Shown here: positions 1 through 64,000 of the stretch, in pieces
Numbering within the stretch: position 1 is the first letter of the stretch
Layout: every line of letters begins with the position of its first letter
From: Hymenobacter edaphi
GTDB taxonomy: Bacteria > Bacteroidota > Bacteroidia > Cytophagales > Hymenobacteraceae
Direction: 5' to 3'
DNA length: 64,000 nt
Assembly: GCF_003258365.1 (NCBI RefSeq)
Contig: NZ_QHKM01000011.1
Span: 1 to 64,000, forward strand
Translations under genes and position numbers: made by a program
Notes under the pieces: generated by a model
What the model was told of the DNA's origin: nothing
Seen by the model: the letters and a program-made list of their open reading frames with translations, nothing else
The model's database searches: none

Positions 1-117
1 TTTCGCCGCCTGGCCCGCGACTACGAGCGCCTGGCCGTGACCATGCAGCAATTTCATTTTTTCGCCTTTGTCACCTTGCTGCTAGCAAAAGGCGTTTTTA
101 AGGCCACCAGTCCATAA
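1..117 (+). pseudogene. C-terminal end of an IS5-type transposase, cut by window edge
   Basis: The frame is open from base 1 and stops at a TAA at 115-117, giving 38 residues. The piece RRLARDYERL followed by a hydrophobic tail is the usual end of IS5/IS4-superfamily DDE transposases, where RRL-RDYE lies about 30 residues from the C-terminus. Whether the element is intact cannot be judged because the rest is outside the window. The sequence TAACAGGCTCTA at 115-126 could be part of its right terminal repeat, but the left end is not visible to check this. Confidence 0.7.
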
Positions 118-300
118 CAGGCTCTAGGCGAGTGAAGAAGTAACAAGCCTCGCCGGGTACGGCCGCAGTTTCGCGCGGTTTTGCCCGGTTTTATTCTTTG
201 CCCACCTTAAGATTCCATGACTGGCGGGCCCGGGCAACTACCCCGCGTAGCCCCAGCCTATGGCAGCATACTGCGCGGTCGTTTTTACCGTTTCCGGGGT

Positions 301-885
301 ATGAAGAACCTACTACCCCTGCTTGCGGGCTTCTTCCTTACTGGCTGCCGGGCCTTCGACCCTGCCTTGCTGACGCCCTCGTCGGCGCCCCTGGCCACGC
401 GGCTGCCCCCGCTGACGCCCGAAGTCCAGGCGCCGCATTTCCGTCCGGGCTTCGACACCCTGCACGTAGCTTCTGATCTGGATACCTTATTTGCCCGCGA
501 AGTGCGCGAGGTTATTGCGGCTCCCGCGGGCTCTTCCCGGGGTTTTGCGGTGCTCACGACCCGGTGCGTCCGCTATGGCCAGGGCCATGGCTATGCCTTT
601 CTGTCGGGCCTGACGCTGGGCGGGCTCACCCTGCTGGGGTTCCCGTGGGTTCGTTACCACTGCACCCTCGATGTACAACTCGATATTCGGAACCAGCGGC
701 GCGAATTGGTAGGCACTTATTACGCGCAGGGTCGGACGGTCTTGCGCGGCAGCTTGTACGGCCGCACCAATTACCGGCAGTCCCACCGGGTGCTTTACCT
801 GCAGTGCGTGCGCCAAGCCCTGGCCCAGATTGTTCCCCAAATTCCGCCTGAACTAGCCGAACTGCAGCGGGAGCTGCGCCCATAA
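301..885 (+). CDS. Lipoprotein of unknown function (194 aa)
   Basis: Starts at the ATG at 301 because this gives a clean lipoprotein signal peptide, MKNLLPLLAGFFLTGC, with the lipidated cysteine at residue 16. An in-frame ATG at 217 would add 28 residues with no signal character. The mature part has a central hydrophobic, Gly/Leu-rich stretch (about 105-125) and a C-terminal half rich in Tyr and Arg. I recognise no family. The 183 bases upstream, after the transposase tail, hold no other gene that I can see. Confidence 0.75.
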   Translation: MKNLLPLLAGFFLTGCRAFDPALLTPSSAPLATRLPPLTPEVQAPHFRPGFDTLHVASDLDTLFAREVREVIAAPAGSSRGFAVLTTRCVRYGQGHGYAFLSGLTLGGLTLLGFPWVRYHCTLDVQLDIRNQRRELVGTYYAQGRTVLRGSLYGRTNYRQSHRVLYLQCVRQALAQIVPQIPPELAELQRELRP

Positions 886-1116
886 TGAACCGGGGCTTGC
901 GGGCGCGCTTTCGCGCTGAAGAATCTTGCCAAACTGCACCATTGCATAACAATGGCCTGCCCCACCCTGCTCAGAACCGGCCCGCGGGGGCTGGGCCAGA
1001 CGCGCGGCTTGTTTCGTGCCCTGGCCGTTTCCTTCACCTGCTGACTACCCCTGGATTGGGAATCGGGCGCGAATGCGTTGCTTTGCAGCCGATAATCCAC
1101 CCCCGCCTTTTACTTA

Positions 1117-3297
1117 ATGAAACATACCCGCTTGCGGCCCGCCGCGTGGCTGCTGGGCCTGGGCCTGGCCGGCTGCGCCGGCGCCACCGCCACCACGGCT
1201 CCTGCCACCACCGACGCCGTGACCCTGGCCACCATCAGCGCCACCAACGGCACGGCCCTTGACATTGCCCGCCCGGCCGCGCCCGAGCCGGTGGCCGAAG
1301 CCGCCAAAGACCAGCCCTTCCAGACGGTCAGCGAGCAGTTTGCCGATCTGCGCGTGCTGCGCTACCAGGTGCCCGGCTTCGAAACGCTGGAGCCCCGGCA
1401 GAAGGAGTTGCTCTACTACCTCTACGAAGCCGCCCTGGCCGGCCGCGACATCACCTACGACCAGAACTACCGCCACAACCTGCGCGTGCGCCGCACGCTG
1501 GAAGCCCTCTGGCCGCTGAACCAGCAGCGCATGGCCGCCACCAGCAACACCCAGCAGGTGGAGCAGGCCCAGAAGTTCAACGTGTACGCCAAGCGGGTGT
1601 GGTTCTCCAACGGCGTGCACCACCACTACAGCACCCGCAAGTTTGTGCCTGACTGCTCGCGCGAGTACTTCGCCGAGCTGGTGAAGGCCGCCGACGCCAA
1701 AGCGCTGCCGCTGGTGGGCGGCGAAACGGTGGACGAGTTCCTGGCCACCATTACGCCCGTCATCTTCGACCCGACGCTGGACGCCAAGCGCGTCAACCAG
1801 GAAAAGGACGCCGACCTGGTGCAGACCTCGGCCACCAACTTCTACCAGGGCCTGACCCAGAAGGAAGTGGAGGCCTACTACGCCCGCAAAATCGACAAGA
1901 AGGACCCGCGGCCCATTTCCTACGGGCTGAACTCGCGCCTGGTGAAGGACAAGAACGGCGCCGTGGTGGAGCAGCCCTGGAAAGTGGGCGGCCTGTACGG
2001 CGAGGCCATCACGCAGATTGTGTACTGGCTGGGCAAGGCCGCCGACGTGGCCGAAAACCCCGAGCAGAAAAAGGCCCTGCAGAAGCTGGTGCAGTACTAC
2101 ACCACCGGCGACCTGAAGGTGTGGGACGAGTACAACATTGCCTGGGTGCACGACACCAAGTCGCGCACCGACGTGGTGAACGGCTTCATCGAGGTGTACG
2201 GCGACCCGCTGGGCTACCGCGCCACCTACGAGGCGGTGGTGTCGTTCAAGGACCTGGAGGCTACCAAGCGCATCAAGGCCATCGGCGACCAGGCGCAGTG
2301 GTTTGAGGACCACTCCCCCATCAAGCCCGAGCACAAGAAAAAGAACGTGGTGGGCATCACGGCCAAGGTCATTACCACCGTGGTGGAGTCGGGCGACGCG
2401 GCCCCGGCCACGCCCATTGGCATCAACCTGCCCAACGCCACCTGGATTCGCAAGGAGCACGGCTCGAAGTCGGTGAACCTGGGCAACATCGTGGAGGCCT
2501 ACGACCAGGCCTCGGCCGGCGGCATGCTGGAGGAATTCACGCTTACCGACGCCGAGCGGCAGCGCGCCCGGCAGTACGGCTCGCTGGCGGGCAAGCTGCA
2601 CACCGACATGCACGAGGTTATCGGCCACGCCTCGGGGCAGATCAACCCCGGCGTGGGCACCACTAAGGAAACGCTCAAGAGCTACGCCTCGGCCATCGAG
2701 GAGGGCCGCGCCGACCTGGTGGCGCTGTATTACCTGATGGACCCCAAGCTGGTGGAAATGAAGGTGGTGCCGAGCCTGGAGGTGGGCAAGGCCGAGTACG
2801 ACAGCTATATCCGCGGCGGGCTGATGACGCAGCTCTCGCGCCTGCCCCTGGGCGAAACGGTGGAGGAAGCCCACATGCGCAACCGCCAGATGGTGGCCAA
2901 GTGGGTGTACGAGAAGGGCCAGAAGGAAAAGGTCATCGAGAAAGTGACCAAGGACGGCAAGGTGTACTTCCGCGTCAACGACTACCAGAAGCTGCGCGGC
3001 CTGTTTGGGCAGCTGCTGCGCGAAACCCAGCGCATCACCAGCGAAGGCGACTACAACGGGGCCAAAAACCTCATCGAAAACTACGGCGTGAAGGTGGACC
3101 CGGCCCTGCACAAGGAGGTGCTGCAGCGCTACCAGAAGCTCAACATCGCGCCCTACGCCGGCTTCATTCAGCCCCGGCTGGTGCCGGTGGAGCGCGAGGG
3201 CAAGATTGTGGACGTGAAGCTGGAATACCCCTCGGACTTCGCCCAGCAGATGCTCGACTACGGCCGCAAGTACTCCTACCTGCCGCACGTGAACTAG
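1117..3297 (+). CDS. Dipeptidyl peptidase III (M49 zinc metallopeptidase), lipoprotein
   Basis: A 726-residue protein that should cleave dipeptides from the N-terminus of oligopeptides. The zinc site of family M49 is clear: HEVIGH at residues 499-504 (family HExxGH) and the second helix EEGRAD at 528-533, which supplies the third ligand glutamate. The N-terminus is a lipoprotein signal (lipobox LAGC, Cys20), so the enzyme is probably anchored in the periplasm or on the outer membrane rather than cytosolic like eukaryotic DPP III. Its length fits Bacteroidota homologues (about 675 aa) plus the leader. It appears monocistronic: a degenerate 7-base array begins at its stop codon and a strong terminator lies at 3403-3440. 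Confidence 0.93.
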   Translation: MKHTRLRPAAWLLGLGLAGCAGATATTAPATTDAVTLATISATNGTALDIARPAAPEPVAEAAKDQPFQTVSEQFADLRVLRYQVPGFETLEPRQKELLYYLYEAALAGRDITYDQNYRHNLRVRRTLEALWPLNQQRMAATSNTQQVEQAQKFNVYAKRVWFSNGVHHHYSTRKFVPDCSREYFAELVKAADAKALPLVGGETVDEFLATITPVIFDPTLDAKRVNQEKDADLVQTSATNFYQGLTQKEVEAYYARKIDKKDPRPISYGLNSRLVKDKNGAVVEQPWKVGGLYGEAITQIVYWLGKAADVAENPEQKKALQKLVQYYTTGDLKVWDEYNIAWVHDTKSRTDVVNGFIEVYGDPLGYRATYEAVVSFKDLEATKRIKAIGDQAQWFEDHSPIKPEHKKKNVVGITAKVITTVVESGDAAPATPIGINLPNATWIRKEHGSKSVNLGNIVEAYDQASAGGMLEEFTLTDAERQRARQYGSLAGKLHTDMHEVIGHASGQINPGVGTTKETLKSYASAIEEGRADLVALYYLMDPKLVEMKVVPSLEVGKAEYDSYIRGGLMTQLSRLPLGETVEEAHMRNRQMVAKWVYEKGQKEKVIEKVTKDGKVYFRVNDYQKLRGLFGQLLRETQRITSEGDYNGAKNLIENYGVKVDPALHKEVLQRYQKLNIAPYAGFIQPRLVPVEREGKIVDVKLEYPSDFAQQMLDYGRKYSYLPHVN

Positions 3298-3376
3298 TTG
3301 TCAGCTGCGAGTTGTCGGTTGTCAGTCCGCGCTGACGCCTGCCCTGCCAACTGATAACTCGCAACTGACAGCCAAC
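3297..3376. repeat. Inverted pair of degenerate 7-base tandem arrays
   Basis: Left array 3297-3331 reads in 7-base steps GTTGTCA, GCTGCGA, GTTGTCG, GTTGTCA, GTCCGCG. Right array 3349-3376 reads AACTGAT, AACTCGC, AACTGAC, AGCCAAC. The right array is roughly the reverse complement of the left, so the transcript can fold into a long imperfect hairpin. The left array starts on the last base of the DPP III stop codon. Related arrays lie at 8016-8118 and 12109-12240. Confidence 0.75.
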
Positions 3377-3402
3377 AACCCTGTTTGCACTTTTTCCGGT
3401 AG

Positions 3403-3440
3403 AAAGGCCGGCAGCACGCGCCGTTGCTGCCGGCCTTTTT
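3403..3440 (+). terminator. Rho-independent terminator
   Basis: A perfect 14-bp stem (3403-3416 with 3425-3438, GC-rich, AAAGGCCGGCAGCA on the left arm) with an 8-base loop and a T-run at 3436-3440. It closes the DPP III transcript just upstream of the next gene. Confidence 0.9.
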
Positions 3441-3475
3441 GCTTTCTTCGTGTTCTGACCTCTGACCTAGCCGTT

Positions 3476-3874
3476 ATGAAACACCTTTTCCCCGCCTGCT
3501 GCCTGCTGCTGGCCCTGGGCCTGAGCCCCACCGCCCTGCGCGCCCAAACCCGCAACCTGGCCACGCCCGCCCCCGATGCGGTGCGCTACGAGTACTGCGA
3601 GGTGCGCGTGGTGGGCAAAGACGTCTACGCCGACTTCGGCTACGGCTCCGAGAAGCTGGGCGGCCCCGAGCTGTCGAAGCTGGAAGTGGGCAAGCTGCAG
3701 GTGTTTGCCACCCCCATCAGCGCGCTGAACTACATGGGCTCGTTGGGCTGGGAAGTGCTGCAGGTGGTGCAGAGCAGCGCCTCCGCCGCCATCGACCGCA
3801 ACGGCGCCAGCGGCAACCGCTACTACCTGCTGCGCCGGCCGCGCACGTCTACCGGCGTGAACGTGACCAAGTAG
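3476..3874 (+). CDS. Small secreted protein, DUF4177-like pattern (132 aa)
   Basis: Has a Sec signal peptide ending around ALRAQ (residues 1-24). The mature domain has the layout of DUF4177-type small proteins: an opening YEYCEVRVV strand, a central LNYMGSLGWEVLQVV segment (the usual LN-LG--GWE-V motif) and a closing strand with YYLLRRP. That assignment is by pattern only and the function of such proteins is unknown. It follows a terminator, so it should have its own promoter; I see no convincing -7 box. A GC-rich hairpin follows the stop. Confidence 0.6.
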   Translation: MKHLFPACCLLLALGLSPTALRAQTRNLATPAPDAVRYEYCEVRVVGKDVYADFGYGSEKLGGPELSKLEVGKLQVFATPISALNYMGSLGWEVLQVVQSSASAAIDRNGASGNRYYLLRRPRTSTGVNVTK

Positions 3875-3895
3875 CCTCCCGCCACTGTTGCCCGA

Positions 3896-3935
3896 GCACC
3901 GCCCGCCGCAGCCGAGGAGCCGCGGCGGGCGGTGC
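3896..3935. terminator. GC-rich hairpin between convergent genes
   Basis: A perfect 14-bp stem (3896-3909 with 3922-3935, GCACCGCCCGCCGC on the left) with a 12-base loop. There is no clear T-run. Its place between two converging genes suggests a bidirectional transcription or RNA-decay barrier. Confidence 0.6.
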
Positions 3936-3998
3936 GGCGTTTGGCGGCCGGGTGGCCCCCGCCCGGGGCGCCGCGAGGCCGGCTCAGAATCCGCCCCG

Positions 3999-4700
3999 TT
4001 ACTCGCGCGGGCGGTAGTCGCGGCGGTGCAGGCCGCGCTGCGAGAACAGCCGCTCCCGGCCCCGCACCACCTTGTACAGGTCGCCGAGGAAGAGCTTGAC
4101 GCGGCCGTAGAAGATGACGCCGCTGATGTCGTCCTCCAGCCGGTCCTCGGTGAGCAGGGCCTGGCGGTAGCCGGCGCCGGCGCCCAGCCCCACCCAGCGA
4201 AACACCCGCATGTGCCCGCCGATGGTGGGCTCGATCAGCCAGATATTTTCGCGGGCGGTGCGGTACACCGTGCCGTCGGGGTACTGGTAGCGCACGTAGT
4301 AGCGGCCCAGCCCGGCCTGCACGGGCGTGCTCACCTCCCAGCGCGGGGTGCCCAGCAGCACGTACTCGCCGTAGAGCGTCACGTAGCGGAAGCGGATTTT
4401 GTCGTCGGAGCCGGCGGGCACGAAGCTGGGCGGCACGGCGCGGGTGTTGATGGCGCTGCTCAGGAAGTACACGCCCACGCCGGTGCGCAGGCGGCCGCGC
4501 CACTCCACGCCCAGCTTCAGGCCGTTGATGCCCACCATTTCGCGCTGCAGCAGGGAATAGCGCTGATCGAACTGAAACACCACGCGGCGGTGCGCCTGGC
4601 GCACGCGGCTCGTGTCGGCGGGCGCCGGCGGGGCCGCCGCGGCAGACCGCAGCAGCAGCAGCGCGGCACTGAGCACAGCCGTTCGGAGTAAGGCTTTCAC
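3999..4700 (-). CDS. Secreted, probable outer-membrane protein (233 aa), GTG start
   Basis: A signal peptide of about 22 residues (MKALLRTAVLSAALLLLRSA) is followed by about 210 residues rich in alternating aromatic/hydrophobic strands (for example RVVFQFDQRY, GVGVYFLSS, VLLGTPRWEVS). This looks like a small beta-barrel or periplasmic beta protein; I recognise no family. The start is a GTG at 4698-4700. It is preferred because a perfect -7 box (TAGTTTTG) ends only four bases upstream, so the transcript is probably leaderless. Confidence 0.65.
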   Translation of the reverse strand: MKALLRTAVLSAALLLLRSAAAAPPAPADTSRVRQAHRRVVFQFDQRYSLLQREMVGINGLKLGVEWRGRLRTGVGVYFLSSAINTRAVPPSFVPAGSDDKIRFRYVTLYGEYVLLGTPRWEVSTPVQAGLGRYYVRYQYPDGTVYRTARENIWLIEPTIGGHMRVFRWVGLGAGAGYRQALLTEDRLEDDISGVIFYGRVKLFLGDLYKVVRGRERLFSQRGLHRRDYRPRE

Positions 4701-4704
4701 GGCC

Positions 4705-4712
4705 CAAAACTA
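4705..4712 (-). promoter_or_regulatory. -7 box TAGTTTTG for the gene ending at 3999
   Basis: Perfect match to the Bacteroidota TAnnTTTG element on the minus strand, four bases before the GTG start. Transcription should begin at or next to the start codon. Confidence 0.7.
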
Positions 4713-5056
4713 CGCGGCGCAAGCCGGGAAGTTGTAAGCGCCGCCGCCGGGCCGTGGCAGCCGTCGTTTTTCGGCCGCCGGCAGGTGCACGGTCTGGCAG
4801 CCAAAGCAACGAATCGGGGCCGCGGCGCCGCGCGCAAATCGGCCGAGACCGGGCGGCGGGGCGCGGCGCACGAGGCCGCCTTGCGGGCAGTGCCAGCCTG
4901 GGCGCCGCCCGGTCTCAGCCGCCCGGCAGCGGAAGCTACCTGGTTCGGACTTCCCGGGTCTGCCAGCGCGGCCGGCTCACCGCGCCGCGCGCACGCTTCA
5001 CCCGGCGGCGGGTACGCTTCACCCCGCTCGGGCTTCGGCGCGGCGGGGCGGGCGCG
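4713..5056. other. Gene-free GC-rich divergent intergenic region
   Basis: About 340 bases between two divergent promoters. Open frames here are GC-driven shadows with Arg/Ala-rich translations. Near 4980-5040 a GC-rich stretch repeats the word ACGCTTCACCC. I see no RNA gene or conserved structure. Confidence 0.5.
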
Positions 5057-5064
5057 TAGTTTTG
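5057..5064 (+). promoter_or_regulatory. -7 box TAGTTTTG for the ABA4-like gene
   Basis: Perfect TAnnTTTG match, 29 bases upstream of the ATG at 5094. It shows that an in-frame upstream extension to 4785 is not the true start. Confidence 0.75.
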
Positions 5065-5093
5065 GGCATCGTTCATCTGCCCGCCCCGCCGCC

Positions 5094-5552
5094 ATGCCCG
5101 CCTTCACCCCCGACCTTGTTTTTTCCCTGACCAACGCGGCCGTGCTGCCCGCGTGGCTGCTGCTGGTTGTGGCCCCGCGCTGGGGCCTCACGCGCCGGCT
5201 GGTGCGCAGCGGGCTGTGGCCCCTGCTGCTGGCCGCCGCCTACGCCGCCCTCATTCTCACCCACTACCTCGGCCCCCACGCCGCTGCGGGTGGGTTTGGC
5301 TCCCTGGCCGAGGTGCGCACCCTGTTTGAAGACCCGTGGGCGCTGACGGCCGGCTGGGCGCATTACCTCTGCTTCGACCTGTGCGTGGGCCTTTGGGAAG
5401 TGCGCGACGCCGAGCGCCGCGGGCTGCCCCCGCTGATTGTGGCGCCAGCCCTGCTGCTCACCTTCCTGGTCGGGCCGGTGGGGCTGCTGCTCTACGCCGC
5501 GCTGCGCCAGCTGCGCCCCGCGCCGCAGCCGGCCGCCCAGCCGGCAGCTTAA
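5094..5552 (+). CDS. ABA4-like (DUF4281) integral membrane protein
   Basis: 152 residues with four predicted membrane segments. It follows the ABA4/DUF4281 pattern: LVFSLTNAAVLPAWLLL at the N-terminus, WAHYLCFDLCVGLWEVRDA near residue 95 (family signature W-HYL-FDL-VG) and LLLTFLVGPVGLLLYAALR at the C-terminus. Plant ABA4 is needed for neoxanthin synthesis; bacterial members are uncharacterised. A link to carotenoids would suit a pigmented genus but is inference. The start is fixed by the -7 box at 5057-5064. It is followed 41 bases later by another membrane protein on the same strand. Confidence 0.82.
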   Translation: MPAFTPDLVFSLTNAAVLPAWLLLVVAPRWGLTRRLVRSGLWPLLLAAAYAALILTHYLGPHAAAGGFGSLAEVRTLFEDPWALTAGWAHYLCFDLCVGLWEVRDAERRGLPPLIVAPALLLTFLVGPVGLLLYAALRQLRPAPQPAAQPAA

Positions 5553-5593
5553 CGGCTGCGGCCTTCTTTGCCAACCAAACCGCCTTCTGACCT

Positions 5594-6439
5594 ATGAAAA
5601 CCGCCTTGGTTCCCGCCTTTCAGCCATCTGCGGCCGCACCCGAGTCTGCCCGCCCCGCGGCCTGGCGGTGGGCACTGCCCGACACGCAGCCCGCGCTGGT
5701 CCGGGCCGGCTGGCTGCACCTGGGCCTGCTGCTGGCCTGCCTGCTGCTTTGGGTGCTGGACGGGCGCAGCGTCACCGGCCTGAACGTGTGGATCAAGCCG
5801 GCCAAGTTCAGCCTCTCCATCCTGATCTACCTCTGGACGCTGGCCTGGCTGCTGGCCGACGTGCCGCCCGCCGGGCAGCGCGCGGCCCGGCGCATCGGGC
5901 GGCTGGTGGCGCTGAGCATGGTGGTGGAAATAGCGTGCGTGGTGGGGCAGGCGGCCCGCGGCACCACCTCGCACTTCAACATCGGCTCGGCCTTCGACGG
6001 GGCGGTGTTTCAGCTCATGGGCGTCTTCATTGCCCTCAACACGGGCGCCATCGTCGGGGCCGTGGTGCTGGTGTTTCGCCACCGCCCCCTCGGCCCGGCG
6101 GCCTGGGTGTGGGGCATCCGGCTGGGGCTGCTGGTATTTCTGGTGGGCAGCGTGGTGGGCGGCGTGATGGCCGGGCGGCTGGCCCACACCGTGGGCGCGG
6201 CCGACGGCGGCGCGGGCCTGCCCATCCTGGGCTGGAGCACCCGCCACGGCGACCTGCGCGCCGCCCACTTCCTGGGCCTGCACGCCCTGCAGGCGCTGCC
6301 GCTGGCGGGCGGGCTGCTGGGCCGCCGGCTTGCCGGCCGCACCGCCCAGGTGCTGGCCGTGGCCGCGGTGGCCCTGCTCTACGCCGCCGCCGTGGGCGGG
6401 CTGTTCTGGCACGCCATGCGGGGGCTGCCGCTGTTCTAG
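5594..6439 (+). CDS. Multi-pass membrane protein of unknown function (281 aa)
   Basis: About seven hydrophobic segments (first around residues 41-57, last near the C-terminus). Soluble loops carry a conserved-looking GLNVWIKPAKFSLS segment (residues 62-75), which lies between the first two helices, and HGDLRAAHFLGLHALQ near residue 220, with three histidines close to a membrane face that could bind metal or haem. I do not recognise a named family. It probably shares a transcript with the ABA4-like gene (41-base gap) and the membrane gene at 6539. Confidence 0.7.
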   Translation: MKTALVPAFQPSAAAPESARPAAWRWALPDTQPALVRAGWLHLGLLLACLLLWVLDGRSVTGLNVWIKPAKFSLSILIYLWTLAWLLADVPPAGQRAARRIGRLVALSMVVEIACVVGQAARGTTSHFNIGSAFDGAVFQLMGVFIALNTGAIVGAVVLVFRHRPLGPAAWVWGIRLGLLVFLVGSVVGGVMAGRLAHTVGAADGGAGLPILGWSTRHGDLRAAHFLGLHALQALPLAGGLLGRRLAGRTAQVLAVAAVALLYAAAVGGLFWHAMRGLPLF

Positions 6440-6538
6440 CTGGCCACCGATGGCTGCCCTGGCCCAAGCCGCCGGCCGCCCTGCGTGCGCGACGCGGGCA
6501 GAAGTCCGCCAATTCCTTTCCTGCCTGATTCTTTCGTC

Positions 6539-6961
6539 ATGGACCTTTCCCAACCCGCCCGGCTGCTCAGCGGCGCGGCGCTGATTCTGGTGCCGACCAT
6601 TGCCTTCGGCGGCCATTTCCTTTTGCAGATCCTGGGCGGCGGGCACGCGCAGCTGGGGCTGAATCCGCTGCAAAAGTCGCTGATGCGGGCCGGCCACGCC
6701 CACGCCGGGGTGCTGGTGCTGCTCTGCCTGCTGGCCCAGCTCTTCATCGATGCGCTAACCTTCGGCGCGGGACTGGGGTGGGCGGTGCGGCTGGGCTTCG
6801 GGCTGGCCCCGATGCTGGTGAGCGGCGGCTTTTTCGCGGCGGCCGCCGGCCGGAATATCGTGCGGCCCGGCCGGGCCGGATTGGCCCTGATCTACGCCGG
6901 GGCCCTGCTGCTGACGTTGAGCACCGTGACGCTGGGCGTGGCCTTGGTGCGCAGCGCCTGA
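6539..6961 (+). CDS. Small four-helix membrane protein (140 aa)
   Basis: Starts at the ATG at 6539, where the first helix begins (LLSGAALILVPTIAFGGHFLL). An upstream in-frame ATG at 6485 adds a polar Pro-rich piece that is not expected. Four hydrophobic helices; the second carries RAGHAHAGVLVLL with two histidines at the membrane edge. No family recognised. The gene lies 99 bases after the previous membrane gene and 37 bases before the sensor kinase, so the three membrane genes and the kinase may form one transcription unit. Confidence 0.65.
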   Translation: MDLSQPARLLSGAALILVPTIAFGGHFLLQILGGGHAQLGLNPLQKSLMRAGHAHAGVLVLLCLLAQLFIDALTFGAGLGWAVRLGFGLAPMLVSGGFFAAAAGRNIVRPGRAGLALIYAGALLLTLSTVTLGVALVRSA

Positions 6962-6986
6962 TGCGCGAATTGTGGGCAGCCCGCGG

Positions 6987-6994
6987 CATCTTTA
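6987..6994 (+). promoter_or_regulatory. Possible -7 box CATCTTTA before the LytS-like kinase
   Basis: Six of eight positions match TAnnTTTG, and it sits four bases before the ATG at 6999. It may give the kinase a leaderless transcript independent of the genes upstream. Weak on its own. Confidence 0.35.
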
Positions 6995-6998
6995 GGCC

Positions 6999-8027
6999 AT
7001 GAACGATTTGCGTCTGCGCCTCGTGGGCATGCCGGCACTGAGCCTCCTGATTGCGGTGCTGAGTGCCAAGCACTGGTATTCCTGGGGGCAAGCGGCCGTG
7101 AGCTGGGGCATCTCACTGCTGTTTACGGCCGTGCTCTGGCAGGGCACGCGCACTATCTGGGCCCTGCTGGTCGAGCGGTTTCCGCGGGTGGAGCAAACCG
7201 CGCGGCGGCTGTGGTGGCTGCTGCTGGGCTGCCTGCTCTACACCAGCGGGGCCACCGTGGCCCTGGTGGCGCTGCTGCACCTGGTCATGCCCGCGTATTT
7301 CCCGTTTACCCCCGAGGCGCTGCTCGGCCAGATCGTTTTCAACCTGATTCCGACCACCATCGTGATGCTGGGCTACGAGAGCCGGCACTTCTTCCTGCAG
7401 TGGGCCGAAAACGTGCGCCGGGCCGAGCAGCTGCAGAGCGCCAGCCAGCGCGCCCAGCTCGAAGCCCTGCAGCAGCAGCTCGACCCGCACTTCCTCTTCA
7501 ACTCCCTCAACACCCTGGCCGCCCTGGTGGAGCCCGACAACGCCCCGGCCCAGCAGTTTGTGGAGCAGCTGGCCGACGTGTACCGCTACGTGCTGCTCAG
7601 CCGGGAGCGGCGCACCGTGCCGCTGCGCGAGGAGCTGGCCTTCGTGGACGCCTACGTGGCCCTGCAGAAAGCCCGCCTGCGCGACAACCTGCAGGTGCAG
7701 CAGGCGGTGCCGCCGGCCCTGCTCGACCAGCACGTGGCCCCGCTGAGCGTGCAGCTGCTGATCGAAAACGCGCTGAAGCACAACGAGGCCTCGCGCCGGC
7801 ACCCGCTGCACGTGCGCGTGGCGGCCGAGGGCCAGTGGCTGACCGTGAGCAACCCGCGCCGCGCCCGCGGCACCGGCTTCGCCCCGCCCGGCACCGGCAC
7901 CGGCCTGCGCAACATCCGCGAGCGGTACGCCCTGCTGCTGCCCGCCCGCCCCGTCGACATCGACGCGGCGCCCGATACCTTCACCGTGCGGCTGCCGCTC
8001 ATCAACGGCGAACTTGTGAAATGGTGA
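6999..8027 (+). CDS. LytS/YehU-type sensor histidine kinase
   Basis: 342 residues. Four predicted membrane helices in the first 130 residues are followed by a short coiled segment and the His_kinase (PF06580-type) core QQLDPHFLFNSLNTL, with phospho-acceptor His164. The N-box LLIENALKHNE (Asn257) and a glycine-rich GTGTGLRNIRERY loop bind ATP. The membrane domain has no large extracytoplasmic part, so the signal is probably sensed in or near the membrane. The gene is followed by its LytTR partner at 8121. The stop codon lies inside an 8-base tandem array. Confidence 0.93.
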   Translation: MNDLRLRLVGMPALSLLIAVLSAKHWYSWGQAAVSWGISLLFTAVLWQGTRTIWALLVERFPRVEQTARRLWWLLLGCLLYTSGATVALVALLHLVMPAYFPFTPEALLGQIVFNLIPTTIVMLGYESRHFFLQWAENVRRAEQLQSASQRAQLEALQQQLDPHFLFNSLNTLAALVEPDNAPAQQFVEQLADVYRYVLLSRERRTVPLREELAFVDAYVALQKARLRDNLQVQQAVPPALLDQHVAPLSVQLLIENALKHNEASRRHPLHVRVAAEGQWLTVSNPRRARGTGFAPPGTGTGLRNIRERYALLLPARPVDIDAAPDTFTVRLPLINGELVKW

Positions 8028-8118
8028 AATGGTGAGTATTGTTCTCTTTGCGCCGCCTGCGCAGTACCGCGCAGCCCAACCATCAGCTCACGATTTCACC
8101 ACCTCACCATCTCACTCC
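8016..8118. repeat. Inverted pair of 8-base tandem arrays between kinase and regulator
   Basis: Left array: GTGAAATG at 8016-8023 and 8024-8031, then GTGAG. Right array: CTCACGAT, TTCACCAC, CTCACCAT, CTCACTCC in 8-base steps at 8087-8118. The arms are nearly reverse complements (TGGTGAAATGGTGAG against TGGTGAAATCGTGAG), so the mRNA can form a hairpin. The left arm contains the kinase stop codon and the right arm ends two bases before the regulator ATG. This could tune the kinase:regulator ratio. Confidence 0.7.
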
Positions 8119-8120
8119 CC

Positions 8121-8888
8121 ATGACCGTTCTGCTGCTCGAAGACGAATACCCGGCCGCCGAGCGGCTGCAGCGGCTGCTGGCCCAGGCCGCGCCCGAGGC
8201 CCGCGTGCTGGCCCACCACGACACGGTGGCCGGCGCCGTGGACTGGCTGCGCACCCACCCCGCGCCCGACCTGATTCTGGCCGACATTCACCTGGCCGAC
8301 GGCATCAGCCTCGACGTGTTCGACCAGCTGGTGGTGACCACGCCCGTCATCTTCACCACCGCCTACGACCAATACGCCCTACGCGCCTTCCGCACCCACA
8401 GCGTCGATTACCTGCTCAAGCCCATCAAGCTGGCCGAGCTGCAGGCCGCCCTGCTCAAGCTGCGCCAGTGGCACCGCCCGGCGCTGGCAGCCTCGGCCGT
8501 GGCCGAGCGCCTGTACGATACGCTGCACCCGGCCGGCAGCCCGGCGGTGCCCAAAACGCGCTTTCTGGTGCGGCAGGGCGAGCAGCTGCTGCCCGTGGCC
8601 GCCGCCGACATTGCCTGGTTTCAGAGCCGCCACGAAACGGTAACGCTGGTCACCCAGGCCGGGCAGCGCTACCTCGTCGACTACACCCTGGAGCAGCTGG
8701 AGCAGCGCCTCGACGGGCGGCAGTTTTTCCGGCTCAACCGGCAGTTCATTGCCCAGCTGCCGGCCGTGCAGCGCCTGCACCCGTGGTTTAACGGCAAGCT
8801 CAAGCTGGACCTGCAGCCCGCCCCGGCCGACGAAGTGCTGGTGAGCCGGGAAAAGGCGGCGGCGGTGAAAAGCTGGCTGGAAGGCTAG
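8121..8888 (+). CDS. LytTR-family response regulator
   Basis: 255 residues. The receiver domain (1-120) has the acidic pocket LLLEDEYPAAE, phospho-acceptor Asp55 in LILADIHLADG, and the switch and lysine segments FTTAYDQYALRAF and DYLLKPIKL. The C-terminal LytTR DNA-binding domain (about 145-252) shows FLVRQGEQLLPV, IAWFQSRHETVTLV and FFRLNRQFI. It is the cognate partner of the preceding kinase. It probably binds direct repeats upstream of target genes, but no site is evident next to it. Confidence 0.93.
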   Translation: MTVLLLEDEYPAAERLQRLLAQAAPEARVLAHHDTVAGAVDWLRTHPAPDLILADIHLADGISLDVFDQLVVTTPVIFTTAYDQYALRAFRTHSVDYLLKPIKLAELQAALLKLRQWHRPALAASAVAERLYDTLHPAGSPAVPKTRFLVRQGEQLLPVAAADIAWFQSRHETVTLVTQAGQRYLVDYTLEQLEQRLDGRQFFRLNRQFIAQLPAVQRLHPWFNGKLKLDLQPAPADEVLVSREKAAAVKSWLEG

Positions 8889-8902
8889 CCGCCCCGCGCC
8901 GA

Positions 8903-8934
8903 TTTGGCGTTATATACAATTCAGCCTATTTTAG
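8903..8934 (+). promoter_or_regulatory. Promoter of the type IX-secreted protein
   Basis: A -33 TTTG (8903-8906) and a -7 box TATTTTAG (8927-8934, seven of eight) are separated by 20 bases, the usual Bacteroidota spacing. The ATG follows 28 bases after the box. Confidence 0.65.
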
Positions 8935-8962
8935 GCCGATTCATTTCTTTAATCCTTACCGC

Positions 8963-10369
8963 ATGAAAGCACCCTTACTCCTCGCGCTGAGCGTGCTGGG
9001 CCTGAGTTCCGCCGCCCGGGCCCAGGGCCAGTACATGAACCCGACGCCCTGCTACACCTCCGGCCCGCTGTGGTACCGGCAAAACCTGGCGGGCACCGTC
9101 CAGACCCCGCCGTGGGCCGTGTCGCAGGAAATGCGCACCGTGAACGGACAGACGGCCTGGCAGCTGCTGAGCACCGACTACCTCAACAACCCGCCCCAAA
9201 ACCGCGGCTACGGCATTTCGCGCACCGACGACTGGGGCCAGACCTGGCAGTACCGCCCCTTCGGCGGCGGCGCCACCATCCGCGCCGAGCAGCTGACGCC
9301 CACCAGCGCCACCACCGCCTTCGTGCTGCTCTACGACGCCAGCTGGCAGAACATGACGCTGCAGCGCACCACCGACGGCGGCGGCACCTGGGCCGTTGTG
9401 CTGCCCACCGCGCAGCTGCCGCGGTTTCCCTTCGTGCATTTCTACAGCCCCACCGAGGGCATCGTGCTGGGCCAGAGCCGCGGCCCGGCCGGCGGGCTGC
9501 AGGGGCTGCGCACCACCGACGGCGGCACCACCTGGACGCCCCTGCCCGCCGCCAACCTGCCGGCCGCGTCGTCCAAGGAAATCGTGCTGTCCGAAAGCCT
9601 GACGACACTGGGCAATACCATGTGGGTCATGGCCGCCGACAGCGACTTTGTGGCGCCGCCCCGCCTGCTGCGCTCCAACGACCGGGGCCTGCGGTGGACG
9701 GCTAGTGCGCCCATCCAGGGCCTGGGCGGCAACTACGACCGGTATTCCCTGGCCTTCTCCGATGCCCGCACGGGCGTGCTGGCCAGCCGGAGCGGAATCC
9801 TGACTACCACGAACGAGGGCACTTCCTGGCAGTTCGAAGCGTTTACCGGACCGCTGCATACCGCCAAAGTCAAGGCCATTCCGGGCACCGCGGGCCTCTA
9901 CCTGAGCGTGGGCCCCGACTACGACAACAGCAATAGTTACGGTGTATCGTACAGCTACGACCAGGGCCGCACCTGGCGGGAGCTGGCCGCCAACACCTTC
10001 TTCCTCAGCTTCGACTACGCCAACGCCACGACCGGCTACTTCGGCGCCTACACCGACGCCAACGGCACGGGCGGCGTGTACCGCACCACGCAGGCCATGC
10101 TGGCGGCCACCCCCGCCGCGGCCGGACCGGCCGCGTTCAGCCTCGCCCCCAACCCCAGCGCCGATGGCATCGTGCAGCTGCACACCGCGGCGCCGGCCGG
10201 CGCCCGCCTGCGCATCTGCGACGTGCTGGGCCGCGAGGTGCTGGCCCGCACCCTGCCGGCGGCCGGTCAGCCCGTGGCCCTGGACCTGCGTCAGCAGCCC
10301 AAGGGCGTGTACGTGGTGCGCGTGACGGCCGGCCAGTACGCGCAGCAGCAGCGCTTGGTGCTGCAGTAA
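8963..10369 (+). CDS. Type IX-secreted Asp-box/beta-propeller protein
   Basis: 468 residues: signal peptide (cleaved near ARAQ), a repeat body and a C-terminal sorting domain. The body carries at least four BNR/Asp-box-like motifs, S/T-x-D-x-G-x-T-W, around residues 88-95, 136-142, 184-191 and 331-338, plus a TNEGTSW variant near 283. These are typical of sialidase/VPS10/YCF48-like propellers. The last 75 residues (SLAPNPSADG, LRICDVLGREV, PKGVYVVRV) are a Por-type type IX sorting domain, so the protein is exported across the outer membrane and probably cell-surface attached. Substrate unknown. The gene has its own promoter. Confidence 0.88.
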   Translation: MKAPLLLALSVLGLSSAARAQGQYMNPTPCYTSGPLWYRQNLAGTVQTPPWAVSQEMRTVNGQTAWQLLSTDYLNNPPQNRGYGISRTDDWGQTWQYRPFGGGATIRAEQLTPTSATTAFVLLYDASWQNMTLQRTTDGGGTWAVVLPTAQLPRFPFVHFYSPTEGIVLGQSRGPAGGLQGLRTTDGGTTWTPLPAANLPAASSKEIVLSESLTTLGNTMWVMAADSDFVAPPRLLRSNDRGLRWTASAPIQGLGGNYDRYSLAFSDARTGVLASRSGILTTTNEGTSWQFEAFTGPLHTAKVKAIPGTAGLYLSVGPDYDNSNSYGVSYSYDQGRTWRELAANTFFLSFDYANATTGYFGAYTDANGTGGVYRTTQAMLAATPAAAGPAAFSLAPNPSADGIVQLHTAAPAGARLRICDVLGREVLARTLPAAGQPVALDLRQQPKGVYVVRVTAGQYAQQQRLVLQ

Positions 10370-10425
10370 GGCCCCAGCGGCCGCCCCATCCCGGTCAGCG
10401 GCCGGAAGCGGGGCGGTCGGCTTGG

Positions 10426-11142
10426 TCAGGCCTGCTCGGCGGCCAGGGTTTCCAGGTAGGTTACCACTTCGGCCAGGGCCTCCACGCGGTGAAACGGCAC
10501 GCCCACGAGCTGCTCGGCGGGCACTTCCTCCATGGCCCAGGTGGTGTGGTAGGGCACGTGCACGGCGCGGGCGCCCAGGCGGGCCACCGGCAGCACGTCG
10601 GACTTCAGCGAGTTGCCGATCATCACAAATTCATCGGGGCGCAGGCCGTAGCGCTGCAGCAGGCGCCGGTAGGTGGCCTCGTTCTTCTCGCTCACGATTT
10701 CGACGTGGGCAAAATAGTCGCCCAGCCCGGAGCGGGCCAGCTTGCTTTCCTGGTCGAACAGGTCGCCCTTGGTGAGCAGCATCAGCCGGTGGCCCTGCTC
10801 CTGCAGCACGTCGAGTACCGCGCGCACGTCGGGCAGCGGCTCGATGGGGAAGTCGAGCAGGCGCTTGCCGGCGTCGATGATCTGCTGGATTTCCCGGCCC
10901 GTCACCCGGCCCTCGGTCAGGCTGATGATGGTTTCGATCATGGAAATGATAAACGACTTGGCGCCGTAGCCGAGCAGGGGCAGGTCGCGGCGCTGCACCT
11001 CGTAGAAGCGGCGGCCCAGCGTGTCGGCGTCGGCGTAGTGGGTGAGCAGCTCGTAGAGCTGGGCCTCGGCCTGGTCGTAGTGCGGCTGGTTGGGCCACAG
11101 CGTGTCGTCGGCGTCGAAGGCAATGAGCGAGGGAGCGGGCAT
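10426..11142 (-). CDS. HAD-superfamily hydrolase
   Basis: 238 residues. Motif I is FDADDTLW (Asp10 nucleophile, Asp12), motif II LMLLTKGD, and the late acidic motif MIGNSLKSDV. A helical cap domain lies between motifs I and II, so this is a subclass I phosphatase-like enzyme. The substrate is not predictable. The start is the ATG at 11142, immediately before motif I; longer in-frame extensions run past a good minus-strand -7 box and are unlikely. It converges with the propeller gene; a short GC stem at 10381-10416 lies between. Confidence 0.88.
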   Translation of the reverse strand: MPAPSLIAFDADDTLWPNQPHYDQAEAQLYELLTHYADADTLGRRFYEVQRRDLPLLGYGAKSFIISMIETIISLTEGRVTGREIQQIIDAGKRLLDFPIEPLPDVRAVLDVLQEQGHRLMLLTKGDLFDQESKLARSGLGDYFAHVEIVSEKNEATYRRLLQRYGLRPDEFVMIGNSLKSDVLPVARLGARAVHVPYHTTWAMEEVPAEQLVGVPFHRVEALAEVVTYLETLAAEQA

Positions 11143-11166
11143 GTGAACGGGCAAATAGCGGGCTGG

Positions 11167-11174
11167 CAAAGGTA
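11167..11174 (-). promoter_or_regulatory. -7 box TACCTTTG for the HAD hydrolase
   Basis: Perfect TAnnTTTG match on the minus strand, 24 bases before the ATG at 11142. Confidence 0.75.
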
Positions 11175-11466
11175 GCGGCCGCTGACGGCTCGAATGGCAG
11201 TCGTGGCGAAGAGGCCCGACATTCCGCGCATCCAGCGGTGGCAATCGGGCCTGGCCAACGTGCCGACCAATCAACCAACCCCGCCCGAACCCCGCGCCTG
11301 TGGTTTCGGACGGTGCTCTTCTCGGTTGTGGGTACTGCAGCGGCGGCACTCCCGGAGGCAGAATTGGCGACGCCTTCCGGCGGGTGCTGCGGCTACGCCT
11401 CGCAATGACTACGGGGTGCTACCGTCGGCCGCATTCCAGTCAGGCATTCGTTCTTATCTGCGGTTC
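11175..11466. other. Gene-free divergent intergenic region with a repeat-like fragment
   Basis: About 290 bases between the HAD and CAT-like promoters. No gene is supported. The stretch GCTGCGGCTACGCCTCGC at 11386-11403, followed by AATGAC, resembles the dispersed GTCATTGCGAGG-type intergenic repeats common in several phyla (recognised by eye only). Confidence 0.45.
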
Positions 11467-11474
11467 TACCTTTG
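11467..11474 (+). promoter_or_regulatory. -7 box TACCTTTG, start-deciding, for the CAT-like gene
   Basis: Perfect TAnnTTTG match. The first ATG (11481) is only six bases downstream, so the mRNA is leaderless or nearly so. The in-frame TTG at 11472 is inside the box and cannot be the start. Confidence 0.8.
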
Positions 11475-11480
11475 CCCGCC

Positions 11481-12119
11481 ATGAAGCATCAGATTGACCT
11501 CAGCAGCTGGAACCGCCGGGAGCATTTCACCTTTTTCTCGGCCTTCGAGGAGCCCTTTTTCGGCGTGGTGGCCGAGGTAGACGCGGCCCGCGCCTACGCC
11601 CGCGCCAAGCAGCTGGGCGTGTCGTTTTTTCAGCTCTACCTGCACGCCGTGCTCCGGGCCGTCAACGCGGTGGAGGCCCTGCGCTACCGCATCGAGGACG
11701 GGCAAGTGTGGTGCTACGAGGCCATTCACGCCTCGGCCACGCTCACCCGCTCCGACCATACCTTCGGCTTCAGCTTCGTGCCCTACACGCCCGCGCTGGC
11801 CGATTTCGGGCCCGGGCTGCTGGCCGAAATCGAGGCTGTGCGCCGGAGCAGCGGCCTGCGCCTCAACGATGTGACGGCCCGCCCCGACGTGATTCACTTC
11901 TCCGCCATTCCCTGGCTGAGCTTCACCGGCCTCACCCACGCCCGCGCGTTTGGCTACCCCGATTCGGTGCCGAAAATATCGGTGGGCCGCACCCGGCCGG
12001 CCGGCCAGCAGCTGCTGATGCCCGTGGCCGTCAACGCCCACCACGGCCTGGCCGACGGCTACCACGTGGGCCTGTTTTTCGAGCAGCTGCAGCAGGCGCT
12101 GGATTCAGGTGACAGGTGA
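11481..12119 (+). CDS. Chloramphenicol-acetyltransferase-like acyltransferase
   Basis: 212 residues, the length of classical CAT trimers. The catalytic signature HHxxxDG is intact: AVNAHHGLADGYHV with His187/His188 and Asp192-Gly193. The N-terminus fits CAT proteins (WNRREHFTFF near residue 10). It transfers acetyl from acetyl-CoA; whether chloramphenicol is the substrate cannot be told, as many chromosomal CAT-like proteins lack resistance activity. The last residues (SGDR) and the stop codon are encoded by the first units of a heptamer array. Confidence 0.85.
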   Translation: MKHQIDLSSWNRREHFTFFSAFEEPFFGVVAEVDAARAYARAKQLGVSFFQLYLHAVLRAVNAVEALRYRIEDGQVWCYEAIHASATLTRSDHTFGFSFVPYTPALADFGPGLLAEIEAVRRSSGLRLNDVTARPDVIHFSAIPWLSFTGLTHARAFGYPDSVPKISVGRTRPAGQQLLMPVAVNAHHGLADGYHVGLFFEQLQQALDSGDR

Positions 12120-12240
12120 CAGGTGACAGGTGACAGGTGACAGGTGACAGGTGACAGGTGACAGGTGACAGGGTGGTACTGGTGCGCTCCGCGGGGGATG
12201 CGCCCTTTTTACCTTTCCCGTATCACCTGTCACCACTCAC
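12109..12240. repeat. Nine perfect GTGACAG heptamers with an inverted partial copy
   Basis: Bases 12109-12171 are nine uninterrupted copies of GTGACAG. Bases 12221-12240 contain the reverse-complement words (CACCTGTCAC, then CACTCAC). The two converging genes both end inside these arms: the CAT-like stop is in the array and the LytTR regulator stop (12237-12239) is in the opposite arm. The layout matches the degenerate arrays at 3297-3376 and 8016-8118. Not CRISPR: there are no spacers. Confidence 0.92.
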
Positions 12241-13013
12241 CGATCCAGCCACTGGCGAAAGGCGGATACCCGCTCACGGCTGACCAGCACGTCGCCCTCG
12301 GGGGCGGCGGGGCGCAGGGTGGTTTTCAGGCGGGAGTTGGTGTAATGAATGATGTCCTGAATGGCCTCGTGGTGGACGAGGTAGGCGCGGTTGAGGCGGA
12401 AGAACTGCTGGGGGTCGAGCAGCTTTTCCAGCTGTTCCAGGGTTTGATCGAGCACGAAGCGGCGGTTTTCGCGCGTCTGCACGAAGGTGGCTTTTTCGAG
12501 GCTGAAGAAGTAGCTCACCTGCTCCACGGGCACCACTTTCAGGTGTTCCCCCACCTTCACCACAAACTGCTTTTTGTACTGCGGCTGGGGCTGCAGCTGC
12601 TGCAGCACCTGGGCCAGCACGCCCGCATCGAAGGCCGGCGCGGCGGCCGGCGTGGCGCGCACGGCCCGCAGCTTGTGCAGGGCCGCCTGCAGCTCGTCCT
12701 CGTCGATGGGCTTGAGCAGGTAGTCGATGCTGTTGACCTTGAAGGCCCGCAGGGCATACTGGTCGTAGGCGGTGGTGAAGATGACCGGGCAGCGCACCTG
12801 CACCCGCTCAAACAGCTCGAAGCTCAGCCCGTCGGCCAGGTGAATGTCGAGAAAGAGCACGTCGGGCGGCTGCGGCGCCGCCAGCAGCAGGGCCGCGGCC
12901 GCCTCCACCGAATCGGCGGTGGCCAGCACCTGCACGGGCGGCTGCTGGCGGCGCAGCAGGTCGGTGAGGCGGCGGGCGGCCAGGGGCTCGTCTTCGACTA
13001 CAAAAGCGGTCAT
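12237..13013 (-). CDS. LytTR-family response regulator
   Basis: 258 residues. Receiver domain with FVVEDEPLAARR, phospho-acceptor Asp56 (VLFLDIHLADG), FTTAYDQYALRAF and the lysine in YLLKPIDEDEL; LytTR domain from about residue 150 (FVVKVGEHLKVV, FFRLNRAYLVHH). It is closely similar in layout to the regulator at 8121. The partner kinase is at 14755-15831 on the same strand, with an S41 peptidase gene between them. It is read from its own -7 box (CACATTTG at 13045-13052). The ATG at 13013 begins the receiver fold; the frame continues open upstream but antisense-like across the peptidase gene. Confidence 0.92.
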   Translation of the reverse strand: MTAFVVEDEPLAARRLTDLLRRQQPPVQVLATADSVEAAAALLLAAPQPPDVLFLDIHLADGLSFELFERVQVRCPVIFTTAYDQYALRAFKVNSIDYLLKPIDEDELQAALHKLRAVRATPAAAPAFDAGVLAQVLQQLQPQPQYKKQFVVKVGEHLKVVPVEQVSYFFSLEKATFVQTRENRRFVLDQTLEQLEKLLDPQQFFRLNRAYLVHHEAIQDIIHYTNSRLKTTLRPAAPEGDVLVSRERVSAFRQWLDR

Positions 13014-13044
13014 CGGGAAGATGGGGAAAGTGAGGGACGGAAAG

Positions 13045-13052
13045 CAAATGTG
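13045..13052 (-). promoter_or_regulatory. -7-like box CACATTTG for the LytTR regulator
   Basis: Seven of eight match to TAnnTTTG on the minus strand, with C in the first position, as in the boxes at 16701 and 19138 of the same locus. Confidence 0.5.
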
Positions 13053-13126
13053 GGAAAATGCGCGGACGCCGCGGCATTTGAACGGTGCCCCGGCCACCGG
13101 CGGCCCGAGGCTTCTCGCCTGTTCCG

Positions 13127-14599
13127 CTACCGAGCCCCCCTGGCCGCCGAGGCGGTGGGGCTGCCGGCCCCGGCGCGGATGGTCGTTTTCAGGTATTCCA
13201 GCACGGCGTCGCGGCCCTCGGCCAGGTCGCGGATGGTGGTGGGCACCGGCACGTCGGGCTGCACGCCGCGGCGCCGGTTGGCGTCGGTCAGGCCCGCCGA
13301 CCACCACTGCGCGGCCGAGCAGGAAGCCTCCAGGCCGGTGTGGGGCAGCTGAAAGCCGAGCACTTCGCCGAAGAAGTTCATGGCGTTGCCGGTTTCTTCG
13401 CCCACCACTGTGCCCAGCTGATACGTCTTGACGGCCGCGGCCAGCATGTGCCCCGAGGAAAAAGTGCGCGGCGAAGTCAGCAGGTACACCTGGCCGGTGA
13501 AAAACAGCTCGGGCCGGACCAGCGGCGCGGGGGTGGTCGGGGTAAAATCGAGGCGGAGGCGGTTGTCCACGAACTGGCCCGCGTGCGCCACCAGGCTGCG
13601 CCGAAACCACGCGTTGCGAGCCAGACCGGGCACGGCCGTCGAGTACTTCAGCTCCTTGGCCGCGCCCTGCAGGTAGGGTTTGCGGGTGAGGTAGCGCAGC
13701 AGGTTGTCGCCCACCGCGGAGTTGCCGCCCCCGTTGCGGCGGATGTCCACGGCCAGGTGCCCGATGTGGCGGCTCCGGATGACGGTGAAGGCCGAGTCGA
13801 GGAAGGCGCTGGTGGCGGGCGTATCGGCAAAGCCGGTGAATTCGAGCACGGCCAGGCGCTCGGGCTCGTGAATGGTCAGGCGCTGCCGCTTGCGGCCGGG
13901 GTAGATGTACGGGGCCACCTGTGCGTAGGGCACGCCGGCCAGGGTTTCGCGCTGGCGCTGGCGGGTGCCGTAGTTCACAAACTCCACCTCGACCTGCCGG
14001 CCCCAGCCGCGCACAAACCACAGCGAGGTGTTGAAAAAGCGCGAGAGGGTGCTTTCCAGGTTGGCCTCGTGGTCGTGAAACCAGTAGGGCTTCATCTGCG
14101 CCACCAGCTGCGCGGCGGGCACCCCGTTGAGGCGGGTGATGCGCGCCCCGGGCCGGATGAGCTGGCTGTTCAGGCTGTTAGCGGCGTACAGCTGCCCGTC
14201 TTTCACGCGCACGTTGAGCGGAAAAAACCGGCGGCCGTGCTCGTCGTACGCCCGGCCTTCCTCGTCCTCGGCATCGAGGTACAGGCCGGTGTGCCCGTCC
14301 TGGTACTGGGTGGTCAGCGGGGCCGTCAGCAGCAAGAATTCGCGGCGCGTCATGGGGCGAGTGAGCTGGGCGCGGGCGGCCTGCCAGCGGCGTTCGGCCC
14401 GTTTGCGGCGCACGGCCACGTACAGGTCGGGGTGCGTGCTCTGCAGCCAGGCGTGCAGCGAGTCGAAATCCTGCCGCAGCTCCTGCGGGCTGAAGACGCG
14501 CGGGTGCCAGGTGGCAGCGGCCGGGGCCGCCGGCGACGTTTGGGCAAAGGCGGCCGAGCCCAGCAGCAGGCTGAGGCCGATGGTCAGAACTGTTTTCAT
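13127..14599 (-). CDS. Secreted S41-family peptidase-like protein
   Basis: 490 residues. Signal peptide to about residue 20 (AAFAQ). A helical N-terminal region is followed by a PDZ-like stretch (RPGARITRLNGVPAAQLV, about 150-170) and the S41 fold. The nucleophile region is TSPRTFSSGHM with Ser381/Ser382, and the strand before it, VDIRRNGGGNS, is the usual D-R-N-GG substrate loop. It probably acts in the periplasm or is exported. It lies between the genes of a LytS kinase and a LytTR regulator and may process or sense the signal of that system (inference). The last 20 residues are low-complexity Ala/Arg. Confidence 0.85.
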   Translation of the reverse strand: MKTVLTIGLSLLLGSAAFAQTSPAAPAAATWHPRVFSPQELRQDFDSLHAWLQSTHPDLYVAVRRKRAERRWQAARAQLTRPMTRREFLLLTAPLTTQYQDGHTGLYLDAEDEEGRAYDEHGRRFFPLNVRVKDGQLYAANSLNSQLIRPGARITRLNGVPAAQLVAQMKPYWFHDHEANLESTLSRFFNTSLWFVRGWGRQVEVEFVNYGTRQRQRETLAGVPYAQVAPYIYPGRKRQRLTIHEPERLAVLEFTGFADTPATSAFLDSAFTVIRSRHIGHLAVDIRRNGGGNSAVGDNLLRYLTRKPYLQGAAKELKYSTAVPGLARNAWFRRSLVAHAGQFVDNRLRLDFTPTTPAPLVRPELFFTGQVYLLTSPRTFSSGHMLAAAVKTYQLGTVVGEETGNAMNFFGEVLGFQLPHTGLEASCSAAQWWSAGLTDANRRRGVQPDVPVPTTIRDLAEGRDAVLEYLKTTIRAGAGSPTASAARGAR

Positions 14600-14664
14600 A
14601 GCAGTGGCAGGTTGTGGGTTGTGGCCTGATAGATGCCGCCGCCCCGACCACCGTTGCCCGCTGT

Positions 14665-14748
14665 CCGCTCACATAAGCATGTGAGCGGGCAGGCCAGCGC
14701 GCCTGCTTGCCCGGCAGCCCGGGCTTGTTGTTCGGCCGGGCAAGCAGG
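14665..14748. terminator. Two hairpins between kinase and peptidase genes
   Basis: Stem 1: CCGCTCACAT (14665-14674) with its complement at 14679-14688, loop AAGC. Stem 2: CCTGCTTGCCCGGC (14702-14715) with its complement at 14735-14748, 19-base loop. Stem 2 ends seven bases from the kinase stop codon and may terminate or attenuate read-through into the peptidase gene. Confidence 0.6.
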
Positions 14749-14754
14749 CCGGAG

Positions 14755-15831
14755 TTACCCCGCCGCCAGCGTCAGCACGGGCAGCGTCACGCTGAACTCC
14801 GCCTCGCCGTGCGCCACCTGCACCGGCTCCGGGGTGAGGTGGCGGTAGCGCCCCCGCAGGTTGGGCAGCCCGATGCCGGCCGACTCGCCCGGGGCCACCC
14901 GGCGCGGGCGCAGCGTGTTCACCACGCGCAGATGGCGGCCGGCCGCGTCCAGCTCGATGCGCAGCTGCAGGGGCTGGGCGGCGGTGGCCACGTTGTGCTT
15001 CAGCGCGTTTTCGATCAGCAGCTGCAAGCTCAGCGGCGGCACCACGGCCTGGGGCGGCACCGCGGCGGCGGCGGGCATGGTTACCTGCAGGGCCTCGCCG
15101 TAGCGGATGCGCTGCAGAAACAGGTAGGACTCGGCAAAGGCCAGCTCGTCGTGCAGGGGCACCACCTCGCGGCCGCGGGCATCGAGCACGTAGCGGTACA
15201 CCAAAGAAAGCTGGCGGATAAAGCGCACGGCCACCTTCGGCTCGTCTTCCACCAGCGAGGTCAGCGCGTTCAGGGCGTTGAACATGAAGTGCGGGTCGAG
15301 CTGCTGGCGCAGGGTTTCGGCCTCGGCCTGGGCCATTTCCTTCTGCAGCCGCTCGTTCTGCACCAGGGCCTCGCGCCAGCTCAGCAGAAACGAGCGGCTG
15401 TGGAGCACCAACGACACGATGCAGGTAAACACCAGCGGAAACAGGTAGCGCCCCAGCGCGCCGGCTTCCCAGAGCAGTTGCACGGGGCGGCCCAGGTAGA
15501 GCACGATAAACGCGTAGTTGATGAGCAGAATGACCAGCAACGAGCCGCCCAGCGACACGACCACCGTCAGCAGCAGGCGCTTGACGGGCTCGGTGCGCCA
15601 GCGGGCGTAGCCGTCGAGCCACTCCACGGAGTAGCCGTTGACCAGCCACAGGCTCACGGTGTAGGCGAAGGTCAGCGTCAGGTTTACGCCCAGCTGCCGC
15701 GGGTTGGCCCAGCAGCTCGGGCAGGAAGCCAGGGCAATGCCGAGGGCCACCCCCGCCATGATGAGCAGCGTGCGCAGCCACTGCCGGCCTTGGCGGAGCG
15801 GGGGCATGGTGCGGGAGGAGCTGGTCATCAT
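14755..15831 (-). CDS. LytS-type sensor histidine kinase
   Basis: 358 residues from the first of two adjacent ATGs (15831). About four membrane helices in the first 160 residues, then the coupling helix and the core RQQLDPHFMFNALNAL with phospho-acceptor His181. N-box LLIENALKHNV and GIGLPNLRGRY complete the ATP site. Same architecture as the kinase at 6999. The regulator encoded at 12237 is the likely partner. Its own -7 box is at 15874-15881. Confidence 0.92.
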   Translation of the reverse strand: MMTSSSRTMPPLRQGRQWLRTLLIMAGVALGIALASCPSCWANPRQLGVNLTLTFAYTVSLWLVNGYSVEWLDGYARWRTEPVKRLLLTVVVSLGGSLLVILLINYAFIVLYLGRPVQLLWEAGALGRYLFPLVFTCIVSLVLHSRSFLLSWREALVQNERLQKEMAQAEAETLRQQLDPHFMFNALNALTSLVEDEPKVAVRFIRQLSLVYRYVLDARGREVVPLHDELAFAESYLFLQRIRYGEALQVTMPAAAAVPPQAVVPPLSLQLLIENALKHNVATAAQPLQLRIELDAAGRHLRVVNTLRPRRVAPGESAGIGLPNLRGRYRHLTPEPVQVAHGEAEFSVTLPVLTLAAG

Positions 15832-15873
15832 GGCGGAGTGAATCAGGGGTGAAGGCGGCCCGCGGCGGGCGGG

Positions 15874-15881
15874 GCAAGATA
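15874..15881 (-). promoter_or_regulatory. -7-like box TATCTTGC for the LytS kinase
   Basis: Minus-strand TATCTTGC, a common variant of TAnnTTTG in this window (also at 35061 and 56770), 42 bases before the kinase ATG. Confidence 0.45.
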
Positions 15882-15927
15882 CTGCGGGCAAGCCGGGCCC
15901 GGGGACGGCGGGCCCGCCGGGCGCAGC

Positions 15928-16638
15928 TTATTTGGAGGCGGCCTGCGGCGGCCCGGCGGGCTGCTGGTAGGCGGCCAGGCGGCCCAGCAGCTGCCGCTCG
16001 CCCCAGCCGGGCGCGTTGGGCGTAGCCGGCCGGAAGGCGGCAAAGCGGGCTTTGGCTTCCTCGTACACGGGCCGGGCCACCTCGGCCCCGCCCCCGAACA
16101 TCTTGGGCGTGAAGTACAGGTTGTTGCCCTGCACTAGGTAGATGCGCGGGTTGGCCGGGTTCAGCTTCCGGGCGTCGGCCAGCGCCTCGTTCACCTTGCC
16201 GGCGTACTGCATGGAGCGCGTCACCGGGGCCACGCCCAGCCGGGCCTGGTAAATGTAGGCCTGCAGCACCAGCAGCTCCGATTCGTCGCCGCGGAGGCGG
16301 CGGGCCTGCTGCAGCGCGGCTTCGGCCTGGTCGAGCTGCCGGTCTTTCACGTCGCCGTCTTCCTTGCCCTGGAAGGTGGCAATGAGCAGGGCGTAGCTCT
16401 GGTAGTAGCGCGGCAGCCAGTCCTGCGGGGCCACGGTGGCGGCCCGCTCCAGCTTGCCGGCCAGCTCCTTCAGCACGGCTGCGTCGCCGGTGCTCATCAC
16501 TTCCTGAATGGTGGCGCCGAGCATTTCCTGGTAGCCGGCGGGCGCGGCCGGGGCCGGGGTCGGGGCCGTTTGGGTTTGGGCAGCAGCGGTGCTGAGCGTG
16601 GCGGCGGCCAGGGCAAGGATGAGCAGGGGCGTTTTCAT
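15928..16638 (-). CDS. Periplasmic TPR-like protein (236 aa)
   Basis: Signal peptide MKTPLLILALAAATLSTAAAQ, then an Ala/Pro linker and helical pairs resembling tetratricopeptide repeats (DWLPRYYQSYALLIATF, LDQAEAALQQARRL, ESELLVLQAYIYQARL, EALADARKLNPANPRIYLVQG). Probably a periplasmic protein-protein interaction factor. It lies downstream of a TonB receptor on the same strand and shares with it an upstream element at identical promoter distance, so the two are probably co-regulated. Start chosen at the ATG at 16638; the open frame continues far upstream but has no coding character there. Confidence 0.8.
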   Translation of the reverse strand: MKTPLLILALAAATLSTAAAQTQTAPTPAPAAPAGYQEMLGATIQEVMSTGDAAVLKELAGKLERAATVAPQDWLPRYYQSYALLIATFQGKEDGDVKDRQLDQAEAALQQARRLRGDESELLVLQAYIYQARLGVAPVTRSMQYAGKVNEALADARKLNPANPRIYLVQGNNLYFTPKMFGGGAEVARPVYEEAKARFAAFRPATPNAPGWGERQLLGRLAAYQQPAGPPQAASK

Positions 16639-16700
16639 GGTCGTTGGGAAAAAAAAGGGGTTGTCAGCAGGCGCGGCGGGCGTTTGCCGCCGTGGTGATT

Positions 16701-16708
16701 CAAAGGTG
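16701..16708 (-). promoter_or_regulatory. -7-like box CACCTTTG of the TPR-like gene
   Basis: Minus-strand CACCTTTG (seven of eight to TAnnTTTG), 62 bases before the ATG and exactly 33 bases downstream of the conserved element at 16742-16767. Confidence 0.6.
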
Positions 16709-16741
16709 GAGTGCCGGGTGCCGGGCTGAAATTTTCCGTTG

Positions 16742-16767
16742 CCGAAGCGTCGGATGGAGCCGATGAA
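16742..16767 (-). promoter_or_regulatory. Shared 26-bp upstream element, copy 1
   Basis: On the minus strand this contains CATCCGACGCTTCGG preceded by TTCATCGGCTC. It matches the copy at 19179-19204 at 23 of 26 positions. Both lie 33 bases upstream of a CAnnTTTG box. Candidate activator site; the LytTR regulator at 12237 is the nearest candidate binder (inference). Confidence 0.65.
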
Positions 16768-16901
16768 CCGGAGCATTGCGGTGCTTAAGCGTGGTGGTGA
16801 CTTGGCGACTCCGTGAAGCATCCGGACCGCGCTGCCCTCCCCGCGCACCTCTGCGAGAAACGACACCGGAACGGCAACGCCCGAACGCACCACCTCACCA
16901 C

Positions 16902-19112
16902 TTATTCCGGCGCGGTTTCGGTGTCGGCGGGGCGCTTTTTGTTGATGGAGATGAGCAGGCCCACGAAGAGCATGCGCGGGGCCGAGGGCGTCAGGGCCAC
17001 GCCCGGGTAGTGGCCAGTGGCGTCGGGCGCGGGGGCGTAGCGGTAGCCGAACACGTTGTCGCGGCCGAGCACGTTGGAGCAGGACACGTGCACGATGGTC
17101 AGGTTGCGGCGGATGCTGGTGAGGTAGCTCAGGTTCAGGCTCAGGTCCTGAAAGCCGGGCGTGCGGCCCTGGTTGTAGCCCGCCTGGTTCGGGTCGTGGT
17201 AGCGGCGGGGCGAGCCGTAGCTGAAGGTGCCGCCCACCAGCGTGTGCAGCCGGCTCACCCAGTACTTGCCCACCACGGCCAGGTTGTGGCGCGAGGCGAA
17301 GGTGGGCACGGCCGGCACCGGGTCTTGGCGCTGCTGCCGGCGCGTATCCACCAGCCCGTAGCTCACCCAGTAGTCGAGGTTCTTCACCGTCTGCTTGTCG
17401 CGCCAGAACACGTCCACTCCGCGGGCGTGGCCCCGGCCGGTGCTCTGGTAGCTGGCCGGGTCGGGGGGCAGCGGCACGTCGCCGGTCAGGGCCGGGGCGG
17501 CGTAGCGCGTCAGCTGGGCGTAATCCTTGTAGTAGGCTTCCAGGCGCAGGGTGCGGTCTTGTTGGATGCGCTGGTAGGTGACGAGGTAGTGCGCGGCCCG
17601 CTCGAAGCGCAACGCCCGGTTGTACTGCCCGAAGCGCAGCAAATCGTTGGCCGGCGTCTGGTAGAAGTAGCCCCAGGCGCCCGAGAGCTGCGTGCCCTCG
17701 CCCAGTTGGTAGGCCAGGGCCAGGCGCGGGGCGGCGTTCCAGCGGCCCAGCACCCGCGAGTACTCGGCCCGGCCGCCGGCGCGGGCCACCAGCTCGTTGG
17801 AGAAGGCCACCTCCGATTCGGCAAAGGCCGCCACCCGGGTTTCGTCGAAGCCCGAGCGCAGCACCGGCGCGGCCGCTTCGGCCTGATACTGCTGCCGGTA
17901 GCGCTGCCGCAGCCCCTCGGCGCCGAGCTTGAGGTTCCAGTAGGCGCCGGCCGAGTCGTTGGTGAGCACCGCGCGGCCCGCCAGGCTCTGCTCCAGCTCG
18001 TGCACGCGCTGCACGTCGGGCCGGATGTGCTGCTCGTCGCCGGTGCCGGCCAGGCCCGTTTGCAGGCTCCAGCCGCGGCGCAGCGGGCTGCGGAAGGTGG
18101 CGTTCAGGTACTGGTTGCCGTTGCGCAGGGCCACCGGGCGCCCGCCGTCGAAGCCGGGGTCGGGCTGGCGCAGGGTCAGGGCGGCGCGCGTGGCGGCGCC
18201 GTAGACCTTGACCAGCCCCGCCCGCCCCACCTGCCGGCGCAGCGCCACCGAGCCGCCCGCGGCCTGCGGGGCCGTGGTCCAGCCGAAGCGCTGGGGCACC
18301 ACGCCGTAGTAGGGCTGCAGGTTGGTGTAGTCGCCCGTCACGGCCACCGAGCTGCGCGCCAGCCGCTGCTGGTGCGAGAGGCTCAGCCCCACCGACAGCA
18401 GCGAAATGCCGGTCTGCGTTTCGGGCGCCAGGTCGTAGGAGTTCAGCCCCACCACCGCCGACAGGGCCTGCCCGTACTCGGCCGAGTAGCCGCCGGTGCT
18501 GAACACGGTGCCCCGAAAGAGGTTCGGCGAAAAGCGGCCGCGCGCGGGTACGCCCGCCACCGAGGCGCTGTAGGGGCTTTGCAGGGGCAGCCCGTCGAGG
18601 TACTGCCGGGTTTCGCCGGCGGCCCCGCCGCGCACAAACAGCTTGCCCTCCTCCCCCACCCGCGAGGTGCCCGGCAGCGTGTTCAGCGCCCCGTTCACGT
18701 CGGCCAGGGCCCCGGCCGTGGTCACGATGTCGCGGGCGGTGAGCACGGTGCTGCGCTTCTCGTCGCTGGCCTCGAAGGCGCCGGCCGTGATGGTCACGTC
18801 GCCGAGCTGGTTGCGCACTTCCTTCAGGGTGAGCGTGAAGCGGTGGGGCTGGCCGTCGAGCACCACGGGCTGCTCCTGGGGCTGGTAGCCCATCAGCGTG
18901 ACCAGCAGCGGCAGCGCCCCCGTCTGGCGCGTGGTGAAGCGAAACCGGCCCAGCGAGTCGGCCGTGGCCCCGTCGAAGGTGGTTTTCAGAAACACGTTGG
19001 CCCCCGGCAGGGGCTGGCCGGCGGCGTCGCGCACGGTGCCGCTGAGCGTGGTGGGTTGGGCGGCGAGGCGCAGGGCCGTCAGCAACAGGAGCAGCAGGAG
19101 CGGGAGTTTCAT
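16902..19112 (-). CDS. TonB-dependent outer-membrane receptor
   Basis: 736 residues. Signal peptide ending at LAAQ (residue 19); carboxypeptidase-regulatory-like domain 22-100 (LSGTVRDAAGQPLPGANVFLKTT); plug domain about 105-225 with ADVNGALNTLPGTSRVG and KLFVRGGAAGETRQYLDGLPL; then a 22-strand type barrel ending LFVGLLISINKKR near the C-terminus. Ligand unknown; there is no SusD partner. It is the first of a minus-strand set with a TPR-like protein, LytS kinase, S41 peptidase and LytTR regulator, and it carries the shared upstream element. Confidence 0.92.
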   Translation of the reverse strand: MKLPLLLLLLLTALRLAAQPTTLSGTVRDAAGQPLPGANVFLKTTFDGATADSLGRFRFTTRQTGALPLLVTLMGYQPQEQPVVLDGQPHRFTLTLKEVRNQLGDVTITAGAFEASDEKRSTVLTARDIVTTAGALADVNGALNTLPGTSRVGEEGKLFVRGGAAGETRQYLDGLPLQSPYSASVAGVPARGRFSPNLFRGTVFSTGGYSAEYGQALSAVVGLNSYDLAPETQTGISLLSVGLSLSHQQRLARSSVAVTGDYTNLQPYYGVVPQRFGWTTAPQAAGGSVALRRQVGRAGLVKVYGAATRAALTLRQPDPGFDGGRPVALRNGNQYLNATFRSPLRRGWSLQTGLAGTGDEQHIRPDVQRVHELEQSLAGRAVLTNDSAGAYWNLKLGAEGLRQRYRQQYQAEAAAPVLRSGFDETRVAAFAESEVAFSNELVARAGGRAEYSRVLGRWNAAPRLALAYQLGEGTQLSGAWGYFYQTPANDLLRFGQYNRALRFERAAHYLVTYQRIQQDRTLRLEAYYKDYAQLTRYAAPALTGDVPLPPDPASYQSTGRGHARGVDVFWRDKQTVKNLDYWVSYGLVDTRRQQRQDPVPAVPTFASRHNLAVVGKYWVSRLHTLVGGTFSYGSPRRYHDPNQAGYNQGRTPGFQDLSLNLSYLTSIRRNLTIVHVSCSNVLGRDNVFGYRYAPAPDATGHYPGVALTPSAPRMLFVGLLISINKKRPADTETAPE

Positions 19113-19137
19113 AGCGCAGAAGGGCGAGGTTCTGCGT

Positions 19138-19145
19138 CAAAAGTG
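19138..19145 (-). promoter_or_regulatory. -7-like box CACTTTTG of the TonB receptor
   Basis: Minus-strand CACTTTTG (seven of eight), 25 bases before the ATG and exactly 33 bases downstream of the element at 19179-19204. Confidence 0.6.
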
Positions 19146-19178
19146 GCCGCCCGGGGCCGCGCGCGCCACTTGCTGCTA

Positions 19179-19204
19179 CCGAAGCGTCGGATGAGGCGGA
19201 TGAA
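19179..19204 (-). promoter_or_regulatory. Shared 26-bp upstream element, copy 2, with TCATCCG direct repeats
   Basis: Minus strand contains CATCCGACGCTTCGG preceded by TTCATCCGCCT. The word TCATCCG occurs at 19188-19194, 19197-19203 and again at 19217-19223. The last two are 20 bases apart, about two helical turns, as expected for LytTR-type regulators that bind direct repeats. Confidence 0.65.
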
Positions 19205-19269
19205 GCGGCGTCGGAGCGGATGAGCTGCGGGGCGGGAACCGGTAACTTGGGGCTGATACCGCTTGTGTT

Positions 19270-20979
19270 ATGCGCCTTTTGCTCTTACTGTCCGGCTTTC
19301 TGCTATTGCTACTGACTAGCGCCGCCTCGGCCCAGTACCGCGCTTATCGGGATGTGGCCGAATCATTGACGGGGTACAGCTTACTTCCCGATTGGCCGGG
19401 GCCGTTGTACTGGAATGAGCCGGCGTACCCGTTTCACCTCACGGCCAAGCAGCTGCGGCGCCGGCGGGTGCACTGGCTGACCATCAGCGGCAGGGGCTTT
19501 GCGCTGGAGGAAAAGCAAAAAGACAGCGGCGACTTCGGCCGGGAATTCACGGCTATTATCGGCGAAATGCCGGAGTATGGTCCGCAGGATTATACCGAAG
19601 CCCGCGTGGCCTGGCGCAGCCGTTACGAGTACGACCCACAAGGGCGGCTGCTGCAAGCCGAGTGGCAGGATTCGCTGCTGACGGGGCACCTTGTCCCCGG
19701 CGTAATGGAAAACAGCCGCCGTGCGCAGTTTCGCTACGATGCGGCCGGCCGCCTGATGGAATCCCGCTTCGCCGTCGATTGCCAACGCTGCGAAGTATCC
19801 CCCGCCAGCGCCCGTTTCAGCAACCTGACGCCGCTGCACCAGCGCGACTACTACGACTATGCCCCCAACGGCCAGCTGCGCCGCTTGCTTACCAAGGGCT
19901 ACATGGTGCGTGAAGTGTACAATGCCCCCGATTTCCGGCCCGATTCCAGCATTCGACAGCCCTATTACCAAGACGCCGATCCGCGGCTGCTGTACTTCCC
20001 GTACTGGACAAAGGAATTATATCGGTACGACGCGGCCGGCCGCCTTACCAGCAAAGCCACCTATGCCACCGTCGGCGACTCGCTGTTTCGCGGGGCCAGC
20101 CGGCTGACCGGCAGCTGGCACGGCACCTACAACGCCCGCGGTCAGCTGGTGCGCGAGGTAATAGCCGATGGACCTGATCTATTCACGCCCTTCGGTTTCC
20201 TGGAACTGGACACCACAACGTTCGGGCTGTGGTACACCGAGGTTCGGGAGGTGGAGTACCGGGGCCGTCGGCGCGTGGCCGAGCGGCGGCAACGGCAGTA
20301 TTTCCGCAACAGCCTCCCGTCGTTTCCACTGGATACCGCGCTGCTGCGGCAAGGCGTGCTGCGACTTCCGCTGCACGATTCTACGGCCCGCATTGGTACA
20401 TCCGGCCGCAGCATACTGGACAGCCTGCGCTATGGCCGGCGCGGCCGGCTGCTCACCCGTAGCCAAACGAACAGCCAGCAGTACCGACAATTCGTTGCCC
20501 GCTGGCAGTATCAGGGCCACCGCCAGCAGCTGGACTACTACGATTTTGCCCCGGTGTACCACCTGCTTCAACGCAACTGGCGCGGCCAGGTGCGTGAGGA
20601 GATGCTGGTGGCACTCCGCGAAAAGTCGCTTGCCTTGAAGCTGCCGCCCGAACCCATTACGCCCGCCACCTCCGACTCCCTGTTGCCGCTCAATACCTTG
20701 TTGCACTGGCGCGGCAGCAACGTATTCCGCTGGCAATTCGACTATCGGGGTGGCCTGCTGCGCCGCGCCGAGCTGCGCACAGCCTACAACCGCTCGAACT
20801 ACCGCCGCCAGCCCCAGGATACGGTGGATGCTCGCGTAGCCCGCTTGCTGCTGCTGCCCGCGCCCGGCCGCTTGAGCCAGCAGGTGCAGCAGGTGCGCCG
20901 CCGCTGGCCCGATTGGCCCGCGAATACCTACGCCAACCGCCTGTTCAACCGGTTCGAGTACGAGTTCTACCCGCGCTGA
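19270..20979 (+). CDS. Secreted YD-repeat (RHS-like) protein (569 aa)
   Basis: Signal peptide MRLLLLLSGFLLLLLTSAAS, then scattered YD/RHS-type repeats: YEYDPQGRLLQAEW, FRYDAAGRLMESRF, YDYAPNGQLRRLL, YRYDAAGRLTSKATY and TYNARGQLVREV between about residues 115 and 295. It lacks the long RHS shell, the core cleavage motif and any toxin C-terminus, so it is a small secreted YD-repeat protein rather than a polymorphic toxin. Function unknown. Base composition appears slightly less GC-rich than its neighbours. It is divergent from the TonB receptor. Confidence 0.75.
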   Translation: MRLLLLLSGFLLLLLTSAASAQYRAYRDVAESLTGYSLLPDWPGPLYWNEPAYPFHLTAKQLRRRRVHWLTISGRGFALEEKQKDSGDFGREFTAIIGEMPEYGPQDYTEARVAWRSRYEYDPQGRLLQAEWQDSLLTGHLVPGVMENSRRAQFRYDAAGRLMESRFAVDCQRCEVSPASARFSNLTPLHQRDYYDYAPNGQLRRLLTKGYMVREVYNAPDFRPDSSIRQPYYQDADPRLLYFPYWTKELYRYDAAGRLTSKATYATVGDSLFRGASRLTGSWHGTYNARGQLVREVIADGPDLFTPFGFLELDTTTFGLWYTEVREVEYRGRRRVAERRQRQYFRNSLPSFPLDTALLRQGVLRLPLHDSTARIGTSGRSILDSLRYGRRGRLLTRSQTNSQQYRQFVARWQYQGHRQQLDYYDFAPVYHLLQRNWRGQVREEMLVALREKSLALKLPPEPITPATSDSLLPLNTLLHWRGSNVFRWQFDYRGGLLRRAELRTAYNRSNYRRQPQDTVDARVARLLLLPAPGRLSQQVQQVRRRWPDWPANTYANRLFNRFEYEFYPR

Positions 20980-21008
20980 GCAGCCAGACACGGTTCCGGA
21001 TGGGCCAC

Positions 21009-21026
21009 CGCGGGCTGAAGCCCGCG
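21009..21026. terminator. Hairpin between convergent genes
   Basis: CGCGGGCT (21009-21016) and AGCCCGCG (21019-21026) form a perfect stem directly between the YD-repeat gene and the sensor kinase gene. There is no T-run. The wording GCGGGCTGAAGCCCGCGC also looks like a dispersed intergenic repeat. Confidence 0.55.
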
Positions 21027-23054
21027 CTACGCCCGGCCCGGCAGCGTGATGGTAAACGTGGTGCCCACGCCCTCCTCCGAGTGCAGGGTGAGCGTGCCCC
21101 CGTGGCCGGTCGTCACGATGTCGTGGCTGAGAGCCAAGCCCAGGCCGGTGCCTTCTCCCGCGGGCTTGGTGGTAAAGAAGGCCTCAAACACCTGCGCCTG
21201 CACCGCCGGGCTCATGCCCACGCCGTTGTCCTGCACCTGCACCTGCACCCCGTCGCCGGGCAGCGGGCGGGTGCGCACCGTCACGGCGGGCCGGTAGTCG
21301 GGCGCGGCGCCGAGTTGGCGCTGCCGGGTGGCGTAAAACGCGTTGGTGCAGAGGTTCAGTACGGCCCGGCCCAGGTCCTGGGGCGCCACGGGCAGCGGCG
21401 GCAGCGGCGGGGCCAGGTCGAGGTGGCGCCCGGCTTCGAAGTCCGGAAACTGCTGCCGCAGGCCCTCGTAGGCCAGGTTCAGCTGCTCGGTGGCCAGGGC
21501 ATTGAGGTCGGTGGGCTGGCGCGGGGCCTGGCCGGTGCGGGCGTGGTCGAGCATGCCGCGGATGATGGCCGTGGCGCGCTGGCCGTGCTGGCTGATGCTG
21601 AGCAGGTTGTCCTTCAGCCCGTCGAGGATTTCGCGGTCCAGGGCCCCGTCGCCGGTCAGGCGCTGCTGCCCGTTGATGGCGGCCAGCAGGTCGGTGCCGG
21701 CGGCGGCAAACTGCTTCACGAAGCCCAGCGGATTCTGCAACTCGTGGGCCACACCGGCCGTCAGCTCGCCCAGAAAAGCCATTTTCTCGCGCTGCACCAG
21801 CTGAGCCTGGGTATGCTTCAGCTCGGCCAGCGACGCCTGCAAGGCCGCATTGGTGCGCTGCTGCTGGTGCTGGTGCCACCCCAGCAGGGCCACCAGCGTC
21901 AGCAGCACCGCCAGGCCGCCCAGCAGAGCGTAGCGCTGGTAGCGGGCCCGCAGCTCCTGCTGGGCGGCGGTGGCCTGCTGGGCCCGCTGCCGCTCCCGGT
22001 AGTCGACGCTCTGCAGGCGCATCACCTTTTCCTGGCCGAAGAGCGTGTCCTTCATCACCAGCATCCGGCCTTGGTACTTCAGGGCGCTGTCGGCGGGCCC
22101 GCGCCGCGCAAATTCCTGGGTGAGCAGGGTACTGGCGTTGAGCACCCCGCGCAGGAAGCCGTTGGTCTGGGCCGCCTGGTAGCCCAGGCGGGCGTAGTAA
22201 ATGCTCGAATCGGGGCGCTGCTGCTGGTAGAGCGCGGCCAGGCCCACGTAGGCGAAGTTCAGGCTGCGCAGATGGTGCAGGCGCCGCGACTCGGCAATGC
22301 TGCGGCGGTAGTAGTCCAGCGCCTCGGCCGGGCGGCCCTGCTTGCGGGCCACCTGGCCGAGGCCGTAGAGAATGTAGTTGGTGGGCGTGTGCAGGCGCCG
22401 GGCCAGCGCGTAGGCCTGCTGCTGGAAGTACTGGGCCGAGTCGACCTGGTTATACAGGTCGTAGGCCAGCCCGATGTTGCTCAGGTCCACCACCTGCCGC
22501 CGCTCGTCGCGCAGCTGCCGGCCGAGGCGCAGGGCCTGAAAGTAGTAGCTCAGGCCCACCTGCCGGTCGCGCAGGTACACGTAGATGATGCCAATGCTGC
22601 GCAGGTTCTGGGCCTGCAGGGGCACATCGTGGGTGGCCTGGGCCAAGCGCAGCGAGGTCTGAAACAGCTCCAGGGCCCGGGCCAGGTTGCTTTCGCGCAG
22701 GGCCGCGCCCTGGCGGTTCAGGGCCTCGCCCTCGCCGTGGCGGTAGCCGATGCGCCGGGCCAGGCCCAGGGCGCGGTCGGCGTAGGCCGCAGCCGAGTCG
22801 GTGCTGCGCACCCAGTACTGGTCGCTGATGCGGCAGAGCAGCAGCACGCGGGCAGTATCGGGCAGCTGCGGCTCCCGCACCCGGCGCACCAGGCTGTCGA
22901 GCACCGAAGCGCGGGGCGCGGCCAGCAGGGTTCTGCGGGTCGGCCCGAGCAGGGCCACCACGCAGATCAGCCCGCGCAGCAGGAAGCGGCAAAACAAAGA
23001 AAGAGACACAATAGGGCAGGTAGGGCACGGCTGGAGTGGGCAGCCGCCGGGCAT
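21027..23054 (-). CDS. TPR-type sensor histidine kinase
   Basis: 675 residues. Signal/first helix (about 16-45), a periplasmic array of tetratricopeptide repeats (about 55-330), a coiled region, a membrane helix near 375-398 (ALLGGLAVLLTLVALLGW) and a cytoplasmic kinase. The H-box is FLGELTAGVAHELQNPLGF with His437; the HATPase domain has LCTNAFYATRQ, VQVQDNGVGMS and GEGTGLGLALSHDIV. No regulator gene is adjacent, so this is an orphan kinase. A perfect -7 box seven bases upstream fixes the ATG at 23054. Confidence 0.92.
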   Translation of the reverse strand: MPGGCPLQPCPTCPIVSLSLFCRFLLRGLICVVALLGPTRRTLLAAPRASVLDSLVRRVREPQLPDTARVLLLCRISDQYWVRSTDSAAAYADRALGLARRIGYRHGEGEALNRQGAALRESNLARALELFQTSLRLAQATHDVPLQAQNLRSIGIIYVYLRDRQVGLSYYFQALRLGRQLRDERRQVVDLSNIGLAYDLYNQVDSAQYFQQQAYALARRLHTPTNYILYGLGQVARKQGRPAEALDYYRRSIAESRRLHHLRSLNFAYVGLAALYQQQRPDSSIYYARLGYQAAQTNGFLRGVLNASTLLTQEFARRGPADSALKYQGRMLVMKDTLFGQEKVMRLQSVDYRERQRAQQATAAQQELRARYQRYALLGGLAVLLTLVALLGWHQHQQQRTNAALQASLAELKHTQAQLVQREKMAFLGELTAGVAHELQNPLGFVKQFAAAGTDLLAAINGQQRLTGDGALDREILDGLKDNLLSISQHGQRATAIIRGMLDHARTGQAPRQPTDLNALATEQLNLAYEGLRQQFPDFEAGRHLDLAPPLPPLPVAPQDLGRAVLNLCTNAFYATRQRQLGAAPDYRPAVTVRTRPLPGDGVQVQVQDNGVGMSPAVQAQVFEAFFTTKPAGEGTGLGLALSHDIVTTGHGGTLTLHSEEGVGTTFTITLPGRA

Positions 23055-23061
23055 GGAAACA

Positions 23062-23069
23062 CAAATATA
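23062..23069 (-). promoter_or_regulatory. -7 box TATATTTG, leaderless start of the sensor kinase
   Basis: Perfect TAnnTTTG on the minus strand, seven bases before the ATG. Confidence 0.75.
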
Positions 23070-23257
23070 TCAGCAGGTTTAGTGGTTTATCATACCATTA
23101 TCAACTGCGCCCGCGCAGCAGTAACTGCGCGGGCTGCCCGCTGGCTGCGGCCGACAGTCCGCTACCAATTCGGCTGGCCCTCAAACAGCCATTCTCAGGG
23201 TTGCTTCGACTGGTTTCCTCTCGAATTTTACCGGTAGCGCGGAACAACCGCCTTGCT

Positions 23258-23265
23258 TACCTTTA
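23258..23265 (+). promoter_or_regulatory. -7 box TACCTTTA, leaderless start of the lipoprotein gene
   Basis: Seven of eight to TAnnTTTG, four bases before the ATG at 23270. Confidence 0.65.
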
Positions 23266-23269
23266 GCGC

Positions 23270-24085
23270 ATGCTTCGTTGTGCTGTTGCGGGCTTTCTAC
23301 TCAGCGGGCTACTGGCCTGCCAAGCTCCGTCGGCCGAAACGCCGACTGCAGCGGCGCCGGCTACTACCACCGATTCCACGGCGCCTCCAGCCGCGGCCCG
23401 GGTTCAAGCGGCCACCACGCGGCCAGCGGCGGCTCCGGGCACTTACCCGTACACGATTCCGCCCGTCGACGAGACGCCGCGGGAGCCGCAGCTACAAGCC
23501 TTTGTGGAGCAGGTGCTACGGGCCTGCGCCCGGCGCGACCAGCGCGGCTTGCTGGCGTTGGTCGATGAAAGCGTAGCCGTGTCGATGGGCGGGGGCATCT
23601 ACGGCAAGGCGGGCTTGGTTTCCGACTTTCTGAACTCATCCAGCAAGGGCAGCGGCTACGCCCGGCTGCAGCAGCTCCTGCGGCTGGGCGGCACCATCAG
23701 GCGCGACTCCGCCGGCCGCTTGACGGCCACGTATCCGTACTTGCAGGACGAGGACCGGCACAGTCAGCTAGTGCGGCAGCTGGATTTCGAGCCGTTTGTG
23801 ACTTTCGTGGGCACCACGCCCGACGTGGTGGTACACGCCGCTCCCAGCAGCCGCAGCCCGGTGGTTCGGCGGCTGGCCTATCCGGTACTCATCACCCCCT
23901 ACGACGCGGTCGGCCGGACCGACTTCTGGCTCCCGGTGACAGCCGCCGACAGCAGCTTCCAGGGCTACGCCGACGCCCGGCAGCTCTACTGCCTGGCCGA
24001 TGTCACGCTGACCGTCGAGCAGAAAAACGGCCGCTTGCGCATCACCAGCGTCGCCCCCTTCGATTGGCGCGCCGGCACCGGGTAG
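23270..24085 (+). CDS. Lipoprotein with a C-terminal SH3-like region (271 aa)
   Basis: Lipoprotein signal MLRCAVAGFLLSGLLAC with lipid-modified Cys17, then a Thr/Ala/Pro linker to about residue 60. The middle contains VEQVLRACARRDQRGLLALVD, as in small stress-response or NTF2-like lipoproteins. Residues 185-245 (VVHAAPSSRSPVVRRL, FWLPV, YADARQLYCL) look like a bacterial SH3 fold. Function unknown. The 3' end overlaps the convergent DUF4136 gene by 100 bases. Confidence 0.7.
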   Translation: MLRCAVAGFLLSGLLACQAPSAETPTAAAPATTTDSTAPPAAARVQAATTRPAAAPGTYPYTIPPVDETPREPQLQAFVEQVLRACARRDQRGLLALVDESVAVSMGGGIYGKAGLVSDFLNSSSKGSGYARLQQLLRLGGTIRRDSAGRLTATYPYLQDEDRHSQLVRQLDFEPFVTFVGTTPDVVVHAAPSSRSPVVRRLAYPVLITPYDAVGRTDFWLPVTAADSSFQGYADARQLYCLADVTLTVEQKNGRLRITSVAPFDWRAGTG

Positions 24086-24609
24086 CGCCCGAACAGCTCC
24101 GTTACGGCCTCGTCCACGCGCCGGGCCGACTTGGCGGCGTCCTTGCTCAGGGGGCTGGCCGTCACGCCCTGCCACACCAGGTCGTTGCGGCGGGCATCCA
24201 CCACGTCGACGGTGACGGTGCCCACCTGGTAGGTGCCCACGGGCACTTCGCCGGACTGCCAGTGGTAGTTGCGCTGCCCGATGTAGTACGGGGCGCCGTC
24301 GGTGCGGAAGTCGGTCTGGCGGGTTTGCACTTTTTCCTCGTTCACCACCCCAATGTTGATCCACAGCTCGGGCTGCTCGGCGCGCCGGTAGCCGCGGCGC
24401 TCCATCTCGCGGGCTACGGCCTGCTGCACGTCGTCTACGCCCACGCCGGCCGTGCGGAATGCGGCTTCGTTGCGGGCCTCGCCGGGCAGGAAGTTGTAGG
24501 TGCGGTAGGCCGTGAAGTCGACGCCCGGCGCCTGTTCCGTCGATTTGACTTCGGTGGCGGAGCAGGCCGTCAGCAGGGCCAGCGCGACTAGCAGCAGGGA
24601 CTTTTTCAT
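23986..24609 (-). CDS. DUF4136 lipoprotein with an unusual C-terminal extension
   Basis: 207 residues; lipoprotein signal MKKSLLLVALALLTAC (Cys16). The body fits DUF4136: DFTAYRTYNFLPG, a helix with VDDVQQAVAREMERRGYRR, LWINIGVV, the YQVGTVTVDVVDARRNDLVWQG block (read as separate parts at about 125-147) and the closing helix VDEAVTELFGRYP near residue 175. Family members normally stop soon after that helix. Here about 28 further residues run antisense through the end of the neighbouring lipoprotein gene, suggesting loss of the original stop codon. Confidence 0.85.
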   Translation of the reverse strand: MKKSLLLVALALLTACSATEVKSTEQAPGVDFTAYRTYNFLPGEARNEAAFRTAGVGVDDVQQAVAREMERRGYRRAEQPELWINIGVVNEEKVQTRQTDFRTDGAPYYIGQRNYHWQSGEVPVGTYQVGTVTVDVVDARRNDLVWQGVTASPLSKDAAKSARRVDEAVTELFGRYPVPARQSKGATLVMRKRPFFCSTVSVTSARQ

Positions 24610-24715
24610 GGCAGCAGCAAGTGAAGTGGGCCCGCGTGGGCACCTGGCGGCGCCCCCGGGCCCTATGTTTACGGGCCGGGCCCGTTGCCGGCCTTGTTTC
24701 TTCCCTTTTCCGCGC

Positions 24716-24976
24716 ATGACCTGGCATTTTCTCGGTAGCTGCCTCGACGGCGAATCGTTCCGCATCGGCGGCCTCGACGTGTGGCAGCACCGCTGGCAGC
24801 ACCAGCCGCAGCCGGCCACCGTCATCGACCCGATTTACGGCGTGCGCAAGGTATTCGGGGTGTACGTCATCGGGCCGCCCGACGCGCCGGTGCTCTTCGC
24901 CGCCGGCGAGTTTTCCAACTGCATCTGGGGTTTTTACCAGCTGGGCGGGGCCGGCCAAGTAGCCGGCCCGCCTTGA
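24716..24976 (+). CDS. Small conserved-looking protein (86 aa)
   Basis: Starts at ATG 24716 (MTWHFLGSCLDGESFRIGG). No signal peptide or membrane helix; compact, rich in Trp and Gly, probably a small beta-sheet protein (VWQHRWQHQPQPATVIDPIY, FGVYVIGPPDAPVLFAAGEF). A possible -7 box TATGTTTA lies at 24664-24671. No family recognised. The in-frame region upstream overlaps the divergent DUF4136 start and lacks coding character. The 182 bases after it hold no gene I can support. Confidence 0.55.
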   Translation: MTWHFLGSCLDGESFRIGGLDVWQHRWQHQPQPATVIDPIYGVRKVFGVYVIGPPDAPVLFAAGEFSNCIWGFYQLGGAGQVAGPP

Positions 24977-25158
24977 AACAAGTCGATATGCGCATGGCCT
25001 GAAGTTGCTGCTGGGCGGTCAGGCGCGGCAGCCGGGCCCGGGGCCATACCAACGCTCGGGGCTGCCGGCATTTCTACAAGGCCTGCACCGAAGCCAGGGC
25101 CCGAGCGCTGATGGTCTATGCTGAGCGTCCCTGGCAGCTGACAACGCCCAACGCCTTT

Positions 25159-25590
25159 TTACCCCGCCGACTTCTGCGAGAGGGCAATGAGCGCGGCCCC
25201 GCCGGCCATCAGCACGGCGCCCACCACCAGCTGCCAGTTTACTTTTTCCTTGAGAAAGAGCACGGCCAGGATGACCACGAACACCAGCGAGACTTTGTCG
25301 AGGGTGCCGGCGCGGGAGGCCGTGCCGAGCTTGAGGGCCTGAAACGAGAACAGCGACGAGAGGCAGGTGATGACGCCCGCCGCGGCCAGAAACAGCAGGT
25401 CGCGGCGCGGAATGGCGGCCAGCTCACCCAGCTTGCCCTGCCAGGCCACCACCCCCCACGACACGAGCAGAATCAGCACGGCCTGCACGGCAAACGCCAG
25501 TGGGGGCGCCACGTTTTTCACGCCGATTTTGGTGAGCGTCACTACGACGGCGGCCGAGAGGGCGGCCAACAGGGAAAAGACAATCCACAT
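25159..25590 (-). CDS. Single-domain EamA-type membrane transporter
   Basis: 143 residues with five predicted helices, one EamA unit (MWIVFSLLAALSAAVVVTLTK, helices near 35-50, 68-90, 97-113, and 118-138 with LVVGAVLMAGGAALIAL). Typical EamA/DMT proteins have two such units (about 300 aa). Half-size members work as oligomers (as in small multidrug-type proteins) or are unpaired halves. The loop LKLGTASRAGTLDKVSLVF is the usual EamA signature. Substrate unknown. ATG at 25590 is preferred over an in-frame TTG at 25599. Confidence 0.85.
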   Translation of the reverse strand: MWIVFSLLAALSAAVVVTLTKIGVKNVAPPLAFAVQAVLILLVSWGVVAWQGKLGELAAIPRRDLLFLAAAGVITCLSSLFSFQALKLGTASRAGTLDKVSLVFVVILAVLFLKEKVNWQLVVGAVLMAGGAALIALSQKSAG

Positions 25591-25657
25591 ACCTGACAAT
25601 CAGCCGGCAGCCTACGGGCGGGAGCAGCCCCGGCGGGTGGCCGCCGCGCCCCGGCAA

Positions 25658-25725
25658 GTACGGCGGGACCGGCTCAGAGTTACCGGAGCCCTACCGGCCG
25701 CAACGCCGCCGTCTGCCCGCCGTAC
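25658..25725. promoter_or_regulatory. Inverted repeat upstream of the KAS III gene
   Basis: GTACGGCGGG at 25658-25667 and its exact complement CCCGCCGTAC at 25716-25725. The right arm ends 12 bases before the -7 box of the KAS III gene, so it covers the -33 region. Possible operator for lipid-synthesis control, shared with the divergent EamA gene. Confidence 0.4.
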
Positions 25726-25737
25726 GCAAAGGCTGCC

Positions 25738-25745
25738 TACCTTCG
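25738..25745 (+). promoter_or_regulatory. -7 box TACCTTCG for the KAS III gene
   Basis: Seven of eight to TAnnTTTG; the start codon is 61 bases downstream. TACCTTCG recurs at 33240 and 56871. Confidence 0.55.
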
Positions 25746-25806
25746 GCGCGGCGTTTTCCCCCATTCCGGCGCCGTTGTTCCTTGTCTGCCTACCCCATCT
25801 TTTTCC

Positions 25807-26757
25807 GTGTACCTGCACCACGTTGCGGCTTATCTGCCCGCCACCGTCGTTCCGAACGACCATTTTACCCGTTTGAACGGGCTGGCCTCCGACTGGATTA
25901 TTGAGCGTACCGGTATCCGCGAGAGGCGCCGCGCCGCCCCGGACGAAAACACCAATACCATGGCCATAGCGGCCGCCGAGCGGGTGCTGCGCGAAGCGCC
26001 CGGTATCGAAACGGCCGACATCGACCTCATCGTGGGCGCCACCTACACGCCCCACGACACCATCGTGACCGTGGCCCACGCCGTGCAGCACGCGCTGGGC
26101 GTGGCCGACATTCCGGTGGTCAGCATTTCCTCGGCCTGCTCCTCGCTGCTGAACGCGGTGGAAATCGTGGAAGGCTACTTTGCCCTGGGCAAGGCCCGCC
26201 GGGCGCTGGTCATCACCTCCGAGCACAACACGGCCTACAACAACGAGCACGACACCATGGCCGGCCACCTCTGGGGCGACGGCGCGGCGGCCCTGCTGCT
26301 CTGCGCCGACAAGCTGGCCCCCACCGACCTGCGCGTCGACGAGGTCGTCACGGCCGGGGCTGCTACGGTGGGCAAGGCCACCACCAGCGTCACGCTCAAG
26401 CCCGTGGAGCGCGGCATCGTGATGCCCCACGGCCGCGACGTGTTTCAGTACGCCTGCCAGTACATGACGCAGGTAACCCAGCAGGTGCTCACGCGCCACG
26501 GCCTCACGGTGCAGGACCTGCGCTGGCTGATTCCGCACCAGGCCAACAAGCGCATCAGCGACGTGGTGCTGCGCAACACCGGCCTGCCCCCCGAGCGCCT
26601 CGTCTCGAACGTGGAGACGCTGGGCAACACCGGCTGCGCGGGCGCCGCCATCGGCCTGGCCGACACGCTGCCCGGCCTGCAGCCCGGCGACCGGGTGGTG
26701 GTGACGGTGTTCGGCGGCGGCTACTCCTACGGGGCCATGCTGCTCACCCGCGAGTAA
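25807..26757 (+). CDS. 3-oxoacyl-ACP synthase III family (KAS III, FabH-like)
   Basis: 316 residues from a GTG start (GTGTACCTGCAC). The thiolase-fold triad is complete: Cys111 (SISSACSSLLNA), His244 (LIPHQANKRI) and Asn274 (VETLGNTGCAG). The GGGYSYGAML end is typical. It condenses acetyl- or other acyl-CoA with malonyl-ACP to start fatty acid, or a secondary-metabolite chain. No other fatty-acid synthesis gene adjoins it, so it may be an extra FabH copy with special primer choice rather than the housekeeping one. Confidence 0.93.
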   Translation: MYLHHVAAYLPATVVPNDHFTRLNGLASDWIIERTGIRERRRAAPDENTNTMAIAAAERVLREAPGIETADIDLIVGATYTPHDTIVTVAHAVQHALGVADIPVVSISSACSSLLNAVEIVEGYFALGKARRALVITSEHNTAYNNEHDTMAGHLWGDGAAALLLCADKLAPTDLRVDEVVTAGAATVGKATTSVTLKPVERGIVMPHGRDVFQYACQYMTQVTQQVLTRHGLTVQDLRWLIPHQANKRISDVVLRNTGLPPERLVSNVETLGNTGCAGAAIGLADTLPGLQPGDRVVVTVFGGGYSYGAMLLTRE

Positions 26758-26772
26758 GCCCCGCTCGGCCCC

Positions 26773-26828
26773 CAAACGCCAGGCCCCGCCGTCCGCCACT
26801 ACTGGCGGGCGGCGGGGCCTGGCGTTTG
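26773..26828. terminator. Bidirectional terminator, 25-bp stem
   Basis: Arms 26773-26797 and 26804-26828, complementary except for one position, with a six-base loop. The ends are CAAACGCC and GGCGTTTG. It lies between the convergent KAS III and YtxH-like genes. Confidence 0.85.
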
Positions 26829-26841
26829 TCGCGCGTGGCGC

Positions 26842-27366
26842 TTAGTCGTTGTTGCCGGTGGCGCCTTCGTCGGTGAAGCCGCCGGCCGCTTTCGGGCTGG
26901 ATTTGGTGGCCTGGGCCACCTCGTTGGTCAGCGGCACGTCCACGGAGGCGTCGGCGCCCGGCTTCGCGCCTTTTGCCTTGCCGGTATTCTCGCGCAGGTC
27001 GGCCGTCACCTTATCGACTTTTTCCTTCAGGTCGGCCGTCAGGTGGTCGGCCTGCTCCCGCAGGTCGGCGGTTACCTTGCCCGCCTGGTCTTTCAGGTCA
27101 GCGGTTACTTTGCCGGCCTGGTCTTTCAGGTCGGCGGCCACCTGCCCGGCCTGCTCCTTCAGCTTGCCGGCCTGCTGCTTGATGGCGGGCCAGTTGCGGC
27201 GCCCGAGCACGTAGAGGGCGCCCGCCCCGGCAGCCAGCAGCGAGGCTCCGATGAGGGTGTTCTTGCTGACGCCCTTGCGCTTGGACTTGCTGGCGTCGCC
27301 GTGTTCGGCGCTGGTGCTGGCACCGGCAGGGCGCTGGGCCCGGGCGAATTTGACTTTCTTGCTCAT
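26842..27366 (-). CDS. YtxH-like protein with amphipathic 11-residue repeats
   Basis: 174 residues from ATG 27366 (MSKKVKFARAQRP). A basic N-terminus, one membrane helix (TLIGASLLAAGAGALYVLG, about 42-60) and then tandem 11-residue units QAGxVxADLKD / QADHLTADLKE (about 66-130) predicted as a long amphipathic helix; the tail is acidic. This is the YtxH/apolipoprotein-like layout of stress-associated membrane proteins. The repeats are also visible in the DNA as 33-bp units at about 27015-27160. Role probably in envelope stress; not specific. Confidence 0.7.
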   Translation of the reverse strand: MSKKVKFARAQRPAGASTSAEHGDASKSKRKGVSKNTLIGASLLAAGAGALYVLGRRNWPAIKQQAGKLKEQAGQVAADLKDQAGKVTADLKDQAGKVTADLREQADHLTADLKEKVDKVTADLRENTGKAKGAKPGADASVDVPLTNEVAQATKSSPKAAGGFTDEGATGNND

Positions 27367-27479
27367 GATGGTTCGTTGGAATGGAGGTAGCACTTACGCA
27401 GCCCGTGCCGGCCACGTTTCCGTCGTCGCCCCATATCTGCTGCCGGCGGCGCCCCGAGCCACTCCCGGCGGCCCTGCGC

Positions 27480-27487
27480 TACCTTTG
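27480..27487 (+). promoter_or_regulatory. -7 box TACCTTTG for the ElaA-like gene
   Basis: Perfect TAnnTTTG match, 21 bases before the ATG at 27509. Confidence 0.75.
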
Positions 27488-27508
27488 CGGCCCTACTTTT
27501 TCGCTGCC

Positions 27509-27958
27509 ATGACCCTGACCTGGACCCTCAAGCCCTTCGCCGACCTTACTACCACCGAGTTGTACGCCCTGCTGCAACTGCGCAGCGAGGTGTTTGTGGT
27601 GGAGCAGCAGTGCCCGTTTCAGGACCTCGACGGGCTGGACCAGCAGGCCCACCACCTGCTGGGCCGCACCCCCGACGGTGAGCTGGCCGCCTACGCCCGC
27701 CTGTTCGGGCCCGGCCGGAGCTATGCCGAGGTGAGCATCGGGCGGGTGGTGGCCGCGCCGCGCCTGCGGCGCTACGGCTTCGGGCGGGCGCTCATGCAGC
27801 GGGCCATCGAGGCGTGCGCGGCCCTGTTCGGGGCGCAGCCCATCAAGATCGGGGCGCAGGAATACCTGCGGGCGTTCTACGAGAGCTTCGGCTTCCGGCA
27901 GCAGGGCGCAGGCTACCTGGAAGACGGCATTCCGCACATCTACATGCGGCGCGACTGA
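27509..27958 (+). CDS. ElaA-type GNAT acetyltransferase
   Basis: 149 residues. ElaA hallmarks: LYALLQLRSEVFVVEQQCPF near the N-terminus, DLDGLDQQAHHLLG, the acetyl-CoA pyrophosphate loop VVAAPRLRRYGFGRALM (about 80-97), and the ending YESFGF then GIPHIYMRR. Acetyl-CoA-dependent N-acetyltransferase; substrate unknown for the family. Monocistronic with its own promoter. Confidence 0.9.
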   Translation: MTLTWTLKPFADLTTTELYALLQLRSEVFVVEQQCPFQDLDGLDQQAHHLLGRTPDGELAAYARLFGPGRSYAEVSIGRVVAAPRLRRYGFGRALMQRAIEACAALFGAQPIKIGAQEYLRAFYESFGFRQQGAGYLEDGIPHIYMRRD

Positions 27959-28129
27959 GTCGGCCCGGTGCTACCGCGCGCGGACCGCGGCCACCAGGTT
28001 TCTAACCCGGCGTTAAACGCCGGCGGCTATTCCCTATCTAAGTTATTACCTGGTGCCGGCGCGGGCCCCGGCCTGCCCCCGTGGCCGGCGGCCTGGGCGG
28101 TATCGGCTCACCTATTTTCCCTTATTCCC

Positions 28130-29197
28130 ATGAAAATTTCGTTACTCCTTCTCAGTGCCCTCAGCGTGGCCGGCAGCTTTGCGGCCCGCGCCCAATCGGC
28201 CGGCAACGCCGTGTACAGCAGCCGCGGCAGCCAGCAGGACTACGGAGCCGTGCGCCGCGCCCCGCTCAACGCCGACGTGCTGCACCAAAGCGAGGTGGTG
28301 CTGGAAGCCAACGTGCTCAGCAACGTGAAAGCCACCAGCTACGTGGCCATTTTCAGCGTGACGCAGCACGGCCGCACCGCCACCGAAACCGACTCGCTGA
28401 TGAACCTGCGGCTGAACGTGGCCCGCGCGGCCCTGGGCGAGCTGGGCATCCGGCCCGAGGCCCTGCACCTCGACGTGGTGTCGTTGGTGCCGACGTACGC
28501 CATGCAGCTGGAGCAGAAGAAGTTCAGCCGCACGGCCAACGAGGTGCCCACCGGCTTCGAGCTCAAGAAAAACCTGCACGTGGTGTTTACCGACCACGAG
28601 GTGCTGGCCCAACTGGTGACGCGCCTGGGCCGCGCCGAAATCTACGACCTGGCCAAGGTGGACTACAACCTGGCCGAGCTGCAAACCGCCTACGACGAGC
28701 TGCGCCGGGCCGCGGCCGAGGTCATCAAGCAGAAAGAGCAAAGCTACGGTCGCATGGGCCTGCACATCGAGGTGCAGAACATGACCGACGGCTTCCAGGC
28801 CGTGTACCCGCTGGAGCGCTACGCCAGCTACACCGCCTACCGCAGCGGCAGCACCCCGGACGAAGTGCGCCTGGCCCGGCAGCGCAAGGCCGCCGCGGCC
28901 AACGTGTACGTCAGCGCCCAGAACGCCACCGTGCACGTGCGCCCCGCCGCCGCCCGCGGCCGCGAAGACGACTCGGAGTTTATCGTGCGCACCGCCGACA
29001 AGGCCCAGACGATTTACTACAACCGCACGCCCTACAACTCCTTCGACACGGTGCTCCACGCCGACTTTGCCGAGCCCCGCGTGCAACTGATCTACACCCT
29101 GAACGTGCGCTACAGTGTAATAAACCAGAAGCAGTACGAGGAGTACGAAGCCGAAAAAGCCAGGCAGAAGAAGGGCCACAAGAAGGACAAGGACTAG
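28130..29197 (+). CDS. Secreted protein with SIMPL (DUF541)-like region (355 aa)
   Basis: Signal peptide ending ARAQ (residue 22). Residues 45-225 follow the SIMPL/DUF541 pattern: an opening strand with VLEANVLSNVKATSYVAIFSV, a helix ARAALGELGI, a strand, then FELKKNLHVVFTDHEVLAQLV and a long helix with AAAEVIKQKEQSYGRMG. The last 130 residues are extra, ending in a Lys-rich tail (KARQKKGHKKDKD). SIMPL proteins are periplasmic or outer-membrane linked and of unclear function. The start at 28130 gives the signal peptide; there are 171 gene-free bases upstream. Confidence 0.6.
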   Translation: MKISLLLLSALSVAGSFAARAQSAGNAVYSSRGSQQDYGAVRRAPLNADVLHQSEVVLEANVLSNVKATSYVAIFSVTQHGRTATETDSLMNLRLNVARAALGELGIRPEALHLDVVSLVPTYAMQLEQKKFSRTANEVPTGFELKKNLHVVFTDHEVLAQLVTRLGRAEIYDLAKVDYNLAELQTAYDELRRAAAEVIKQKEQSYGRMGLHIEVQNMTDGFQAVYPLERYASYTAYRSGSTPDEVRLARQRKAAAANVYVSAQNATVHVRPAAARGREDDSEFIVRTADKAQTIYYNRTPYNSFDTVLHADFAEPRVQLIYTLNVRYSVINQKQYEEYEAEKARQKKGHKKDKD

Positions 29198-29223
29198 CCG
29201 CTCGATCCGGCTACGCAGGCCGA

Positions 29224-29256
29224 AGTGGTCCTACGACTTAGAGTCGTAGGACCACT
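29224..29256. terminator. Perfect 15-bp hairpin, member of an intergenic repeat family
   Basis: AGTGGTCCTACGACT (29224-29238) and its exact complement (29242-29256) with a three-base loop. The core GGTCCT-CGACTT and AGGACC recurs in the hairpin at 48674-48714. Likely both a transcription terminator and a dispersed repeat. Confidence 0.75.
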
Positions 29257-29348
29257 ATCGTCGAACGGAGGTGCTGCAGCTGAAGGGGCAGTTGGCCTCG
29301 CATCAGAAGATTGACGACTATTGCGGCCGATACGCTTTGCCTGATACC

Positions 29349-29885
29349 ATGCGCCATACCCTGATTTTTCCGCTGCCTATGCTGCTAGTTGCGCTGACGG
29401 CGCCCTTGGCAGCCAGCGCCCAAACCGACGACTGCGTCCGCGGCCTGCCCGAGCCGGTGCTGCAAAAGGCCGTATTCCCCACCGCGAAGTTTCAGCTGAA
29501 CAAGGCTCGCCGGGAAGGCACCGAAACCGCGCAGCTCGGCGGCGGCACCCGGCTCACCCTGCTCAACGCGGGCTGCGAGTACTACACGCTCACGTTCCGC
29601 TTCGAGGGCCAGCTGCGCACCGTGCCCGCCGACACTCGCGCCTGGTACCGTCAGGCGGCGGCCCTGCTCCGCCAGACGGCTCCCGGCCTTCAGGCGCCCG
29701 TCCACCCGCTGCAGGCCGCCGCCGCGCTGACCCGCGCCGCCGGTGCCAAAGCGGCCCCGGCCCTCAACCAGGAGCTGCACTACGACGGGGAGGAAATCCG
29801 CGAAACCGTGGCGCTGGCAAAGGTCCGTAAAGTCGGCAGCACCGGCTATAACCTCGAACTAACCGTTTCCCTCGGGCCGCTGTAG
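29349..29885 (+). CDS. Secreted protein of unknown function (178 aa)
   Basis: Signal peptide MRHTLIFPLPMLLVALTAPL with cleavage near SAQT. Two cysteines (DDCVRG and AGCEYY) may form a disulfide. The mature part looks globular and mixed; the last third is Ala-rich and ends with strands (YNLELTVSLGPL). No family recognised. It precedes the dehydrogenase gene by 24 bases and may be co-transcribed. Confidence 0.65.
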   Translation: MRHTLIFPLPMLLVALTAPLAASAQTDDCVRGLPEPVLQKAVFPTAKFQLNKARREGTETAQLGGGTRLTLLNAGCEYYTLTFRFEGQLRTVPADTRAWYRQAAALLRQTAPGLQAPVHPLQAAAALTRAAGAKAAPALNQELHYDGEEIRETVALAKVRKVGSTGYNLELTVSLGPL

Positions 29886-29909
29886 CGGCCGGCAGTGCGT
29901 TCTTGCGCC

Positions 29910-30881
29910 ATGCACATCATCATTCCCGACGACTACCAGCACGTCATCCACAGCCTCGACTGCTTCCGCAAGCTCCAGGGCCACCAGGTCACCCTCTACC
30001 ACGACGCCGCGGCGGACCTCACCACGCTGGCCGAGCGGTTCCGCGACGCCGACGCGCTGGTGCTGACGCGCGAACGAACCACCATCGGCGCCGCGCTGCT
30101 GGCGCGGCTGCCCCGGCTGCGGCTTATCAGCCAGACCGGCAAAATCGCCCCGCACCTTGATTTGGCCGCCTGCACCGCCGCGGGCGTGGCCGTGGCCGAG
30201 GGCAGCGGCTCGCCGGTGGCCCCGGCCGAGCTGGCCTGGGCGCTGATGCTCAATGCCCGCCGCGAGCTGCCGGCCGCTATCGAAGCCCTGAAACAGGGGC
30301 GCTGGCAGGTGAACCTGGGCCGGGCCCTGCAGGGCCAGACGCTGGGCATCTGGGGCTACGGCAAGATCGGGCGGCGCGTGGCCCGCTACGCCCAGGCCTT
30401 CGAGATGCCGGTGCTGGTGTGGGGCAGCGAGGCCTCGCGCCGGGCCGCCGAGGCCGACGGCCACCGCGCCGCCGCCAGTCGGGAGGCCTTCTTCGCCACG
30501 GCCGATATCGTGAGCCTGCACCTGCGCCTGACCGCCGCCACCCGCTACCTCATCGGCCCCGCCGACCTGGCCCGGATGAAGCCCGATGCGCTGCTGGTCA
30601 ACATCAGTCGGGCCGAGCTGCTGCAGCCCGGCGCTCTGCTGGCCGCCCTGCAGGCCGGCCGCCCCGGCTTCGCCGCCCTCGACGTGTACGAGCAGGAGCC
30701 CATCTTCGACCCGGCGCACCCGCTGCTGCAGCTGCCCAACGTGCTCTGCACTCCGCACCTGGGCTACGTGGAGCGAGGCGGCTACGAGCTGTATTTCGGC
30801 CAGGCCTTCGACAACGTGGTGGCCTTTGGCGCAGGCCGCCCGCAGCAGCTGGCCAACCCCGAGGTGCTGGCGCGGCCATGA
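29910..30881 (+). CDS. D-2-hydroxyacid dehydrogenase family protein
   Basis: 323 residues. NAD-binding Rossmann motif GIWGYGKIGRRV (about 146-157) and the catalytic trio of the family: Arg in NISRAELL (about residue 234), Glu in DVYEQEP (about 263) and His in CTPHLGYVE (about 284). The substrate could be glyoxylate, hydroxypyruvate, phosphoglycerate or similar; no ACT domain is present, so it is not a classical SerA. Start at the ATG at 29910. Confidence 0.9.
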   Translation: MHIIIPDDYQHVIHSLDCFRKLQGHQVTLYHDAAADLTTLAERFRDADALVLTRERTTIGAALLARLPRLRLISQTGKIAPHLDLAACTAAGVAVAEGSGSPVAPAELAWALMLNARRELPAAIEALKQGRWQVNLGRALQGQTLGIWGYGKIGRRVARYAQAFEMPVLVWGSEASRRAAEADGHRAAASREAFFATADIVSLHLRLTAATRYLIGPADLARMKPDALLVNISRAELLQPGALLAALQAGRPGFAALDVYEQEPIFDPAHPLLQLPNVLCTPHLGYVERGGYELYFGQAFDNVVAFGAGRPQQLANPEVLARP

Positions 30882-31011
30882 CGCGGCGCGGACTGCAAGG
30901 TGCTGCCGGCGAGGCCCAACCATTTGCCGCCGCGCTTTTGCCAGCAGCAGAAGTTGATTTCGGAAAGATTCTTGCAGCCCCGCCGGCTGAACCTGCTAAC
31001 CACTACTCCCG

Positions 31012-31290
31012 ATGAAAACCGACGCGTACACCAAGTCCGTGCTCACCGTTATTGCCTTCTGCCTGGTCGTGCTCGTGCTGCGCGGCGTCGACTTGCTGCC
31101 CCGCGCTACGGCCGGCGGCGTGGCGGCTCCGGCTCAGGAGCTGCAAACCAGCCGCCCCCTGCTCGTCAACAACGACGGCTCCATCAACGTGCGCGTGACG
31201 GGCCTCGAAGGCCCCCTGAACGTGAACGTAGCCGCCGTGGGCGGCAACCGCGTGTACGGCGCCAAGGTGCCGGTGGAAGACAACAAGTAA
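31012..31290 (+). CDS. Small membrane-anchored protein (92 aa)
   Basis: Short cytoplasmic start (MKTDAYTKS), one helix (VLTVIAFCLVVLVLRGV, about 10-27) and a beta-rich exported part containing LLVNNDGSINVRV and LNVNVAAVGGNRV. This layout (anchor plus VNxDGSINVRV) is common in Cytophagales but has no known function. It ends just before a strong terminator. Confidence 0.7.
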   Translation: MKTDAYTKSVLTVIAFCLVVLVLRGVDLLPRATAGGVAAPAQELQTSRPLLVNNDGSINVRVTGLEGPLNVNVAAVGGNRVYGAKVPVEDNK

Positions 31291-31313
31291 GCCTCACCCC
31301 CGCCGCTACGCAC

Positions 31314-31347
31314 AACGGGCCGCCCCAGCACGCTGGGGCGGCCCGTT
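31314..31347. terminator. Bidirectional GC-rich terminator hairpin
   Basis: 16-bp perfect arms (31314-31329, AACGGGCCGCCCCAGC; complement 31332-31347). It lies between the convergent genes at 31012 and 31369. Confidence 0.8.
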
Positions 31348-31368
31348 GGCCTGTTATCCGACGCGGCG

Positions 31369-31482
31369 TTATTCGCTCCGGTCGCGCAGCTTTTTCTTTT
31401 CGTCCTTGGCCGCCTTCTTTTCCTTGGGCGACTTGGTGGGCTCTTTCTTTTTCTCTTTGCGGGCGTCTTGCGCTTTAGCCAT
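31369..31482 (-). CDS. Tiny Lys-rich basic protein (37 aa)
   Basis: ATG at 31482 gives MAKAQDARKEKKKEPTKSP and an equally basic remainder ending KKLRDRSE; about 40 percent lysine. It looks like the small lysine-rich proteins found in Hymenobacter-type genomes, possibly nucleic-acid binding. A longer frame upstream has no support. Function unknown. Confidence 0.55.
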   Translation of the reverse strand: MAKAQDARKEKKKEPTKSPKEKKAAKDEKKKLRDRSE

Positions 31483-31668
31483 GTTGGGGAACGGTTGAGG
31501 GTGAATGAACGGGATGTTGCTAACGACAAACCGGGCGCCGCTGTTGTGCGCCCGGTGCCCAGCGCGCGGGGTGAAACGAACGGCCCCGCGGCCCCAAAAA
31601 AGCACATTATTTCCGGTTTTTCCGCCCGGCGCCGCGTATCTTCAGTAGGTATTTAAGCCCCTTCTATT

Positions 31669-32571
31669 ATGCTCGCTGACCGTGTTATTGCCCCCGGCGA
31701 CCGGCTCGCCGTGGGTTGGCCGAAAGTCCTCTGGCTGTATTTGATGCTGGTGCCCGCCCTGCTCTGGGCCCCGGCCGCCTTCACCTGGCCCCGCTTCGTG
31801 GCCTCGGCCCTGCTCACCTTCGCGACGGTGGGCGTGGGCCACTCCATCGGGCTGCACCGCGGGCTGATCCACCGGGCCTACCGCTGCTCCCGCCTCACCC
31901 GCGGCGTGCTGGCCTACCTGGCGGTGCAGGCGGGCATGGGCGCCCCGCTGGCCTGGATTCGGGTGCACCACTACCGCGACTACTGGCAAAACCAGCCCGA
32001 CTGCCCGCGCTACTTCGCCTACCGCCACTCGGCCCTGCGCGACTATTTCTGGAACCTGCACCTGGCCTTTCAGCCCGCCGACGACGCGCGCTACCCCCTG
32101 CCCGCCGCCGTGCTCCACGACCCCTGGCTGCGCTGGCTCGACAAAACCTGGTACTGGCACGTGCTCGGCTTTATCGCGCTGCTGGCCGTGGCGTTCGGGC
32201 CCGAGGTGGCGGTGGTCTGCGGCTTTGCCCGCATCAGCACGGCCATTCTGGGCCACTGGTTCGTCAACTACATGGTGCACTCCTACGGCTACGCCCGCTA
32301 CCGCATCGAGCAGGCCACCGAAAGCGGCTACAACGACTGGCTGCTGGGTTTGCTGTCCTTCGGCGAGGGGTTTCACAACAATCACCACGCCCACCCCGCG
32401 TCGGCCAAGCTCAGCACGGCCTGGTACGAGGTGGACCTGGGCTGGCCCGCCGTGCGCCTGCTGCAGTGGCTGGGCCTGGTGTGGCGGGTGCAGGCCGTGG
32501 GCCACACGCCCACCCAGCGCCGCCGCGCCCGCACCGGCCCGCTGCGCTGGCGCTTCTGGTGGCAGAAGTAA
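31669..32571 (+). CDS. Membrane fatty acid desaturase-like protein
   Basis: 300 residues, four to five helices. Histidine boxes: H58/H63/H68 (GHSIGLHRGLIH), a reduced second box WIRVHHYRDYW (H100, H101) and H236/H239/H240 in GEGFHNNHHAHP, plus conserved histidines in LGHWFVNYMVHS. The second box differs from the usual HRxHH and fits the subfamily with HD/HH-RD-WQ-Q-C. Di-iron acyl-lipid or acyl-CoA desaturase; position specificity unknown. A TATCTTCA element at 31637-31644 may be its -7 box. Confidence 0.88.
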   Translation: MLADRVIAPGDRLAVGWPKVLWLYLMLVPALLWAPAAFTWPRFVASALLTFATVGVGHSIGLHRGLIHRAYRCSRLTRGVLAYLAVQAGMGAPLAWIRVHHYRDYWQNQPDCPRYFAYRHSALRDYFWNLHLAFQPADDARYPLPAAVLHDPWLRWLDKTWYWHVLGFIALLAVAFGPEVAVVCGFARISTAILGHWFVNYMVHSYGYARYRIEQATESGYNDWLLGLLSFGEGFHNNHHAHPASAKLSTAWYEVDLGWPAVRLLQWLGLVWRVQAVGHTPTQRRRARTGPLRWRFWWQK

Positions 32572-32682
32572 GCCCCTGCGGCCGCCCGCCCAACCCGCCG
32601 CGCCGTTGCTGCGTTCAGCCTGAAAAATACCCGCCGGCCGTTCGGGCCGCGGCGCATCCTTCATTCCCAACTCCTTCCCCTC

Positions 32683-33129
32683 ATGGTACACCCGCACACC
32701 GTCGTCGGCGCCTTTGGCACCGTCGAAGCGGCCCAGCGCGCCGCCGACCAGCTCACCCAACACGGCTTCGCCGCCGACAGCGTGGAGGTGTCGGACCACG
32801 ACACCACGACCACCGAAAATCCCACCGGGGAATTCCCCGAAAACGACGGGTTTCACCACCTGATCATGGCCATTTTCGGGCCGCCCGCCGCGCATTCGGG
32901 CCCGCGCTACGACGCCCGCCGCCACGGCTTCGTGGCCGTGCACCTCGATACCTACGCCGAGGCCGAGCGCGCCCGCGACCTGCTCGACGCGGCCGGCGCC
33001 GTCGACGTGCACGAAATCGGCATCGGCCACCGCGGCGCCGTGGGCGACAGCGCGCTCGACGCCGAGCTGCGCCCGCACCGCAGCCGCATCATCGAGCGCC
33101 GCCCCGGCGAGCCGCTGCGCCCGCTGTAG
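32683..33129 (+). CDS. General stress protein 17M-like protein
   Basis: 148 residues. The N-terminal domain (VVGAFGTVEAAQRAADQLTQHGF) has the alternating beta-alpha pattern of the general stress protein 17M/YflT-like domain; a second half (GFVAVHLDTYAEAERARDLLDAAGAVDVHEIG) repeats the fold. The tail is Arg-rich. Likely a soluble stress protein with no known enzymatic role. A strong terminator follows. Confidence 0.75.
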   Translation: MVHPHTVVGAFGTVEAAQRAADQLTQHGFAADSVEVSDHDTTTTENPTGEFPENDGFHHLIMAIFGPPAAHSGPRYDARRHGFVAVHLDTYAEAERARDLLDAAGAVDVHEIGIGHRGAVGDSALDAELRPHRSRIIERRPGEPLRPL

Positions 33130-33156
33130 GGTACAGGGTACTTCGAAACCAATTTC

Positions 33157-33194
33157 ATCGGCGCGGGTTTTTAGGAACCCGCGCCGATTTTTTT
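33157..33194 (+). terminator. Rho-independent terminator
   Basis: 13-bp stem (33157-33169 with 33176-33188, ATCGGCGCGGGTT on the left) and a run of seven T at 33188-33194. Confidence 0.92.
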
Positions 33195-33239
33195 GTGTCC
33201 GTCTACGGTTGAGCTTCGTACTAGCCTGCGTAGCGGCAC

Positions 33240-33247
33240 TACCTTCG
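33240..33247 (+). promoter_or_regulatory. -7 box TACCTTCG for the PAS gene
   Basis: Seven of eight to TAnnTTTG; the ATG is 64 bases downstream. Confidence 0.5.
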
Positions 33248-33311
33248 TGCCACGGCGGGCGCCGCGGCACGCTTCCGCTTCGTTATCCTCCGATTCCCTC
33301 GCTGCCCCCTC

Positions 33312-34616
33312 ATGGCCGACCAAGCCCCTTCCATCGACTACCAGCACCTGTTCCGCTCCCTGGCCGATAACTTCCTCGTCATCGCCCCGGACGCCGACGC
33401 AACCATCCTCGACGACACCGAACGGCACGCGGCCGTGGCCATGAAAAGCCGCGCCGAAGTGGTGGGCAAGCCCTTTTTCGAGGCTTACCCCGCCGCCAGC
33501 CAGAACGAGGCCGACATCATCCGCGAGTCGCACGAGCACGTGCGCCGCTACAAGCAGCCGCACGCCATGCCGCTGATTCGCTACGACCTGGAGCGGCCGG
33601 CCGAGCAGGGCGGCGGCCTGGAGGAGCGCTACTGGCAGGCCACGCACTACCCGGTGCTCGACGCGGCCGGCAGCCTGCAGTACATCGTGCAGCGCACCCA
33701 GGACGTGACCGAGCAGCACCTGGCCGAGCTGCACGCCCGCCGCATGCAGCAGGAGCTGACCGAAAGCCAGGAGCGGGCTCGTTTCACCCTGGAAGCCCTG
33801 CCCGTGATGGTGTGGACCACCGACCCCGCCGGCGAGGTGGATTACTTCAACCAGCGCTGGCAGCAGTTTACCGGCAAAAGCACCGAACAGCTGCTCGGCC
33901 ACGCCTGGACGGAGGACGTGCACCCCGACGACCGGCAGCGGGTGACGGACAACTGGCGGCAGTCGGTGCAGACGGGCGAGGAGTCGCAGCAGGAGTACCG
34001 CTTGCGCCGCCACGACGGCAGCTACCGCTGGGTGCTGGCCCGCTCGCAGCCGCGCCGCAACGCCGACGGGCAGATTACCATGTGGGTGGGCGGCGCCTTC
34101 GACATTCACAACCAGAAGCAGATGGTGCAGGAGCTGCTCGACGCCAACGAGCAGCAGGCCAGCCTCTCCGACCAGGCCTACCAGGCCTACCAGCTGGCCG
34201 AAAGCCAGCGCGAAACCTTCCACAACCTCTTCATGCAGGCACCGGCGCTGATCTGCATTCTGCGCGGCGCCGAGCACCGCTTCGATTTCGTCAACCCGCC
34301 CTACCAGCAGCTGTTCGCGGGGCGCCAGCTGGTGGGCAAGACGGTGGTGGAAGCCCTGCCGGAAGTCATCGAGCAAGGCTTCGTGGATTTGCTCGACCGC
34401 GTGTACCACACCGGCGAAACCTTCTACGGCAACGAAATCATGATCATGGTGGAGCAGCCCGACGGCAGCGGGCAGCCCCTGTACCTGAACTTCACCTACC
34501 AGCTGTTCTCGGAAAACGGGCAGAAAGCGGGCATCACCGTCTTTGCCTACGACGTGACCAGCCTGGTGCAGGCCCGCAAGGTCCTGGAACGCCTCACCAA
34601 TCCGTCCGGCAATTAA
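33312..34616 (+). CDS. Three-PAS-domain protein without a kinase module
   Basis: 434 residues, three PAS domains (about 10-130, 150-275, 300-425), each with the PAS/PAC layout; the second is classic (LEALPVMVWTTDPAGEVDYF, then W-Q-FTG-S and EYRLRRHDGSYRWVL). There is no histidine-kinase core, GGDEF or effector after the third PAS; the protein simply ends. It must act on a partner. The next gene, 25 bases downstream, encodes a CZB-like protein and is the obvious candidate. In Cytophagales such PAS-only proteins often sit near kinases, but none is nearby. Confidence 0.88.
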   Translation: MADQAPSIDYQHLFRSLADNFLVIAPDADATILDDTERHAAVAMKSRAEVVGKPFFEAYPAASQNEADIIRESHEHVRRYKQPHAMPLIRYDLERPAEQGGGLEERYWQATHYPVLDAAGSLQYIVQRTQDVTEQHLAELHARRMQQELTESQERARFTLEALPVMVWTTDPAGEVDYFNQRWQQFTGKSTEQLLGHAWTEDVHPDDRQRVTDNWRQSVQTGEESQQEYRLRRHDGSYRWVLARSQPRRNADGQITMWVGGAFDIHNQKQMVQELLDANEQQASLSDQAYQAYQLAESQRETFHNLFMQAPALICILRGAEHRFDFVNPPYQQLFAGRQLVGKTVVEALPEVIEQGFVDLLDRVYHTGETFYGNEIMIMVEQPDGSGQPLYLNFTYQLFSENGQKAGITVFAYDVTSLVQARKVLERLTNPSGN

Positions 34617-34641
34617 TCCTTCGCGGCCTATTTCCTTTTCT

Positions 34642-35001
34642 ATGAACCTCAGCAACCTGGATTTTCAGCAAGCCAGGATCAAGCAGGTGCTCTTCAAGTC
34701 GCGGCTGCGCTCGGTGCTCTACGGGGTGCGCGAAGCCGACCCGGCCCTGTTCTCGCTGCGCGACAACCCGTTGGGCCAGTGGTTCGACGCCGTTATCCGG
34801 CCGGCCTACGGCTCGCGCCCCGAAGCCTACGAGCTGGAGCGGGCCCTGCAGCGCATGCTCGATACCGGCCAGGACCTGGTGAAGCAGTACCGCCGCGGCC
34901 AGATCGAGGAGGCCCGCGCCGGCCTCGACCGCGTCGACGCCCACGCGGCGCGCATCGAAAACCTACTGCTCACCCTGGAGCAGGCCGCCACTGCCGCCTG
35001 A
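34642..35001 (+). CDS. CZB-like domain protein lacking zinc ligands (119 aa)
   Basis: The whole protein aligns by pattern with the chemoreceptor zinc-binding (CZB) domain: ARIKQVLFKSRLRSVLYG, then DNPLGQWF in place of the usual C-LG-W, then YELERALQRMLDTGQDLV in place of the helix with H---H. The four expected ligands (one Cys, three His) appear as Gln, Asn and Leu residues, so it should not bind zinc the normal way. CZB domains usually sit inside receptors or cyclases; here it is free-standing beside a PAS-only protein and probably forms a complex with it (inference). Confidence 0.6.
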   Translation: MNLSNLDFQQARIKQVLFKSRLRSVLYGVREADPALFSLRDNPLGQWFDAVIRPAYGSRPEAYELERALQRMLDTGQDLVKQYRRGQIEEARAGLDRVDAHAARIENLLLTLEQAATAA

Positions 35002-35060
35002 GGCCGCCACGCAGCCAACTGAAAATCACCGTTTCCGGTGGCCGCTTCGCCGCCGCCGCT

Positions 35061-35068
35061 TATCTTGC
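35061..35068 (+). promoter_or_regulatory. -7-like box TATCTTGC for the zinc-ribbon gene
   Basis: Variant of TAnnTTTG, 54 bases before the ATG at 35123. A perfect 12-bp hairpin (35068-35079 with 35090-35101, CAGCCGCCGCGG) would occupy the 5' leader. Confidence 0.45.
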
Positions 35069-35122
35069 AGCCGCCGCGGGACCCGGAGTCCGCGGCGGCT
35101 GTCTGGCGTAAGGCTACTTCGG

Positions 35123-35734
35123 ATGATTGTCTACGGCTACCACTCCTCGCATCTGAGCACTACGGCGGTGCCCGCCACGGCCTGCCCCGGCTGCGGCGCG
35201 CCCGATGCGCTGCGCATGAGCGTGTACGGGCGCTACGCCCACCTGCAGTGGCTGCCGCTGCTGCCGCTGGGTAAGACCGGCGGCGTGCAGTGCAGCCAGT
35301 GCCAGCTGGTGCTGCGCCCCAAGGAGCTGCCCCGGGCACTCAAAGCCGAGTTTCGGGAGCTGCGCGCCCAGACGCGTACCCCGCTGCGCCACTGCCTGGG
35401 CTTGCTGCTGGCCGGCGTGGCGGTGCTCGGCAGCTTTGCGGCCGGGGCCTGGCACCAGGTGCAAAACCAGGAGCGGCTGGCCCACCCCCACATCGGCGAC
35501 ATTTACCACATCCGCTCCGAGGCGCCCGGCTACTATACCCTGCTGAAGGTGACGGCCGTGAACGGCAACAGCGTGCGGCTCAAGCAGAACAACTTCGAAA
35601 CCGACCGCGAAGGCGAAATCGAGCAGCTGGACCTGCCCGAAAACTACGACGCCGAGCCCTTCGACCTGACGCAGCTGGATCTGCAGATTATGAAGCAGCA
35701 GCAGCAGCTGGTGGCGGTGGAGCGGCCGGAGTAA
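35123..35734 (+). CDS. Zinc-ribbon membrane protein (203 aa)
   Basis: N-terminal zinc ribbon: CPGCG (about residues 21-25) and CSQCQ (about 57-61), separated by about 35 residues. A membrane helix follows (CLGLLLAGVAVLGSFAAGAW, about 90-110), then a beta domain of about 90 residues with a Gln-rich C-terminus (IMKQQQQLVAVERPE). Ribbon inside, beta domain outside is the likely topology. No function known; similar architectures occur widely in Bacteroidota. Confidence 0.75.
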   Translation: MIVYGYHSSHLSTTAVPATACPGCGAPDALRMSVYGRYAHLQWLPLLPLGKTGGVQCSQCQLVLRPKELPRALKAEFRELRAQTRTPLRHCLGLLLAGVAVLGSFAAGAWHQVQNQERLAHPHIGDIYHIRSEAPGYYTLLKVTAVNGNSVRLKQNNFETDREGEIEQLDLPENYDAEPFDLTQLDLQIMKQQQQLVAVERPE

Positions 35735-35776
35735 GGGCCAGACGGCGAAACGCGACGCATACCTGAGTTGGCGCCA

Positions 35777-36451
35777 ATGAACCTGGAGAACCTCCGAAAG
35801 CTGCTAGGACCGTTGGCGCCCGAACAGCTACGTGCGGCGTTGCATTCCGCTGGGGCTACGGGGCGGCCCCGGAATCCGTTTGAGAACCTGGCGGTACCCG
35901 GCAACGACGCGCCACTGGGCGCGGAGTTTATCGAGCAGTGGGTGGTGCCGTTTTACATGCAGCGGCTTTCCGATCTGGATGCCACGAGTTACGCCGCTTT
36001 TGTGGCAGCGGCTCGGCGCATCACGCCCAAGATTGTTACACAATTGCTGGGCGATTTTAACTGGCGCACACGCCTCACCGGCGCTTACTTCGCCGCTATC
36101 AACAACTACCAGCAGTTTACCGATGCCATCGGTCGGCTGCTACTCAAAAGCGAGGTATGCTACGCGGCTGATGGCTACTGTCTGGCCTTGCTGCTGTTTG
36201 GCACGGCCGAAGCCAAGGACTATCTGCAGCAGTACCTGCACTATTATCTACGCCGGCCCGATCTGTGGTTCGACCAGAATGACGCCTTGGCAGCGCTGAC
36301 CCTGCTCGACACGGCCGCGGCGGCTGAGTTTGCGGAAGCCTGGCTCAAGTTCGTGGCCGACAAGCCAAACTGGAATCTTCAGCGTACCACGGAGCAGCTG
36401 CAGGCCTGCGCAGCCGTTATCCGGCGAATGCGCCTGGACCTCGGCCACTAG
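35777..36451 (+). CDS. DUF6000-like protein (224 aa)
   Basis: Soluble alpha-helical protein with the pattern I associate with DUF6000: FIEQWVVPFYMQRLSDLD, LLGDFNWRTRLTGAYFAA, IGRLLLKSEVCYAADGYC, then YLQQYLHYYLRRPDLWFDQ and ALAALTLLD. Function unknown; in other genomes such genes sit among variable immunity-like genes, which is inference here. ATG at 35777 is preferred over an in-frame TTG at 35768. The composition is slightly less GC-rich than that of its neighbours. Confidence 0.6.
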   Translation: MNLENLRKLLGPLAPEQLRAALHSAGATGRPRNPFENLAVPGNDAPLGAEFIEQWVVPFYMQRLSDLDATSYAAFVAAARRITPKIVTQLLGDFNWRTRLTGAYFAAINNYQQFTDAIGRLLLKSEVCYAADGYCLALLLFGTAEAKDYLQQYLHYYLRRPDLWFDQNDALAALTLLDTAAAAEFAEAWLKFVADKPNWNLQRTTEQLQACAAVIRRMRLDLGH

Positions 36452-36497
36452 CTCAGACGGGAAAGCCTGCGCCCCCAACGCGCCCCGTCCGGCGCCG

Positions 36498-36505
36498 TAT
36501 GTTTG
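36498..36505 (+). promoter_or_regulatory. -7 box TATGTTTG, start-deciding, for the M28 peptidase
   Basis: Perfect TAnnTTTG. It overlaps an in-frame ATG at 36499, which therefore cannot be translated; the start is the ATG at 36529 (or the next at 36532), where the signal peptide begins. Confidence 0.75.
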
Positions 36506-36528
36506 TGCTTTCCGCGTACTTGCCCCTT

Positions 36529-38190
36529 ATGATGCATTTCCGTTCCTGGCTTGCCCTGGCCAGCCTGTGCCTGCCGCTGACCGCAGCGGCCCAGTCCCTC
36601 ACCCTCGATAAATCCGTCGCCTCAACCCTGAAGAAGGTGAAGGCCGACGACGTCAAGGCCCACATTCAGTACCTGGCCGACGACAAGCTGCGCGGCCGGC
36701 AGCCCGGCACCGAGGGCTACCAGATGGCCGTCGACTACGTGACCAAGCAGCTGCAGTCGTTCGGGGTGAAGCCGGCCGGCGACAACGGCAGCTACGTGCA
36801 GAAGGTACGCCTGCGCCGGGCTTTCGTGCAGCCCGAGCCGCTGCTGGCCCTCATCGAAGACAAGAAAGTGCCCACCCCGCTGCGCCCCGGCGAGGACTTC
36901 GTGTACTACCCCAATCCCGAGCAGGCCAAGGTATTTCAGGAAACGCCGCTGGTGTTTGCCGGCTACGGCATTTCGGCGCCGGAGCTGAAGTACGACGACT
37001 ACCAGGGCCTCGACGTGCAGGGCAAAATCGTGCTAGTGGTGCGCGGGGCGCCCAAGTCGTTCCCCTCAACCATTGCCGCCGCCAGCCAGGATCTGCTGAT
37101 GATCATGCAGAACGCGGCCAAGCACGGCGCGGTCGGCGTGCTGGTGGCCAGCACCAATCCCAAGGGCCAGCTGCCCAACTTCAAGCGCGGCGTGTACAGC
37201 GTGCTCGACGCCAAGGGCAAGGTAGCGGCCTCGCGCAGCTACGTGCCGGGCGTGGGCTTGCGCCTGGTGGGCGCCACCACGGCCGCCACGCTGCAGCGCC
37301 TGTTTGCCTCGGCCCAGGCCGATACGGCCAAGGTGCTCAGCGCCCTGCGCGGGGGCAAGCCGGCCTCGCTGCCGCTGCGCACCGTGGCGCGGGTGGATTT
37401 TGGCAACACCTACAAAGACATTGAGTCTTACAACGTGGTGGGTCAGCTACCGGGCTCCGACAAGACGCTCAGCAAGGAGTACGTGGTGCATTCGGCCCAC
37501 CTCGACCACCTCGGCGTGGCGGCAGCCGTGAAGGGCGACTCCATCTACAACGGCGCCCACGACAACGCCTCGGGCGTGGCCTCGGTGCTGGAAATTGCCC
37601 GGCTGTACTCGCAGCTCAAGGACAAGCAGCGGCCCAAGCGCTCCGTGCTCTTCGTGCTGCAGACCGGCGAGGAGCTGGGTCTGCTCGGCTCGGCTTATTT
37701 CGCGGCCAACCCCACCGTGCCCAAGAGCAAGATTGTGGCCGACGTGAACACCGACATGCCCACCATCATTGCCCCGCTGCTCTCGGTGGTGCCGCTGGGC
37801 GCGCAGCATTCCTCGCTGATGGAGCCGGTGCAGCGCGCGGCCAAGTACCTCGACCTGAGCGTCGAAAACGACCCGGAGCCGGAGCAGAACCGCTTTATCC
37901 GCTCGGATCAGTACAGCTTCGTGATGCAGGGCATTCCGGCGCTGCACATCAAGTACGGCAACAAAACCGCCGACGGCAAAAACAACCTCAGCGAGCTGGT
38001 GCAGAAGTGGCGGGCCGACACCTACCACAAGCCCCAGGACGACATCAACGGCCTGTTCGACTTCGAGGCGGGCGTGAAGTACGTGCAGCTGAACTTCCTC
38101 ATCGGCTACCAGGTGGCCAACGACCCGCCGCGCCCCACCTGGAACAAAGGCGACTTTTTCGGCGGCCGTTTCGGCGGCGCGCGGCGGTAG
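36529..38190 (+). CDS. Secreted M28-family zinc aminopeptidase
   Basis: 553 residues. Signal peptide (LALASLCLPLTAAAQS). A protease-associated (PA) domain lies around 115-280, inserted before the co-catalytic zinc domain. Ligands and catalysis fit M28: His324 (HSAHLDHLG), Asp345 (AHDNASG), Glu381-Glu382 (TGEELGLLG) and Asp405 (ADVNTDMP), with a late histidine in TYHKPQDD as the likely last ligand. Periplasmic or exported aminopeptidase releasing N-terminal residues. Ends in a Gly/Arg tail (GGRFGGARR). Confidence 0.92.
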   Translation: MMHFRSWLALASLCLPLTAAAQSLTLDKSVASTLKKVKADDVKAHIQYLADDKLRGRQPGTEGYQMAVDYVTKQLQSFGVKPAGDNGSYVQKVRLRRAFVQPEPLLALIEDKKVPTPLRPGEDFVYYPNPEQAKVFQETPLVFAGYGISAPELKYDDYQGLDVQGKIVLVVRGAPKSFPSTIAAASQDLLMIMQNAAKHGAVGVLVASTNPKGQLPNFKRGVYSVLDAKGKVAASRSYVPGVGLRLVGATTAATLQRLFASAQADTAKVLSALRGGKPASLPLRTVARVDFGNTYKDIESYNVVGQLPGSDKTLSKEYVVHSAHLDHLGVAAAVKGDSIYNGAHDNASGVASVLEIARLYSQLKDKQRPKRSVLFVLQTGEELGLLGSAYFAANPTVPKSKIVADVNTDMPTIIAPLLSVVPLGAQHSSLMEPVQRAAKYLDLSVENDPEPEQNRFIRSDQYSFVMQGIPALHIKYGNKTADGKNNLSELVQKWRADTYHKPQDDINGLFDFEAGVKYVQLNFLIGYQVANDPPRPTWNKGDFFGGRFGGARR

Positions 38191-38221
38191 CGGCGCCCCT
38201 AGCCTCACGATGCTGCCATCA

Positions 38222-38260
38222 ACAAACGGGCCGCTGGTACAACACCAGCGGCCCGTTTGT
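38222..38260. terminator. Bidirectional terminator, 17-bp stem
   Basis: ACAAACGGGCCGCTGGT (38222-38238) and its exact complement (38244-38260), five-base loop, between the converging M28 and MarR genes. Confidence 0.9.
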
Positions 38261-38261
38261 A

Positions 38262-38999
38262 TTAACGCCCAGCCTCAGAATCAGGCGCGGCTGGCGGCCC
38301 ACCAAAACCGGCCGGGCGCCAGTCGGTGGGCACGTGCGGGAAGTGCTTCTGGCGCATTTCCTCCAGGCTGGCGGGCCGGGCGGCGGCGAAGACGGGGAAG
38401 TGAAACGCGTCGAGCTTGGTGAGCAGGTAGGCCAGCTGCTCCTGCTCGGCCGGGCTGAGGTTGCCGGCGGCCATGGCGGCCACCTGACTCATGCTGGCAA
38501 AAGCTTCAAAGAGCACCTGCTGCCCGGCGGCGGTGAGGCTCAGTAGCTTGCGGCGGCGGTCGGTGGCGTGGGGCGCTTCCTGAATAAGGCCGGCCGCCAG
38601 CAGCCGCCGGATGATTTCCGAGCCGGTGGGCTTTTCGTGGATGTTACGGGTTATCAGCTCGCTCTTGCTGAGCGGACCGCGGCCGTACACCGCCGCCAGG
38701 TACGAAAAGTCGTCGTAGGTGATAAGCGGGGTGTGGAGCAGGGCCAAACGCGAGTAGGTGCGCAGGTAGCGGTACATAAACGTGACGAACTTCCCGATAA
38801 CCGAGGCGGCCGTTTCCATCGGGTGGCTGGGCTCCCGCTCCACCGACTGGCGCGGCGGCGCGGCGGTGGCCCCGGTGCGGGCCTGCAGCCAGCGGCTGAA
38901 ATCGGTCAGCTCGACGGCTGGGTCGGTGCCGGCCGCGCCGGACTCGCGGTGAAACTCTTCAGCCAGGGCCACCAGCTGCTTGACAAGGCTGTAATTCAT
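38262..38999 (-). CDS. MarR-family transcriptional regulator, long form
   Basis: 245 residues from ATG 38999 (an upstream in-frame codon at 39026 lies in the operator region). The winged helix-turn-helix is at about 80-190: FSYLAAVYGRGPLSKSEL, IHEKPTGSEIIRRLLAAGL and the wing DRRRKLLSLTAAGQQVL. It is longer than the usual 150 residues, with about 60 extra N-terminal residues and a Pro/Gly-rich C-terminal tail. Divergent from a large TonB receptor, with two inverted repeats between them; it probably represses itself and the receptor. Confidence 0.9.
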   Translation of the reverse strand: MNYSLVKQLVALAEEFHRESGAAGTDPAVELTDFSRWLQARTGATAAPPRQSVEREPSHPMETAASVIGKFVTFMYRYLRTYSRLALLHTPLITYDDFSYLAAVYGRGPLSKSELITRNIHEKPTGSEIIRRLLAAGLIQEAPHATDRRRKLLSLTAAGQQVLFEAFASMSQVAAMAAGNLSPAEQEQLAYLLTKLDAFHFPVFAAARPASLEEMRQKHFPHVPTDWRPAGFGGPPAAPDSEAGR

Positions 39000-39059
39000 A
39001 CAAAATGCACTGCGGGCAGCCCGCAACTAAAGCCGGCTGTGCCGCTGACGAAAGGTACA

Positions 39060-39082
39060 AAAACATTTAAAACAAATGTTTT
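39060..39082. promoter_or_regulatory. Inverted repeat 1 in MarR/TonB intergenic region
   Basis: AAAACATTT (39060-39068) and AAATGTTTT (39074-39082), perfect 9-bp arms with a five-base spacer in AT-rich DNA. Size and symmetry fit a MarR-dimer operator close to the MarR start. Confidence 0.7.
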
Positions 39083-39090
39083 GATAGAAC

Positions 39091-39139
39091 GTTTTTAGAC
39101 CAAATCAGCTAACATTGCGGCCGGATAACGTCTAAAAAC
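39091..39139. promoter_or_regulatory. Inverted repeat 2 flanking the TonB-receptor promoter
   Basis: GTTTTTAGAC (39091-39100) and its exact complement GTCTAAAAAC (39130-39139). The arms embrace the -7-like box TAACATTG at 39110-39117 (seven of eight to TAnnTTTG). Binding of a dimer to both arms would occlude this promoter. Confidence 0.7.
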
Positions 39140-39146
39140 ATTCCAC

Positions 39147-41612
39147 ATGCGTCAGTTTCTACCCCATCTGCGGCCCGCGGCCCTCGTCGCCGCAACTCTG
39201 CTGAGCAGCCCCGCCACGCTGGCGCAGACCACCGGCATCATCACCGGCACCGTGCGCGACCGGCGCACCCAGGAGCTGCTGCCGGGCGTGACGGTGGGGC
39301 TGGAAGGCGCCAGCCTTGGCACGGTGACCGACGAGCAGGGCCGCTACCGGCTGGCGGGCGTGCCGACGGGCAGCTACAACCTGCGGGCTTCCTTCGTGGG
39401 CTACGACGCGCTGCTGCGAGCCAACGTGGTGGTGACCAGCGGCAACGCCAACACCCTGAACCTGGAGCTGAGCCCGGCGGCCCAGCAACTGGGTGAGGTG
39501 CAGGTGGTGGCCAACCGCGCCATCCGCGTCGCCACGGCCGAAACGCCCCTGTCGGTGCAGCGGCTGAGCGTGGAGGAAATCCGCTCCAACCCCGGCGGCA
39601 ACTTCGACATCTCGAAGGTGGTGCAGAGCCTGCCGGGCGTGGGCGGGGGCGGCACCGGCGGCACGGCCGGCTTCCGCAACGACATCATCATTCGGGGCGG
39701 GGCGCCCAACGAAAACGTGTTTTACCTCGACGGCATCGAGGTGCCCGTCATCAACCACTTCCAGACCCAGGGCTCGGCGGGCGGGCCCACGGGCATTCTG
39801 AACGTGTCGTTTATCGAGGACGTGACCCTGAGTACCTCGGCCTTCGAGGCGCGCTACGACAACGTGCTGTCGTCGGTATTCCAGTTTCGGCAGCGCGACG
39901 GCAACCCCGACCGCCTGCAGGGCAACGTGCGCCTGAGCGGTACCGAGGTGGCCGGCACGCTGGAAGGCCCGCTGGCTCCGAAAACCACGTTTCTGGCCTC
40001 GGCGCGGCGCTCTTATCTGCAGTACCTGTTCCGGCTGATTGACATTCCCATCCGGCCCAACTACTGGGACTTTCAGTTCAAAACCACCACCAAGCTCTCC
40101 GATAAAACCACCCTGACCACGCTCGGCATCGGGGCCATTGACAAGTTCCGGCTGGCCGTGCCGCGCAACTCCTCGCCCGACAAGGAGTACGTGCTGCGCT
40201 CCAATCCCAGCGTCGACCAGTGGAACTACACCGTGGGCGCCGCCCTGCGCCGGCTTATCGACCAGGGCTACCTGAACCTGGCGCTGAGCCGTACCCAGCT
40301 CCACAACAGCCTCGACCAGTTTCAGGACGGGCAGACCGGCGACGAGGCCAAGCGCGTGCTGCTGACCCGCTCGGGCGAGGCCGAAAACAAGCTGCGCCTC
40401 GACGTGAACAAGGCCCGGGGCAAGTGGCAGTGGGCCTACGGCAGCTCGGCGCAGTTCATCGAGTACGACAGCCGCTACTTCGCCCGCCTGCGCCGCGAGG
40501 TGCGCGACGCCCAGGGCAACGTGGTGTCGCCCAACGTGGACGTGCGCTTTCAGACCGACCTGAACTTCCTGCGCTACGGCGCCTTCGGGCAAGTCACGCG
40601 CACGCTGCTGCCCGATGACCGGCTTACCCTATCGGCCGGCCTGCGCGCCGACGGCAACACCTTCATCGAGGACGGCGCCAACCCGCTGCGCACCCTCTCG
40701 CCGCGCCTGTCGGCCTCCTACGGGCTGGCCGATAAGTGGAACCTGAACGCCTCGGTAGGCCGCTACTACAAGATTCCGCCCAGCACCATCCTGGGCTTCC
40801 GCGACGAGGCGGGCAACCCGGTAAACAAGCCCAGCCGCTACATCCGCGCCGACCATTACGTGGCCGGCCTGGAGTGGCTGCCCGGCCCGGCCACGCGCTT
40901 CACCCTCGAAGGCTTTTACAAGCGCTACGCCCACTACCCGGTGTCGGTGCGCGACGGAATTTCGCTGGCCAACCTGGGCGGCGACTTCGCGGCTTTGGGC
41001 AATGAGGCAGTGACGAGCACCGGCCGGGGCCGCAGCTTCGGGGTGGAGTTTTTCTTCCAGCAGAAGCTCACCCGGCGGGTGTTTGCGGTGACCTCGCTGA
41101 CGGCCTTCCGCTCGGAGTTTAGCGGACTGAACGGGCAATACGTGCCCTCAGCCTGGGATTCGCGCTTTCTGGCCTCGGCCCTCTTCGGCTACAAGTTCGG
41201 CCGCGGTTGGGAACTGGGCCTGAAGTACCGCTTTGCCGGCGGCTCGCCCTACACGCCCTACGACGAGGCCGTCTCGCGGGCCAGCTACCTGGCCACCGGC
41301 CGCGGCGTGCCCGACTACGCCCGCCTGAACACCCTGCGCCTGGGCAGCTTCCAGCAGCTCGATTTCCGCCTCGACAAGAAAATCAACTGGCGCCGCACCA
41401 CGCTCGACCTCTTCATCGACCTGCAGAACGCGCTGGCCATCGTCAACCCCAGCCAGCCCAGCTACACCTTCCAGCGCCTCGAAGACAACTCCGACTTTGC
41501 CAGCACCGATGGCCAGCCGGTGCGCCCCGACGGCTCGAACGCCATTCCGCTGCTGCTGACGGATGACGACGCGCTGACCACGCCCACCATCGGCTTCATC
41601 TTCGAGTTTTAG
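39147..41612 (+). CDS. TonB-dependent outer-membrane receptor (821 aa)
   Basis: Signal peptide to about residue 27, carboxypeptidase-regulatory-like domain 30-115 (GIITGTVRDRRTQELLPGVTV), plug domain about 125-235 (SVEEIRSNPGGNFDISKVVQSL, then DIIIRGGAPNENVFYLDGIEV) and a beta barrel ending TIGFIFEF with the terminal aromatic. Ligand unknown; no SusD partner follows. Control by the divergent MarR protein suggests a small aromatic or toxic inducer, but that is inference. Confidence 0.93.
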   Translation: MRQFLPHLRPAALVAATLLSSPATLAQTTGIITGTVRDRRTQELLPGVTVGLEGASLGTVTDEQGRYRLAGVPTGSYNLRASFVGYDALLRANVVVTSGNANTLNLELSPAAQQLGEVQVVANRAIRVATAETPLSVQRLSVEEIRSNPGGNFDISKVVQSLPGVGGGGTGGTAGFRNDIIIRGGAPNENVFYLDGIEVPVINHFQTQGSAGGPTGILNVSFIEDVTLSTSAFEARYDNVLSSVFQFRQRDGNPDRLQGNVRLSGTEVAGTLEGPLAPKTTFLASARRSYLQYLFRLIDIPIRPNYWDFQFKTTTKLSDKTTLTTLGIGAIDKFRLAVPRNSSPDKEYVLRSNPSVDQWNYTVGAALRRLIDQGYLNLALSRTQLHNSLDQFQDGQTGDEAKRVLLTRSGEAENKLRLDVNKARGKWQWAYGSSAQFIEYDSRYFARLRREVRDAQGNVVSPNVDVRFQTDLNFLRYGAFGQVTRTLLPDDRLTLSAGLRADGNTFIEDGANPLRTLSPRLSASYGLADKWNLNASVGRYYKIPPSTILGFRDEAGNPVNKPSRYIRADHYVAGLEWLPGPATRFTLEGFYKRYAHYPVSVRDGISLANLGGDFAALGNEAVTSTGRGRSFGVEFFFQQKLTRRVFAVTSLTAFRSEFSGLNGQYVPSAWDSRFLASALFGYKFGRGWELGLKYRFAGGSPYTPYDEAVSRASYLATGRGVPDYARLNTLRLGSFQQLDFRLDKKINWRRTTLDLFIDLQNALAIVNPSQPSYTFQRLEDNSDFASTDGQPVRPDGSNAIPLLLTDDDALTTPTIGFIFEF

Positions 41613-41637
41613 CCCTGCCCGCCGTGCCGCGCTGCGT

Positions 41638-42663
41638 CTAGGGCCGCGTGGTCGGTTCTGCGGCTACGCGGCCGGTCTGCACCCAGCGCCCGAAATCGGC
41701 GGCCACCTCGTCCCAACGGTAATCGTCGTAGTTGATGCGGCCGTCCTTGAAGGCAAAGAAATTGTGTTCCAGGCCGGGGTAGTCGTGGAAAGTCACGCGG
41801 GTGTTGCGGGTGCGCATAAGGTCCAGTCGGAAGGCGTCGTTGAAGGGCGCGCCGGCGTCGCGGGTGCCGTAGAGCACCAGCACGGGCACGCGGCTGCGGC
41901 GCAAGTACTCCGCCGGCGGCACCGAAAACGAATAGGTGGTCTTGGGTGCGTCGGCGGGCGTGCAGGTGACTTCGGCCGCATGGTCGACGACGTGCTGCCA
42001 GTAGCGAAACAGCGCCGCGGCGTCGGCGCCCTCGGCCCCGCGCTGCTGCGCTAGCATGGTGGCCATGCGCCCGGCGGGGTTGCCGCTCAACGACACCACG
42101 TGGGTGAGGCGGCGGTCGGTAGCGGCCATTTTCGCCACCACGGTGCTGCCCTCCGAGTGCCCGGCGGCTACCACCGTGCGGGCATCCACCCACGGTTGTC
42201 GCACCAGGTATTTCAGCACGGCCGCGTTGCGGGCCACGTAGTAATCGAGGTGGTTGCGCTGGCAGTACGCCAGCGGCGGGGCCTGGGTGCGCGGGTCGAA
42301 GTAGCTGAAGTTGGGCTGCAACGTTTTCACGTCGGCTACCACCGGAATGCCCGGCTTGCTGATGATAACCAGGTGAAAGGCATCGTACAGCCCGCTGCCC
42401 TTGAACGGGAACAGCGGATACGTGCCCTTGTCGTGCACCAGCAGCAGCGGCTTGGGCAAGGAGCCCTGCACGAACAGCAGCAGGGGTTTGCGCCGCTGCT
42501 CCTCCCCCGGCTTCGACAGAATGAGCACGTCGACGGTGTCGGGGCCGTAGGGCACGCGCAGGTGGCGGTAGCCGTAGTCGGCCGGTCTTTTAATAGTGGG
42601 CTGCGCGGCCAGCGGTAAAAATCCGGCGGCGACGAGCAGCGTGGTGAGCAGCAAGCGAATCAT
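41638..42663 (-). CDS. Secreted alpha/beta-hydrolase (341 aa)
   Basis: Signal peptide MIRLLLTTLLVAAGFLPLAA from ATG 42663. Nucleophile elbow AAGHSEGSTVVAK (Ser about residue 160), the late acid in VLYGTRDAGAP and the catalytic His in DYPGLEHNFF. Esterase, lipase or peptidase-like; substrate unknown. A possible -7-like box TACCTTGC lies at 42684-42691 on the minus strand. It converges with the TonB receptor gene (25-base gap). Confidence 0.85.
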   Translation of the reverse strand: MIRLLLTTLLVAAGFLPLAAQPTIKRPADYGYRHLRVPYGPDTVDVLILSKPGEEQRRKPLLLFVQGSLPKPLLLVHDKGTYPLFPFKGSGLYDAFHLVIISKPGIPVVADVKTLQPNFSYFDPRTQAPPLAYCQRNHLDYYVARNAAVLKYLVRQPWVDARTVVAAGHSEGSTVVAKMAATDRRLTHVVSLSGNPAGRMATMLAQQRGAEGADAAALFRYWQHVVDHAAEVTCTPADAPKTTYSFSVPPAEYLRRSRVPVLVLYGTRDAGAPFNDAFRLDLMRTRNTRVTFHDYPGLEHNFFAFKDGRINYDDYRWDEVAADFGRWVQTGRVAAEPTTRP

Positions 42664-42691
42664 GCCTGAATAACGGAAAGCCGGCAAGGTA

Positions 42692-43037
42692 GCCCGCGCC
42701 GCTTTGCCGAGGGCTTGCACTGGACTGCCGCGATGCTCCCGAGGCCAGCAAGCCACCCGGTGGCTAGGAGCTTCCGCTCACATATTCGGGTGGTTTTGGT
42801 CTTTTTCTGCCGTTTATCTACCCTAAGCAAAAGTCAGATACAGGCAGCATTTTGGCCTTGATAAAGCGGCTTGCCGGCAGCTGATTCTACCAGTACAATT
42901 CATTATTGCAACCCCGCCAGCAGCTTTTTCACTCCTGCACTCGTTGGCACCGCGGGCGTACCCCAGTCGCGGCTAGTGCCATGTTTAAAAGTCAGGCGGA
43001 GGCCATGATTCGGGGTGGGTAAGTCCGGTTGATTTCT
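42692..43037. other. Gene-poor region with a possible short decayed frame
   Basis: Roughly 345 bases, less GC-rich than average. A minus-strand frame of 55 codons (42903-43070, from an ATG overlapping the start of the next gene) ends AGVKKLLAGLQ and looks weakly protein-like, but has no homologue I recognise and no promoter. It may be a remnant or chance. Nothing else is supported. Confidence 0.35.
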
Positions 43038-43068
43038 CAGCTTTGGAATACCGCTTCGCTTTGCTGCC

Positions 43069-44514
43069 ATGACCGTCCCCAACTTCTACCAGCACGTCCA
43101 CCGCACCCTCGGCCAGCAGGCCGAGGCCGTGCTGCTGGAGTGGCCGGGCACGGGGCCGCAGGGCCGCACCGCCACCTACACCGGCCGCGACCTGGCCGGC
43201 CGCATCGGCGCCTACCAGCAGCTGCTCGGGCAGCGCGGCGTGGTGGCCGGCCAGCCGGTATTGCTACTGCTGCCGGTAGGCGTAGAGCTGATTTGCGGCT
43301 TGCTGGCGGTGATGAGCCTGGGCGCCGTGCCGGTGCTGCCGCCCGCCGGCGTATCGGCACGGGGGCTGCTGGCCCTGCGGCGGCGCGGCGGCATTCGGGC
43401 GGCGCTGGCCCCGGCTCGGCTGGCCCGGCGCTTTGGTTGGCTGACGCGTGGCTTGGGCCTGCGCCTGCTGGGTGCCCCGGCCGCCGAAGCCAATACGGTG
43501 CCGCTGGCCCCGCAGCCGGTAGCCGTCGAGTTGCCGGCGCTGGTGTCGCACAGCTCAGGCTCCACGGGCCGGCCCAAGGCCATTCGGCGCAGCCACCAGG
43601 TGCTCACGGCCCAGCACGAGGTGCTCAAGCAGGTGTTTCCGCCCTGGCCCGGGCAGCGCGATTTTCCGCTGTTTCCGAACGTGCTGCTCCACAACCTGGC
43701 CGTGGGCGCCGTCACGGTGCTGCCTGATGTGCCCTGGGCCCGCCTGAGCGGCTTCGACGCGGCCCGCGTGCTGGCGCAGCTGCGCGACACAGCCGTCGAA
43801 ACACTGACTGGCAACGTGTTTTATTTCAGCCGCCTGCTGACGCACTTGCGTCAGCAGCCTACGGCGCTGCCGGCCGTGCGCGCCGTGGGTGTGGGCGGCT
43901 CGCCGGTGCCCGAATGGCTGCTGCAAGGCCTGCAGGAGCAGCTGCCGCAGGCGGCCGTGTACGGCATCTACGGCTCCTCCGAAGCCGAGCCCATTGCCGT
44001 ACGCCGCTACGACACCGCCCGGCCGGCCGACCCGCGCCAGGGCTACTGCGTGGGGCCGGTGGTGGCCGGGCTGCAGTGCCGGCTGCAGGGCAACGGCGCC
44101 AGCGTTGAGCTGCCCGACGGCCGCCGCTTCGTGGTGGGCGAAATCACGGTGCAGGGCGCGCACGTGGCCGCCGAGCCCAATGCCTGGCTGCGCACCGGCG
44201 ACTTCGGCTACTTCGACGACGCGCAGTGCCTGTGGCTGACTGGCCGGCAGGGCAACGAGACGCTGCACCGCGGGGTGCAGCACTACCAGATTGAGCACGT
44301 GCTGCAGCAGCTGCCCGGCGTGGTGCGCGCCGCCGCCCGCGCCACGGCCACCGGCTTTGCCGTCTACGTGCAGGGGCCGGCCGAGCTGGAAGCGGTGCGG
44401 GCCGCGCTGGCGGCGCAGTTTCCTTCCGGTCTTTGCAAGCAGCTGCACCGCCGTACCGCGCTGCCCGTCGACGGCCGCCACCACTCCAAAATCCTCTACG
44501 ACCAACTGCGCTAA
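43069..44514 (+). CDS. Acyl-adenylate-forming enzyme, OleC-like (481 aa)
   Basis: ANL-superfamily enzyme. AMP-binding loop SHSSGSTGRPKA (160-171), YGSSEAEP (from 301), RTGDFGYFDD (from 375), hinge LTGRQGNE and the C-terminal LPVDGRHHSKILY with catalytic Lys474. The PVD-RHxSK ending and the D-GY-D-LW--GR pattern resemble OleC-type enzymes (acyl or beta-hydroxy-acid adenylation) rather than long-chain acyl-CoA synthetases. At 481 residues it is short for the family. First gene of a tight operon with a BtaA-like transferase and an APH-fold kinase. A CAGCTTTG element at 43038-43045 may be the -7 box. Confidence 0.85.
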   Translation: MTVPNFYQHVHRTLGQQAEAVLLEWPGTGPQGRTATYTGRDLAGRIGAYQQLLGQRGVVAGQPVLLLLPVGVELICGLLAVMSLGAVPVLPPAGVSARGLLALRRRGGIRAALAPARLARRFGWLTRGLGLRLLGAPAAEANTVPLAPQPVAVELPALVSHSSGSTGRPKAIRRSHQVLTAQHEVLKQVFPPWPGQRDFPLFPNVLLHNLAVGAVTVLPDVPWARLSGFDAARVLAQLRDTAVETLTGNVFYFSRLLTHLRQQPTALPAVRAVGVGGSPVPEWLLQGLQEQLPQAAVYGIYGSSEAEPIAVRRYDTARPADPRQGYCVGPVVAGLQCRLQGNGASVELPDGRRFVVGEITVQGAHVAAEPNAWLRTGDFGYFDDAQCLWLTGRQGNETLHRGVQHYQIEHVLQQLPGVVRAAARATATGFAVYVQGPAELEAVRAALAAQFPSGLCKQLHRRTALPVDGRHHSKILYDQLR

Positions 44515-44530
44515 GCGCCCCTACGCCGTG

Positions 44531-45661
44531 ATGCATTCCGAATTCTATAACGTCGCCCTCGACCGTCTGCGCTACTCGCTGGTGTGGGAAAGCCACCGCA
44601 CCCTGGCCACCGCGCTGGACGTGCAGCCCGCCGACGAGCTGCTGGTCATCTGCTCGGCCGGCTGCAACGCCCTCAACGCCCTGCTGCTCGGCGCCCGGCG
44701 CGTCACGGCCATTGACCTGAATCCGGTGCAGCTGCACCTGCTGGAGCTGAAGCGTTACCTGATCCGGCACCACGACCACCGGGTGCTGCGCGCCCTGCTC
44801 GGCCTCGACGGGCCGGCCGCCGTGCTACCCACCTGGCAGCAGCTGGAGCCCGCGCTGCCCCCGGCGCTGCGGGCCTACTGGGCGCCCTTTTTCGAAAGCC
44901 ACCCCGGCGGCATTTTGCCGGCCGGCAAGCTGGAAAGCTACCTGCTGGGCTTTCTGCCCACGCTCAGCCCGGCGCTGCAGCAGCGCGTGCGCCGCTTGGT
45001 CGAGTTCGACGACGTGGCCGCGCAGTACCGCTGGTTCCGCGAGCAGCTGCACGGCACCGCGTTCGAGGCGCAGTTCGTGGCGTATTTCGACGAAGCCAAC
45101 CTCAGCCGCGGGCGCGACCCGAAACTATTCAAGTACGCCGAGGAATCGGGCGGGCGGGCATTTTACCAGCGCCTCGCCGGGCAGCTCAGCACCGAGCTGG
45201 TGCGCGACAATTTCTTTTTCCGCTTCTTTTTTTTCGGCCCCGAAGGCCTGCCCGAAGCGGTGTTGCCGCCCTGCTACCAGGCCCGCCACCACGCCCGGCT
45301 GCGCGCCAGCCTCCACCGCCTGCGCACCGTGCAGGGCGAGGCCAGCGCCTACCTGCTCAGCGACGCCGGCCGGAGCATCAGCAAGGCCAGCCTTTCCAAC
45401 ATCTTCGAATACGTGAGCCCCGCCGACTTTGCCCAGGTGCGCGCGGCCCTGCTGGCCCGCCCCGCGGCGGCCCCGCTGCGCGCCGTGTACTGGAACCTGC
45501 TGCAGGCCCAGGGCGACGCCGCCCAACCAACCGACCTGGCCACGACCCCGGCCCGCACCCAACTGCCCGGCAGCTGCTTTTACTTCCGCGACGTGCGCGT
45601 GCTCGACGCCGCGCCCGCACCTTCCCTGCCCCTTTCTTCCCCCTCCCAAGCGTATGCATAG
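44531..45661 (+). CDS. BtaA-like (DUF3419) 3-amino-3-carboxypropyl transferase
   Basis: 376 residues. SAM-binding signature of BtaA/DUF3419: LLVICSAGCNALNALLLGA, followed by AIDLNPVQLHLLELK (Asp62, Asn64). Other blocks fit: FFESHPGGILPAGKLE, RDNFFFRFFF, PPCYQ and SLSNIFEYVSPADF. BtaA moves the aminocarboxypropyl group of S-adenosylmethionine to diacylglycerol in betaine-lipid synthesis. No BtaB-type methyltransferase is present here, so the product or acceptor may differ. Starts 16 bases after the ANL gene; its end overlaps the kinase gene by 8 bases, a sign of translational coupling. Confidence 0.9.
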   Translation: MHSEFYNVALDRLRYSLVWESHRTLATALDVQPADELLVICSAGCNALNALLLGARRVTAIDLNPVQLHLLELKRYLIRHHDHRVLRALLGLDGPAAVLPTWQQLEPALPPALRAYWAPFFESHPGGILPAGKLESYLLGFLPTLSPALQQRVRRLVEFDDVAAQYRWFREQLHGTAFEAQFVAYFDEANLSRGRDPKLFKYAEESGGRAFYQRLAGQLSTELVRDNFFFRFFFFGPEGLPEAVLPPCYQARHHARLRASLHRLRTVQGEASAYLLSDAGRSISKASLSNIFEYVSPADFAQVRAALLARPAAAPLRAVYWNLLQAQGDAAQPTDLATTPARTQLPGSCFYFRDVRVLDAAPAPSLPLSSPSQAYA

Positions 45662-46856
45662 CCCCGCCTATTACTGCGCGCGCCCCTTCGTGGAAGGCCT
45701 GATGCGCGCCCACGCCCCGCAGCGCCAGCTGCGCGTGCTCGACGTGCAGCCGCTGCCCGTCGACAGCTCCGCCAGCATCCTGGCCGTGCTCACGGCCGGG
45801 CAAACCAGCCGGCCGGTGGGTCACTTCGGCCTGCAGGTCACCTTCGAAATGGACGGGCAGCCGGCCCGTACCGAGCGGATGGTGCTCAAGCTCAAGCCGC
45901 CCGGCCACGAGGTATCGGCTATGCTGGCGGGACTGGCCCAAGCCTGTGGGGGCGAGCTGGCCCAGACGTACCCGGCTTTTGCCGCCCGCAGCGGCTTTCA
46001 CCACACCCACCACCGCGAGCTGGCACTCTACGCCCACCACGCCGATGCCGCGCTGATGCCGCGCATCTGGGGCCTGCACCAGGACGACGAAACCGCCGAG
46101 GTCTACGCCATCCTGATGGAATATCTCGGTGAGCAAGTGGAGCTGCTGAACACGGTGATGCAGCCCGAAGCCTGGACCGATGCCCACCTGCGCGCGGCCC
46201 TGGATGAGCTGGCCGCCTGGCACGCCCGGCACCTGCTGCCCGCCGGCACCGACGCCGCGCCCGTAACCTGGCCCGACCTGCCTTCGGCGGCCTATATGCA
46301 ACAGCTCACGCCGCTCTGGCAGGCCCTGCTCGCCAACGCCGCCCAGCACCACTCCGGCCTCTACGGCCCGGCGCGCGCCGAGCTGCTGCGCGAGGCCATT
46401 GCCCGCATCCCCGAGTACTGGGCCGAGCTGGCCGCCGCCCCGCGCACCCTGATTCACAACGACCTGAACCCGCGCAACACCTGCTTCCGCCGCGCCGCCG
46501 ATGGCCGCCTGCAGCTCTGCGCCTACGACTGGGAGCTGGCCACCTACCACGTGCCGCAGTACGACGTGGTGGAGCTGCTCAGCTTCGTGCTCGACGCCGA
46601 CCGCTACCACCTGCGCCCGCACTACCTGGAGTACTACCGCCAGCAGCTGCACGCCCGCACCGGCCGCTTCGCCGATGCCGAAGCCTTCCGCCGCGTAACC
46701 GGCCTGGCCGCCCTCGATTTCGGCCTGCACCGCCTGGGCATGTACCTAATGGCGCACGCCGTGGGCCCCTACCCCTACCTGCCGCGCGTGGTCGACAGCT
46801 ACTTCGACACGCTGGCCCAGCTGCAGCCCCTGCGCCCGGAGCCGGCCTACGCCTGA
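45654..46856 (+). CDS. APH/choline-kinase-fold phosphotransferase (400 aa)
   Basis: Protein-kinase-like small-molecule kinase. Brenner motif HNDLNPRN: His268, catalytic Asp270 and Asn275; metal-binding Asp292 in CAYDWELATYH (the DxD-like DWE). An N-lobe with ERMVLKLKPPG holds the ATP lysine. Start ATG at 45654 lies inside the 3' end of the DUF3419 gene. The closest folds are aminoglycoside, choline and homoserine kinases. In this operon it may phosphorylate the homoserine-like head group or a precursor (inference). Confidence 0.88.
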   Translation: MHSPAYYCARPFVEGLMRAHAPQRQLRVLDVQPLPVDSSASILAVLTAGQTSRPVGHFGLQVTFEMDGQPARTERMVLKLKPPGHEVSAMLAGLAQACGGELAQTYPAFAARSGFHHTHHRELALYAHHADAALMPRIWGLHQDDETAEVYAILMEYLGEQVELLNTVMQPEAWTDAHLRAALDELAAWHARHLLPAGTDAAPVTWPDLPSAAYMQQLTPLWQALLANAAQHHSGLYGPARAELLREAIARIPEYWAELAAAPRTLIHNDLNPRNTCFRRAADGRLQLCAYDWELATYHVPQYDVVELLSFVLDADRYHLRPHYLEYYRQQLHARTGRFADAEAFRRVTGLAALDFGLHRLGMYLMAHAVGPYPYLPRVVDSYFDTLAQLQPLRPEPAYA

Positions 46857-46950
46857 TTCTCGGCTTCCATTATGGCCCTGCGCCCCGTTCGCCTCGCTGG
46901 CGGGCGGGGCGCGCTGGTTTTGCGGGAATGGAGTCGCCAGCAAAGGGCGG

Positions 46951-47100
46951 CCTGCTGAGCCCGGCGAAGCCCCCTCTACTGCTCCGATTTAATCATTCCT
47001 GGACCGACCCCCATCGATTGCCCAGGGTTTCAACCCTGGGCTAGTGAGCAGTGCGACCAAGCAGCAGAACTGCTCTGCTTCGACAGGCTCAGCATTTCTT
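46951..47100. repeat. Degenerate copies of the CTGCTGAGC palindromic repeat
   Basis: CTGCTGAGCCCGGCGAAGC (46952-46970) followed by CCCCTCTACT resembles the left arm of the perfect repeat at 63609-63690. CTGCTTCGACAGGCTCAGCA (47076-47095) resembles the opposite arm. A separate hairpin, GCCCAGGGTT (47020-47029) with its complement at 47032-47041, lies between them. The region is 263 bases without a gene. Confidence 0.65.
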
Positions 47101-47119
47101 CAGAAGTTTTTTCAGCCAC

Positions 47120-48022
47120 CTATACCGCCTGATGCGGTCCTGCTGCTTGCGCAGCCGCCAGCCGTGTGGCCTCGGCCCGCAGGTTCTCCACCACCACCGA
47201 CCGCTCGTCCCGCCGGCAGGTCAGGTACACGGTCGAGTGGTGGGGCAGCGGCAGGTAGCGCAGCCCGGGCGTCGGGCTGTCGGCGTAGGACATGGGCAGC
47301 ACGGCCACACCCAGGCCGGCCGCCACCAGGCTGAGGATGGTGGCGCCAAAATCGGAGGTGATGGTGCGGCGGGGCTGGTAGCCGTAGCCCTCAAACATCC
47401 GGCGCAGGGCCTGGGCATAGGCCCCCTCGTCGCTGAGCGAAGGCAGGATAAACCGCTCGTCGCGCAGCGCGGCCAGGGAGGTGAACGTGTCGGCCCGCAC
47501 CGGGTGCGCGGCGGGCACGGCCAGGGCCAGCGGCTCATCGAAGATGGGCACCGACACCAGCGCCGGGTTGCGGGCGGGCTCGCGCCAGAAGCCCACGTCG
47601 AGCTGGTAGGTGAGCAGCTGCGCCTGCGAGTCGGCGGCCCCGATTTCGCGCAGCTCCAGCTGCACCAGCGGGTAGCGGGCCGTGAAGCCGGCCAGCAGCC
47701 GCGGCAGCCAGGCATAGGCCACCGAGCCCACGTGGCCCAGCCGCAGGCTGCCCACTTCGCCGGCGCTGACCTGCCGGGCGTGGCGCTGCACGGCTTCCAG
47801 CTCGGCGAGCAGGCGCGCCCACTCGGTTTGCAGCAGCTCGCCGGCGGCCGTCAGGCGCACGGTGCGCTGCCGGCGCTCAAACAACGCAAAGCCCAGCTCC
47901 TGCTCCAGGCCCTGGATATGGCGGCTGAGCGAGGACTGCGTGAGGCCGAGCAGCTCGGCCGTCTGCCAGAAGTGCAGGCGCTCAGCCAGGCGCAGAAAGT
48001 AGCGAATGTGGTGCAGGTTCAT
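47120..48022 (-). CDS. LysR-family transcriptional regulator
   Basis: 300 residues from ATG 48022. N-terminal winged HTH: MNLHHIRYFLRLAERLHFW, then AELLGLTQSSLSRHIQGLEQELG and LFERRQRTVRLTAAG; effector-binding domain about 90-290 (LRLGHVGSVAYAWLPRLL, GLGVAVLPMSYA). Divergent from a GNAT gene at 48184, which is a candidate target. The likely operator is the inverted repeat at 48025-48039. Confidence 0.93.
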   Translation of the reverse strand: MNLHHIRYFLRLAERLHFWQTAELLGLTQSSLSRHIQGLEQELGFALFERRQRTVRLTAAGELLQTEWARLLAELEAVQRHARQVSAGEVGSLRLGHVGSVAYAWLPRLLAGFTARYPLVQLELREIGAADSQAQLLTYQLDVGFWREPARNPALVSVPIFDEPLALAVPAAHPVRADTFTSLAALRDERFILPSLSDEGAYAQALRRMFEGYGYQPRRTITSDFGATILSLVAAGLGVAVLPMSYADSPTPGLRYLPLPHHSTVYLTCRRDERSVVVENLRAEATRLAAAQAAGPHQAV

Positions 48023-48024
48023 CG

Positions 48025-48039
48025 ATGCAATAACTGCAT
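48025..48039. promoter_or_regulatory. LysR-type operator ATGCA-N5-TGCAT
   Basis: Perfect 5-bp arms (48025-48029 and 48035-48039), containing T-N11-A, immediately upstream of the LysR ATG. Confidence 0.6.
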
Positions 48040-48183
48040 GAATAGCGGCAACATCAGCATTGCTGCGCATCAAAGCAAGTCCTAGTTTTGCCCCGGTCAC
48101 CCACCATTTGTCTATCAGCTGCCCGGCATCCTGCAGGCCCCAGGCCCAGCCGCTGCGCAGATTCCCCCCCTTTTTCGCCCGCC

Positions 48184-48633
48184 ATGCTGCACCTCCTCCG
48201 CACCGACTCCGACCACCCCGATTTCCGCGCCCTGGTGCGCTTGCTCGACCAGGACCTGCAGGTGCGCGACGGCGCCGAGCACTCGTTCTACGCCCAGTTC
48301 AACAAAGTCGACACCATCCGGCACGTAGTAGTGGCCTACCTCGACGACGCGCCCGTGGGCTGCGGCGCCTTCAAGCCCTACGACGAGGCCGCGGTGGAAA
48401 TCAAGCGCATGTTTGTGCAGCCCGCACACCGCGGCCGTGGCGTGGCCCGGGCCGTGCTGGCCGAGCTGGAAGGCTGGGCGCGGGAGCTGGGCTACGCCGG
48501 CTGCGTGCTCGAAACCGGCAAAAAGCAGCCCGAAGCCATCCGCCTTTACCAGCAAAGCGGCTACCAGCTCGTGCCGAACTACGGCCAGTACATCGGCATC
48601 GACAACAGCGTGTGCATGCAGAAGGCCGTGTAG
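48184..48633 (+). CDS. GNAT acetyltransferase (149 aa)
   Basis: Complete GNAT fold: PVGCGAFKPYDEAAVEIKRMFV then the acetyl-CoA loop PAHRGRGVARAVL (QxxGxG/A form; about residues 80-92) and LETGKKQPEAIRLYQQSGY. The end YGQYIGIDNSVCMQK is seen in a common subgroup of small-molecule N-acetyltransferases. Substrate unknown. ATG at 48184. It may be controlled by the divergent LysR protein. Confidence 0.9.
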   Translation: MLHLLRTDSDHPDFRALVRLLDQDLQVRDGAEHSFYAQFNKVDTIRHVVVAYLDDAPVGCGAFKPYDEAAVEIKRMFVQPAHRGRGVARAVLAELEGWARELGYAGCVLETGKKQPEAIRLYQQSGYQLVPNYGQYIGIDNSVCMQKAV

Positions 48634-48673
48634 CCGCGGGCTGGTCGGCGCGCAGCGGCGTTCCGACTCCCAA

Positions 48674-48714
48674 CGCCGGCGGTCCTGCGACTTGCAGAGG
48701 CAGGACCGCCGGCG
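48674..48714. terminator. 15-bp hairpin of the GGTCCT repeat family, bidirectional
   Basis: CGCCGGCGGTCCTGC (48674-48688) and its complement (48700-48714), 11-base loop, between converging GNAT genes. The inner part GGTCCTGCGACTTGCAG resembles the hairpin at 29224-29256. Confidence 0.75.
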
Positions 48715-48716
48715 CT

Positions 48717-49784
48717 TTACAGCTCCTGGCCAAACAGCGCGTAATGGGCGGTTTCGGCGGGCAGGCCGTCGGTGAAGTGCAGAGAAAAGTTGCCGGTGCG
48801 CATCAGGCAGAAGACGACGTCATCGTACCGCTCGCGGAAGTGCACCATGCCGTAGGCGCCCAGGTACGACATCAGCCCGCGCTGGCGGTAGTCGGGGTGC
48901 ACGCCCACGGTTTTGGCCAGCAGCTGCCGGCGCTGCAGCCGCGCGAAGTCCCGCTCGAACACCGGCGGGCGGTTGTCGGGCAGGTGCAGCTCGGTGTAGT
49001 TGGGGTGGCAGAAGCTGAGCGCGGCCAGCGCGCCCGTGGCCTGGTCGCGGAAAAGCACCGAGGTATGCGGGCACAGCTTGGCGGCGTACTGCGGGTTGTA
49101 GAGCAGCCGAAACTGCGCCAGCGACACCGGCCGGTAGCCGGGGTTGGCGCCGAAAATAGCCTGCACCAGCTCGAAAATGGCCGTTTCGTGCTCCTGCCAG
49201 CTGTGCTCGTTGAGCGGAATAAAGTCGAAGGGAATCCGGGCCAGCTCGCGCAGCAGCATGTCTTTTTCGGTGAAGACGGCGGGCACGTCCTGGGGCCGGA
49301 TGCGGCGGCTCTCGAAGGTCGTGACGGGTACCAGGCCCAGGCCGGCCAGCAGCGCGGGGTAGTACTCGGGGTTGATGGGTTCCCGGTCGAACTGCCCCCA
49401 GCTGGGCGCGGGCGGCAGCCGCAGGCGGTAGCGGTGAAACGTATTGAAATCCAACGGCCCGACGAGGCGCCGCCGGCCGCGCTGCCGGGCATCGGCGCGT
49501 AGCGCGTCGAAAGCGACTTGGTTGCGCGCGGGGTCGTTGGTGCTTTCCCAAAAGCCGAAAAAGGCCTCGTCCGAGTCGTGGGGAAAGATGCCGACCAGCC
49601 GGAGCGTAGCCTCGTCGGTGTAGATAATCAGCTCGTTGCGTTCGGCTTCCTGGGCGAATAGCTGTTCCGTCAGAATGCGGTTTTCGGTGGGGTGCCAGGG
49701 CTGATCGGCGTACACGCGGGCCGGTACCGCCCAGAAGGCGTCGGGCAGCTGACCGTGGTAAGGAAGGCGGTGCAAAGGAGTCAT
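48717..49784 (-). CDS. GNAT-superfamily protein (355 aa)
   Basis: Start ATG 49784. It resembles long GNAT-like proteins of Bacteroidota: the N-terminal half with WHPTENRILTEQLF, FGFWESTNDP, RRRLVGPLDFNTFHRYRL, and a C-terminal half with the loop TVGVHPDYRQRGLMSYLGAY and VFCLMRTGNFSLHF. Substrate unknown; relatives often sit beside lipid or natural-product genes. It is third in a minus-strand set after a UbiA protein and a dikinase, separated from the latter by 183 bases with an inverted repeat. Confidence 0.75.
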   Translation of the reverse strand: MTPLHRLPYHGQLPDAFWAVPARVYADQPWHPTENRILTEQLFAQEAERNELIIYTDEATLRLVGIFPHDSDEAFFGFWESTNDPARNQVAFDALRADARQRGRRRLVGPLDFNTFHRYRLRLPPAPSWGQFDREPINPEYYPALLAGLGLVPVTTFESRRIRPQDVPAVFTEKDMLLRELARIPFDFIPLNEHSWQEHETAIFELVQAIFGANPGYRPVSLAQFRLLYNPQYAAKLCPHTSVLFRDQATGALAALSFCHPNYTELHLPDNRPPVFERDFARLQRRQLLAKTVGVHPDYRQRGLMSYLGAYGMVHFRERYDDVVFCLMRTGNFSLHFTDGLPAETAHYALFGQEL

Positions 49785-49849
49785 GCGGGGTGTTGGTACG
49801 GCTGGCGCCGGTTTAGCGAAACGACGTGAGCATAGCCGGGGTCCGAAAT

Positions 49850-49953
49850 AAAGCAGGTTTCCCGCCTGCGTGGAACGTTGCGGCACCAGGTCGGCCCCGG
49901 ATACCCACGGCAACTCACCTGGGGCCGCCAAACGCAGCCGGGAAGCCTGCTTT
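49850..49953. repeat. Imperfect 22-bp inverted repeat
   Basis: Arms 49850-49871 and 49932-49953 match at 20 of 22 positions (AAAGCAGG, TTCCCG and CTGCGT blocks), separated by 60 bases. It lies between two minus-strand genes and may end or attenuate the dikinase transcript. Confidence 0.6.
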
Positions 49954-49967
49954 GCGGCTGGCGCCGG

Positions 49968-52601
49968 CTACGTCGCCTGCGGCTCCTGACCCGGCGCCAG
50001 CCCGGCCCGCTCAGCCAGCAGTTCGATTTCGCCGGTGGCGCCGTCCATGCGCGCCTGCTGGCCGCTTTGCAGGCGCCGCGTGAGGCCGGGCACGTTGATG
50101 ATGGTGGGAATGCCCAGCTCGCGCAGCAGAATGACCGAGTGCGAGAGCGAAGAGCCTTTTTCGATGATGACGCCGCGGCACACCGGAAACAGGGCGGCCC
50201 AGCCCGGGTCGGTGCGCAGGGCGCACACGATTTTGCCGGCCACGGCCAGGTCGTCGTCGGGGCTGGTGACGACGATGATTTCGCCCGCGAGCTGGCCGGG
50301 GTAGCAGCCGGTGCCGCGCAGGGCGCCTTCATCTTCGGCGGTGGATGCGGCGGCCAGCGGCGGCGCGGGCACCGTCACGCGGCTGGGCGCGTGCTGATGG
50401 GCGTAGCGGGCAAACTCCTGCTGCCGCTCGGCCACCAGCGGCGGCAGCACCTGCCCGGCTTCGGCCGCCGTTTCGCCGGTCAGCCGGCGGGCGGCCGCTT
50501 CGATTTCGGCTTCCGTCAGGTAAAACACGTCGCGCGGGGCGGCCAGCTGCCCGGCCGCCACCAGCTGCGCGCCCAGGGCCAGGTACAGCCCGCGGTACAT
50601 GCCAAACAGCCGGGTGCGCTCCAGCCGCAGCGACTCGCGGTGGGCAATGGCGCGCTGCAGCTGCCCCAGCCGCTGCCGCAGCTGGCGCCGCTGCCACGCC
50701 CCCCGGCCCCGCAGCAGCGCCTCGACTTCGGCCTCGGCCCCGCGCAGCACGGCGTTGTCAGCAGCCCCGAACTCGGCGGGTGCGGGCCCGACGAGGAAGT
50801 TGCGCAGGTACTGGTAGAAAATCTGGGGGCGGGTGCGCATGGTCTGGGTTTCGAGCTTCAGCTCCCCCACCGTCCGGTCGCCAAACTGCGCGATGAACGC
50901 GGCCACTTCGGCGGCAAAGGCGGGGAACTGCGCCTGTACCTGCGCGGGCAAGTCGTCGGGCTGCGCCACGACGAGCTGGCGCAGCGCATCCAGCGGGCGC
51001 ACCTGGGCGGCCAGGGCCAGCAGGCGGCGGGTGGGCTGGGTGCTGGCCAGGTCCTGGTCGCCGGCGAGGTAGCGGCGCAGCAGCTCCTCGGGCTCCGGGG
51101 CGCCCAGCTGCCGCAGCTGGCGCAAGGCGCGGCCGTTGGTCATCATCACGTAGAAGTCGTTGACGATGGGCGTGGTCCACTGGCCCAGCAGCTCCTGGTC
51201 GAGGCGGGCTTTTTCGGCCAGCAGCTCGGCCGGGCTCAGCGCCGAGAGCGGCCGGGCGTAGAAGCGCTGGTAATGCCCGGCGAAGTGGGCGTGGAAGCGG
51301 CGCACCGATCCGTCGAGGCGGGCAAAGGCCAGCAGCAGGCGCGCGAGGTTCAGCAGCAGGCGCGGCGCCAGGCGCAGCTTATCGGCCAGGGTTTTCTCGC
51401 GGGTCTGCACGAAGTCGACGGGCTCTTCCAGGCCCATCATGCGCTCCATGTCGTCCTTGTTTTGCCGGAAGGCGGGCAGCAGCTGCAGGCCGCGGTACCA
51501 GTTGTTGATGTTGTAGTAGATGCGGCCCTGCACGAGGCCCAGCAGGTTGGTCACCACCGGCTCCTGGGCCGCAATCTGGGCGGCGGGCAGGCCCAGCGCG
51601 TGCATGGTCTGGCGGTACACGGTGGCGTAGGCGCGGCGGGCGAAGCTAAAGGTCAGCGGCGTGGTGACGCCGCAGTAGCTTTCCTGGATATTGCTGTTGT
51701 CGTACACGACGACCTCCGGAATGGGCTGGGTGACGGGCCGGGCCTGCACCACCCACACCGCCCCGGCCGCGTCGACCACGAATTCCACGTCCTGCGGGCC
51801 GCCGAAAGCCGCTTCCAGCCGCTGGCCGATATCGAATAGCTCGGTGAGCTGGGCCGCACGCAGGCAGGGCGCGGTTTGCCGCCCGGCCTCGACGGCCTGC
51901 GCGGCGAGGCCGCCCGCGGGCCGGGCCACCAGCTGCTCATCCTTCGGGGCAATGAGCTGTCGATGCAGCTGGCCGGTTTTCTTCTCGAAGTAAAACTCAT
52001 CGGGCTGCAGCTGCCCGCCGACGAGCCCCTCACCAAAACCCCAGACGGCGTGGAGGGCCAGCTCCTGCGGGTACTCGGGGAAGGTCGTGAACATGACGCC
52101 GCTGGCCACGGGCGTAATCTGCCGCTGCACGATGACGGCCGGCCGGGCCGCGAGTTTCAGCCCCTTCTGCCGGCGGTAGGCCAGGGCCCGCTCGGAGTAA
52201 GCCGAGGCGGCGCAGCGGGCCACGGCGTCCAGCACCGTTGCTTCCGAGCTCAGGTTCAGAAACGAATCCATCAGCCCGGCGAAGGCCGCGTGCTGCCCGT
52301 CTTCGTCGGCCACGGAGGAGCGCACCACCACCGGCTGCGCGGGGAAATTCCAGCCGTACAGCACGTTGCGGAGCAGGGCCAGCAGCGTTTCGGGCAGCTC
52401 AAATGCCGTCAGTTGCTGCCGGCGGGCGGTTAGCTCCGCGTCGGTGGCGTCCGGGGCCGCCGGCAGCAGGTCGAATTCTTCGGCGGGGATGACCACGAAA
52501 TCGGGCACGCGCAGGCCGGCCGCCTGCAGGCGCCGCAGCCCGGCCGCCTTGCCGCCGATGGTGTAATCCGGCCCCGCCGGTTTGTGGATGGCAAGAACCA
52601 T
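49968..52601 (-). CDS. Rifampin-phosphotransferase-like dikinase (877 aa)
   Basis: N-terminal ATP-grasp of the PEP-synthase/PPDK type (about 1-310): IGGKAAGLRRLQAAGLRVP, VVVRSSVADEDG, VWGFGEGLVGG, and VEFVVDAAGAVWVVQARPV. The middle (about 320-760) is alpha-helical and variable. The C-terminal phosphohistidine domain has IIEKGSSLSHSVILLRELG with His821. The PEP-binding barrel of true PEP synthase is missing. This three-part order and length match rifampin phosphotransferases (about 867 aa), which use ATP to phosphorylate a small molecule. The real acceptor is unknown. ATG at 52601 lies four bases after the UbiA stop. Confidence 0.82.
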   Translation of the reverse strand: MVLAIHKPAGPDYTIGGKAAGLRRLQAAGLRVPDFVVIPAEEFDLLPAAPDATDAELTARRQQLTAFELPETLLALLRNVLYGWNFPAQPVVVRSSVADEDGQHAAFAGLMDSFLNLSSEATVLDAVARCAASAYSERALAYRRQKGLKLAARPAVIVQRQITPVASGVMFTTFPEYPQELALHAVWGFGEGLVGGQLQPDEFYFEKKTGQLHRQLIAPKDEQLVARPAGGLAAQAVEAGRQTAPCLRAAQLTELFDIGQRLEAAFGGPQDVEFVVDAAGAVWVVQARPVTQPIPEVVVYDNSNIQESYCGVTTPLTFSFARRAYATVYRQTMHALGLPAAQIAAQEPVVTNLLGLVQGRIYYNINNWYRGLQLLPAFRQNKDDMERMMGLEEPVDFVQTREKTLADKLRLAPRLLLNLARLLLAFARLDGSVRRFHAHFAGHYQRFYARPLSALSPAELLAEKARLDQELLGQWTTPIVNDFYVMMTNGRALRQLRQLGAPEPEELLRRYLAGDQDLASTQPTRRLLALAAQVRPLDALRQLVVAQPDDLPAQVQAQFPAFAAEVAAFIAQFGDRTVGELKLETQTMRTRPQIFYQYLRNFLVGPAPAEFGAADNAVLRGAEAEVEALLRGRGAWQRRQLRQRLGQLQRAIAHRESLRLERTRLFGMYRGLYLALGAQLVAAGQLAAPRDVFYLTEAEIEAAARRLTGETAAEAGQVLPPLVAERQQEFARYAHQHAPSRVTVPAPPLAAASTAEDEGALRGTGCYPGQLAGEIIVVTSPDDDLAVAGKIVCALRTDPGWAALFPVCRGVIIEKGSSLSHSVILLRELGIPTIINVPGLTRRLQSGQQARMDGATGEIELLAERAGLAPGQEPQAT

Positions 52602-52605
52602 GAGC

Positions 52606-53511
52606 TTAGCGCACCTGCGCAACGATTTCCACGATGATGGCCACGTAGCTGGTGAGCATAAACAGCGACACCAGCAGCTCGGCCACTTTCAGCGGCCGGG
52701 CCGCGGGGCGGCGCCAGCTCAGCCCGTAGGCCGCCGCAGTAGCCGCAAACAAAGCCGCCATCAGCCCGAACGGCCAGCTGCGGGCGTGCAGCAGCCGCAG
52801 CAGGTAGCCCTGCACCACCGTGCCGGCCAGCAGCACCAGCAGCACCGCCGCCATGGCGCCGGCGTAGCCCAGGGTGCGCGAGTAGGAGTCGACGCCGGGC
52901 CGCTCGGCGGGGGCGGGCTTGATTTTGCGGGCAATTTCAAAGGCCAGCCCGCCGAGCAGACTCAGCAGCCCGAGCAGCAGCAAGGGCAGCGTGAGCAGCG
53001 GCCGGGCGGCGTAGGCAGCCCACACCCAGCCGATGATCAGCGGCATGATGAGCAGGTGCGTGAGGGCGTAGAGCACCAGCCGGGCCCGCAGCCATTGCGG
53101 GGCAAAAAACTCGTAGCGCATCAGCAGGCTGTAGCCCACGGCCAGCAACCAGGCCAGCACCGTGCCCGGCCCAAGCCACAGCGACCAGGCCGCTTCGAGC
53201 AGCAGCCCGGCCCCGGCCAGCCGCCGCAGCTGCCCCAGCGTCACGCGGCCCGACTGCAGCACCCGCTCGGGAAAATTGACGGCATCGGCGGCGTAGTCCT
53301 TGATTTCGTCGAAGACGCGCAGGCGGAAGAAAAAGGAAATGACGGCCACTATGCCCAGCGCCTCGCGGGCGCCGAACCCGGCCAGCGCCGCGGCGGCCGG
53401 CTGGGTGGCCCGCGCCACGGCGTACACCGTCAGAAACAGGATGGCAAACAGGGCCATGTTGACCGGCGGAAACCGCTCCTGCAGGTAGGCCCACAACGCT
53501 CGACTTTTCAT
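52606..53511 (-). CDS. UbiA-family membrane prenyltransferase
   Basis: 301 residues with eight to nine helices. First Asp-rich motif in FRLRVFDEIKDYAADAVNF (D-x3-D-x3-D form) and a second in ERPGVDSYSRTLGYAG. UbiA enzymes attach prenyl chains to aromatic or other acceptors in the membrane. It is co-transcribed with the dikinase, so its product or substrate may be phosphorylated. ATG at 53511, four bases after a -7-like box. Confidence 0.82.
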   Translation of the reverse strand: MKSRALWAYLQERFPPVNMALFAILFLTVYAVARATQPAAAALAGFGAREALGIVAVISFFFRLRVFDEIKDYAADAVNFPERVLQSGRVTLGQLRRLAGAGLLLEAAWSLWLGPGTVLAWLLAVGYSLLMRYEFFAPQWLRARLVLYALTHLLIMPLIIGWVWAAYAARPLLTLPLLLLGLLSLLGGLAFEIARKIKPAPAERPGVDSYSRTLGYAGAMAAVLLVLLAGTVVQGYLLRLLHARSWPFGLMAALFAATAAAYGLSWRRPAARPLKVAELLVSLFMLTSYVAIIVEIVAQVR

Positions 53512-53515
53512 CCTG

Positions 53516-53523
53516 CCAAATTA
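53516..53523 (-). promoter_or_regulatory. -7-like box TAATTTGG for the UbiA-dikinase set
   Basis: Seven of eight to TAnnTTTG on the minus strand, four bases before the ATG; probable leaderless mRNA. Confidence 0.55.
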
Positions 53524-53721
53524 GCTTCTGCGGACCACCGCACCGCCCAATGCCGCGCCGGATCCGACTTTATTGCACGGCGGATCGGGCCAATAAAGCC
53601 GCCGTAGTGCCGCCTGCGGGGCTGATTGGCGCATCGACCCGGGCAGCGGCCTGACTTTAGCAATTCGGCGCTGCTTGGTCTGGCAGCACCCAAAGCTGCC
53701 CCCGGCGCGCTACTTTACCGC

Positions 53722-55962
53722 ATGATTGAAGGAGTATACCGCTTCCGGTACTGGCTGCTGGGCCTGTTAGTGGCTCTGGGCGCGGCGCTCTGGCCCGGCG
53801 TGCGCGCCGCCGTGCAGGTCGACAACAGCCTGGAAGCCTGGTTTCTGCAAAACGACCCGAGCCTGCGCGCCTACCGCGACTTCCAAGGGCGCTTCGGCAA
53901 CGACGAAGTGGTCATCGTGGTGGTGCACGACGAGGCCCAGCCGCTGCTGACGCCCGCGTACTTCCGGCGGTTCCGGGCCCTGAGCCAGGCGCTGGAAGGG
54001 CTGCCGGGCGTGGCGGCCGTCATCGGGCCCGGCAACGCGCTGGTGCCCGGCCGCACCGGGCCGCAGCCGCTGCTGCCGCCCGCGGCCCGGCCCGCCCAGG
54101 TGCACCGCACGCTGGCCGCGCACCCCGTGCTGCAGGAGCAGCTGTTTTCGCCCGACCTGCGCACGGCCCGCTTCGTGGTGGTGCTGCGCCGGCTGCCCGG
54201 CTTCGACGAGCGGCGCGGCGCCATTCTGGAGGAGGTGACGCGCACGGTGTACCGGCACGTGCCCCGCGAGCGGGCGTATCTGGGCGGCGTGGGCATCATC
54301 TTCGCCGGGCTGAATGCCCTCTCGCAGCACGACTTCGGGCTGTTTCTGGGCCTGGGCTACGCGCTGATGTTCGGCGTCTTTCTGCTGCTGTACCGCAACG
54401 GCTGGCTGCTGGTGTACGTGCTCGGCATCGTGGGCGGGGCCACCTACCTGACGCTGGGCGTGTACGGGCTGCTGGGCCACCGGCTGAACCTGATGACGGT
54501 GCTGCTGCCGGTGGTGCTCATCCTGCTTGGCATCATGGACGCCATGCACGTCATCAACGAGCGAAACCTGCTGGCCGCGCCCGGCCTGCCGCCGCGCGCT
54601 TCGGCCCTGCAGGCGCTGCAGCGCACGTTTTCGCCCTGCCTGGCCACCATGCTCACCACCGTGGCCGGCTTTCTGGCTTTGGTCACCAGCCCGATGGCCA
54701 TTCTGCGCAACTTCGGCTTGTTCGCGGCCCTCGGCATTGCCCTGTGCCTGGTGCTGACCTTCGTGCTCGGCGCCCTCATTCTGCCCCTCACCACGCCCGC
54801 GCCCCGGGCCACGCGCTCCACCAGCCGCGGCCTGGCCCGCTTCTACGCCTACCTGCTGGCCCGCCGCGGCCGGTTCACCGCCGTAGCGGCCGCGCTTACG
54901 CTGCTGGCGGTGGCGGGCATCTTCCTGATCAAAGCCGACACCTACACGCTCGGCTATTTCCCCCAGGACCACCCGGTGGTGCAGGACCACCGCCGCATGG
55001 AAGCCACCTGGGGCCCCTACCTGCCGCTGGAGCTGCTGGTGGAGCCCCGCCCCGGCCACCGGCTCCACGACGCGGCCGTGGTGCAGGCCGCGGCCGCCTT
55101 TGCCGATTCGGTGCGGCAGCTGCCGGGCGTGGGGCGGGTATTCGGCTTTCACTCGCTCTACCAGGCCGGGCTGGAAACGCAGTTTCCCGGCCGCGGCCGC
55201 CGGGCCCTGGGCAGCCAGAGCCTGCTCAACGCCGTGGACCGCCGGCTCGCGGCCGATTACCCGCAGCTGGCGGCCGAGTTTATTCACCGCGCCAGCGGCA
55301 CCGGGCGCATCACCGTGGCGGGCCGGATGCTGTCGGCGCGGCAGCTCACGGCCAAAACCGACACGCTGCTGCGCCTGGCCGCCCGCACCTTCGGGCCGGT
55401 AGCGCGGGTGCGCCCGGCCGGCTACCAGCCCATGTACGCCCGCATCACCGAGTACGTGACGACCTCGCAGACCCAGAGCCTGCTGCTCTCCATCGTCACC
55501 GTGTTCGGGCTGGTGTGGCTGTACGTGCGCAGCCTGCGCCTGGCCCTGCTCACGGTGCTGCCGAACCTGTTTCCGGTACTAGTGCTGCTGGGCTTGATGG
55601 GCTGGTGCGGTATCCGGCTCGATACGGCCACGGCCAGCATTGCCGCCATCGTGCTCGGCCTCTGCGTCGACGACACGGTGCACTACATCCACCACTACCG
55701 CGAGGCCCGGCGCAGCATGACGCCCTCGGCGGCGCGGCTGGCCACCATCACCCACGTCGGGCCCACCATCGTGCTCACCAGCCTGATTCTGTTCGTGGGC
55801 TACGCCGTGATGGGCCTGGGCTCGTTGAAGACGGTGCAGCTGTTCGGGGTGCTCACGGCCGCCAGCATTGCCGCCGCGCTGTTCGGCGAAATCGTGATTT
55901 TCCCGCTGGTGCTGGCGCGCTTCGACCGGGAGCCGGCGCCGAAGGCAGCGCCCGCCCCTTGA
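53722..55962 (+). CDS. RND/MMPL-family exporter (746 aa)
   Basis: Two RND-type halves. Each half has one helix, a large periplasmic loop and five helices (helix 1 about 8-30; loop about 31-205; helices from about 207 including LLPVVLILLGIMDAMHVINE; second half from about 395 with LVLIL-type helices and IAAIVLGLCVDDTVHYIHHY). The conserved acidic residues in these helices fit proton-coupled transport. Members export lipids, hopanoids or siderophores; the cargo is unknown. It needs no outer-membrane partner here. A TACTTTAC element at 53711-53718 sits three bases before the ATG. Confidence 0.88.
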   Translation: MIEGVYRFRYWLLGLLVALGAALWPGVRAAVQVDNSLEAWFLQNDPSLRAYRDFQGRFGNDEVVIVVVHDEAQPLLTPAYFRRFRALSQALEGLPGVAAVIGPGNALVPGRTGPQPLLPPAARPAQVHRTLAAHPVLQEQLFSPDLRTARFVVVLRRLPGFDERRGAILEEVTRTVYRHVPRERAYLGGVGIIFAGLNALSQHDFGLFLGLGYALMFGVFLLLYRNGWLLVYVLGIVGGATYLTLGVYGLLGHRLNLMTVLLPVVLILLGIMDAMHVINERNLLAAPGLPPRASALQALQRTFSPCLATMLTTVAGFLALVTSPMAILRNFGLFAALGIALCLVLTFVLGALILPLTTPAPRATRSTSRGLARFYAYLLARRGRFTAVAAALTLLAVAGIFLIKADTYTLGYFPQDHPVVQDHRRMEATWGPYLPLELLVEPRPGHRLHDAAVVQAAAAFADSVRQLPGVGRVFGFHSLYQAGLETQFPGRGRRALGSQSLLNAVDRRLAADYPQLAAEFIHRASGTGRITVAGRMLSARQLTAKTDTLLRLAARTFGPVARVRPAGYQPMYARITEYVTTSQTQSLLLSIVTVFGLVWLYVRSLRLALLTVLPNLFPVLVLLGLMGWCGIRLDTATASIAAIVLGLCVDDTVHYIHHYREARRSMTPSAARLATITHVGPTIVLTSLILFVGYAVMGLGSLKTVQLFGVLTAASIAAALFGEIVIFPLVLARFDREPAPKAAPAP

Positions 55963-56001
55963 AGGTTTACACGCTCCAATGGCGCCCGTAACTTGCCAGC
56001 A

Positions 56002-56454
56002 ATGAACGTCCAAGAGTATTTCGCCGACCTCGAAGACGTCGTGACCGATGCGCTGCTGCTGACCGGCGGGCCGGAGCGACTTACCGAGGAAATCCGGCAC
56101 AACTGCTGGCATATCGGGCTGCCGGCCGAGCTAGCTGCAGCGGTGCGGGTGGCCGATTTTGAGCATTGGCTGCGGCGCGTCAAGCAGAACCGCCAAGACC
56201 AGTTACGCCAGCAGTCAGCCGCCGACGCCCTGCGGTATTACCTGTGGGTAGATTACCAATCGGGCTACCTGTGCTTCAATTTCCTCAGCAACTGCCACGA
56301 GCAGCTACCGTTCAGCGCGCCGGTCGAGCCCGTAGAAAGCGAAGCCGTCATTCTGGCCGATTTCCTACGTTTCTGCGCATCGGATGATTACGACGCGCCG
56401 AATACAATGGAGCAGTGGCGGGTGCGGACGTATTCGGAAGTTCTTCGGCGCTGA
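56002..56454 (+). CDS. Hypothetical soluble protein (150 aa)
   Basis: Helical, Leu/Ala/Glu-rich, with LTEEIRHNCWHIGLPAEL and CFNFLSNCHEQLPF as its most distinctive parts; no signal peptide. No family recognised. ATG 56002 is preferred over an in-frame TTG at 55993, which lies in the box-like TAACTTGC (55989-55996). It is less GC-rich than its neighbours, hinting at a different origin. Confidence 0.6.
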   Translation: MNVQEYFADLEDVVTDALLLTGGPERLTEEIRHNCWHIGLPAELAAAVRVADFEHWLRRVKQNRQDQLRQQSAADALRYYLWVDYQSGYLCFNFLSNCHEQLPFSAPVEPVESEAVILADFLRFCASDDYDAPNTMEQWRVRTYSEVLRR

Positions 56455-56489
56455 GGCGGCCCCGGCGACTCGGGCTGCACAGCGGCCCC

Positions 56490-56735
56490 CTACAGCTCCT
56501 CGGGCAGCTGCACCCCATCCAGCCAGCACTGCAGCAGGGCGGGCTTCTGAAAAAGGTTGATGAAGAGCACGCGCTCCTCCCCCGCCAGTCGCCACACCTC
56601 GGCGTAAAAATCCTCCAGCGCCCACAGCTGCAGGCGGCAGCCGTGCTCGACGCGGTCGGCCAGGTGGTGGCCGGCGCAGCGGAGCACTTCGGCCTGCTGG
56701 CCCAGGGTAAGCTTGGTGAAGACGGCGAATTTCAT
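56490..56735 (-). CDS. Small hypothetical protein (81 aa)
   Basis: ATG 56735 gives MKFAVFTKLTLGQQAEVLRC and a mixed remainder (ADRVEHGCRLQLWALEDFYAE, VLFINLFQKPALLQCWLDG) typical of a small conserved soluble protein in Cytophagales. No function known. A TATCTTGC element on the minus strand (56770-56777) is a likely -7 box. Confidence 0.6.
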   Translation of the reverse strand: MKFAVFTKLTLGQQAEVLRCAGHHLADRVEHGCRLQLWALEDFYAEVWRLAGEERVLFINLFQKPALLQCWLDGVQLPEEL

Positions 56736-56870
56736 GACAACACTGAGGGCAACTGCGCGGCCGGCCGGGGCAAGATACGGGAAGAATTGAATCGGCCGCA
56801 AGGCGGGCGGGCCCCGGGCGCGGGTTTAGCCGCAGGGGTAACCGTTGCCGGCTTACGGCGGGTTCCGCAC

Positions 56871-56878
56871 TACCTTCG
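56871..56878 (+). promoter_or_regulatory. -7 box TACCTTCG for the YfcC-like gene
   Basis: Seven of eight to TAnnTTTG, 34 bases before the ATG at 56913; it excludes long upstream extensions of the frame. Confidence 0.6.
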
Positions 56879-56912
56879 CGCTGTTCTGCCGCCCCACTTT
56901 CGCTGCGCCCGT

Positions 56913-58274
56913 ATGCCCACGTTCCGCTTTCCGCACCCGCTGGTGCTCCTCGTTGGTTTCATCTTGCTGGCCGTGGGCCTGAGCTACGTGCTGCCCGCCG
57001 GCCGCTTCGAGCGGCGCCAGGATGAGGCCACCAAGCGCGAGGTCGTGGTGCCCGGCTCCTACCACCGCGTGGCCGCCACGCCCGTTTCGCCGCTGGATGC
57101 GCTGACGGCCATTCCCAAGGGCCTGCAGGACGCGGCCGACGTTATTTTCCTGGTGTTTCTGGCCGGCGGGGCCTTCACCGTGGTCGACCAGACCGGGGCC
57201 CTGCGCCGCGGCGTCGACTGGCTGCTGGACAAGCTGCGGGGCCGCGAGGCCTTGGTCATTCCGGTGGTGGCGCTGCTTTTCGCCACCATGGGCGCGCTGG
57301 AAAACATGCAGGAGGAAATCGTGCCCTTGGTGCCAGTGCTGCTGGTGCTTATGCGCCGCATGCGCTACCCGGTGCTGACGGCCGCCGCCGTGAGCATCGG
57401 CTCGGCCGCCGTGGGCGCGGCTTTCAGCCCGATGAACCCCTTTCAGGTGGGCATTGCGCAGAAGCTGGCCGGCCTGCCCCTGCTCTCGGGTCTGGGCTTC
57501 CGGCTGGTGTTTCTGGCCCTGGCCCTGCTGATCTGGATCGGGGGCACCATGCGCTACGCCCGGCGCCACCGCGAAACCGCCCCGCTGGCCGTGGACGACG
57601 CGCAGATAGAAGCCGAGCATTCGGCCCACGAAGGCGGGCACCGGCACGGGCTGGTGCTGTTGCTGCTGCTCGTCACCTTCGTCTTTTTCGCCTACGGGGT
57701 GCTGGAGCTGGGCTGGGACTTCGGGCAGATGTCGGCCCTGTTCTTTGCCCTGGGCGTGTCGGCCGGGCTGGTGGGCGGCCTGGGCCTGACGGGCACCGCC
57801 GAGGGCTTCATTGCCGGCTTCAAGGACATTGCTTTTTCGGGGATGCTCATCGGCTTTGCCCGGGCTATTTTCGTGGTGCTGGAGCAGGGCCAGATTGTCG
57901 ATACCATCGTCAACGGCCTCTCGGCACCGCTGGCCCACCTGCCGGTGGCGGCTTCGGCCCTGGGCATGCTGGGCCTGCACACGGCCCTGCACCTGCCGGT
58001 GCCCTCGGTGAGCGGGCAGGCCGTGCTGACCATGCCCATCCTCACGCCGCTGTCGGATCTGCTGGGCCTCTCGCGCCAGGTCACGGTGCTGGCGTATCAG
58101 TACGGCGCGGGCCTTTGCGAAATCATCACGCCCACCAACGGCGCGCTCATGGCCATCGTGGCCGCCTGCGGAGTGCGCTTCGACCAGTGGTGGAAGTTCG
58201 TGTTTCCGCTGTACCTGCTGCTGCTCGGGCTGGCCGTGGTGGCCATCATCATCGGCATTGCCGTGGGGGTGTAA
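56913..58274 (+). CDS. YfcC-family membrane carrier (453 aa)
   Basis: About eleven to twelve helices. Start MPTFRFPHPLVLLVGFILLAV; then VLPAGRFER and, after the first helix, LVFLAGGAFTVVDQTGALRRG; later EEIVPLVPVLLVLMRRM, AAFSPMNPFQVGIAQKLA and near the end QYGAGLCEIITPTNGALMAIV. These match YfcC/C4-dicarboxylate-anaerobic-carrier type proteins (Dcu/AbgT-like fold). It may move amino acids or dicarboxylates; substrate unknown. A His-rich loop (EHSAHEGGHRHG, about 230-241) is notable. Confidence 0.85.
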   Translation: MPTFRFPHPLVLLVGFILLAVGLSYVLPAGRFERRQDEATKREVVVPGSYHRVAATPVSPLDALTAIPKGLQDAADVIFLVFLAGGAFTVVDQTGALRRGVDWLLDKLRGREALVIPVVALLFATMGALENMQEEIVPLVPVLLVLMRRMRYPVLTAAAVSIGSAAVGAAFSPMNPFQVGIAQKLAGLPLLSGLGFRLVFLALALLIWIGGTMRYARRHRETAPLAVDDAQIEAEHSAHEGGHRHGLVLLLLLVTFVFFAYGVLELGWDFGQMSALFFALGVSAGLVGGLGLTGTAEGFIAGFKDIAFSGMLIGFARAIFVVLEQGQIVDTIVNGLSAPLAHLPVAASALGMLGLHTALHLPVPSVSGQAVLTMPILTPLSDLLGLSRQVTVLAYQYGAGLCEIITPTNGALMAIVAACGVRFDQWWKFVFPLYLLLLGLAVVAIIIGIAVGV

Positions 58275-58307
58275 GCGGCTCCCGAATCTTACCAATTAGC
58301 ACGAGCA

Positions 58308-58871
58308 TCACGCGGCAGCATATGCCGGGGCGGGGGCCGCTACCGTGGCACCCGAGCGCACGGCCAGTCCGAGCAGGGCCCAGAGCACGCCGCTGTAGCC
58401 GCCGAATACAATACCCGCCGCCAGCTCGCCCACCAGCACTTGCGTCAGCAGGGCCAGGGGCAGCGTGAGGCCGCACAGCGCGGGCACGAAGTGGCGCCAG
58501 TCGGCCCAGACGCCCGCCCGCCACACCAAGGCGCCAGTGATGAGCATCATCACCATGCTGCCCGGCCAGGCCATGTCGCACACGAAGTAGTACCAGGTGT
58601 CGAGGCGGCCGGTGGTGGCATCGAAGAGCTGCTGGCAGGCCGCCAGCCCCAGCAGGATTATCTGCAGCGCCGACAAGCCGCGCGCCACCACTCCCGGACC
58701 CAACACCCGCAGCCGGCGCATACCCACGGCGCTGCACAGCCAGCCGAGCAGAAATAGCCCGCCGGCCACGTCGCCGATTACGTGGTGCTGCGGCCAGTGG
58801 TACATGGTGAGCATCAAGGCCATCAGGGGGCTGAGCAGGATGGCGGCCAGGCCGAGCGGGCGGTGGTTCAT
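58308..58871 (-). CDS. DUF998-like membrane protein (187 aa)
   Basis: Six predicted helices with short loops; pattern (helices LAAILLSPLMALMLTMYHW, VAGGLFLLGWLCSAVG, SALQIILLGLAAC, then late helices around 100-175) resembles DUF998, whose function is unknown. The start at 58871 is supported by a perfect -7 box 25 bases upstream. It converges with the YfcC gene (33-base gap). Confidence 0.6.
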   Translation of the reverse strand: MNHRPLGLAAILLSPLMALMLTMYHWPQHHVIGDVAGGLFLLGWLCSAVGMRRLRVLGPGVVARGLSALQIILLGLAACQQLFDATTGRLDTWYYFVCDMAWPGSMVMMLITGALVWRAGVWADWRHFVPALCGLTLPLALLTQVLVGELAAGIVFGGYSGVLWALLGLAVRSGATVAAPAPAYAAA

Positions 58872-58896
58872 GGCAAATACAAGTTTCTGATTTGCC

Positions 58897-58904
58897 CAAA
58901 CTTA
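58897..58904 (-). promoter_or_regulatory. -7 box TAAGTTTG for the DUF998-like gene
   Basis: Perfect TAnnTTTG on the minus strand, 25 bases before the ATG. Confidence 0.7.
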
Positions 58905-59068
58905 CCGTTAGCCCCGGGTGTCGTCAATCGCATGATTGGGACCCGAAGGACCACCGGCCCCGGCCGCCCGACCTGATTTGGGCATTCCGGCTACCTAGTC
59001 AGGCTCGCTGTTACCAAAGATGTGATGCGGGCACGCTGCTGTGCGCAGTTTGCCGTTGCGCCTCTGCC

Positions 59069-59866
59069 TTAATACACGGCGCCGCTCCAGCAGAACTCGT
59101 TGTTGGGCAGGGCGTACCAGTTGGCGTTTTCGTTTACGCTTTCGCCCTGCACCCGCCCCACGTAGGCCAGCTCGTGGCCGGCGGGCACCAGGCGGGCGGG
59201 GGCGCGGCGGTACGGCTCACCCTGCCGGATGTTGACGCGCGAACGGGTGCGCACCACGCCGGTAGCCGCTTCGCTCGCCCAATCGGCGGGACTGGGCTGG
59301 CCGGTGCAGCGGGCGTACACGGCGGGCACGTCGCGCAGCAGCTGCTCGTAGCTGCGGTTGCTCTGCGCCAGCCCCGATTTGGGGTCGGTTTTGCGGTGCG
59401 GATCGAGGATGCAGTGGCCAACGATGGCGCGGGCCGGGTCCAGGTTGAACTTCCAGCAGATATAGGCCAGCACCCACACGTAGCGGCGGTAGGCCTCGTC
59501 GGCGTTGATGTTGGGCCCGAAGCAATACTCGACCCCGATGGCCGCGTCGTTGGCATTGGCGCCGTAGCGGCGGTTGTCCTCGGTGGCGCTGTAGAGCACG
59601 TGCCAGGCTCTTTCGGGCGGGGCGGTGAGGGCCGGCACGCACTCCAGAATCTGCCGGTCGTCGACGAACAAATGGGCCGAGGCGCTGAGCTGGTTGCGCG
59701 ACTGTTCGTAGTAATGCACGTTGCCGGCGGCCGTGGAACCGCGGTTGCCCGTGTCGTGGGCCACCACGAAGCGGATGGGTGCGGCCGGCAGGCCGGAGCG
59801 GCGCTTGGTGTGCGGCGTCAGCCAGCTTTGGGTGATGGGGTATTCGAGGTCGGGAAACTGGCGCAT
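59069..59866 (-). CDS. AmpD-type N-acetylmuramoyl-L-alanine amidase with SH3 tail
   Basis: 265 residues with no signal peptide, as in phage endolysins. Amidase_2 fold: His37 (FVVAHDTGN), SAHLFVDD, and His151 with Lys159 and Asp161 in GHCILDPHRKTDP. The 151/159/161 spacing equals the zinc and catalytic residues of AmpD (154/162/164). It cleaves the bond between MurNAc and L-Ala. The last 60 residues (VNIRQGEPYRRAP, LAYVGRVQGES, NWYAL) form an SH3-like wall-binding domain. It lies in a cluster with another lysin. Confidence 0.88.
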   Translation of the reverse strand: MRQFPDLEYPITQSWLTPHTKRRSGLPAAPIRFVVAHDTGNRGSTAAGNVHYYEQSRNQLSASAHLFVDDRQILECVPALTAPPERAWHVLYSATEDNRRYGANANDAAIGVEYCFGPNINADEAYRRYVWVLAYICWKFNLDPARAIVGHCILDPHRKTDPKSGLAQSNRSYEQLLRDVPAVYARCTGQPSPADWASEAATGVVRTRSRVNIRQGEPYRRAPARLVPAGHELAYVGRVQGESVNENANWYALPNNEFCWSGAVY

Positions 59867-59928
59867 AACTCAGTCAGGTTGCGGATTTAGCGGCCGGCTC
59901 AGCGGTAGCCGCCGCTCTCCGGTCGAAA

Positions 59929-61593
59929 TCAGCCCGGAATCTGCTCGGCGCCCAGCGGCGGCACGTCGTCCCCGGGCTGGACGGAATCGGGCCCCATGTC
60001 GTCCTCCGCGCGGTGCAGCACGGCCCCCGTCGTGGGGTCCGCCACCGACTCGCCCGTGGCGCCGGCGGTAACGACCGGCGTCGCCACGGGCACGACTGGC
60101 GTGGTCGTCGTTACGGTTACACCGGGCGTAGCAGGGCTGGGCACTGCCTGCCCGTAGCCGCTCGCCGACGCCGAGGCATCAGGCGTGGGGGGCACCGGGG
60201 CCGTATAGGTAGTCACCACCGGCCCGGGCGGCGCGGGCAGCGCCGGCGAAGTAGCAACGGTGGTCGTGCTCAGCAACGCGCCGCTGGCACCGGCAGCCGG
60301 CAGGCCCGCGGCAGCACCGGCACCGGCGGGGCCGTCGGGGCCGCGGTTTTCCTGCCATTTCAGCCCCAGATAGGTGGCGCTGCTGATGGCCAGCAGCAGG
60401 GTTTCGTTGTTGTTCCACTCGGGCAGGGCCACCGTTTTGTACACCGTGCGCACGAAAAAGTAACCCAGCAGCACCGTTATGACCACTTTCTGCAGGCGGT
60501 GAATGCTCACGCCGTTGCTGTCGGAGAGGATGTCGGTCATCCAGCCGTGGCTGACTTCGGGGCCCTCGGGCAGGGCCTTGCCCACGTCGCCGCTCATCCC
60601 GATCAGCCCGCTCAGCCCCGCTGTACCCGCACTGATGCCCAGCAGCGAGAGCGTGGTCATGCTGATGTTGGTCATTTCGCCCGTTACGCAGTAAATGACC
60701 AGGTAGCAGCTCATGATGATGAACGTCCACCAGGCCAGCTGGGTCTTGGCCAGGCTGAAGGGCCGCTGCGTGGAGTCCGGCCCCACGCCGGCGCTGGCCA
60801 GCTCGCCCTCCCGGCCGGTGCGCAGCAGGGCCGAGCGGTGGGCCAGCGTGATGATGCCCAGGGCGAGGAAAAACACGCCCACGCCCGCAATCCACAGCGC
60901 GCTGGGCTGCACCAGCTGAAAATGCACGTTGCGCTCGGGCCCCGGAAACAGCTCCGTAAACACCTGATCATCGTAGCCCAGGCCGATTTTGCCGGGGTGC
61001 GTAAACTTCCACGGCGAGCCGTACACGATGTCCCAGTACTGCAGGTTGGCGGGCGTGCGGTCGAGCTTGAAGAGCACCTTGTCGTAGGCCGCGTTCAGGT
61101 CGCTGAGCACGGTATCCTCGCGCACGGCCCGCCCCACCAGGTCGGGAGCGGCCACGGTGCTCAGCGTGTCGTCGTCGGTGAGGTACGCGGCGGCGCGGTG
61201 CCGCGAGCCGGCCACCTTGCTGTCGGTGCCGGCCAGGTACACGGCCAGCGGCGGCATGTTGCGCAGCGGCGTGTCGTCGATGTAGAGCACCATCTGCCGG
61301 GCCTTGGCGTGGGCGCGTTCCGGGCTCATGCCCATCTTTTCCAGGGCGGCTTCCTCGTCGTGCAGCCAGCGCCCCAGGCCCTCCACTTCCAGCGTGATGG
61401 TGCTGCCCAGCTTAAACAGCGAATCCTGCCCGGCGTCGGCCGTAGCGTGGATGTTCTTGATGACGGGCCGGAACAGCGGTGGCTGTTGCGCCCGCGCCGC
61501 CGGCAGCAGCCCGCCAACGAGGAGCCACGTCAACAGCAGCGCCCGGGTGAGGCGCAGCGGGTGCGCAAGGGTCCGCGGGGAGAAATTCAGCAT
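59929..61593 (-). CDS. Membrane protein of an uncharacterised family (554 aa)
   Basis: Signal peptide from ATG 61593 (LLLTWLLVGGLLPAARAQQ), an exported domain to about residue 230, a helix (ALWIAGVGVFFLALGIITLA), the block RPFSLAKTQLAWWTFIIMS (about 285-303) with further helices, and a Pro/Thr/Ala/Val-rich C-terminal 130 residues. I have seen the FSL--TQ-AWW block in proteins of cyanobacteria and other phyla, always of unknown function. The low-complexity tail could span or bind a surface layer. It sits between two endolysin-type genes and may anchor or gate them (inference). Confidence 0.75.
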   Translation of the reverse strand: MLNFSPRTLAHPLRLTRALLLTWLLVGGLLPAARAQQPPLFRPVIKNIHATADAGQDSLFKLGSTITLEVEGLGRWLHDEEAALEKMGMSPERAHAKARQMVLYIDDTPLRNMPPLAVYLAGTDSKVAGSRHRAAAYLTDDDTLSTVAAPDLVGRAVREDTVLSDLNAAYDKVLFKLDRTPANLQYWDIVYGSPWKFTHPGKIGLGYDDQVFTELFPGPERNVHFQLVQPSALWIAGVGVFFLALGIITLAHRSALLRTGREGELASAGVGPDSTQRPFSLAKTQLAWWTFIIMSCYLVIYCVTGEMTNISMTTLSLLGISAGTAGLSGLIGMSGDVGKALPEGPEVSHGWMTDILSDSNGVSIHRLQKVVITVLLGYFFVRTVYKTVALPEWNNNETLLLAISSATYLGLKWQENRGPDGPAGAGAAAGLPAAGASGALLSTTTVATSPALPAPPGPVVTTYTAPVPPTPDASASASGYGQAVPSPATPGVTVTTTTPVVPVATPVVTAGATGESVADPTTGAVLHRAEDDMGPDSVQPGDDVPPLGAEQIPG

Positions 61594-61881
61594 GAACAAC
61601 GAACGGGTAAGGCCAATGAGTAACGGCTTTGGATGCATTCCAATCTGAATAAAAGCAGCTGAAAAGCCGTAATTATTCCACAATCAAAAATCAATTGATC
61701 CACCGGCTAAACTACCAGGTATAATTACCTGAATACACACCAAAAAACCCGTATTTCTACGCCAGAACAGCATCTGATTCGCTAAGTAAATGGGCAAAAA
61801 AGCGCTGACGGCCCCGGCTGGCTCAGCCGGCCTCTGGCAGTTGCAGCGACTGTACCCAGGGAGGCTGTAGCGCCGGCTTGA
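61594..61881. other. AT-rich intergenic stretch with two palindromes
   Basis: Bases 61640-61800 are much richer in A and T than the rest of the window. They hold ATCAATTGAT (61690-61699) and CAGGTA-TAAT-TACCTG (61716-61731), both symmetric and possible operators. No frame here is supported. Confidence 0.5.
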
Positions 61882-62619
61882 CTACGCCGGCTGGGTGGTG
61901 GGCGCCAGGTTGGCCAGGGCCTGCTCCCGCTCGGTGTCGCGCACGATAATGCTGAGCGTGGAGGCCACGTAGCGGTTTTCCTGCTGGTGCGGGGTTTTGC
62001 CGAGGGTGTCGAAGTCACCGTTGATGTCGGTGAAGCTGACCACCTGCGTGAACAGCGTCTTGTCCTCCACGTCGGTCAGGGCCGAGCCGATAACGTTGCC
62101 CAACTGCAGAATCAGGCCCACCGTCTGCGTCGGGGCCTTCACGATGGCGGCCGTCACCTGCTGCAGCAGGCTTTTGTAGGTATCGTTGTTTTGGGCGGCG
62201 GCCAGCACCTGCCCGGTGTCGCGCAGGTCCTTTTTGCTTTTGAGCACCGACACGAGCACGTGCACCTGGCAGGGCGGCTTCTGGTCGGGCTGCTCCTGCT
62301 TCCAGTAGTACAAGGTGCGGTCGACGGGCAGGTCCTCGTTGTCGTCGACGCGCGGGAAACTGTTGAGCGTGAGCGTGCGCGGCTCCTGCATCTGGTCGTC
62401 GATGACCACCACCAGCAGGTAGAGGTTGGCGTAGCCGGGGAAGGGCGGAATGCGCGGGGTGTGGTTGTCCTTGATGTGCAGCTGCGCCAGGCGCACCTCG
62501 ATGCCGCTGACGTTGCCCGAATCGGGAATGGCGCCGCGCACCGCATCGAGCCGGCCGGGCTGGGCCGCGGGCAGCGAAACCGTGGAAACAATGGCGTCGT
62601 CTTGTAAGCTCAGAGCCAT
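61882..62619 (-). CDS. Unrecognised soluble protein in the lysin cluster (245 aa)
   Basis: Starts at ATG 62619 (MALSLQDDAIVSTVSLPAA). No signal peptide. Mixed alpha/beta with ANLYLLVVVIDDQMQEP, VHVLVSVLKSKKDLRDTG, a helix QVTAAIVKAPTQTVGLILQL and RYVASTLSIIVRDTE near the C-terminus. I know no family for it. The preference for short beta strands and its place beside two peptidoglycan hydrolases suggest a structural or regulatory part of that cluster (inference). Confidence 0.6.
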   Translation of the reverse strand: MALSLQDDAIVSTVSLPAAQPGRLDAVRGAIPDSGNVSGIEVRLAQLHIKDNHTPRIPPFPGYANLYLLVVVIDDQMQEPRTLTLNSFPRVDDNEDLPVDRTLYYWKQEQPDQKPPCQVHVLVSVLKSKKDLRDTGQVLAAAQNNDTYKSLLQQVTAAIVKAPTQTVGLILQLGNVIGSALTDVEDKTLFTQVVSFTDINGDFDTLGKTPHQQENRYVASTLSIIVRDTEREQALANLAPTTQPA

Positions 62620-62890
62620 AATCGGGAAAAAAGAAGGTGAAAAGCGCCGCCATCCACGGCTCGTAGCCGGCCCGTAAATCAGGCCTGCTCCCCGCCACAA
62701 CGCCCAATTGACAAGGCAAACATTTATTTCCGGCAGCAAACCGGCATTAATTCATTTGCCGGGCTTGCCGCTGCATAATTAAAAAATTCCTCGTCAAGCC
62801 CAATCGTTAATTATGTTTTTTACTAATATCGACCTTTCGGGGTCGCCACCGCGCCCACGTATTTTATCTGCTGCCCGTTCTTTTTTCGCT

Positions 62891-63586
62891 ATGGCTGCTT
62901 TTGCGCACTACTACCCCACCCTGCTCGCCAACGAAGGCGGCTACTGCCACGATCCGCTCGACCCGGGCGGCGAAACCTACCGCGGCATTGCTCGCGCCGC
63001 CAACCCGCACTGGTCCGGCTGGCCCACCGTCGACGCCATCAAGGCCCACCTGGGTTTGCCCCACCCGGTGCCGCAGGCCGACTGGCACCAGCTGAACCTG
63101 GCCCTGGCCGCCGATGCGCCCCTGGCCGCCGCCATCGAAGCATTTTACAAAGCCGCCTACTGGAACCCGCTGCACCTCGACGCGGTGAACTCGCAGCCCA
63201 TTGCCGATCAGCTGGCCGACCACGGCGTGAATGCCGGCACCGGGCGCGCCGCCAAGATGTGGCAGTACCTGCTCATCACCGAGTTTGGCGCCCACCTCGT
63301 CCTCGACGGCCAGATCGGCCCGCAGAGCGTGGCGGCCCTCAACGCCGTCGACGCCGCCCACTTCTACCAGCGGCTGATTGCCATGCGCCAGGCGTTCTAC
63401 AAGTACCGCGCGGGCAGCTTCACCCCGGCCGAAGCCACGGCCCTGGCGGCCTGGCATCAGTTCTTCGCCCAGCAGCTGAACCTGCACACCGACGTGCGCA
63501 TGGAGAAGTACCTGGCCAGCTGGCTGGGCCGCACCCACGAAGCCTTCACGCCCACCCCGGCCACCGTCACGACGGCCACGGCGTAG
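62891..63586 (+). CDS. GH108-type muramidase (endolysin-like lysozyme)
   Basis: 231 residues. Catalytic motif of glycoside hydrolase family 108: LANEGGYCHDPLDPGGETYRG (quoted in part; Glu15) followed by ADHGVNAGTGRAAKMWQ, and a C-terminal peptidoglycan-binding-like domain (GQIGPQSVAALNAVD). It hydrolyses the MurNAc-GlcNAc bond. Start at ATG 62891, directly before the catalytic domain; the upstream ATG at 62813 would add an atypical leader. No signal peptide in the preferred form, as for holin-dependent phage lysins. Confidence 0.87.
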   Translation: MAAFAHYYPTLLANEGGYCHDPLDPGGETYRGIARAANPHWSGWPTVDAIKAHLGLPHPVPQADWHQLNLALAADAPLAAAIEAFYKAAYWNPLHLDAVNSQPIADQLADHGVNAGTGRAAKMWQYLLITEFGAHLVLDGQIGPQSVAALNAVDAAHFYQRLIAMRQAFYKYRAGSFTPAEATALAAWHQFFAQQLNLHTDVRMEKYLASWLGRTHEAFTPTPATVTTATA

Positions 63587-63608
63587 AGCTCTGCTTTATA
63601 AAAGTCAA

Positions 63609-63690
63609 GAACGTCCTGCTGAGCCCCGCGAAGCATCTCTACCGAACAACGGCTCGGTAGAGATGCTTCGCGGGGCTCAGCAGGACGTTC
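63609..63690. repeat. Perfect 37-bp palindromic repeat
   Basis: Arms 63609-63645 and 63654-63690 are exactly complementary over 37 bp with an eight-base loop (ACAACGGC). Left arm begins GAACGTCCTGCTGAGC and contains CGAAGCATCTCTACCGA. It lies between converging genes and may act as a terminator. Decayed copies of its arms occur at 46951-47100. Confidence 0.95.
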
Positions 63691-63717
63691 CTGTTTAAGC
63701 GGGGCTCACCAGCAGAT

Positions 63718-64000
63718 CTAGCGCGCCGGGCGCAGCTCGTCGGCTTCGAATACGCGGGGCACTTTCTTCTTGCGCACCACAATCTGGTAGCGGGGGCGGT
63801 CCTGCCGCTCATCCCACATGATATCCGACACGACGCCGCGCAGGCGGGGCTGGCCGGGTTCCAGATCCACGGCCTCCACCGCGTCGCCGAAGCCGAAGGG
63901 CGGGCGCCCCACGGGGCGGAACAGGTCGGGGCGCACGAGGTAGTTTCGCTCGTCGTAGCGCAGGGTTATCCAGTCTTCGTCCTCGCTGATTTTCTCGAAG
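63718..64000 (-). CDS. Hypothetical protein, 5' end outside the window
   Basis: The frame is open to the window edge; the visible 93 codons include TLRYDERNYLVRPDLF, VVSDIMWDERQDRPRYQIV and the end ADELRPAR. Small beta-rich domain, SH3- or RNA-binding-like in feel, but no family assigned. A GTG at 63936 is internal, since coding character continues upstream of it. Confidence 0.6.
   Translation of the reverse strand, partial: FEKISEDEDWITLRYDERNYLVRPDLFRPVGRPPFGFGDAVEAVDLEPGQPRLRGVVSDIMWDERQDRPRYQIVVRKKKVPRVFEADELRPAR

Follow-up and report, generated by a model that had tools for sequence, protein, structure and literature searches.

In the 64,000-nucleotide stretch of Hymenobacter edaphi contig NZ_QHKM01000011.1 that we analysed (the window), a gene for a BtaA relative of the DUF3419 family (BTAA) lies between genes for an AMP-forming ligase (OLEC) and an APH/EcKL-fold kinase, which raises the question of what such an enzyme makes in this company. 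The initial annotation had described the three genes as an operon with 16-base spacing and an 8-base overlap. The re-derived frames bore out this arrangement, with a 16-nt intergenic stretch (44515-44530) between OLEC and BTAA and an 8-nt overlap (45654-45661) between BTAA and the kinase; in general, the gene finder used takes the longest reading frame and so overstates overlaps between genes. The domain calls for all three genes agree with the PF00501, PF11899 and PF01636 scores (see the table).

Features of the locus in the window, with supporting profile scores
Feature	Position	Strand	Remarks
OLEC, AMP-forming ligase of the PRK09274/OleC kind	43069..44514	+	481 aa; PF00501 96.2 bits
BTAA, DUF3419 family	44531..45661 (ATG 44531)	+	376 aa; PF11899/DUF3419 132.4 bits (cut-off 28.2)
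APH/EcKL-fold kinase	45654..46856 (ATG 45654)	+	400 aa; PF01636/APH 54.7 bits (cut-off 23.2); PF02958 28.6 bits
LysR regulator, inside the locus	47120..48100	-	lineage-specific
Single-domain GNAT adjoining LysR	48088..48633	+	lineage-specific
GNATL, tandem-GNAT N-acyltransferase	48717..49778	-	start set at 49778; open frame reaches 49931
PPDK, RPH/PigC-type phosphotransferase (PPDK_N + PEP-utilizers)	49968..52622	-	PF01326 203.8 bits; PF00391 61.5 bits
UbiA-family intramembrane prenyltransferase	52606..53511	-	PF01040 27.1 bits (below cut-off 34.2)
MMPL/RND-type exporter, divergent from UbiA	53626..55962	+	PF03176 97.3 bits

The label 'OleC-like' holds for the ligase as a relative but not as OleC proper. 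Its top NCBIfam model is PRK09274 (210 bits, below the cut-off of 478), and it scores 104.7 and 60.5 bits against the OleC equivalog models, whose cut-offs are 900 and 850. It shares the family's motifs (an SGSTGxPK loop, and K474 in 97% of 58 relatives; this percentage and those given below for APH, PPDK and UbiA residues leave out short members and L019-L034), but unlike the OleC/PRK09274 ligases it adjoins a GNAT gene; no OleA, OleB or OleD was recognised by eye among 30 recurring neighbour families. The substrate that OLEC activates is likely to be a fatty acid, or else the carboxylate of the aminocarboxypropyl group.

The survey of gene neighbourhoods suggested in the initial annotation covered 98 genomes. 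Nine of them, counting the window's own, have a close DUF3419 orthologue, and eight of these nine retain OLEC-BTAA-APH. When six of the biosynthetic genes were compared with those of Hymenobacter jeollabukensis, dN/dS came to 0.06-0.22. The grouping is thus not due to chance. A scan of four upstream stretches for the Bacteroidota -7 motif found no site. While real and conserved, the three-gene operon is too short: the conserved unit extends to about 55962, and the earlier gene set had missed the tandem GNAT, the PPDK-like enzyme, UbiA and MMPL, all of which co-occur with DUF3419 in many bacteria. Since these flanking genes co-vary with the three, we rejected the view that the operon is complete in itself.

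Loci were collected with two short peptide patterns, a non-exhaustive search that yielded 233 stretches, 77 of which were kept. Gene content was tabulated for 121 loci (excluding L134, L136, L137 and L019-L034, several of which share contigs with named loci), no two of whose DUF3419 proteins are at least 97% alike over more than 200 residues. UbiA and/or PPDK occurs in 84 of the 121, and these 84 contain PPDK (84), GNAT (78), UbiA (77) and OLEC (70), with MMPL within 12 kb of DUF3419 in 30; loci at contig ends (such as L067, L068, L070, L073, L076, L143 and L148) were scored without any genes that could sit beyond the contig boundary, and L148, DUF3419 with a partial phosphatidylserine decarboxylase (PSD), as partial. 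Kinase, GNAT and OLEC are missing nearby in the three UBP16 and Riflebacteria loci. Across the host's phylum, UbiA of the cluster type was found in 10 of 395 genomes and DUF3419 in 45, including all 10 with UbiA (hypergeometric 1.4e-10, using profiles that were both built from cluster members); in each of the 10 the two share a contig and are no more than about 7 kb apart. The same check in the 98 relatives gave 9/9. Fused reading frames join GNAT to OLEC (L097), DUF3419 to APH (L040) and HMG-CoA reductase (HMGR) to APH (L083), although each occurs once and could be an assembly error. We regard it as close to certain that the locus is one co-evolved pathway.

One candidate product is an ordinary betaine lipid: DUF3419 would make diacylglyceryl homoserine, an unrelated methyltransferase would complete DGTS, and the neighbours would be incidental. 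BTAA, the sole DUF3419 match in its genome, is predicted to transfer 3-amino-3-carboxypropyl from SAM to a lipid alcohol. It belongs to the same family as BtaA and shares the SAM-site residues W19, E20, S42, G44, N46, D62 and N64 (numbered on the 376-aa protein). Seventeen positions are at least 90% conserved in both 69 UbiA-cluster and 11 BtaB-clade proteins, and 15 of them also in a Sinorhizobium homologue. However, the window-type proteins differ from BtaA by near-fixed residues (L25/D, E135/G, D196/P) and form a separate clade. In a tree of 101 DUF3419 proteins (without L028, proteins below 300 aa and identical copies), all 10 BtaB-linked rows fall in one starred clade of 11, while BTAA falls in a starred clade of 32, of which 31 are UbiA-cluster proteins. 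By sequence, no solved structure matched the DUF3419, GNAT or APH proteins at the limits used.

A separate BtaB gene, named at the outset as the finding that would undo an unusual product, was not detectable as an orthologue in the window's genome: a BtaB profile gave four weak matches there, the best at 38 bits, versus 249-317 bits in 5/5 genomes with a BtaA-BtaB operon. Four of these control genomes had supplied rows to the profile; the fifth, outside it, scored 249 bits. Nor did BtaB occur in any of 70 UbiA/PPDK loci (a count that leaves out L040 and L019-L034). Because of the missing BtaB orthologue and the separate clade, we rejected simple betaine lipid synthesis. Other methyltransferases do exist in the genome, as the weak matches show, but the neighbours co-occur in 84 loci, and that reading is very improbable. 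The initial annotation was right that such a relative of BtaA, flanked by a ligase and a kinase and unaccompanied by BtaB, points to a product unfamiliar to it. Compared with the DGTS pathway, the amine partner here is a GNAT, and UbiA, PPDK, kinase, ligase and exporter are added.

This GNAT partner, GNATL, matches only Acetyltransf_9 (E 0.022) in the window, while 24 of the 45 members of its family match Acetyltransf_1 with an E value no higher than 0.1 (best 1.3e-9). Its AlphaFold2 model (pLDDT 93) has tandem GNATs as nearest PDB chains (E 2e-11, TM 0.5-0.6). The proposed product resembles OlsB-type aminolipids in being an N-acylated amino-acid lipid. However, according to the review PMC11631085, the OlsB-type N-acyltransferases share PF13444, which is absent from the 21 Pfam families matched by the 45 GNATL members at E up to 0.1.

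The kinase position is filled by one kinase, never two, of three unrelated types in 81 of the 84 UbiA/PPDK loci (DOLK 43, APH 35, DAGK_cat 3, none 3), an exclusivity that partly tracks the tree, so that the loci are not independent evidence. APH/EcKL kinases carry an HxDxxxxN catalytic motif and a metal-binding Asp; HNDxNxRN and DWE are present in all 35 APH proteins. The DOLK family shows an RKxxH and DP..A..GK..K..G pattern that we take to be that of dolichol/phytol kinases, and 6 of its 24 members match CTP_transf_1 with an E value no higher than 0.1 (best 5.2e-5). VTE5, VTE6 and VTE2 handle phytol in series, and the kinase and PPDK might likewise phosphorylate a prenyl alcohol one after the other to its diphosphate for UbiA to use, with DUF3419 and GNAT modifying the acceptor. 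The DOLK pattern and the pairing of DOLK with a UbiA prenyltransferase in relatives fit such salvage, as does the HMGR-APH fusion; PMC9782597 describes the serial action of VTE5, a phytol kinase, and VTE6, a phytyl-phosphate kinase. Yet eight loci carry DUF3419, GNAT and a kinase (Type D, defined as lacking UbiA and PPDK while having either a PLP decarboxylase or both DAGK_cat and GNAT); since they keep a DAGK_cat kinase where UbiA and PPDK are missing, the kinase does not depend on UbiA. APH's fusion partner in L040 is DUF3419, and no aromatic acceptor pathway of the tocopherol kind was recognised here. Prenol salvage is an unlikely account, if the strongest of the alternatives, and we prefer a kinase that would act on a lipid alcohol.

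D68/D72/D76 and ExxRK are present in 100% of 59 UbiA proteins, and PF01040 rises to 40.1 bits in that of L028. UbiA enzymes usually have a second Asp motif where ExxRK stands here, so the prenyl donor may differ from the usual one. The best solved match to the UbiA profile is the DGGGP synthase 6m31 (E 3.6e-10), which would suit an archaeal-type ether lipid, with UbiA as digeranylgeranylglyceryl phosphate synthase on GGGP and DUF3419 placing the head group on a core like that of archaeol; but chlorophyll synthase is a nearly equal match (3.8e-8). The PcrB/GGGP synthase is present in the window's genome but also in cluster-free relatives, and among 18 cluster-bearing genomes it is over the cut-off in 13, below it in 1 and without a match in 4. 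GGGP as the obligatory UbiA acceptor was accordingly rejected, and we consider an archaeal-type core improbable. HMGR is found in 34 of the 84 UbiA/PPDK loci, and no cluster gene was recognised by eye beside that of the window's genome; two cluster-bearing Pontibacter genomes (L050, L051) gave no HMGR match but have DXR, so the mevalonate pathway was also rejected as an obligatory source. Taken together, the missing HMGR and the gaps in GGGP synthase indicate that no single isoprenoid source or acceptor is obligatory.

PPDK has the PPDK_N and phospho-His domain architecture of PigC, RedH and rifampin phosphotransferase, with the phospho-His (H828) in 98% of 62 proteins and 5fbs as nearest solved chain (E 3.3e-55). 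It nevertheless falls below every equivalog cut-off (PRK06241.2-4, 731 versus 1063; RPH, 260 versus 999; PigC, 248 versus 1300), its 248-260 bits comparing with cut-offs of 999-1350 for the three named enzymes. Its role in the pathway is a guess.

The carboxylate of the head group appears to be handled in exchangeable ways. OLEC is missing from 14 UbiA-PPDK loci, 4 of which carry a PSD (Pfam 1.4e-49 and 3.4e-46 for the two tested; LG[GA]ST motif in 4/4); the other 10, several truncated by contig ends, show no decarboxylase. A PLP amino-acid decarboxylase is present in 7 of the 8 Type D loci (L115 by Pfam, the others by profile), which, being without UbiA and PPDK, also indicate that the isoprenoid part is not universal. 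Decarboxylases would be in keeping with a DUF3419 enzyme that gives a lipid an alpha-amino acid. By analogy with the route from phosphatidylserine to phosphatidylethanolamine, the PSD that adjoins or lies near DUF3419 in some relatives would decarboxylate an amino-acid head group, although the amino acid here would be a SAM-derived aminocarboxypropyl ether rather than serine, and the window's locus has OLEC but no decarboxylase.

We infer the reactions, their order and the product as follows. The DUF3419 enzyme would move 3-amino-3-carboxypropyl from SAM onto the hydroxyl of a lipid acceptor, as BtaA does, and GNATL would N-acylate the new amine, in place of N-methylation by BtaB, using an acyl group that the OleC-like ligase has activated. 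A lipid alcohol would be phosphorylated by the kinase, which is APH here and, in relatives, either DAGK_cat or a membrane protein resembling dolichol/DAG kinases. UbiA would attach a prenyl chain, the PPDK-type enzyme would give a second phosphoryl or activation step, and MMPL, by its family a probable lipid exporter, would export the product. That the locus makes and exports an isoprenoid-containing amino-lipid by a modular pathway seems to us evenly balanced, and that the chemistry is right in outline slightly less assured. More tentative still is a general scheme, an undescribed family of lipid pathways with a DUF3419 transferase, GNAT and exchangeable kinase at its centre. Swappable modules would be added to these: a ligase, pyruvoyl decarboxylase or PLP decarboxylase to settle the fate of the head-group carboxylate; UbiA and PPDK together with either HMGR or a fatty acyl reductase for the hydrophobic chain; and MMPL or a MacB-type ABC protein for export. 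The window's version would make a hybrid isoprenoid, homoserine-ether, N-acyl lipid.

An alternative to a membrane lipid is a secreted small-molecule natural product, an antibiotic or signal. Close DUF3419 orthologues are patchy (9 among the 98 relatives), a Roseinatronobacter plasmid carries the six-gene Type A set, and PPDK is related to prodigiosin ligases. A tblastn search of plasmids with BTAA gave two records. However, the membrane enzymes (UbiA, DOLK), the RND-type exporters and the PSD of the variants indicate a lipid, and inspection by eye of the 30 recurring neighbour families brought up no carrier-protein assembly line, making such a natural product improbable.

This widely shared gene set is apparently undescribed: no published description of the locus was found in the literature searched, whose reach left out most subscription journals and preprints. 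If the amino-lipid reading is correct, several phyla make isoprenoid-containing amino-lipids that were possibly overlooked behind annotations such as 'DUF3419', 'PEP/pyruvate-binding' and 'hypothetical' (as in one database record), DUF3419 functions extend past betaine lipids, and N-acylation or decarboxylation takes the place of N-methylation in head-group chemistry. Taxonomic descriptions of such bacteria report 'unidentified aminolipids', which would then become directly testable by single-gene deletion.

Two further genes inside the locus are probably outside the pathway. Among the named UbiA-cluster loci, the LysR regulator and the single-domain GNAT occupy this position, besides the window, only in L035, L036 and L046, and the GNAT has one extra profile match upstream in L055.

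The three reading frames of the trio were recovered with the coordinates, 16-nt gap and 8-nt overlap of the initial annotation, and the domain calls AMP-binding (PF00501), DUF3419 (PF11899, BtaA family) and APH (PF01636, an APH/EcKL-fold kinase) each exceed the Pfam cut-off. The description of the ligase (OLEC) as 'OleC-like' holds in that it is related to both PRK09274 and OleC, although its scores lie under the cut-offs of the two models. The whole-genome search gave one DUF3419 match, and the nearest named relative of this protein in the pattern-based scan is from Hymenobacter jeollabukensis (95% identity). The proposal of an operon for a possible novel head group or metabolite was right in spirit, but the unit had been drawn too small: the same extra genes flank the trio in relatives, encoding a tandem-GNAT acyltransferase, an RPH/PigC-type phosphotransferase (PPDK), a UbiA prenyltransferase and an RND-type exporter (MMPL). 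Genes for a LysR regulator and a short GNAT are interposed as well, but apart from the window this is so in just three loci, all from close Hymenobacter relatives.

Positions of the genes, operons and single frames discussed in the text
Feature	Sequence	Position	Strand	Remark
OLEC-DUF3419-APH	window	43069-46856		trio
GNAT	window	48717-49778	-	flanks trio, conserved in relatives
PPDK	window	49968-52622	-	flanks trio, conserved in relatives
UbiA	window	52606-53511	-	flanks trio, conserved in relatives
MMPL	window	53626-55962	+	flanks trio, conserved in relatives
HMG-CoA reductase	window's genome, contig C21	109749-110864
DXR (MEP enzyme)	window's genome, contig C39	353605-353988
DUF3419 and APH	L054 (Hymenobacter ginkgonis)	10001-12288		OLEC, GNAT, PPDK, UbiA absent nearby
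Type D operon	L115	3649-11870		likewise in L141, L142, L144-L146, L149
DUF3419-APH	L040	9917-12337		single frame, assembly error possible
HMGR-APH	L083	13077-16151		single frame, assembly error possible
GNAT-AMP-ligase	L097	12267-14732		single frame, assembly error possible
Second DUF3419 cluster	L104	7121-11089		also in L091, L093, L098, L111, L114
DUF3419 cluster	L136 (Rhizobium sp. plasmid pMK-2)	3811-10149

A pattern-based scan of one genome per species (84,980 species) returned 77 DUF3419 loci. Such loci occur in Hymenobacter, Pontibacter, Fibrella, Pedobacter, Saprospiraceae and Flavobacteriales and, outside these, in Myxococcales, Asticcacaulis, UBP16 and Riflebacteria. On a Roseinatronobacter plasmid, genes for UbiA, a PEP/pyruvate-binding protein, DUF3419, two 'hypothetical' proteins and an AMP-binding protein follow one another; by profile search, the hypothetical pair are a dolichol/DAG-kinase-like membrane protein (DOLK) and GNAT. 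No description of such a locus was found in the literature searched, which took in passages of PMC7852524 on GGGP/DGGGP synthases in related phyla; VTE5 and VTE6 are given in PMC9782597. The locus represents a genuine pathway that is widespread and seems not to have been described.

That a BtaA relative occurs here without BtaB was borne out: with a profile built from six BtaB proteins, the best score in the window's genome is 38 bits, versus 249-317 bits in all five genomes with BtaA-BtaB operons (four supplied profile rows; the fifth scores 249). In 18 genomes that have a DUF3419 of the cluster type, 17 of which also carry UbiA, the score does not exceed 87 bits. A tree was made for 101 DUF3419 proteins by a quick method, with a midpoint root and some long branches: the 10 BtaB-linked rows fall inside one starred clade of 11, and the window's protein lies in a starred clade of 32, 31 being UbiA-cluster members. 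The UbiA-cluster label requires six changes on this tree, with L094, L099 and L101 placed apart, which counts against a single origin of the UbiA-cluster DUF3419. SAM-site residues are common to cluster and BtaA-clade proteins, but three positions differ: 69 cluster proteins have L25 (91%), E135 (100%) and D196 (93%), and 11 BtaA-clade proteins have D (100%), G (91%) and P (100%) there. The BtaB score, the separate clade and these three positions speak against ordinary betaine lipid synthesis.

Four architectures were distinguished. Type B, that of the window, comprises OLEC-DUF3419-APH, GNAT-PPDK-UbiA and MMPL. Type A is mostly colinear as HMGR-UbiA-PPDK-DUF3419-DOLK-GNAT-OLEC, with HMG-CoA reductase (HMGR) sometimes missing. 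Type C (L128, L140, L147 and, with DOLK, L129) combines a fatty acyl reductase (FAR), kinase, UbiA, PPDK, GNAT, phosphatidylserine decarboxylase (PSD) and DUF3419. Type D (L115, L141-L146, L149; L143 is cut short) has DAGK_cat, DUF3419, GNAT, a PLP decarboxylase, a class II aldolase and a MacB-type permease with ATPase, and neither UbiA nor PPDK within its loci. In this operon the decarboxylase is of the Orn/DAP/Arg type, the GNAT is tandem and the exporter is a MacB-type ABC transporter; in L115, DUF3419 is fused to a PEMT-like domain.

In a first tabulation of 97 loci, 70 had UbiA or PPDK: PPDK in 70, UbiA in 65, GNAT in 64, OLEC in 59, and APH and DOLK in 33 each, never together and both missing from four. 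BtaB was found in none of these 70, and 54 loci held the complete set of UbiA, PPDK, DUF3419, GNAT, OLEC and kinase. With more genomes and the Roseinatronobacter plasmid added, 121 loci split into 84 UbiA-PPDK, 8 Type D, 9 BtaA-BtaB, 6 of another kind (the second DUF3419 cluster described further on) and 14 other or partial. Among the 84, PPDK occurs in 84, UbiA in 77, GNAT in 78, OLEC in 70, HMGR in 34, MMPL in 30, and PSD and FAR in 4 each; the kinase is DOLK in 43, APH in 35, DAGK_cat in 3 and missing in 3, two never occurring together. Since GNAT (78/84), a kinase (81/84) and both in 8/8 Type D loci accompany DUF3419, these three recur across Types A-D. Within this set of loci, PPDK accompanies every occurrence of this UbiA, FAR and PSD are co-present in 4/4, and OLEC never shares a locus with PSD, nor HMGR with FAR. 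Same-strand neighbours overlap or lie within 20 nt in 289 of 387 pairs, a count from longest frames that overstates overlaps.

Because the tabulated loci were found via DUF3419, whose presence is therefore by construction, whole-genome search is the fairer check of co-occurrence. Across 395 genomes of the phylum, every one of the 10 that match the UbiA profile is also among the 45 with a DUF3419 match, the two genes lying on one contig, about 7 kb apart at most (hypergeometric 1.4e-10, kinship ignored; both profiles, built from cluster members, are biased towards this subfamily). Among 98 relatives, UbiA occurs in nine, each with DUF3419, and one genome (G052) keeps DUF3419-APH without UbiA. 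The Hymenobacter ginkgonis locus L054 is a decayed or reduced one.

Judging from conserved catalytic motifs, the locus proteins look active. D68/D72/D76 and ExxRK are present in 100% of 59 UbiA proteins, the PPDK histidine in 98% of 62, the APH motifs in 100% of 35 and the OLEC lysine in 97% of 58; LG[GA]ST, presumably the PSD self-cleavage motif, is found in 4/4. Solved relatives of UbiA at E <0.1 are only DGGGP synthase and chlorophyll synthase. The GNAT family falls into two homologous sequence groups (hhalign 99.8%), and the structure predicted for the window's member is that of a tandem GNAT (pLDDT 93; PDB match E 2e-11). For DOLK, CTP_transf_1 matches 6 of 24 members (E up to 0.1), and the top PDB match of its model (pLDDT 94) is CDP-DAG synthetase (probability 0.98 but E 0.046). 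We read it as a kinase rather than a cytidylyltransferase because R37 K38 H41 D128, in 100% of 29 proteins, is what we take to be a kinase signature, and because it exchanges with APH and DAGK_cat. Four DOLK proteins of 439-461 aa (L132, L133, L095, L135) have an additional ~220-aa half, with no family match over cut-off. HMG-CoA reductase and DXR are both present in 8/8 sampled genomes of the window's genus, its own included.

BtaA is named as an aminocarboxypropyl transferase in PMC10491745, where SAM-derived aminocarboxypropyl products and enzymes include isonocardicin C, betaine lipid, discadenine, ACI, nicotianamine-type synthases and microcin C. Taking DUF3419 as such a transferase, its product would carry an alpha-amino acid, which the two unrelated decarboxylase families of Types C and D fit; these would convert aminocarboxypropyl to aminopropyl, analogous to PS to PE. 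Relative to betaine lipid synthesis, GNAT occupies BtaB's place across types, which suggests N-acylation. Aminolipid N-acyltransferases are described as sharing PF13444 (PMC11631085), a family without a match among 45 members of this GNAT family at E up to 0.1. Types A and B have OLEC where other types have a decarboxylase. The GNAT-OLEC frame suggests that OLEC activates the acyl group for GNAT, though it is also compatible with the data that OLEC adenylates the carboxylate of the aminocarboxypropyl group. Type D retains a kinase while lacking UbiA, which places the kinase with DUF3419 and GNAT; the DUF3419-APH frame likewise suggests a tie to DUF3419, whereas the HMGR-APH frame points in the opposite direction, towards isoprenoid supply. 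PPDK might, at a guess, perform a second phosphoryl transfer, or a condensation as in PigC.

A second DUF3419 cluster looks like another putative lipid pathway. In L104, where its families were tested (the other five loci by profile), DUF3419 is accompanied by GNAT (PF00583, 3e-8), an aldehyde-deformylating-oxygenase-like ferritin (TIGR04059, 2.6e-13, 50 bits versus a cut-off of 223) and a long-chain acyl-ACP reductase-like protein (TIGR04058, 6.6e-45, 154 bits versus 450); L093 and L111 also have a fatty acid desaturase. L136, in which DUF3419 adjoins ketoacyl-ACP synthase III, an oxidoreductase, an MBL hydrolase and a 'CoF synthetase', is a further DUF3419 cluster.
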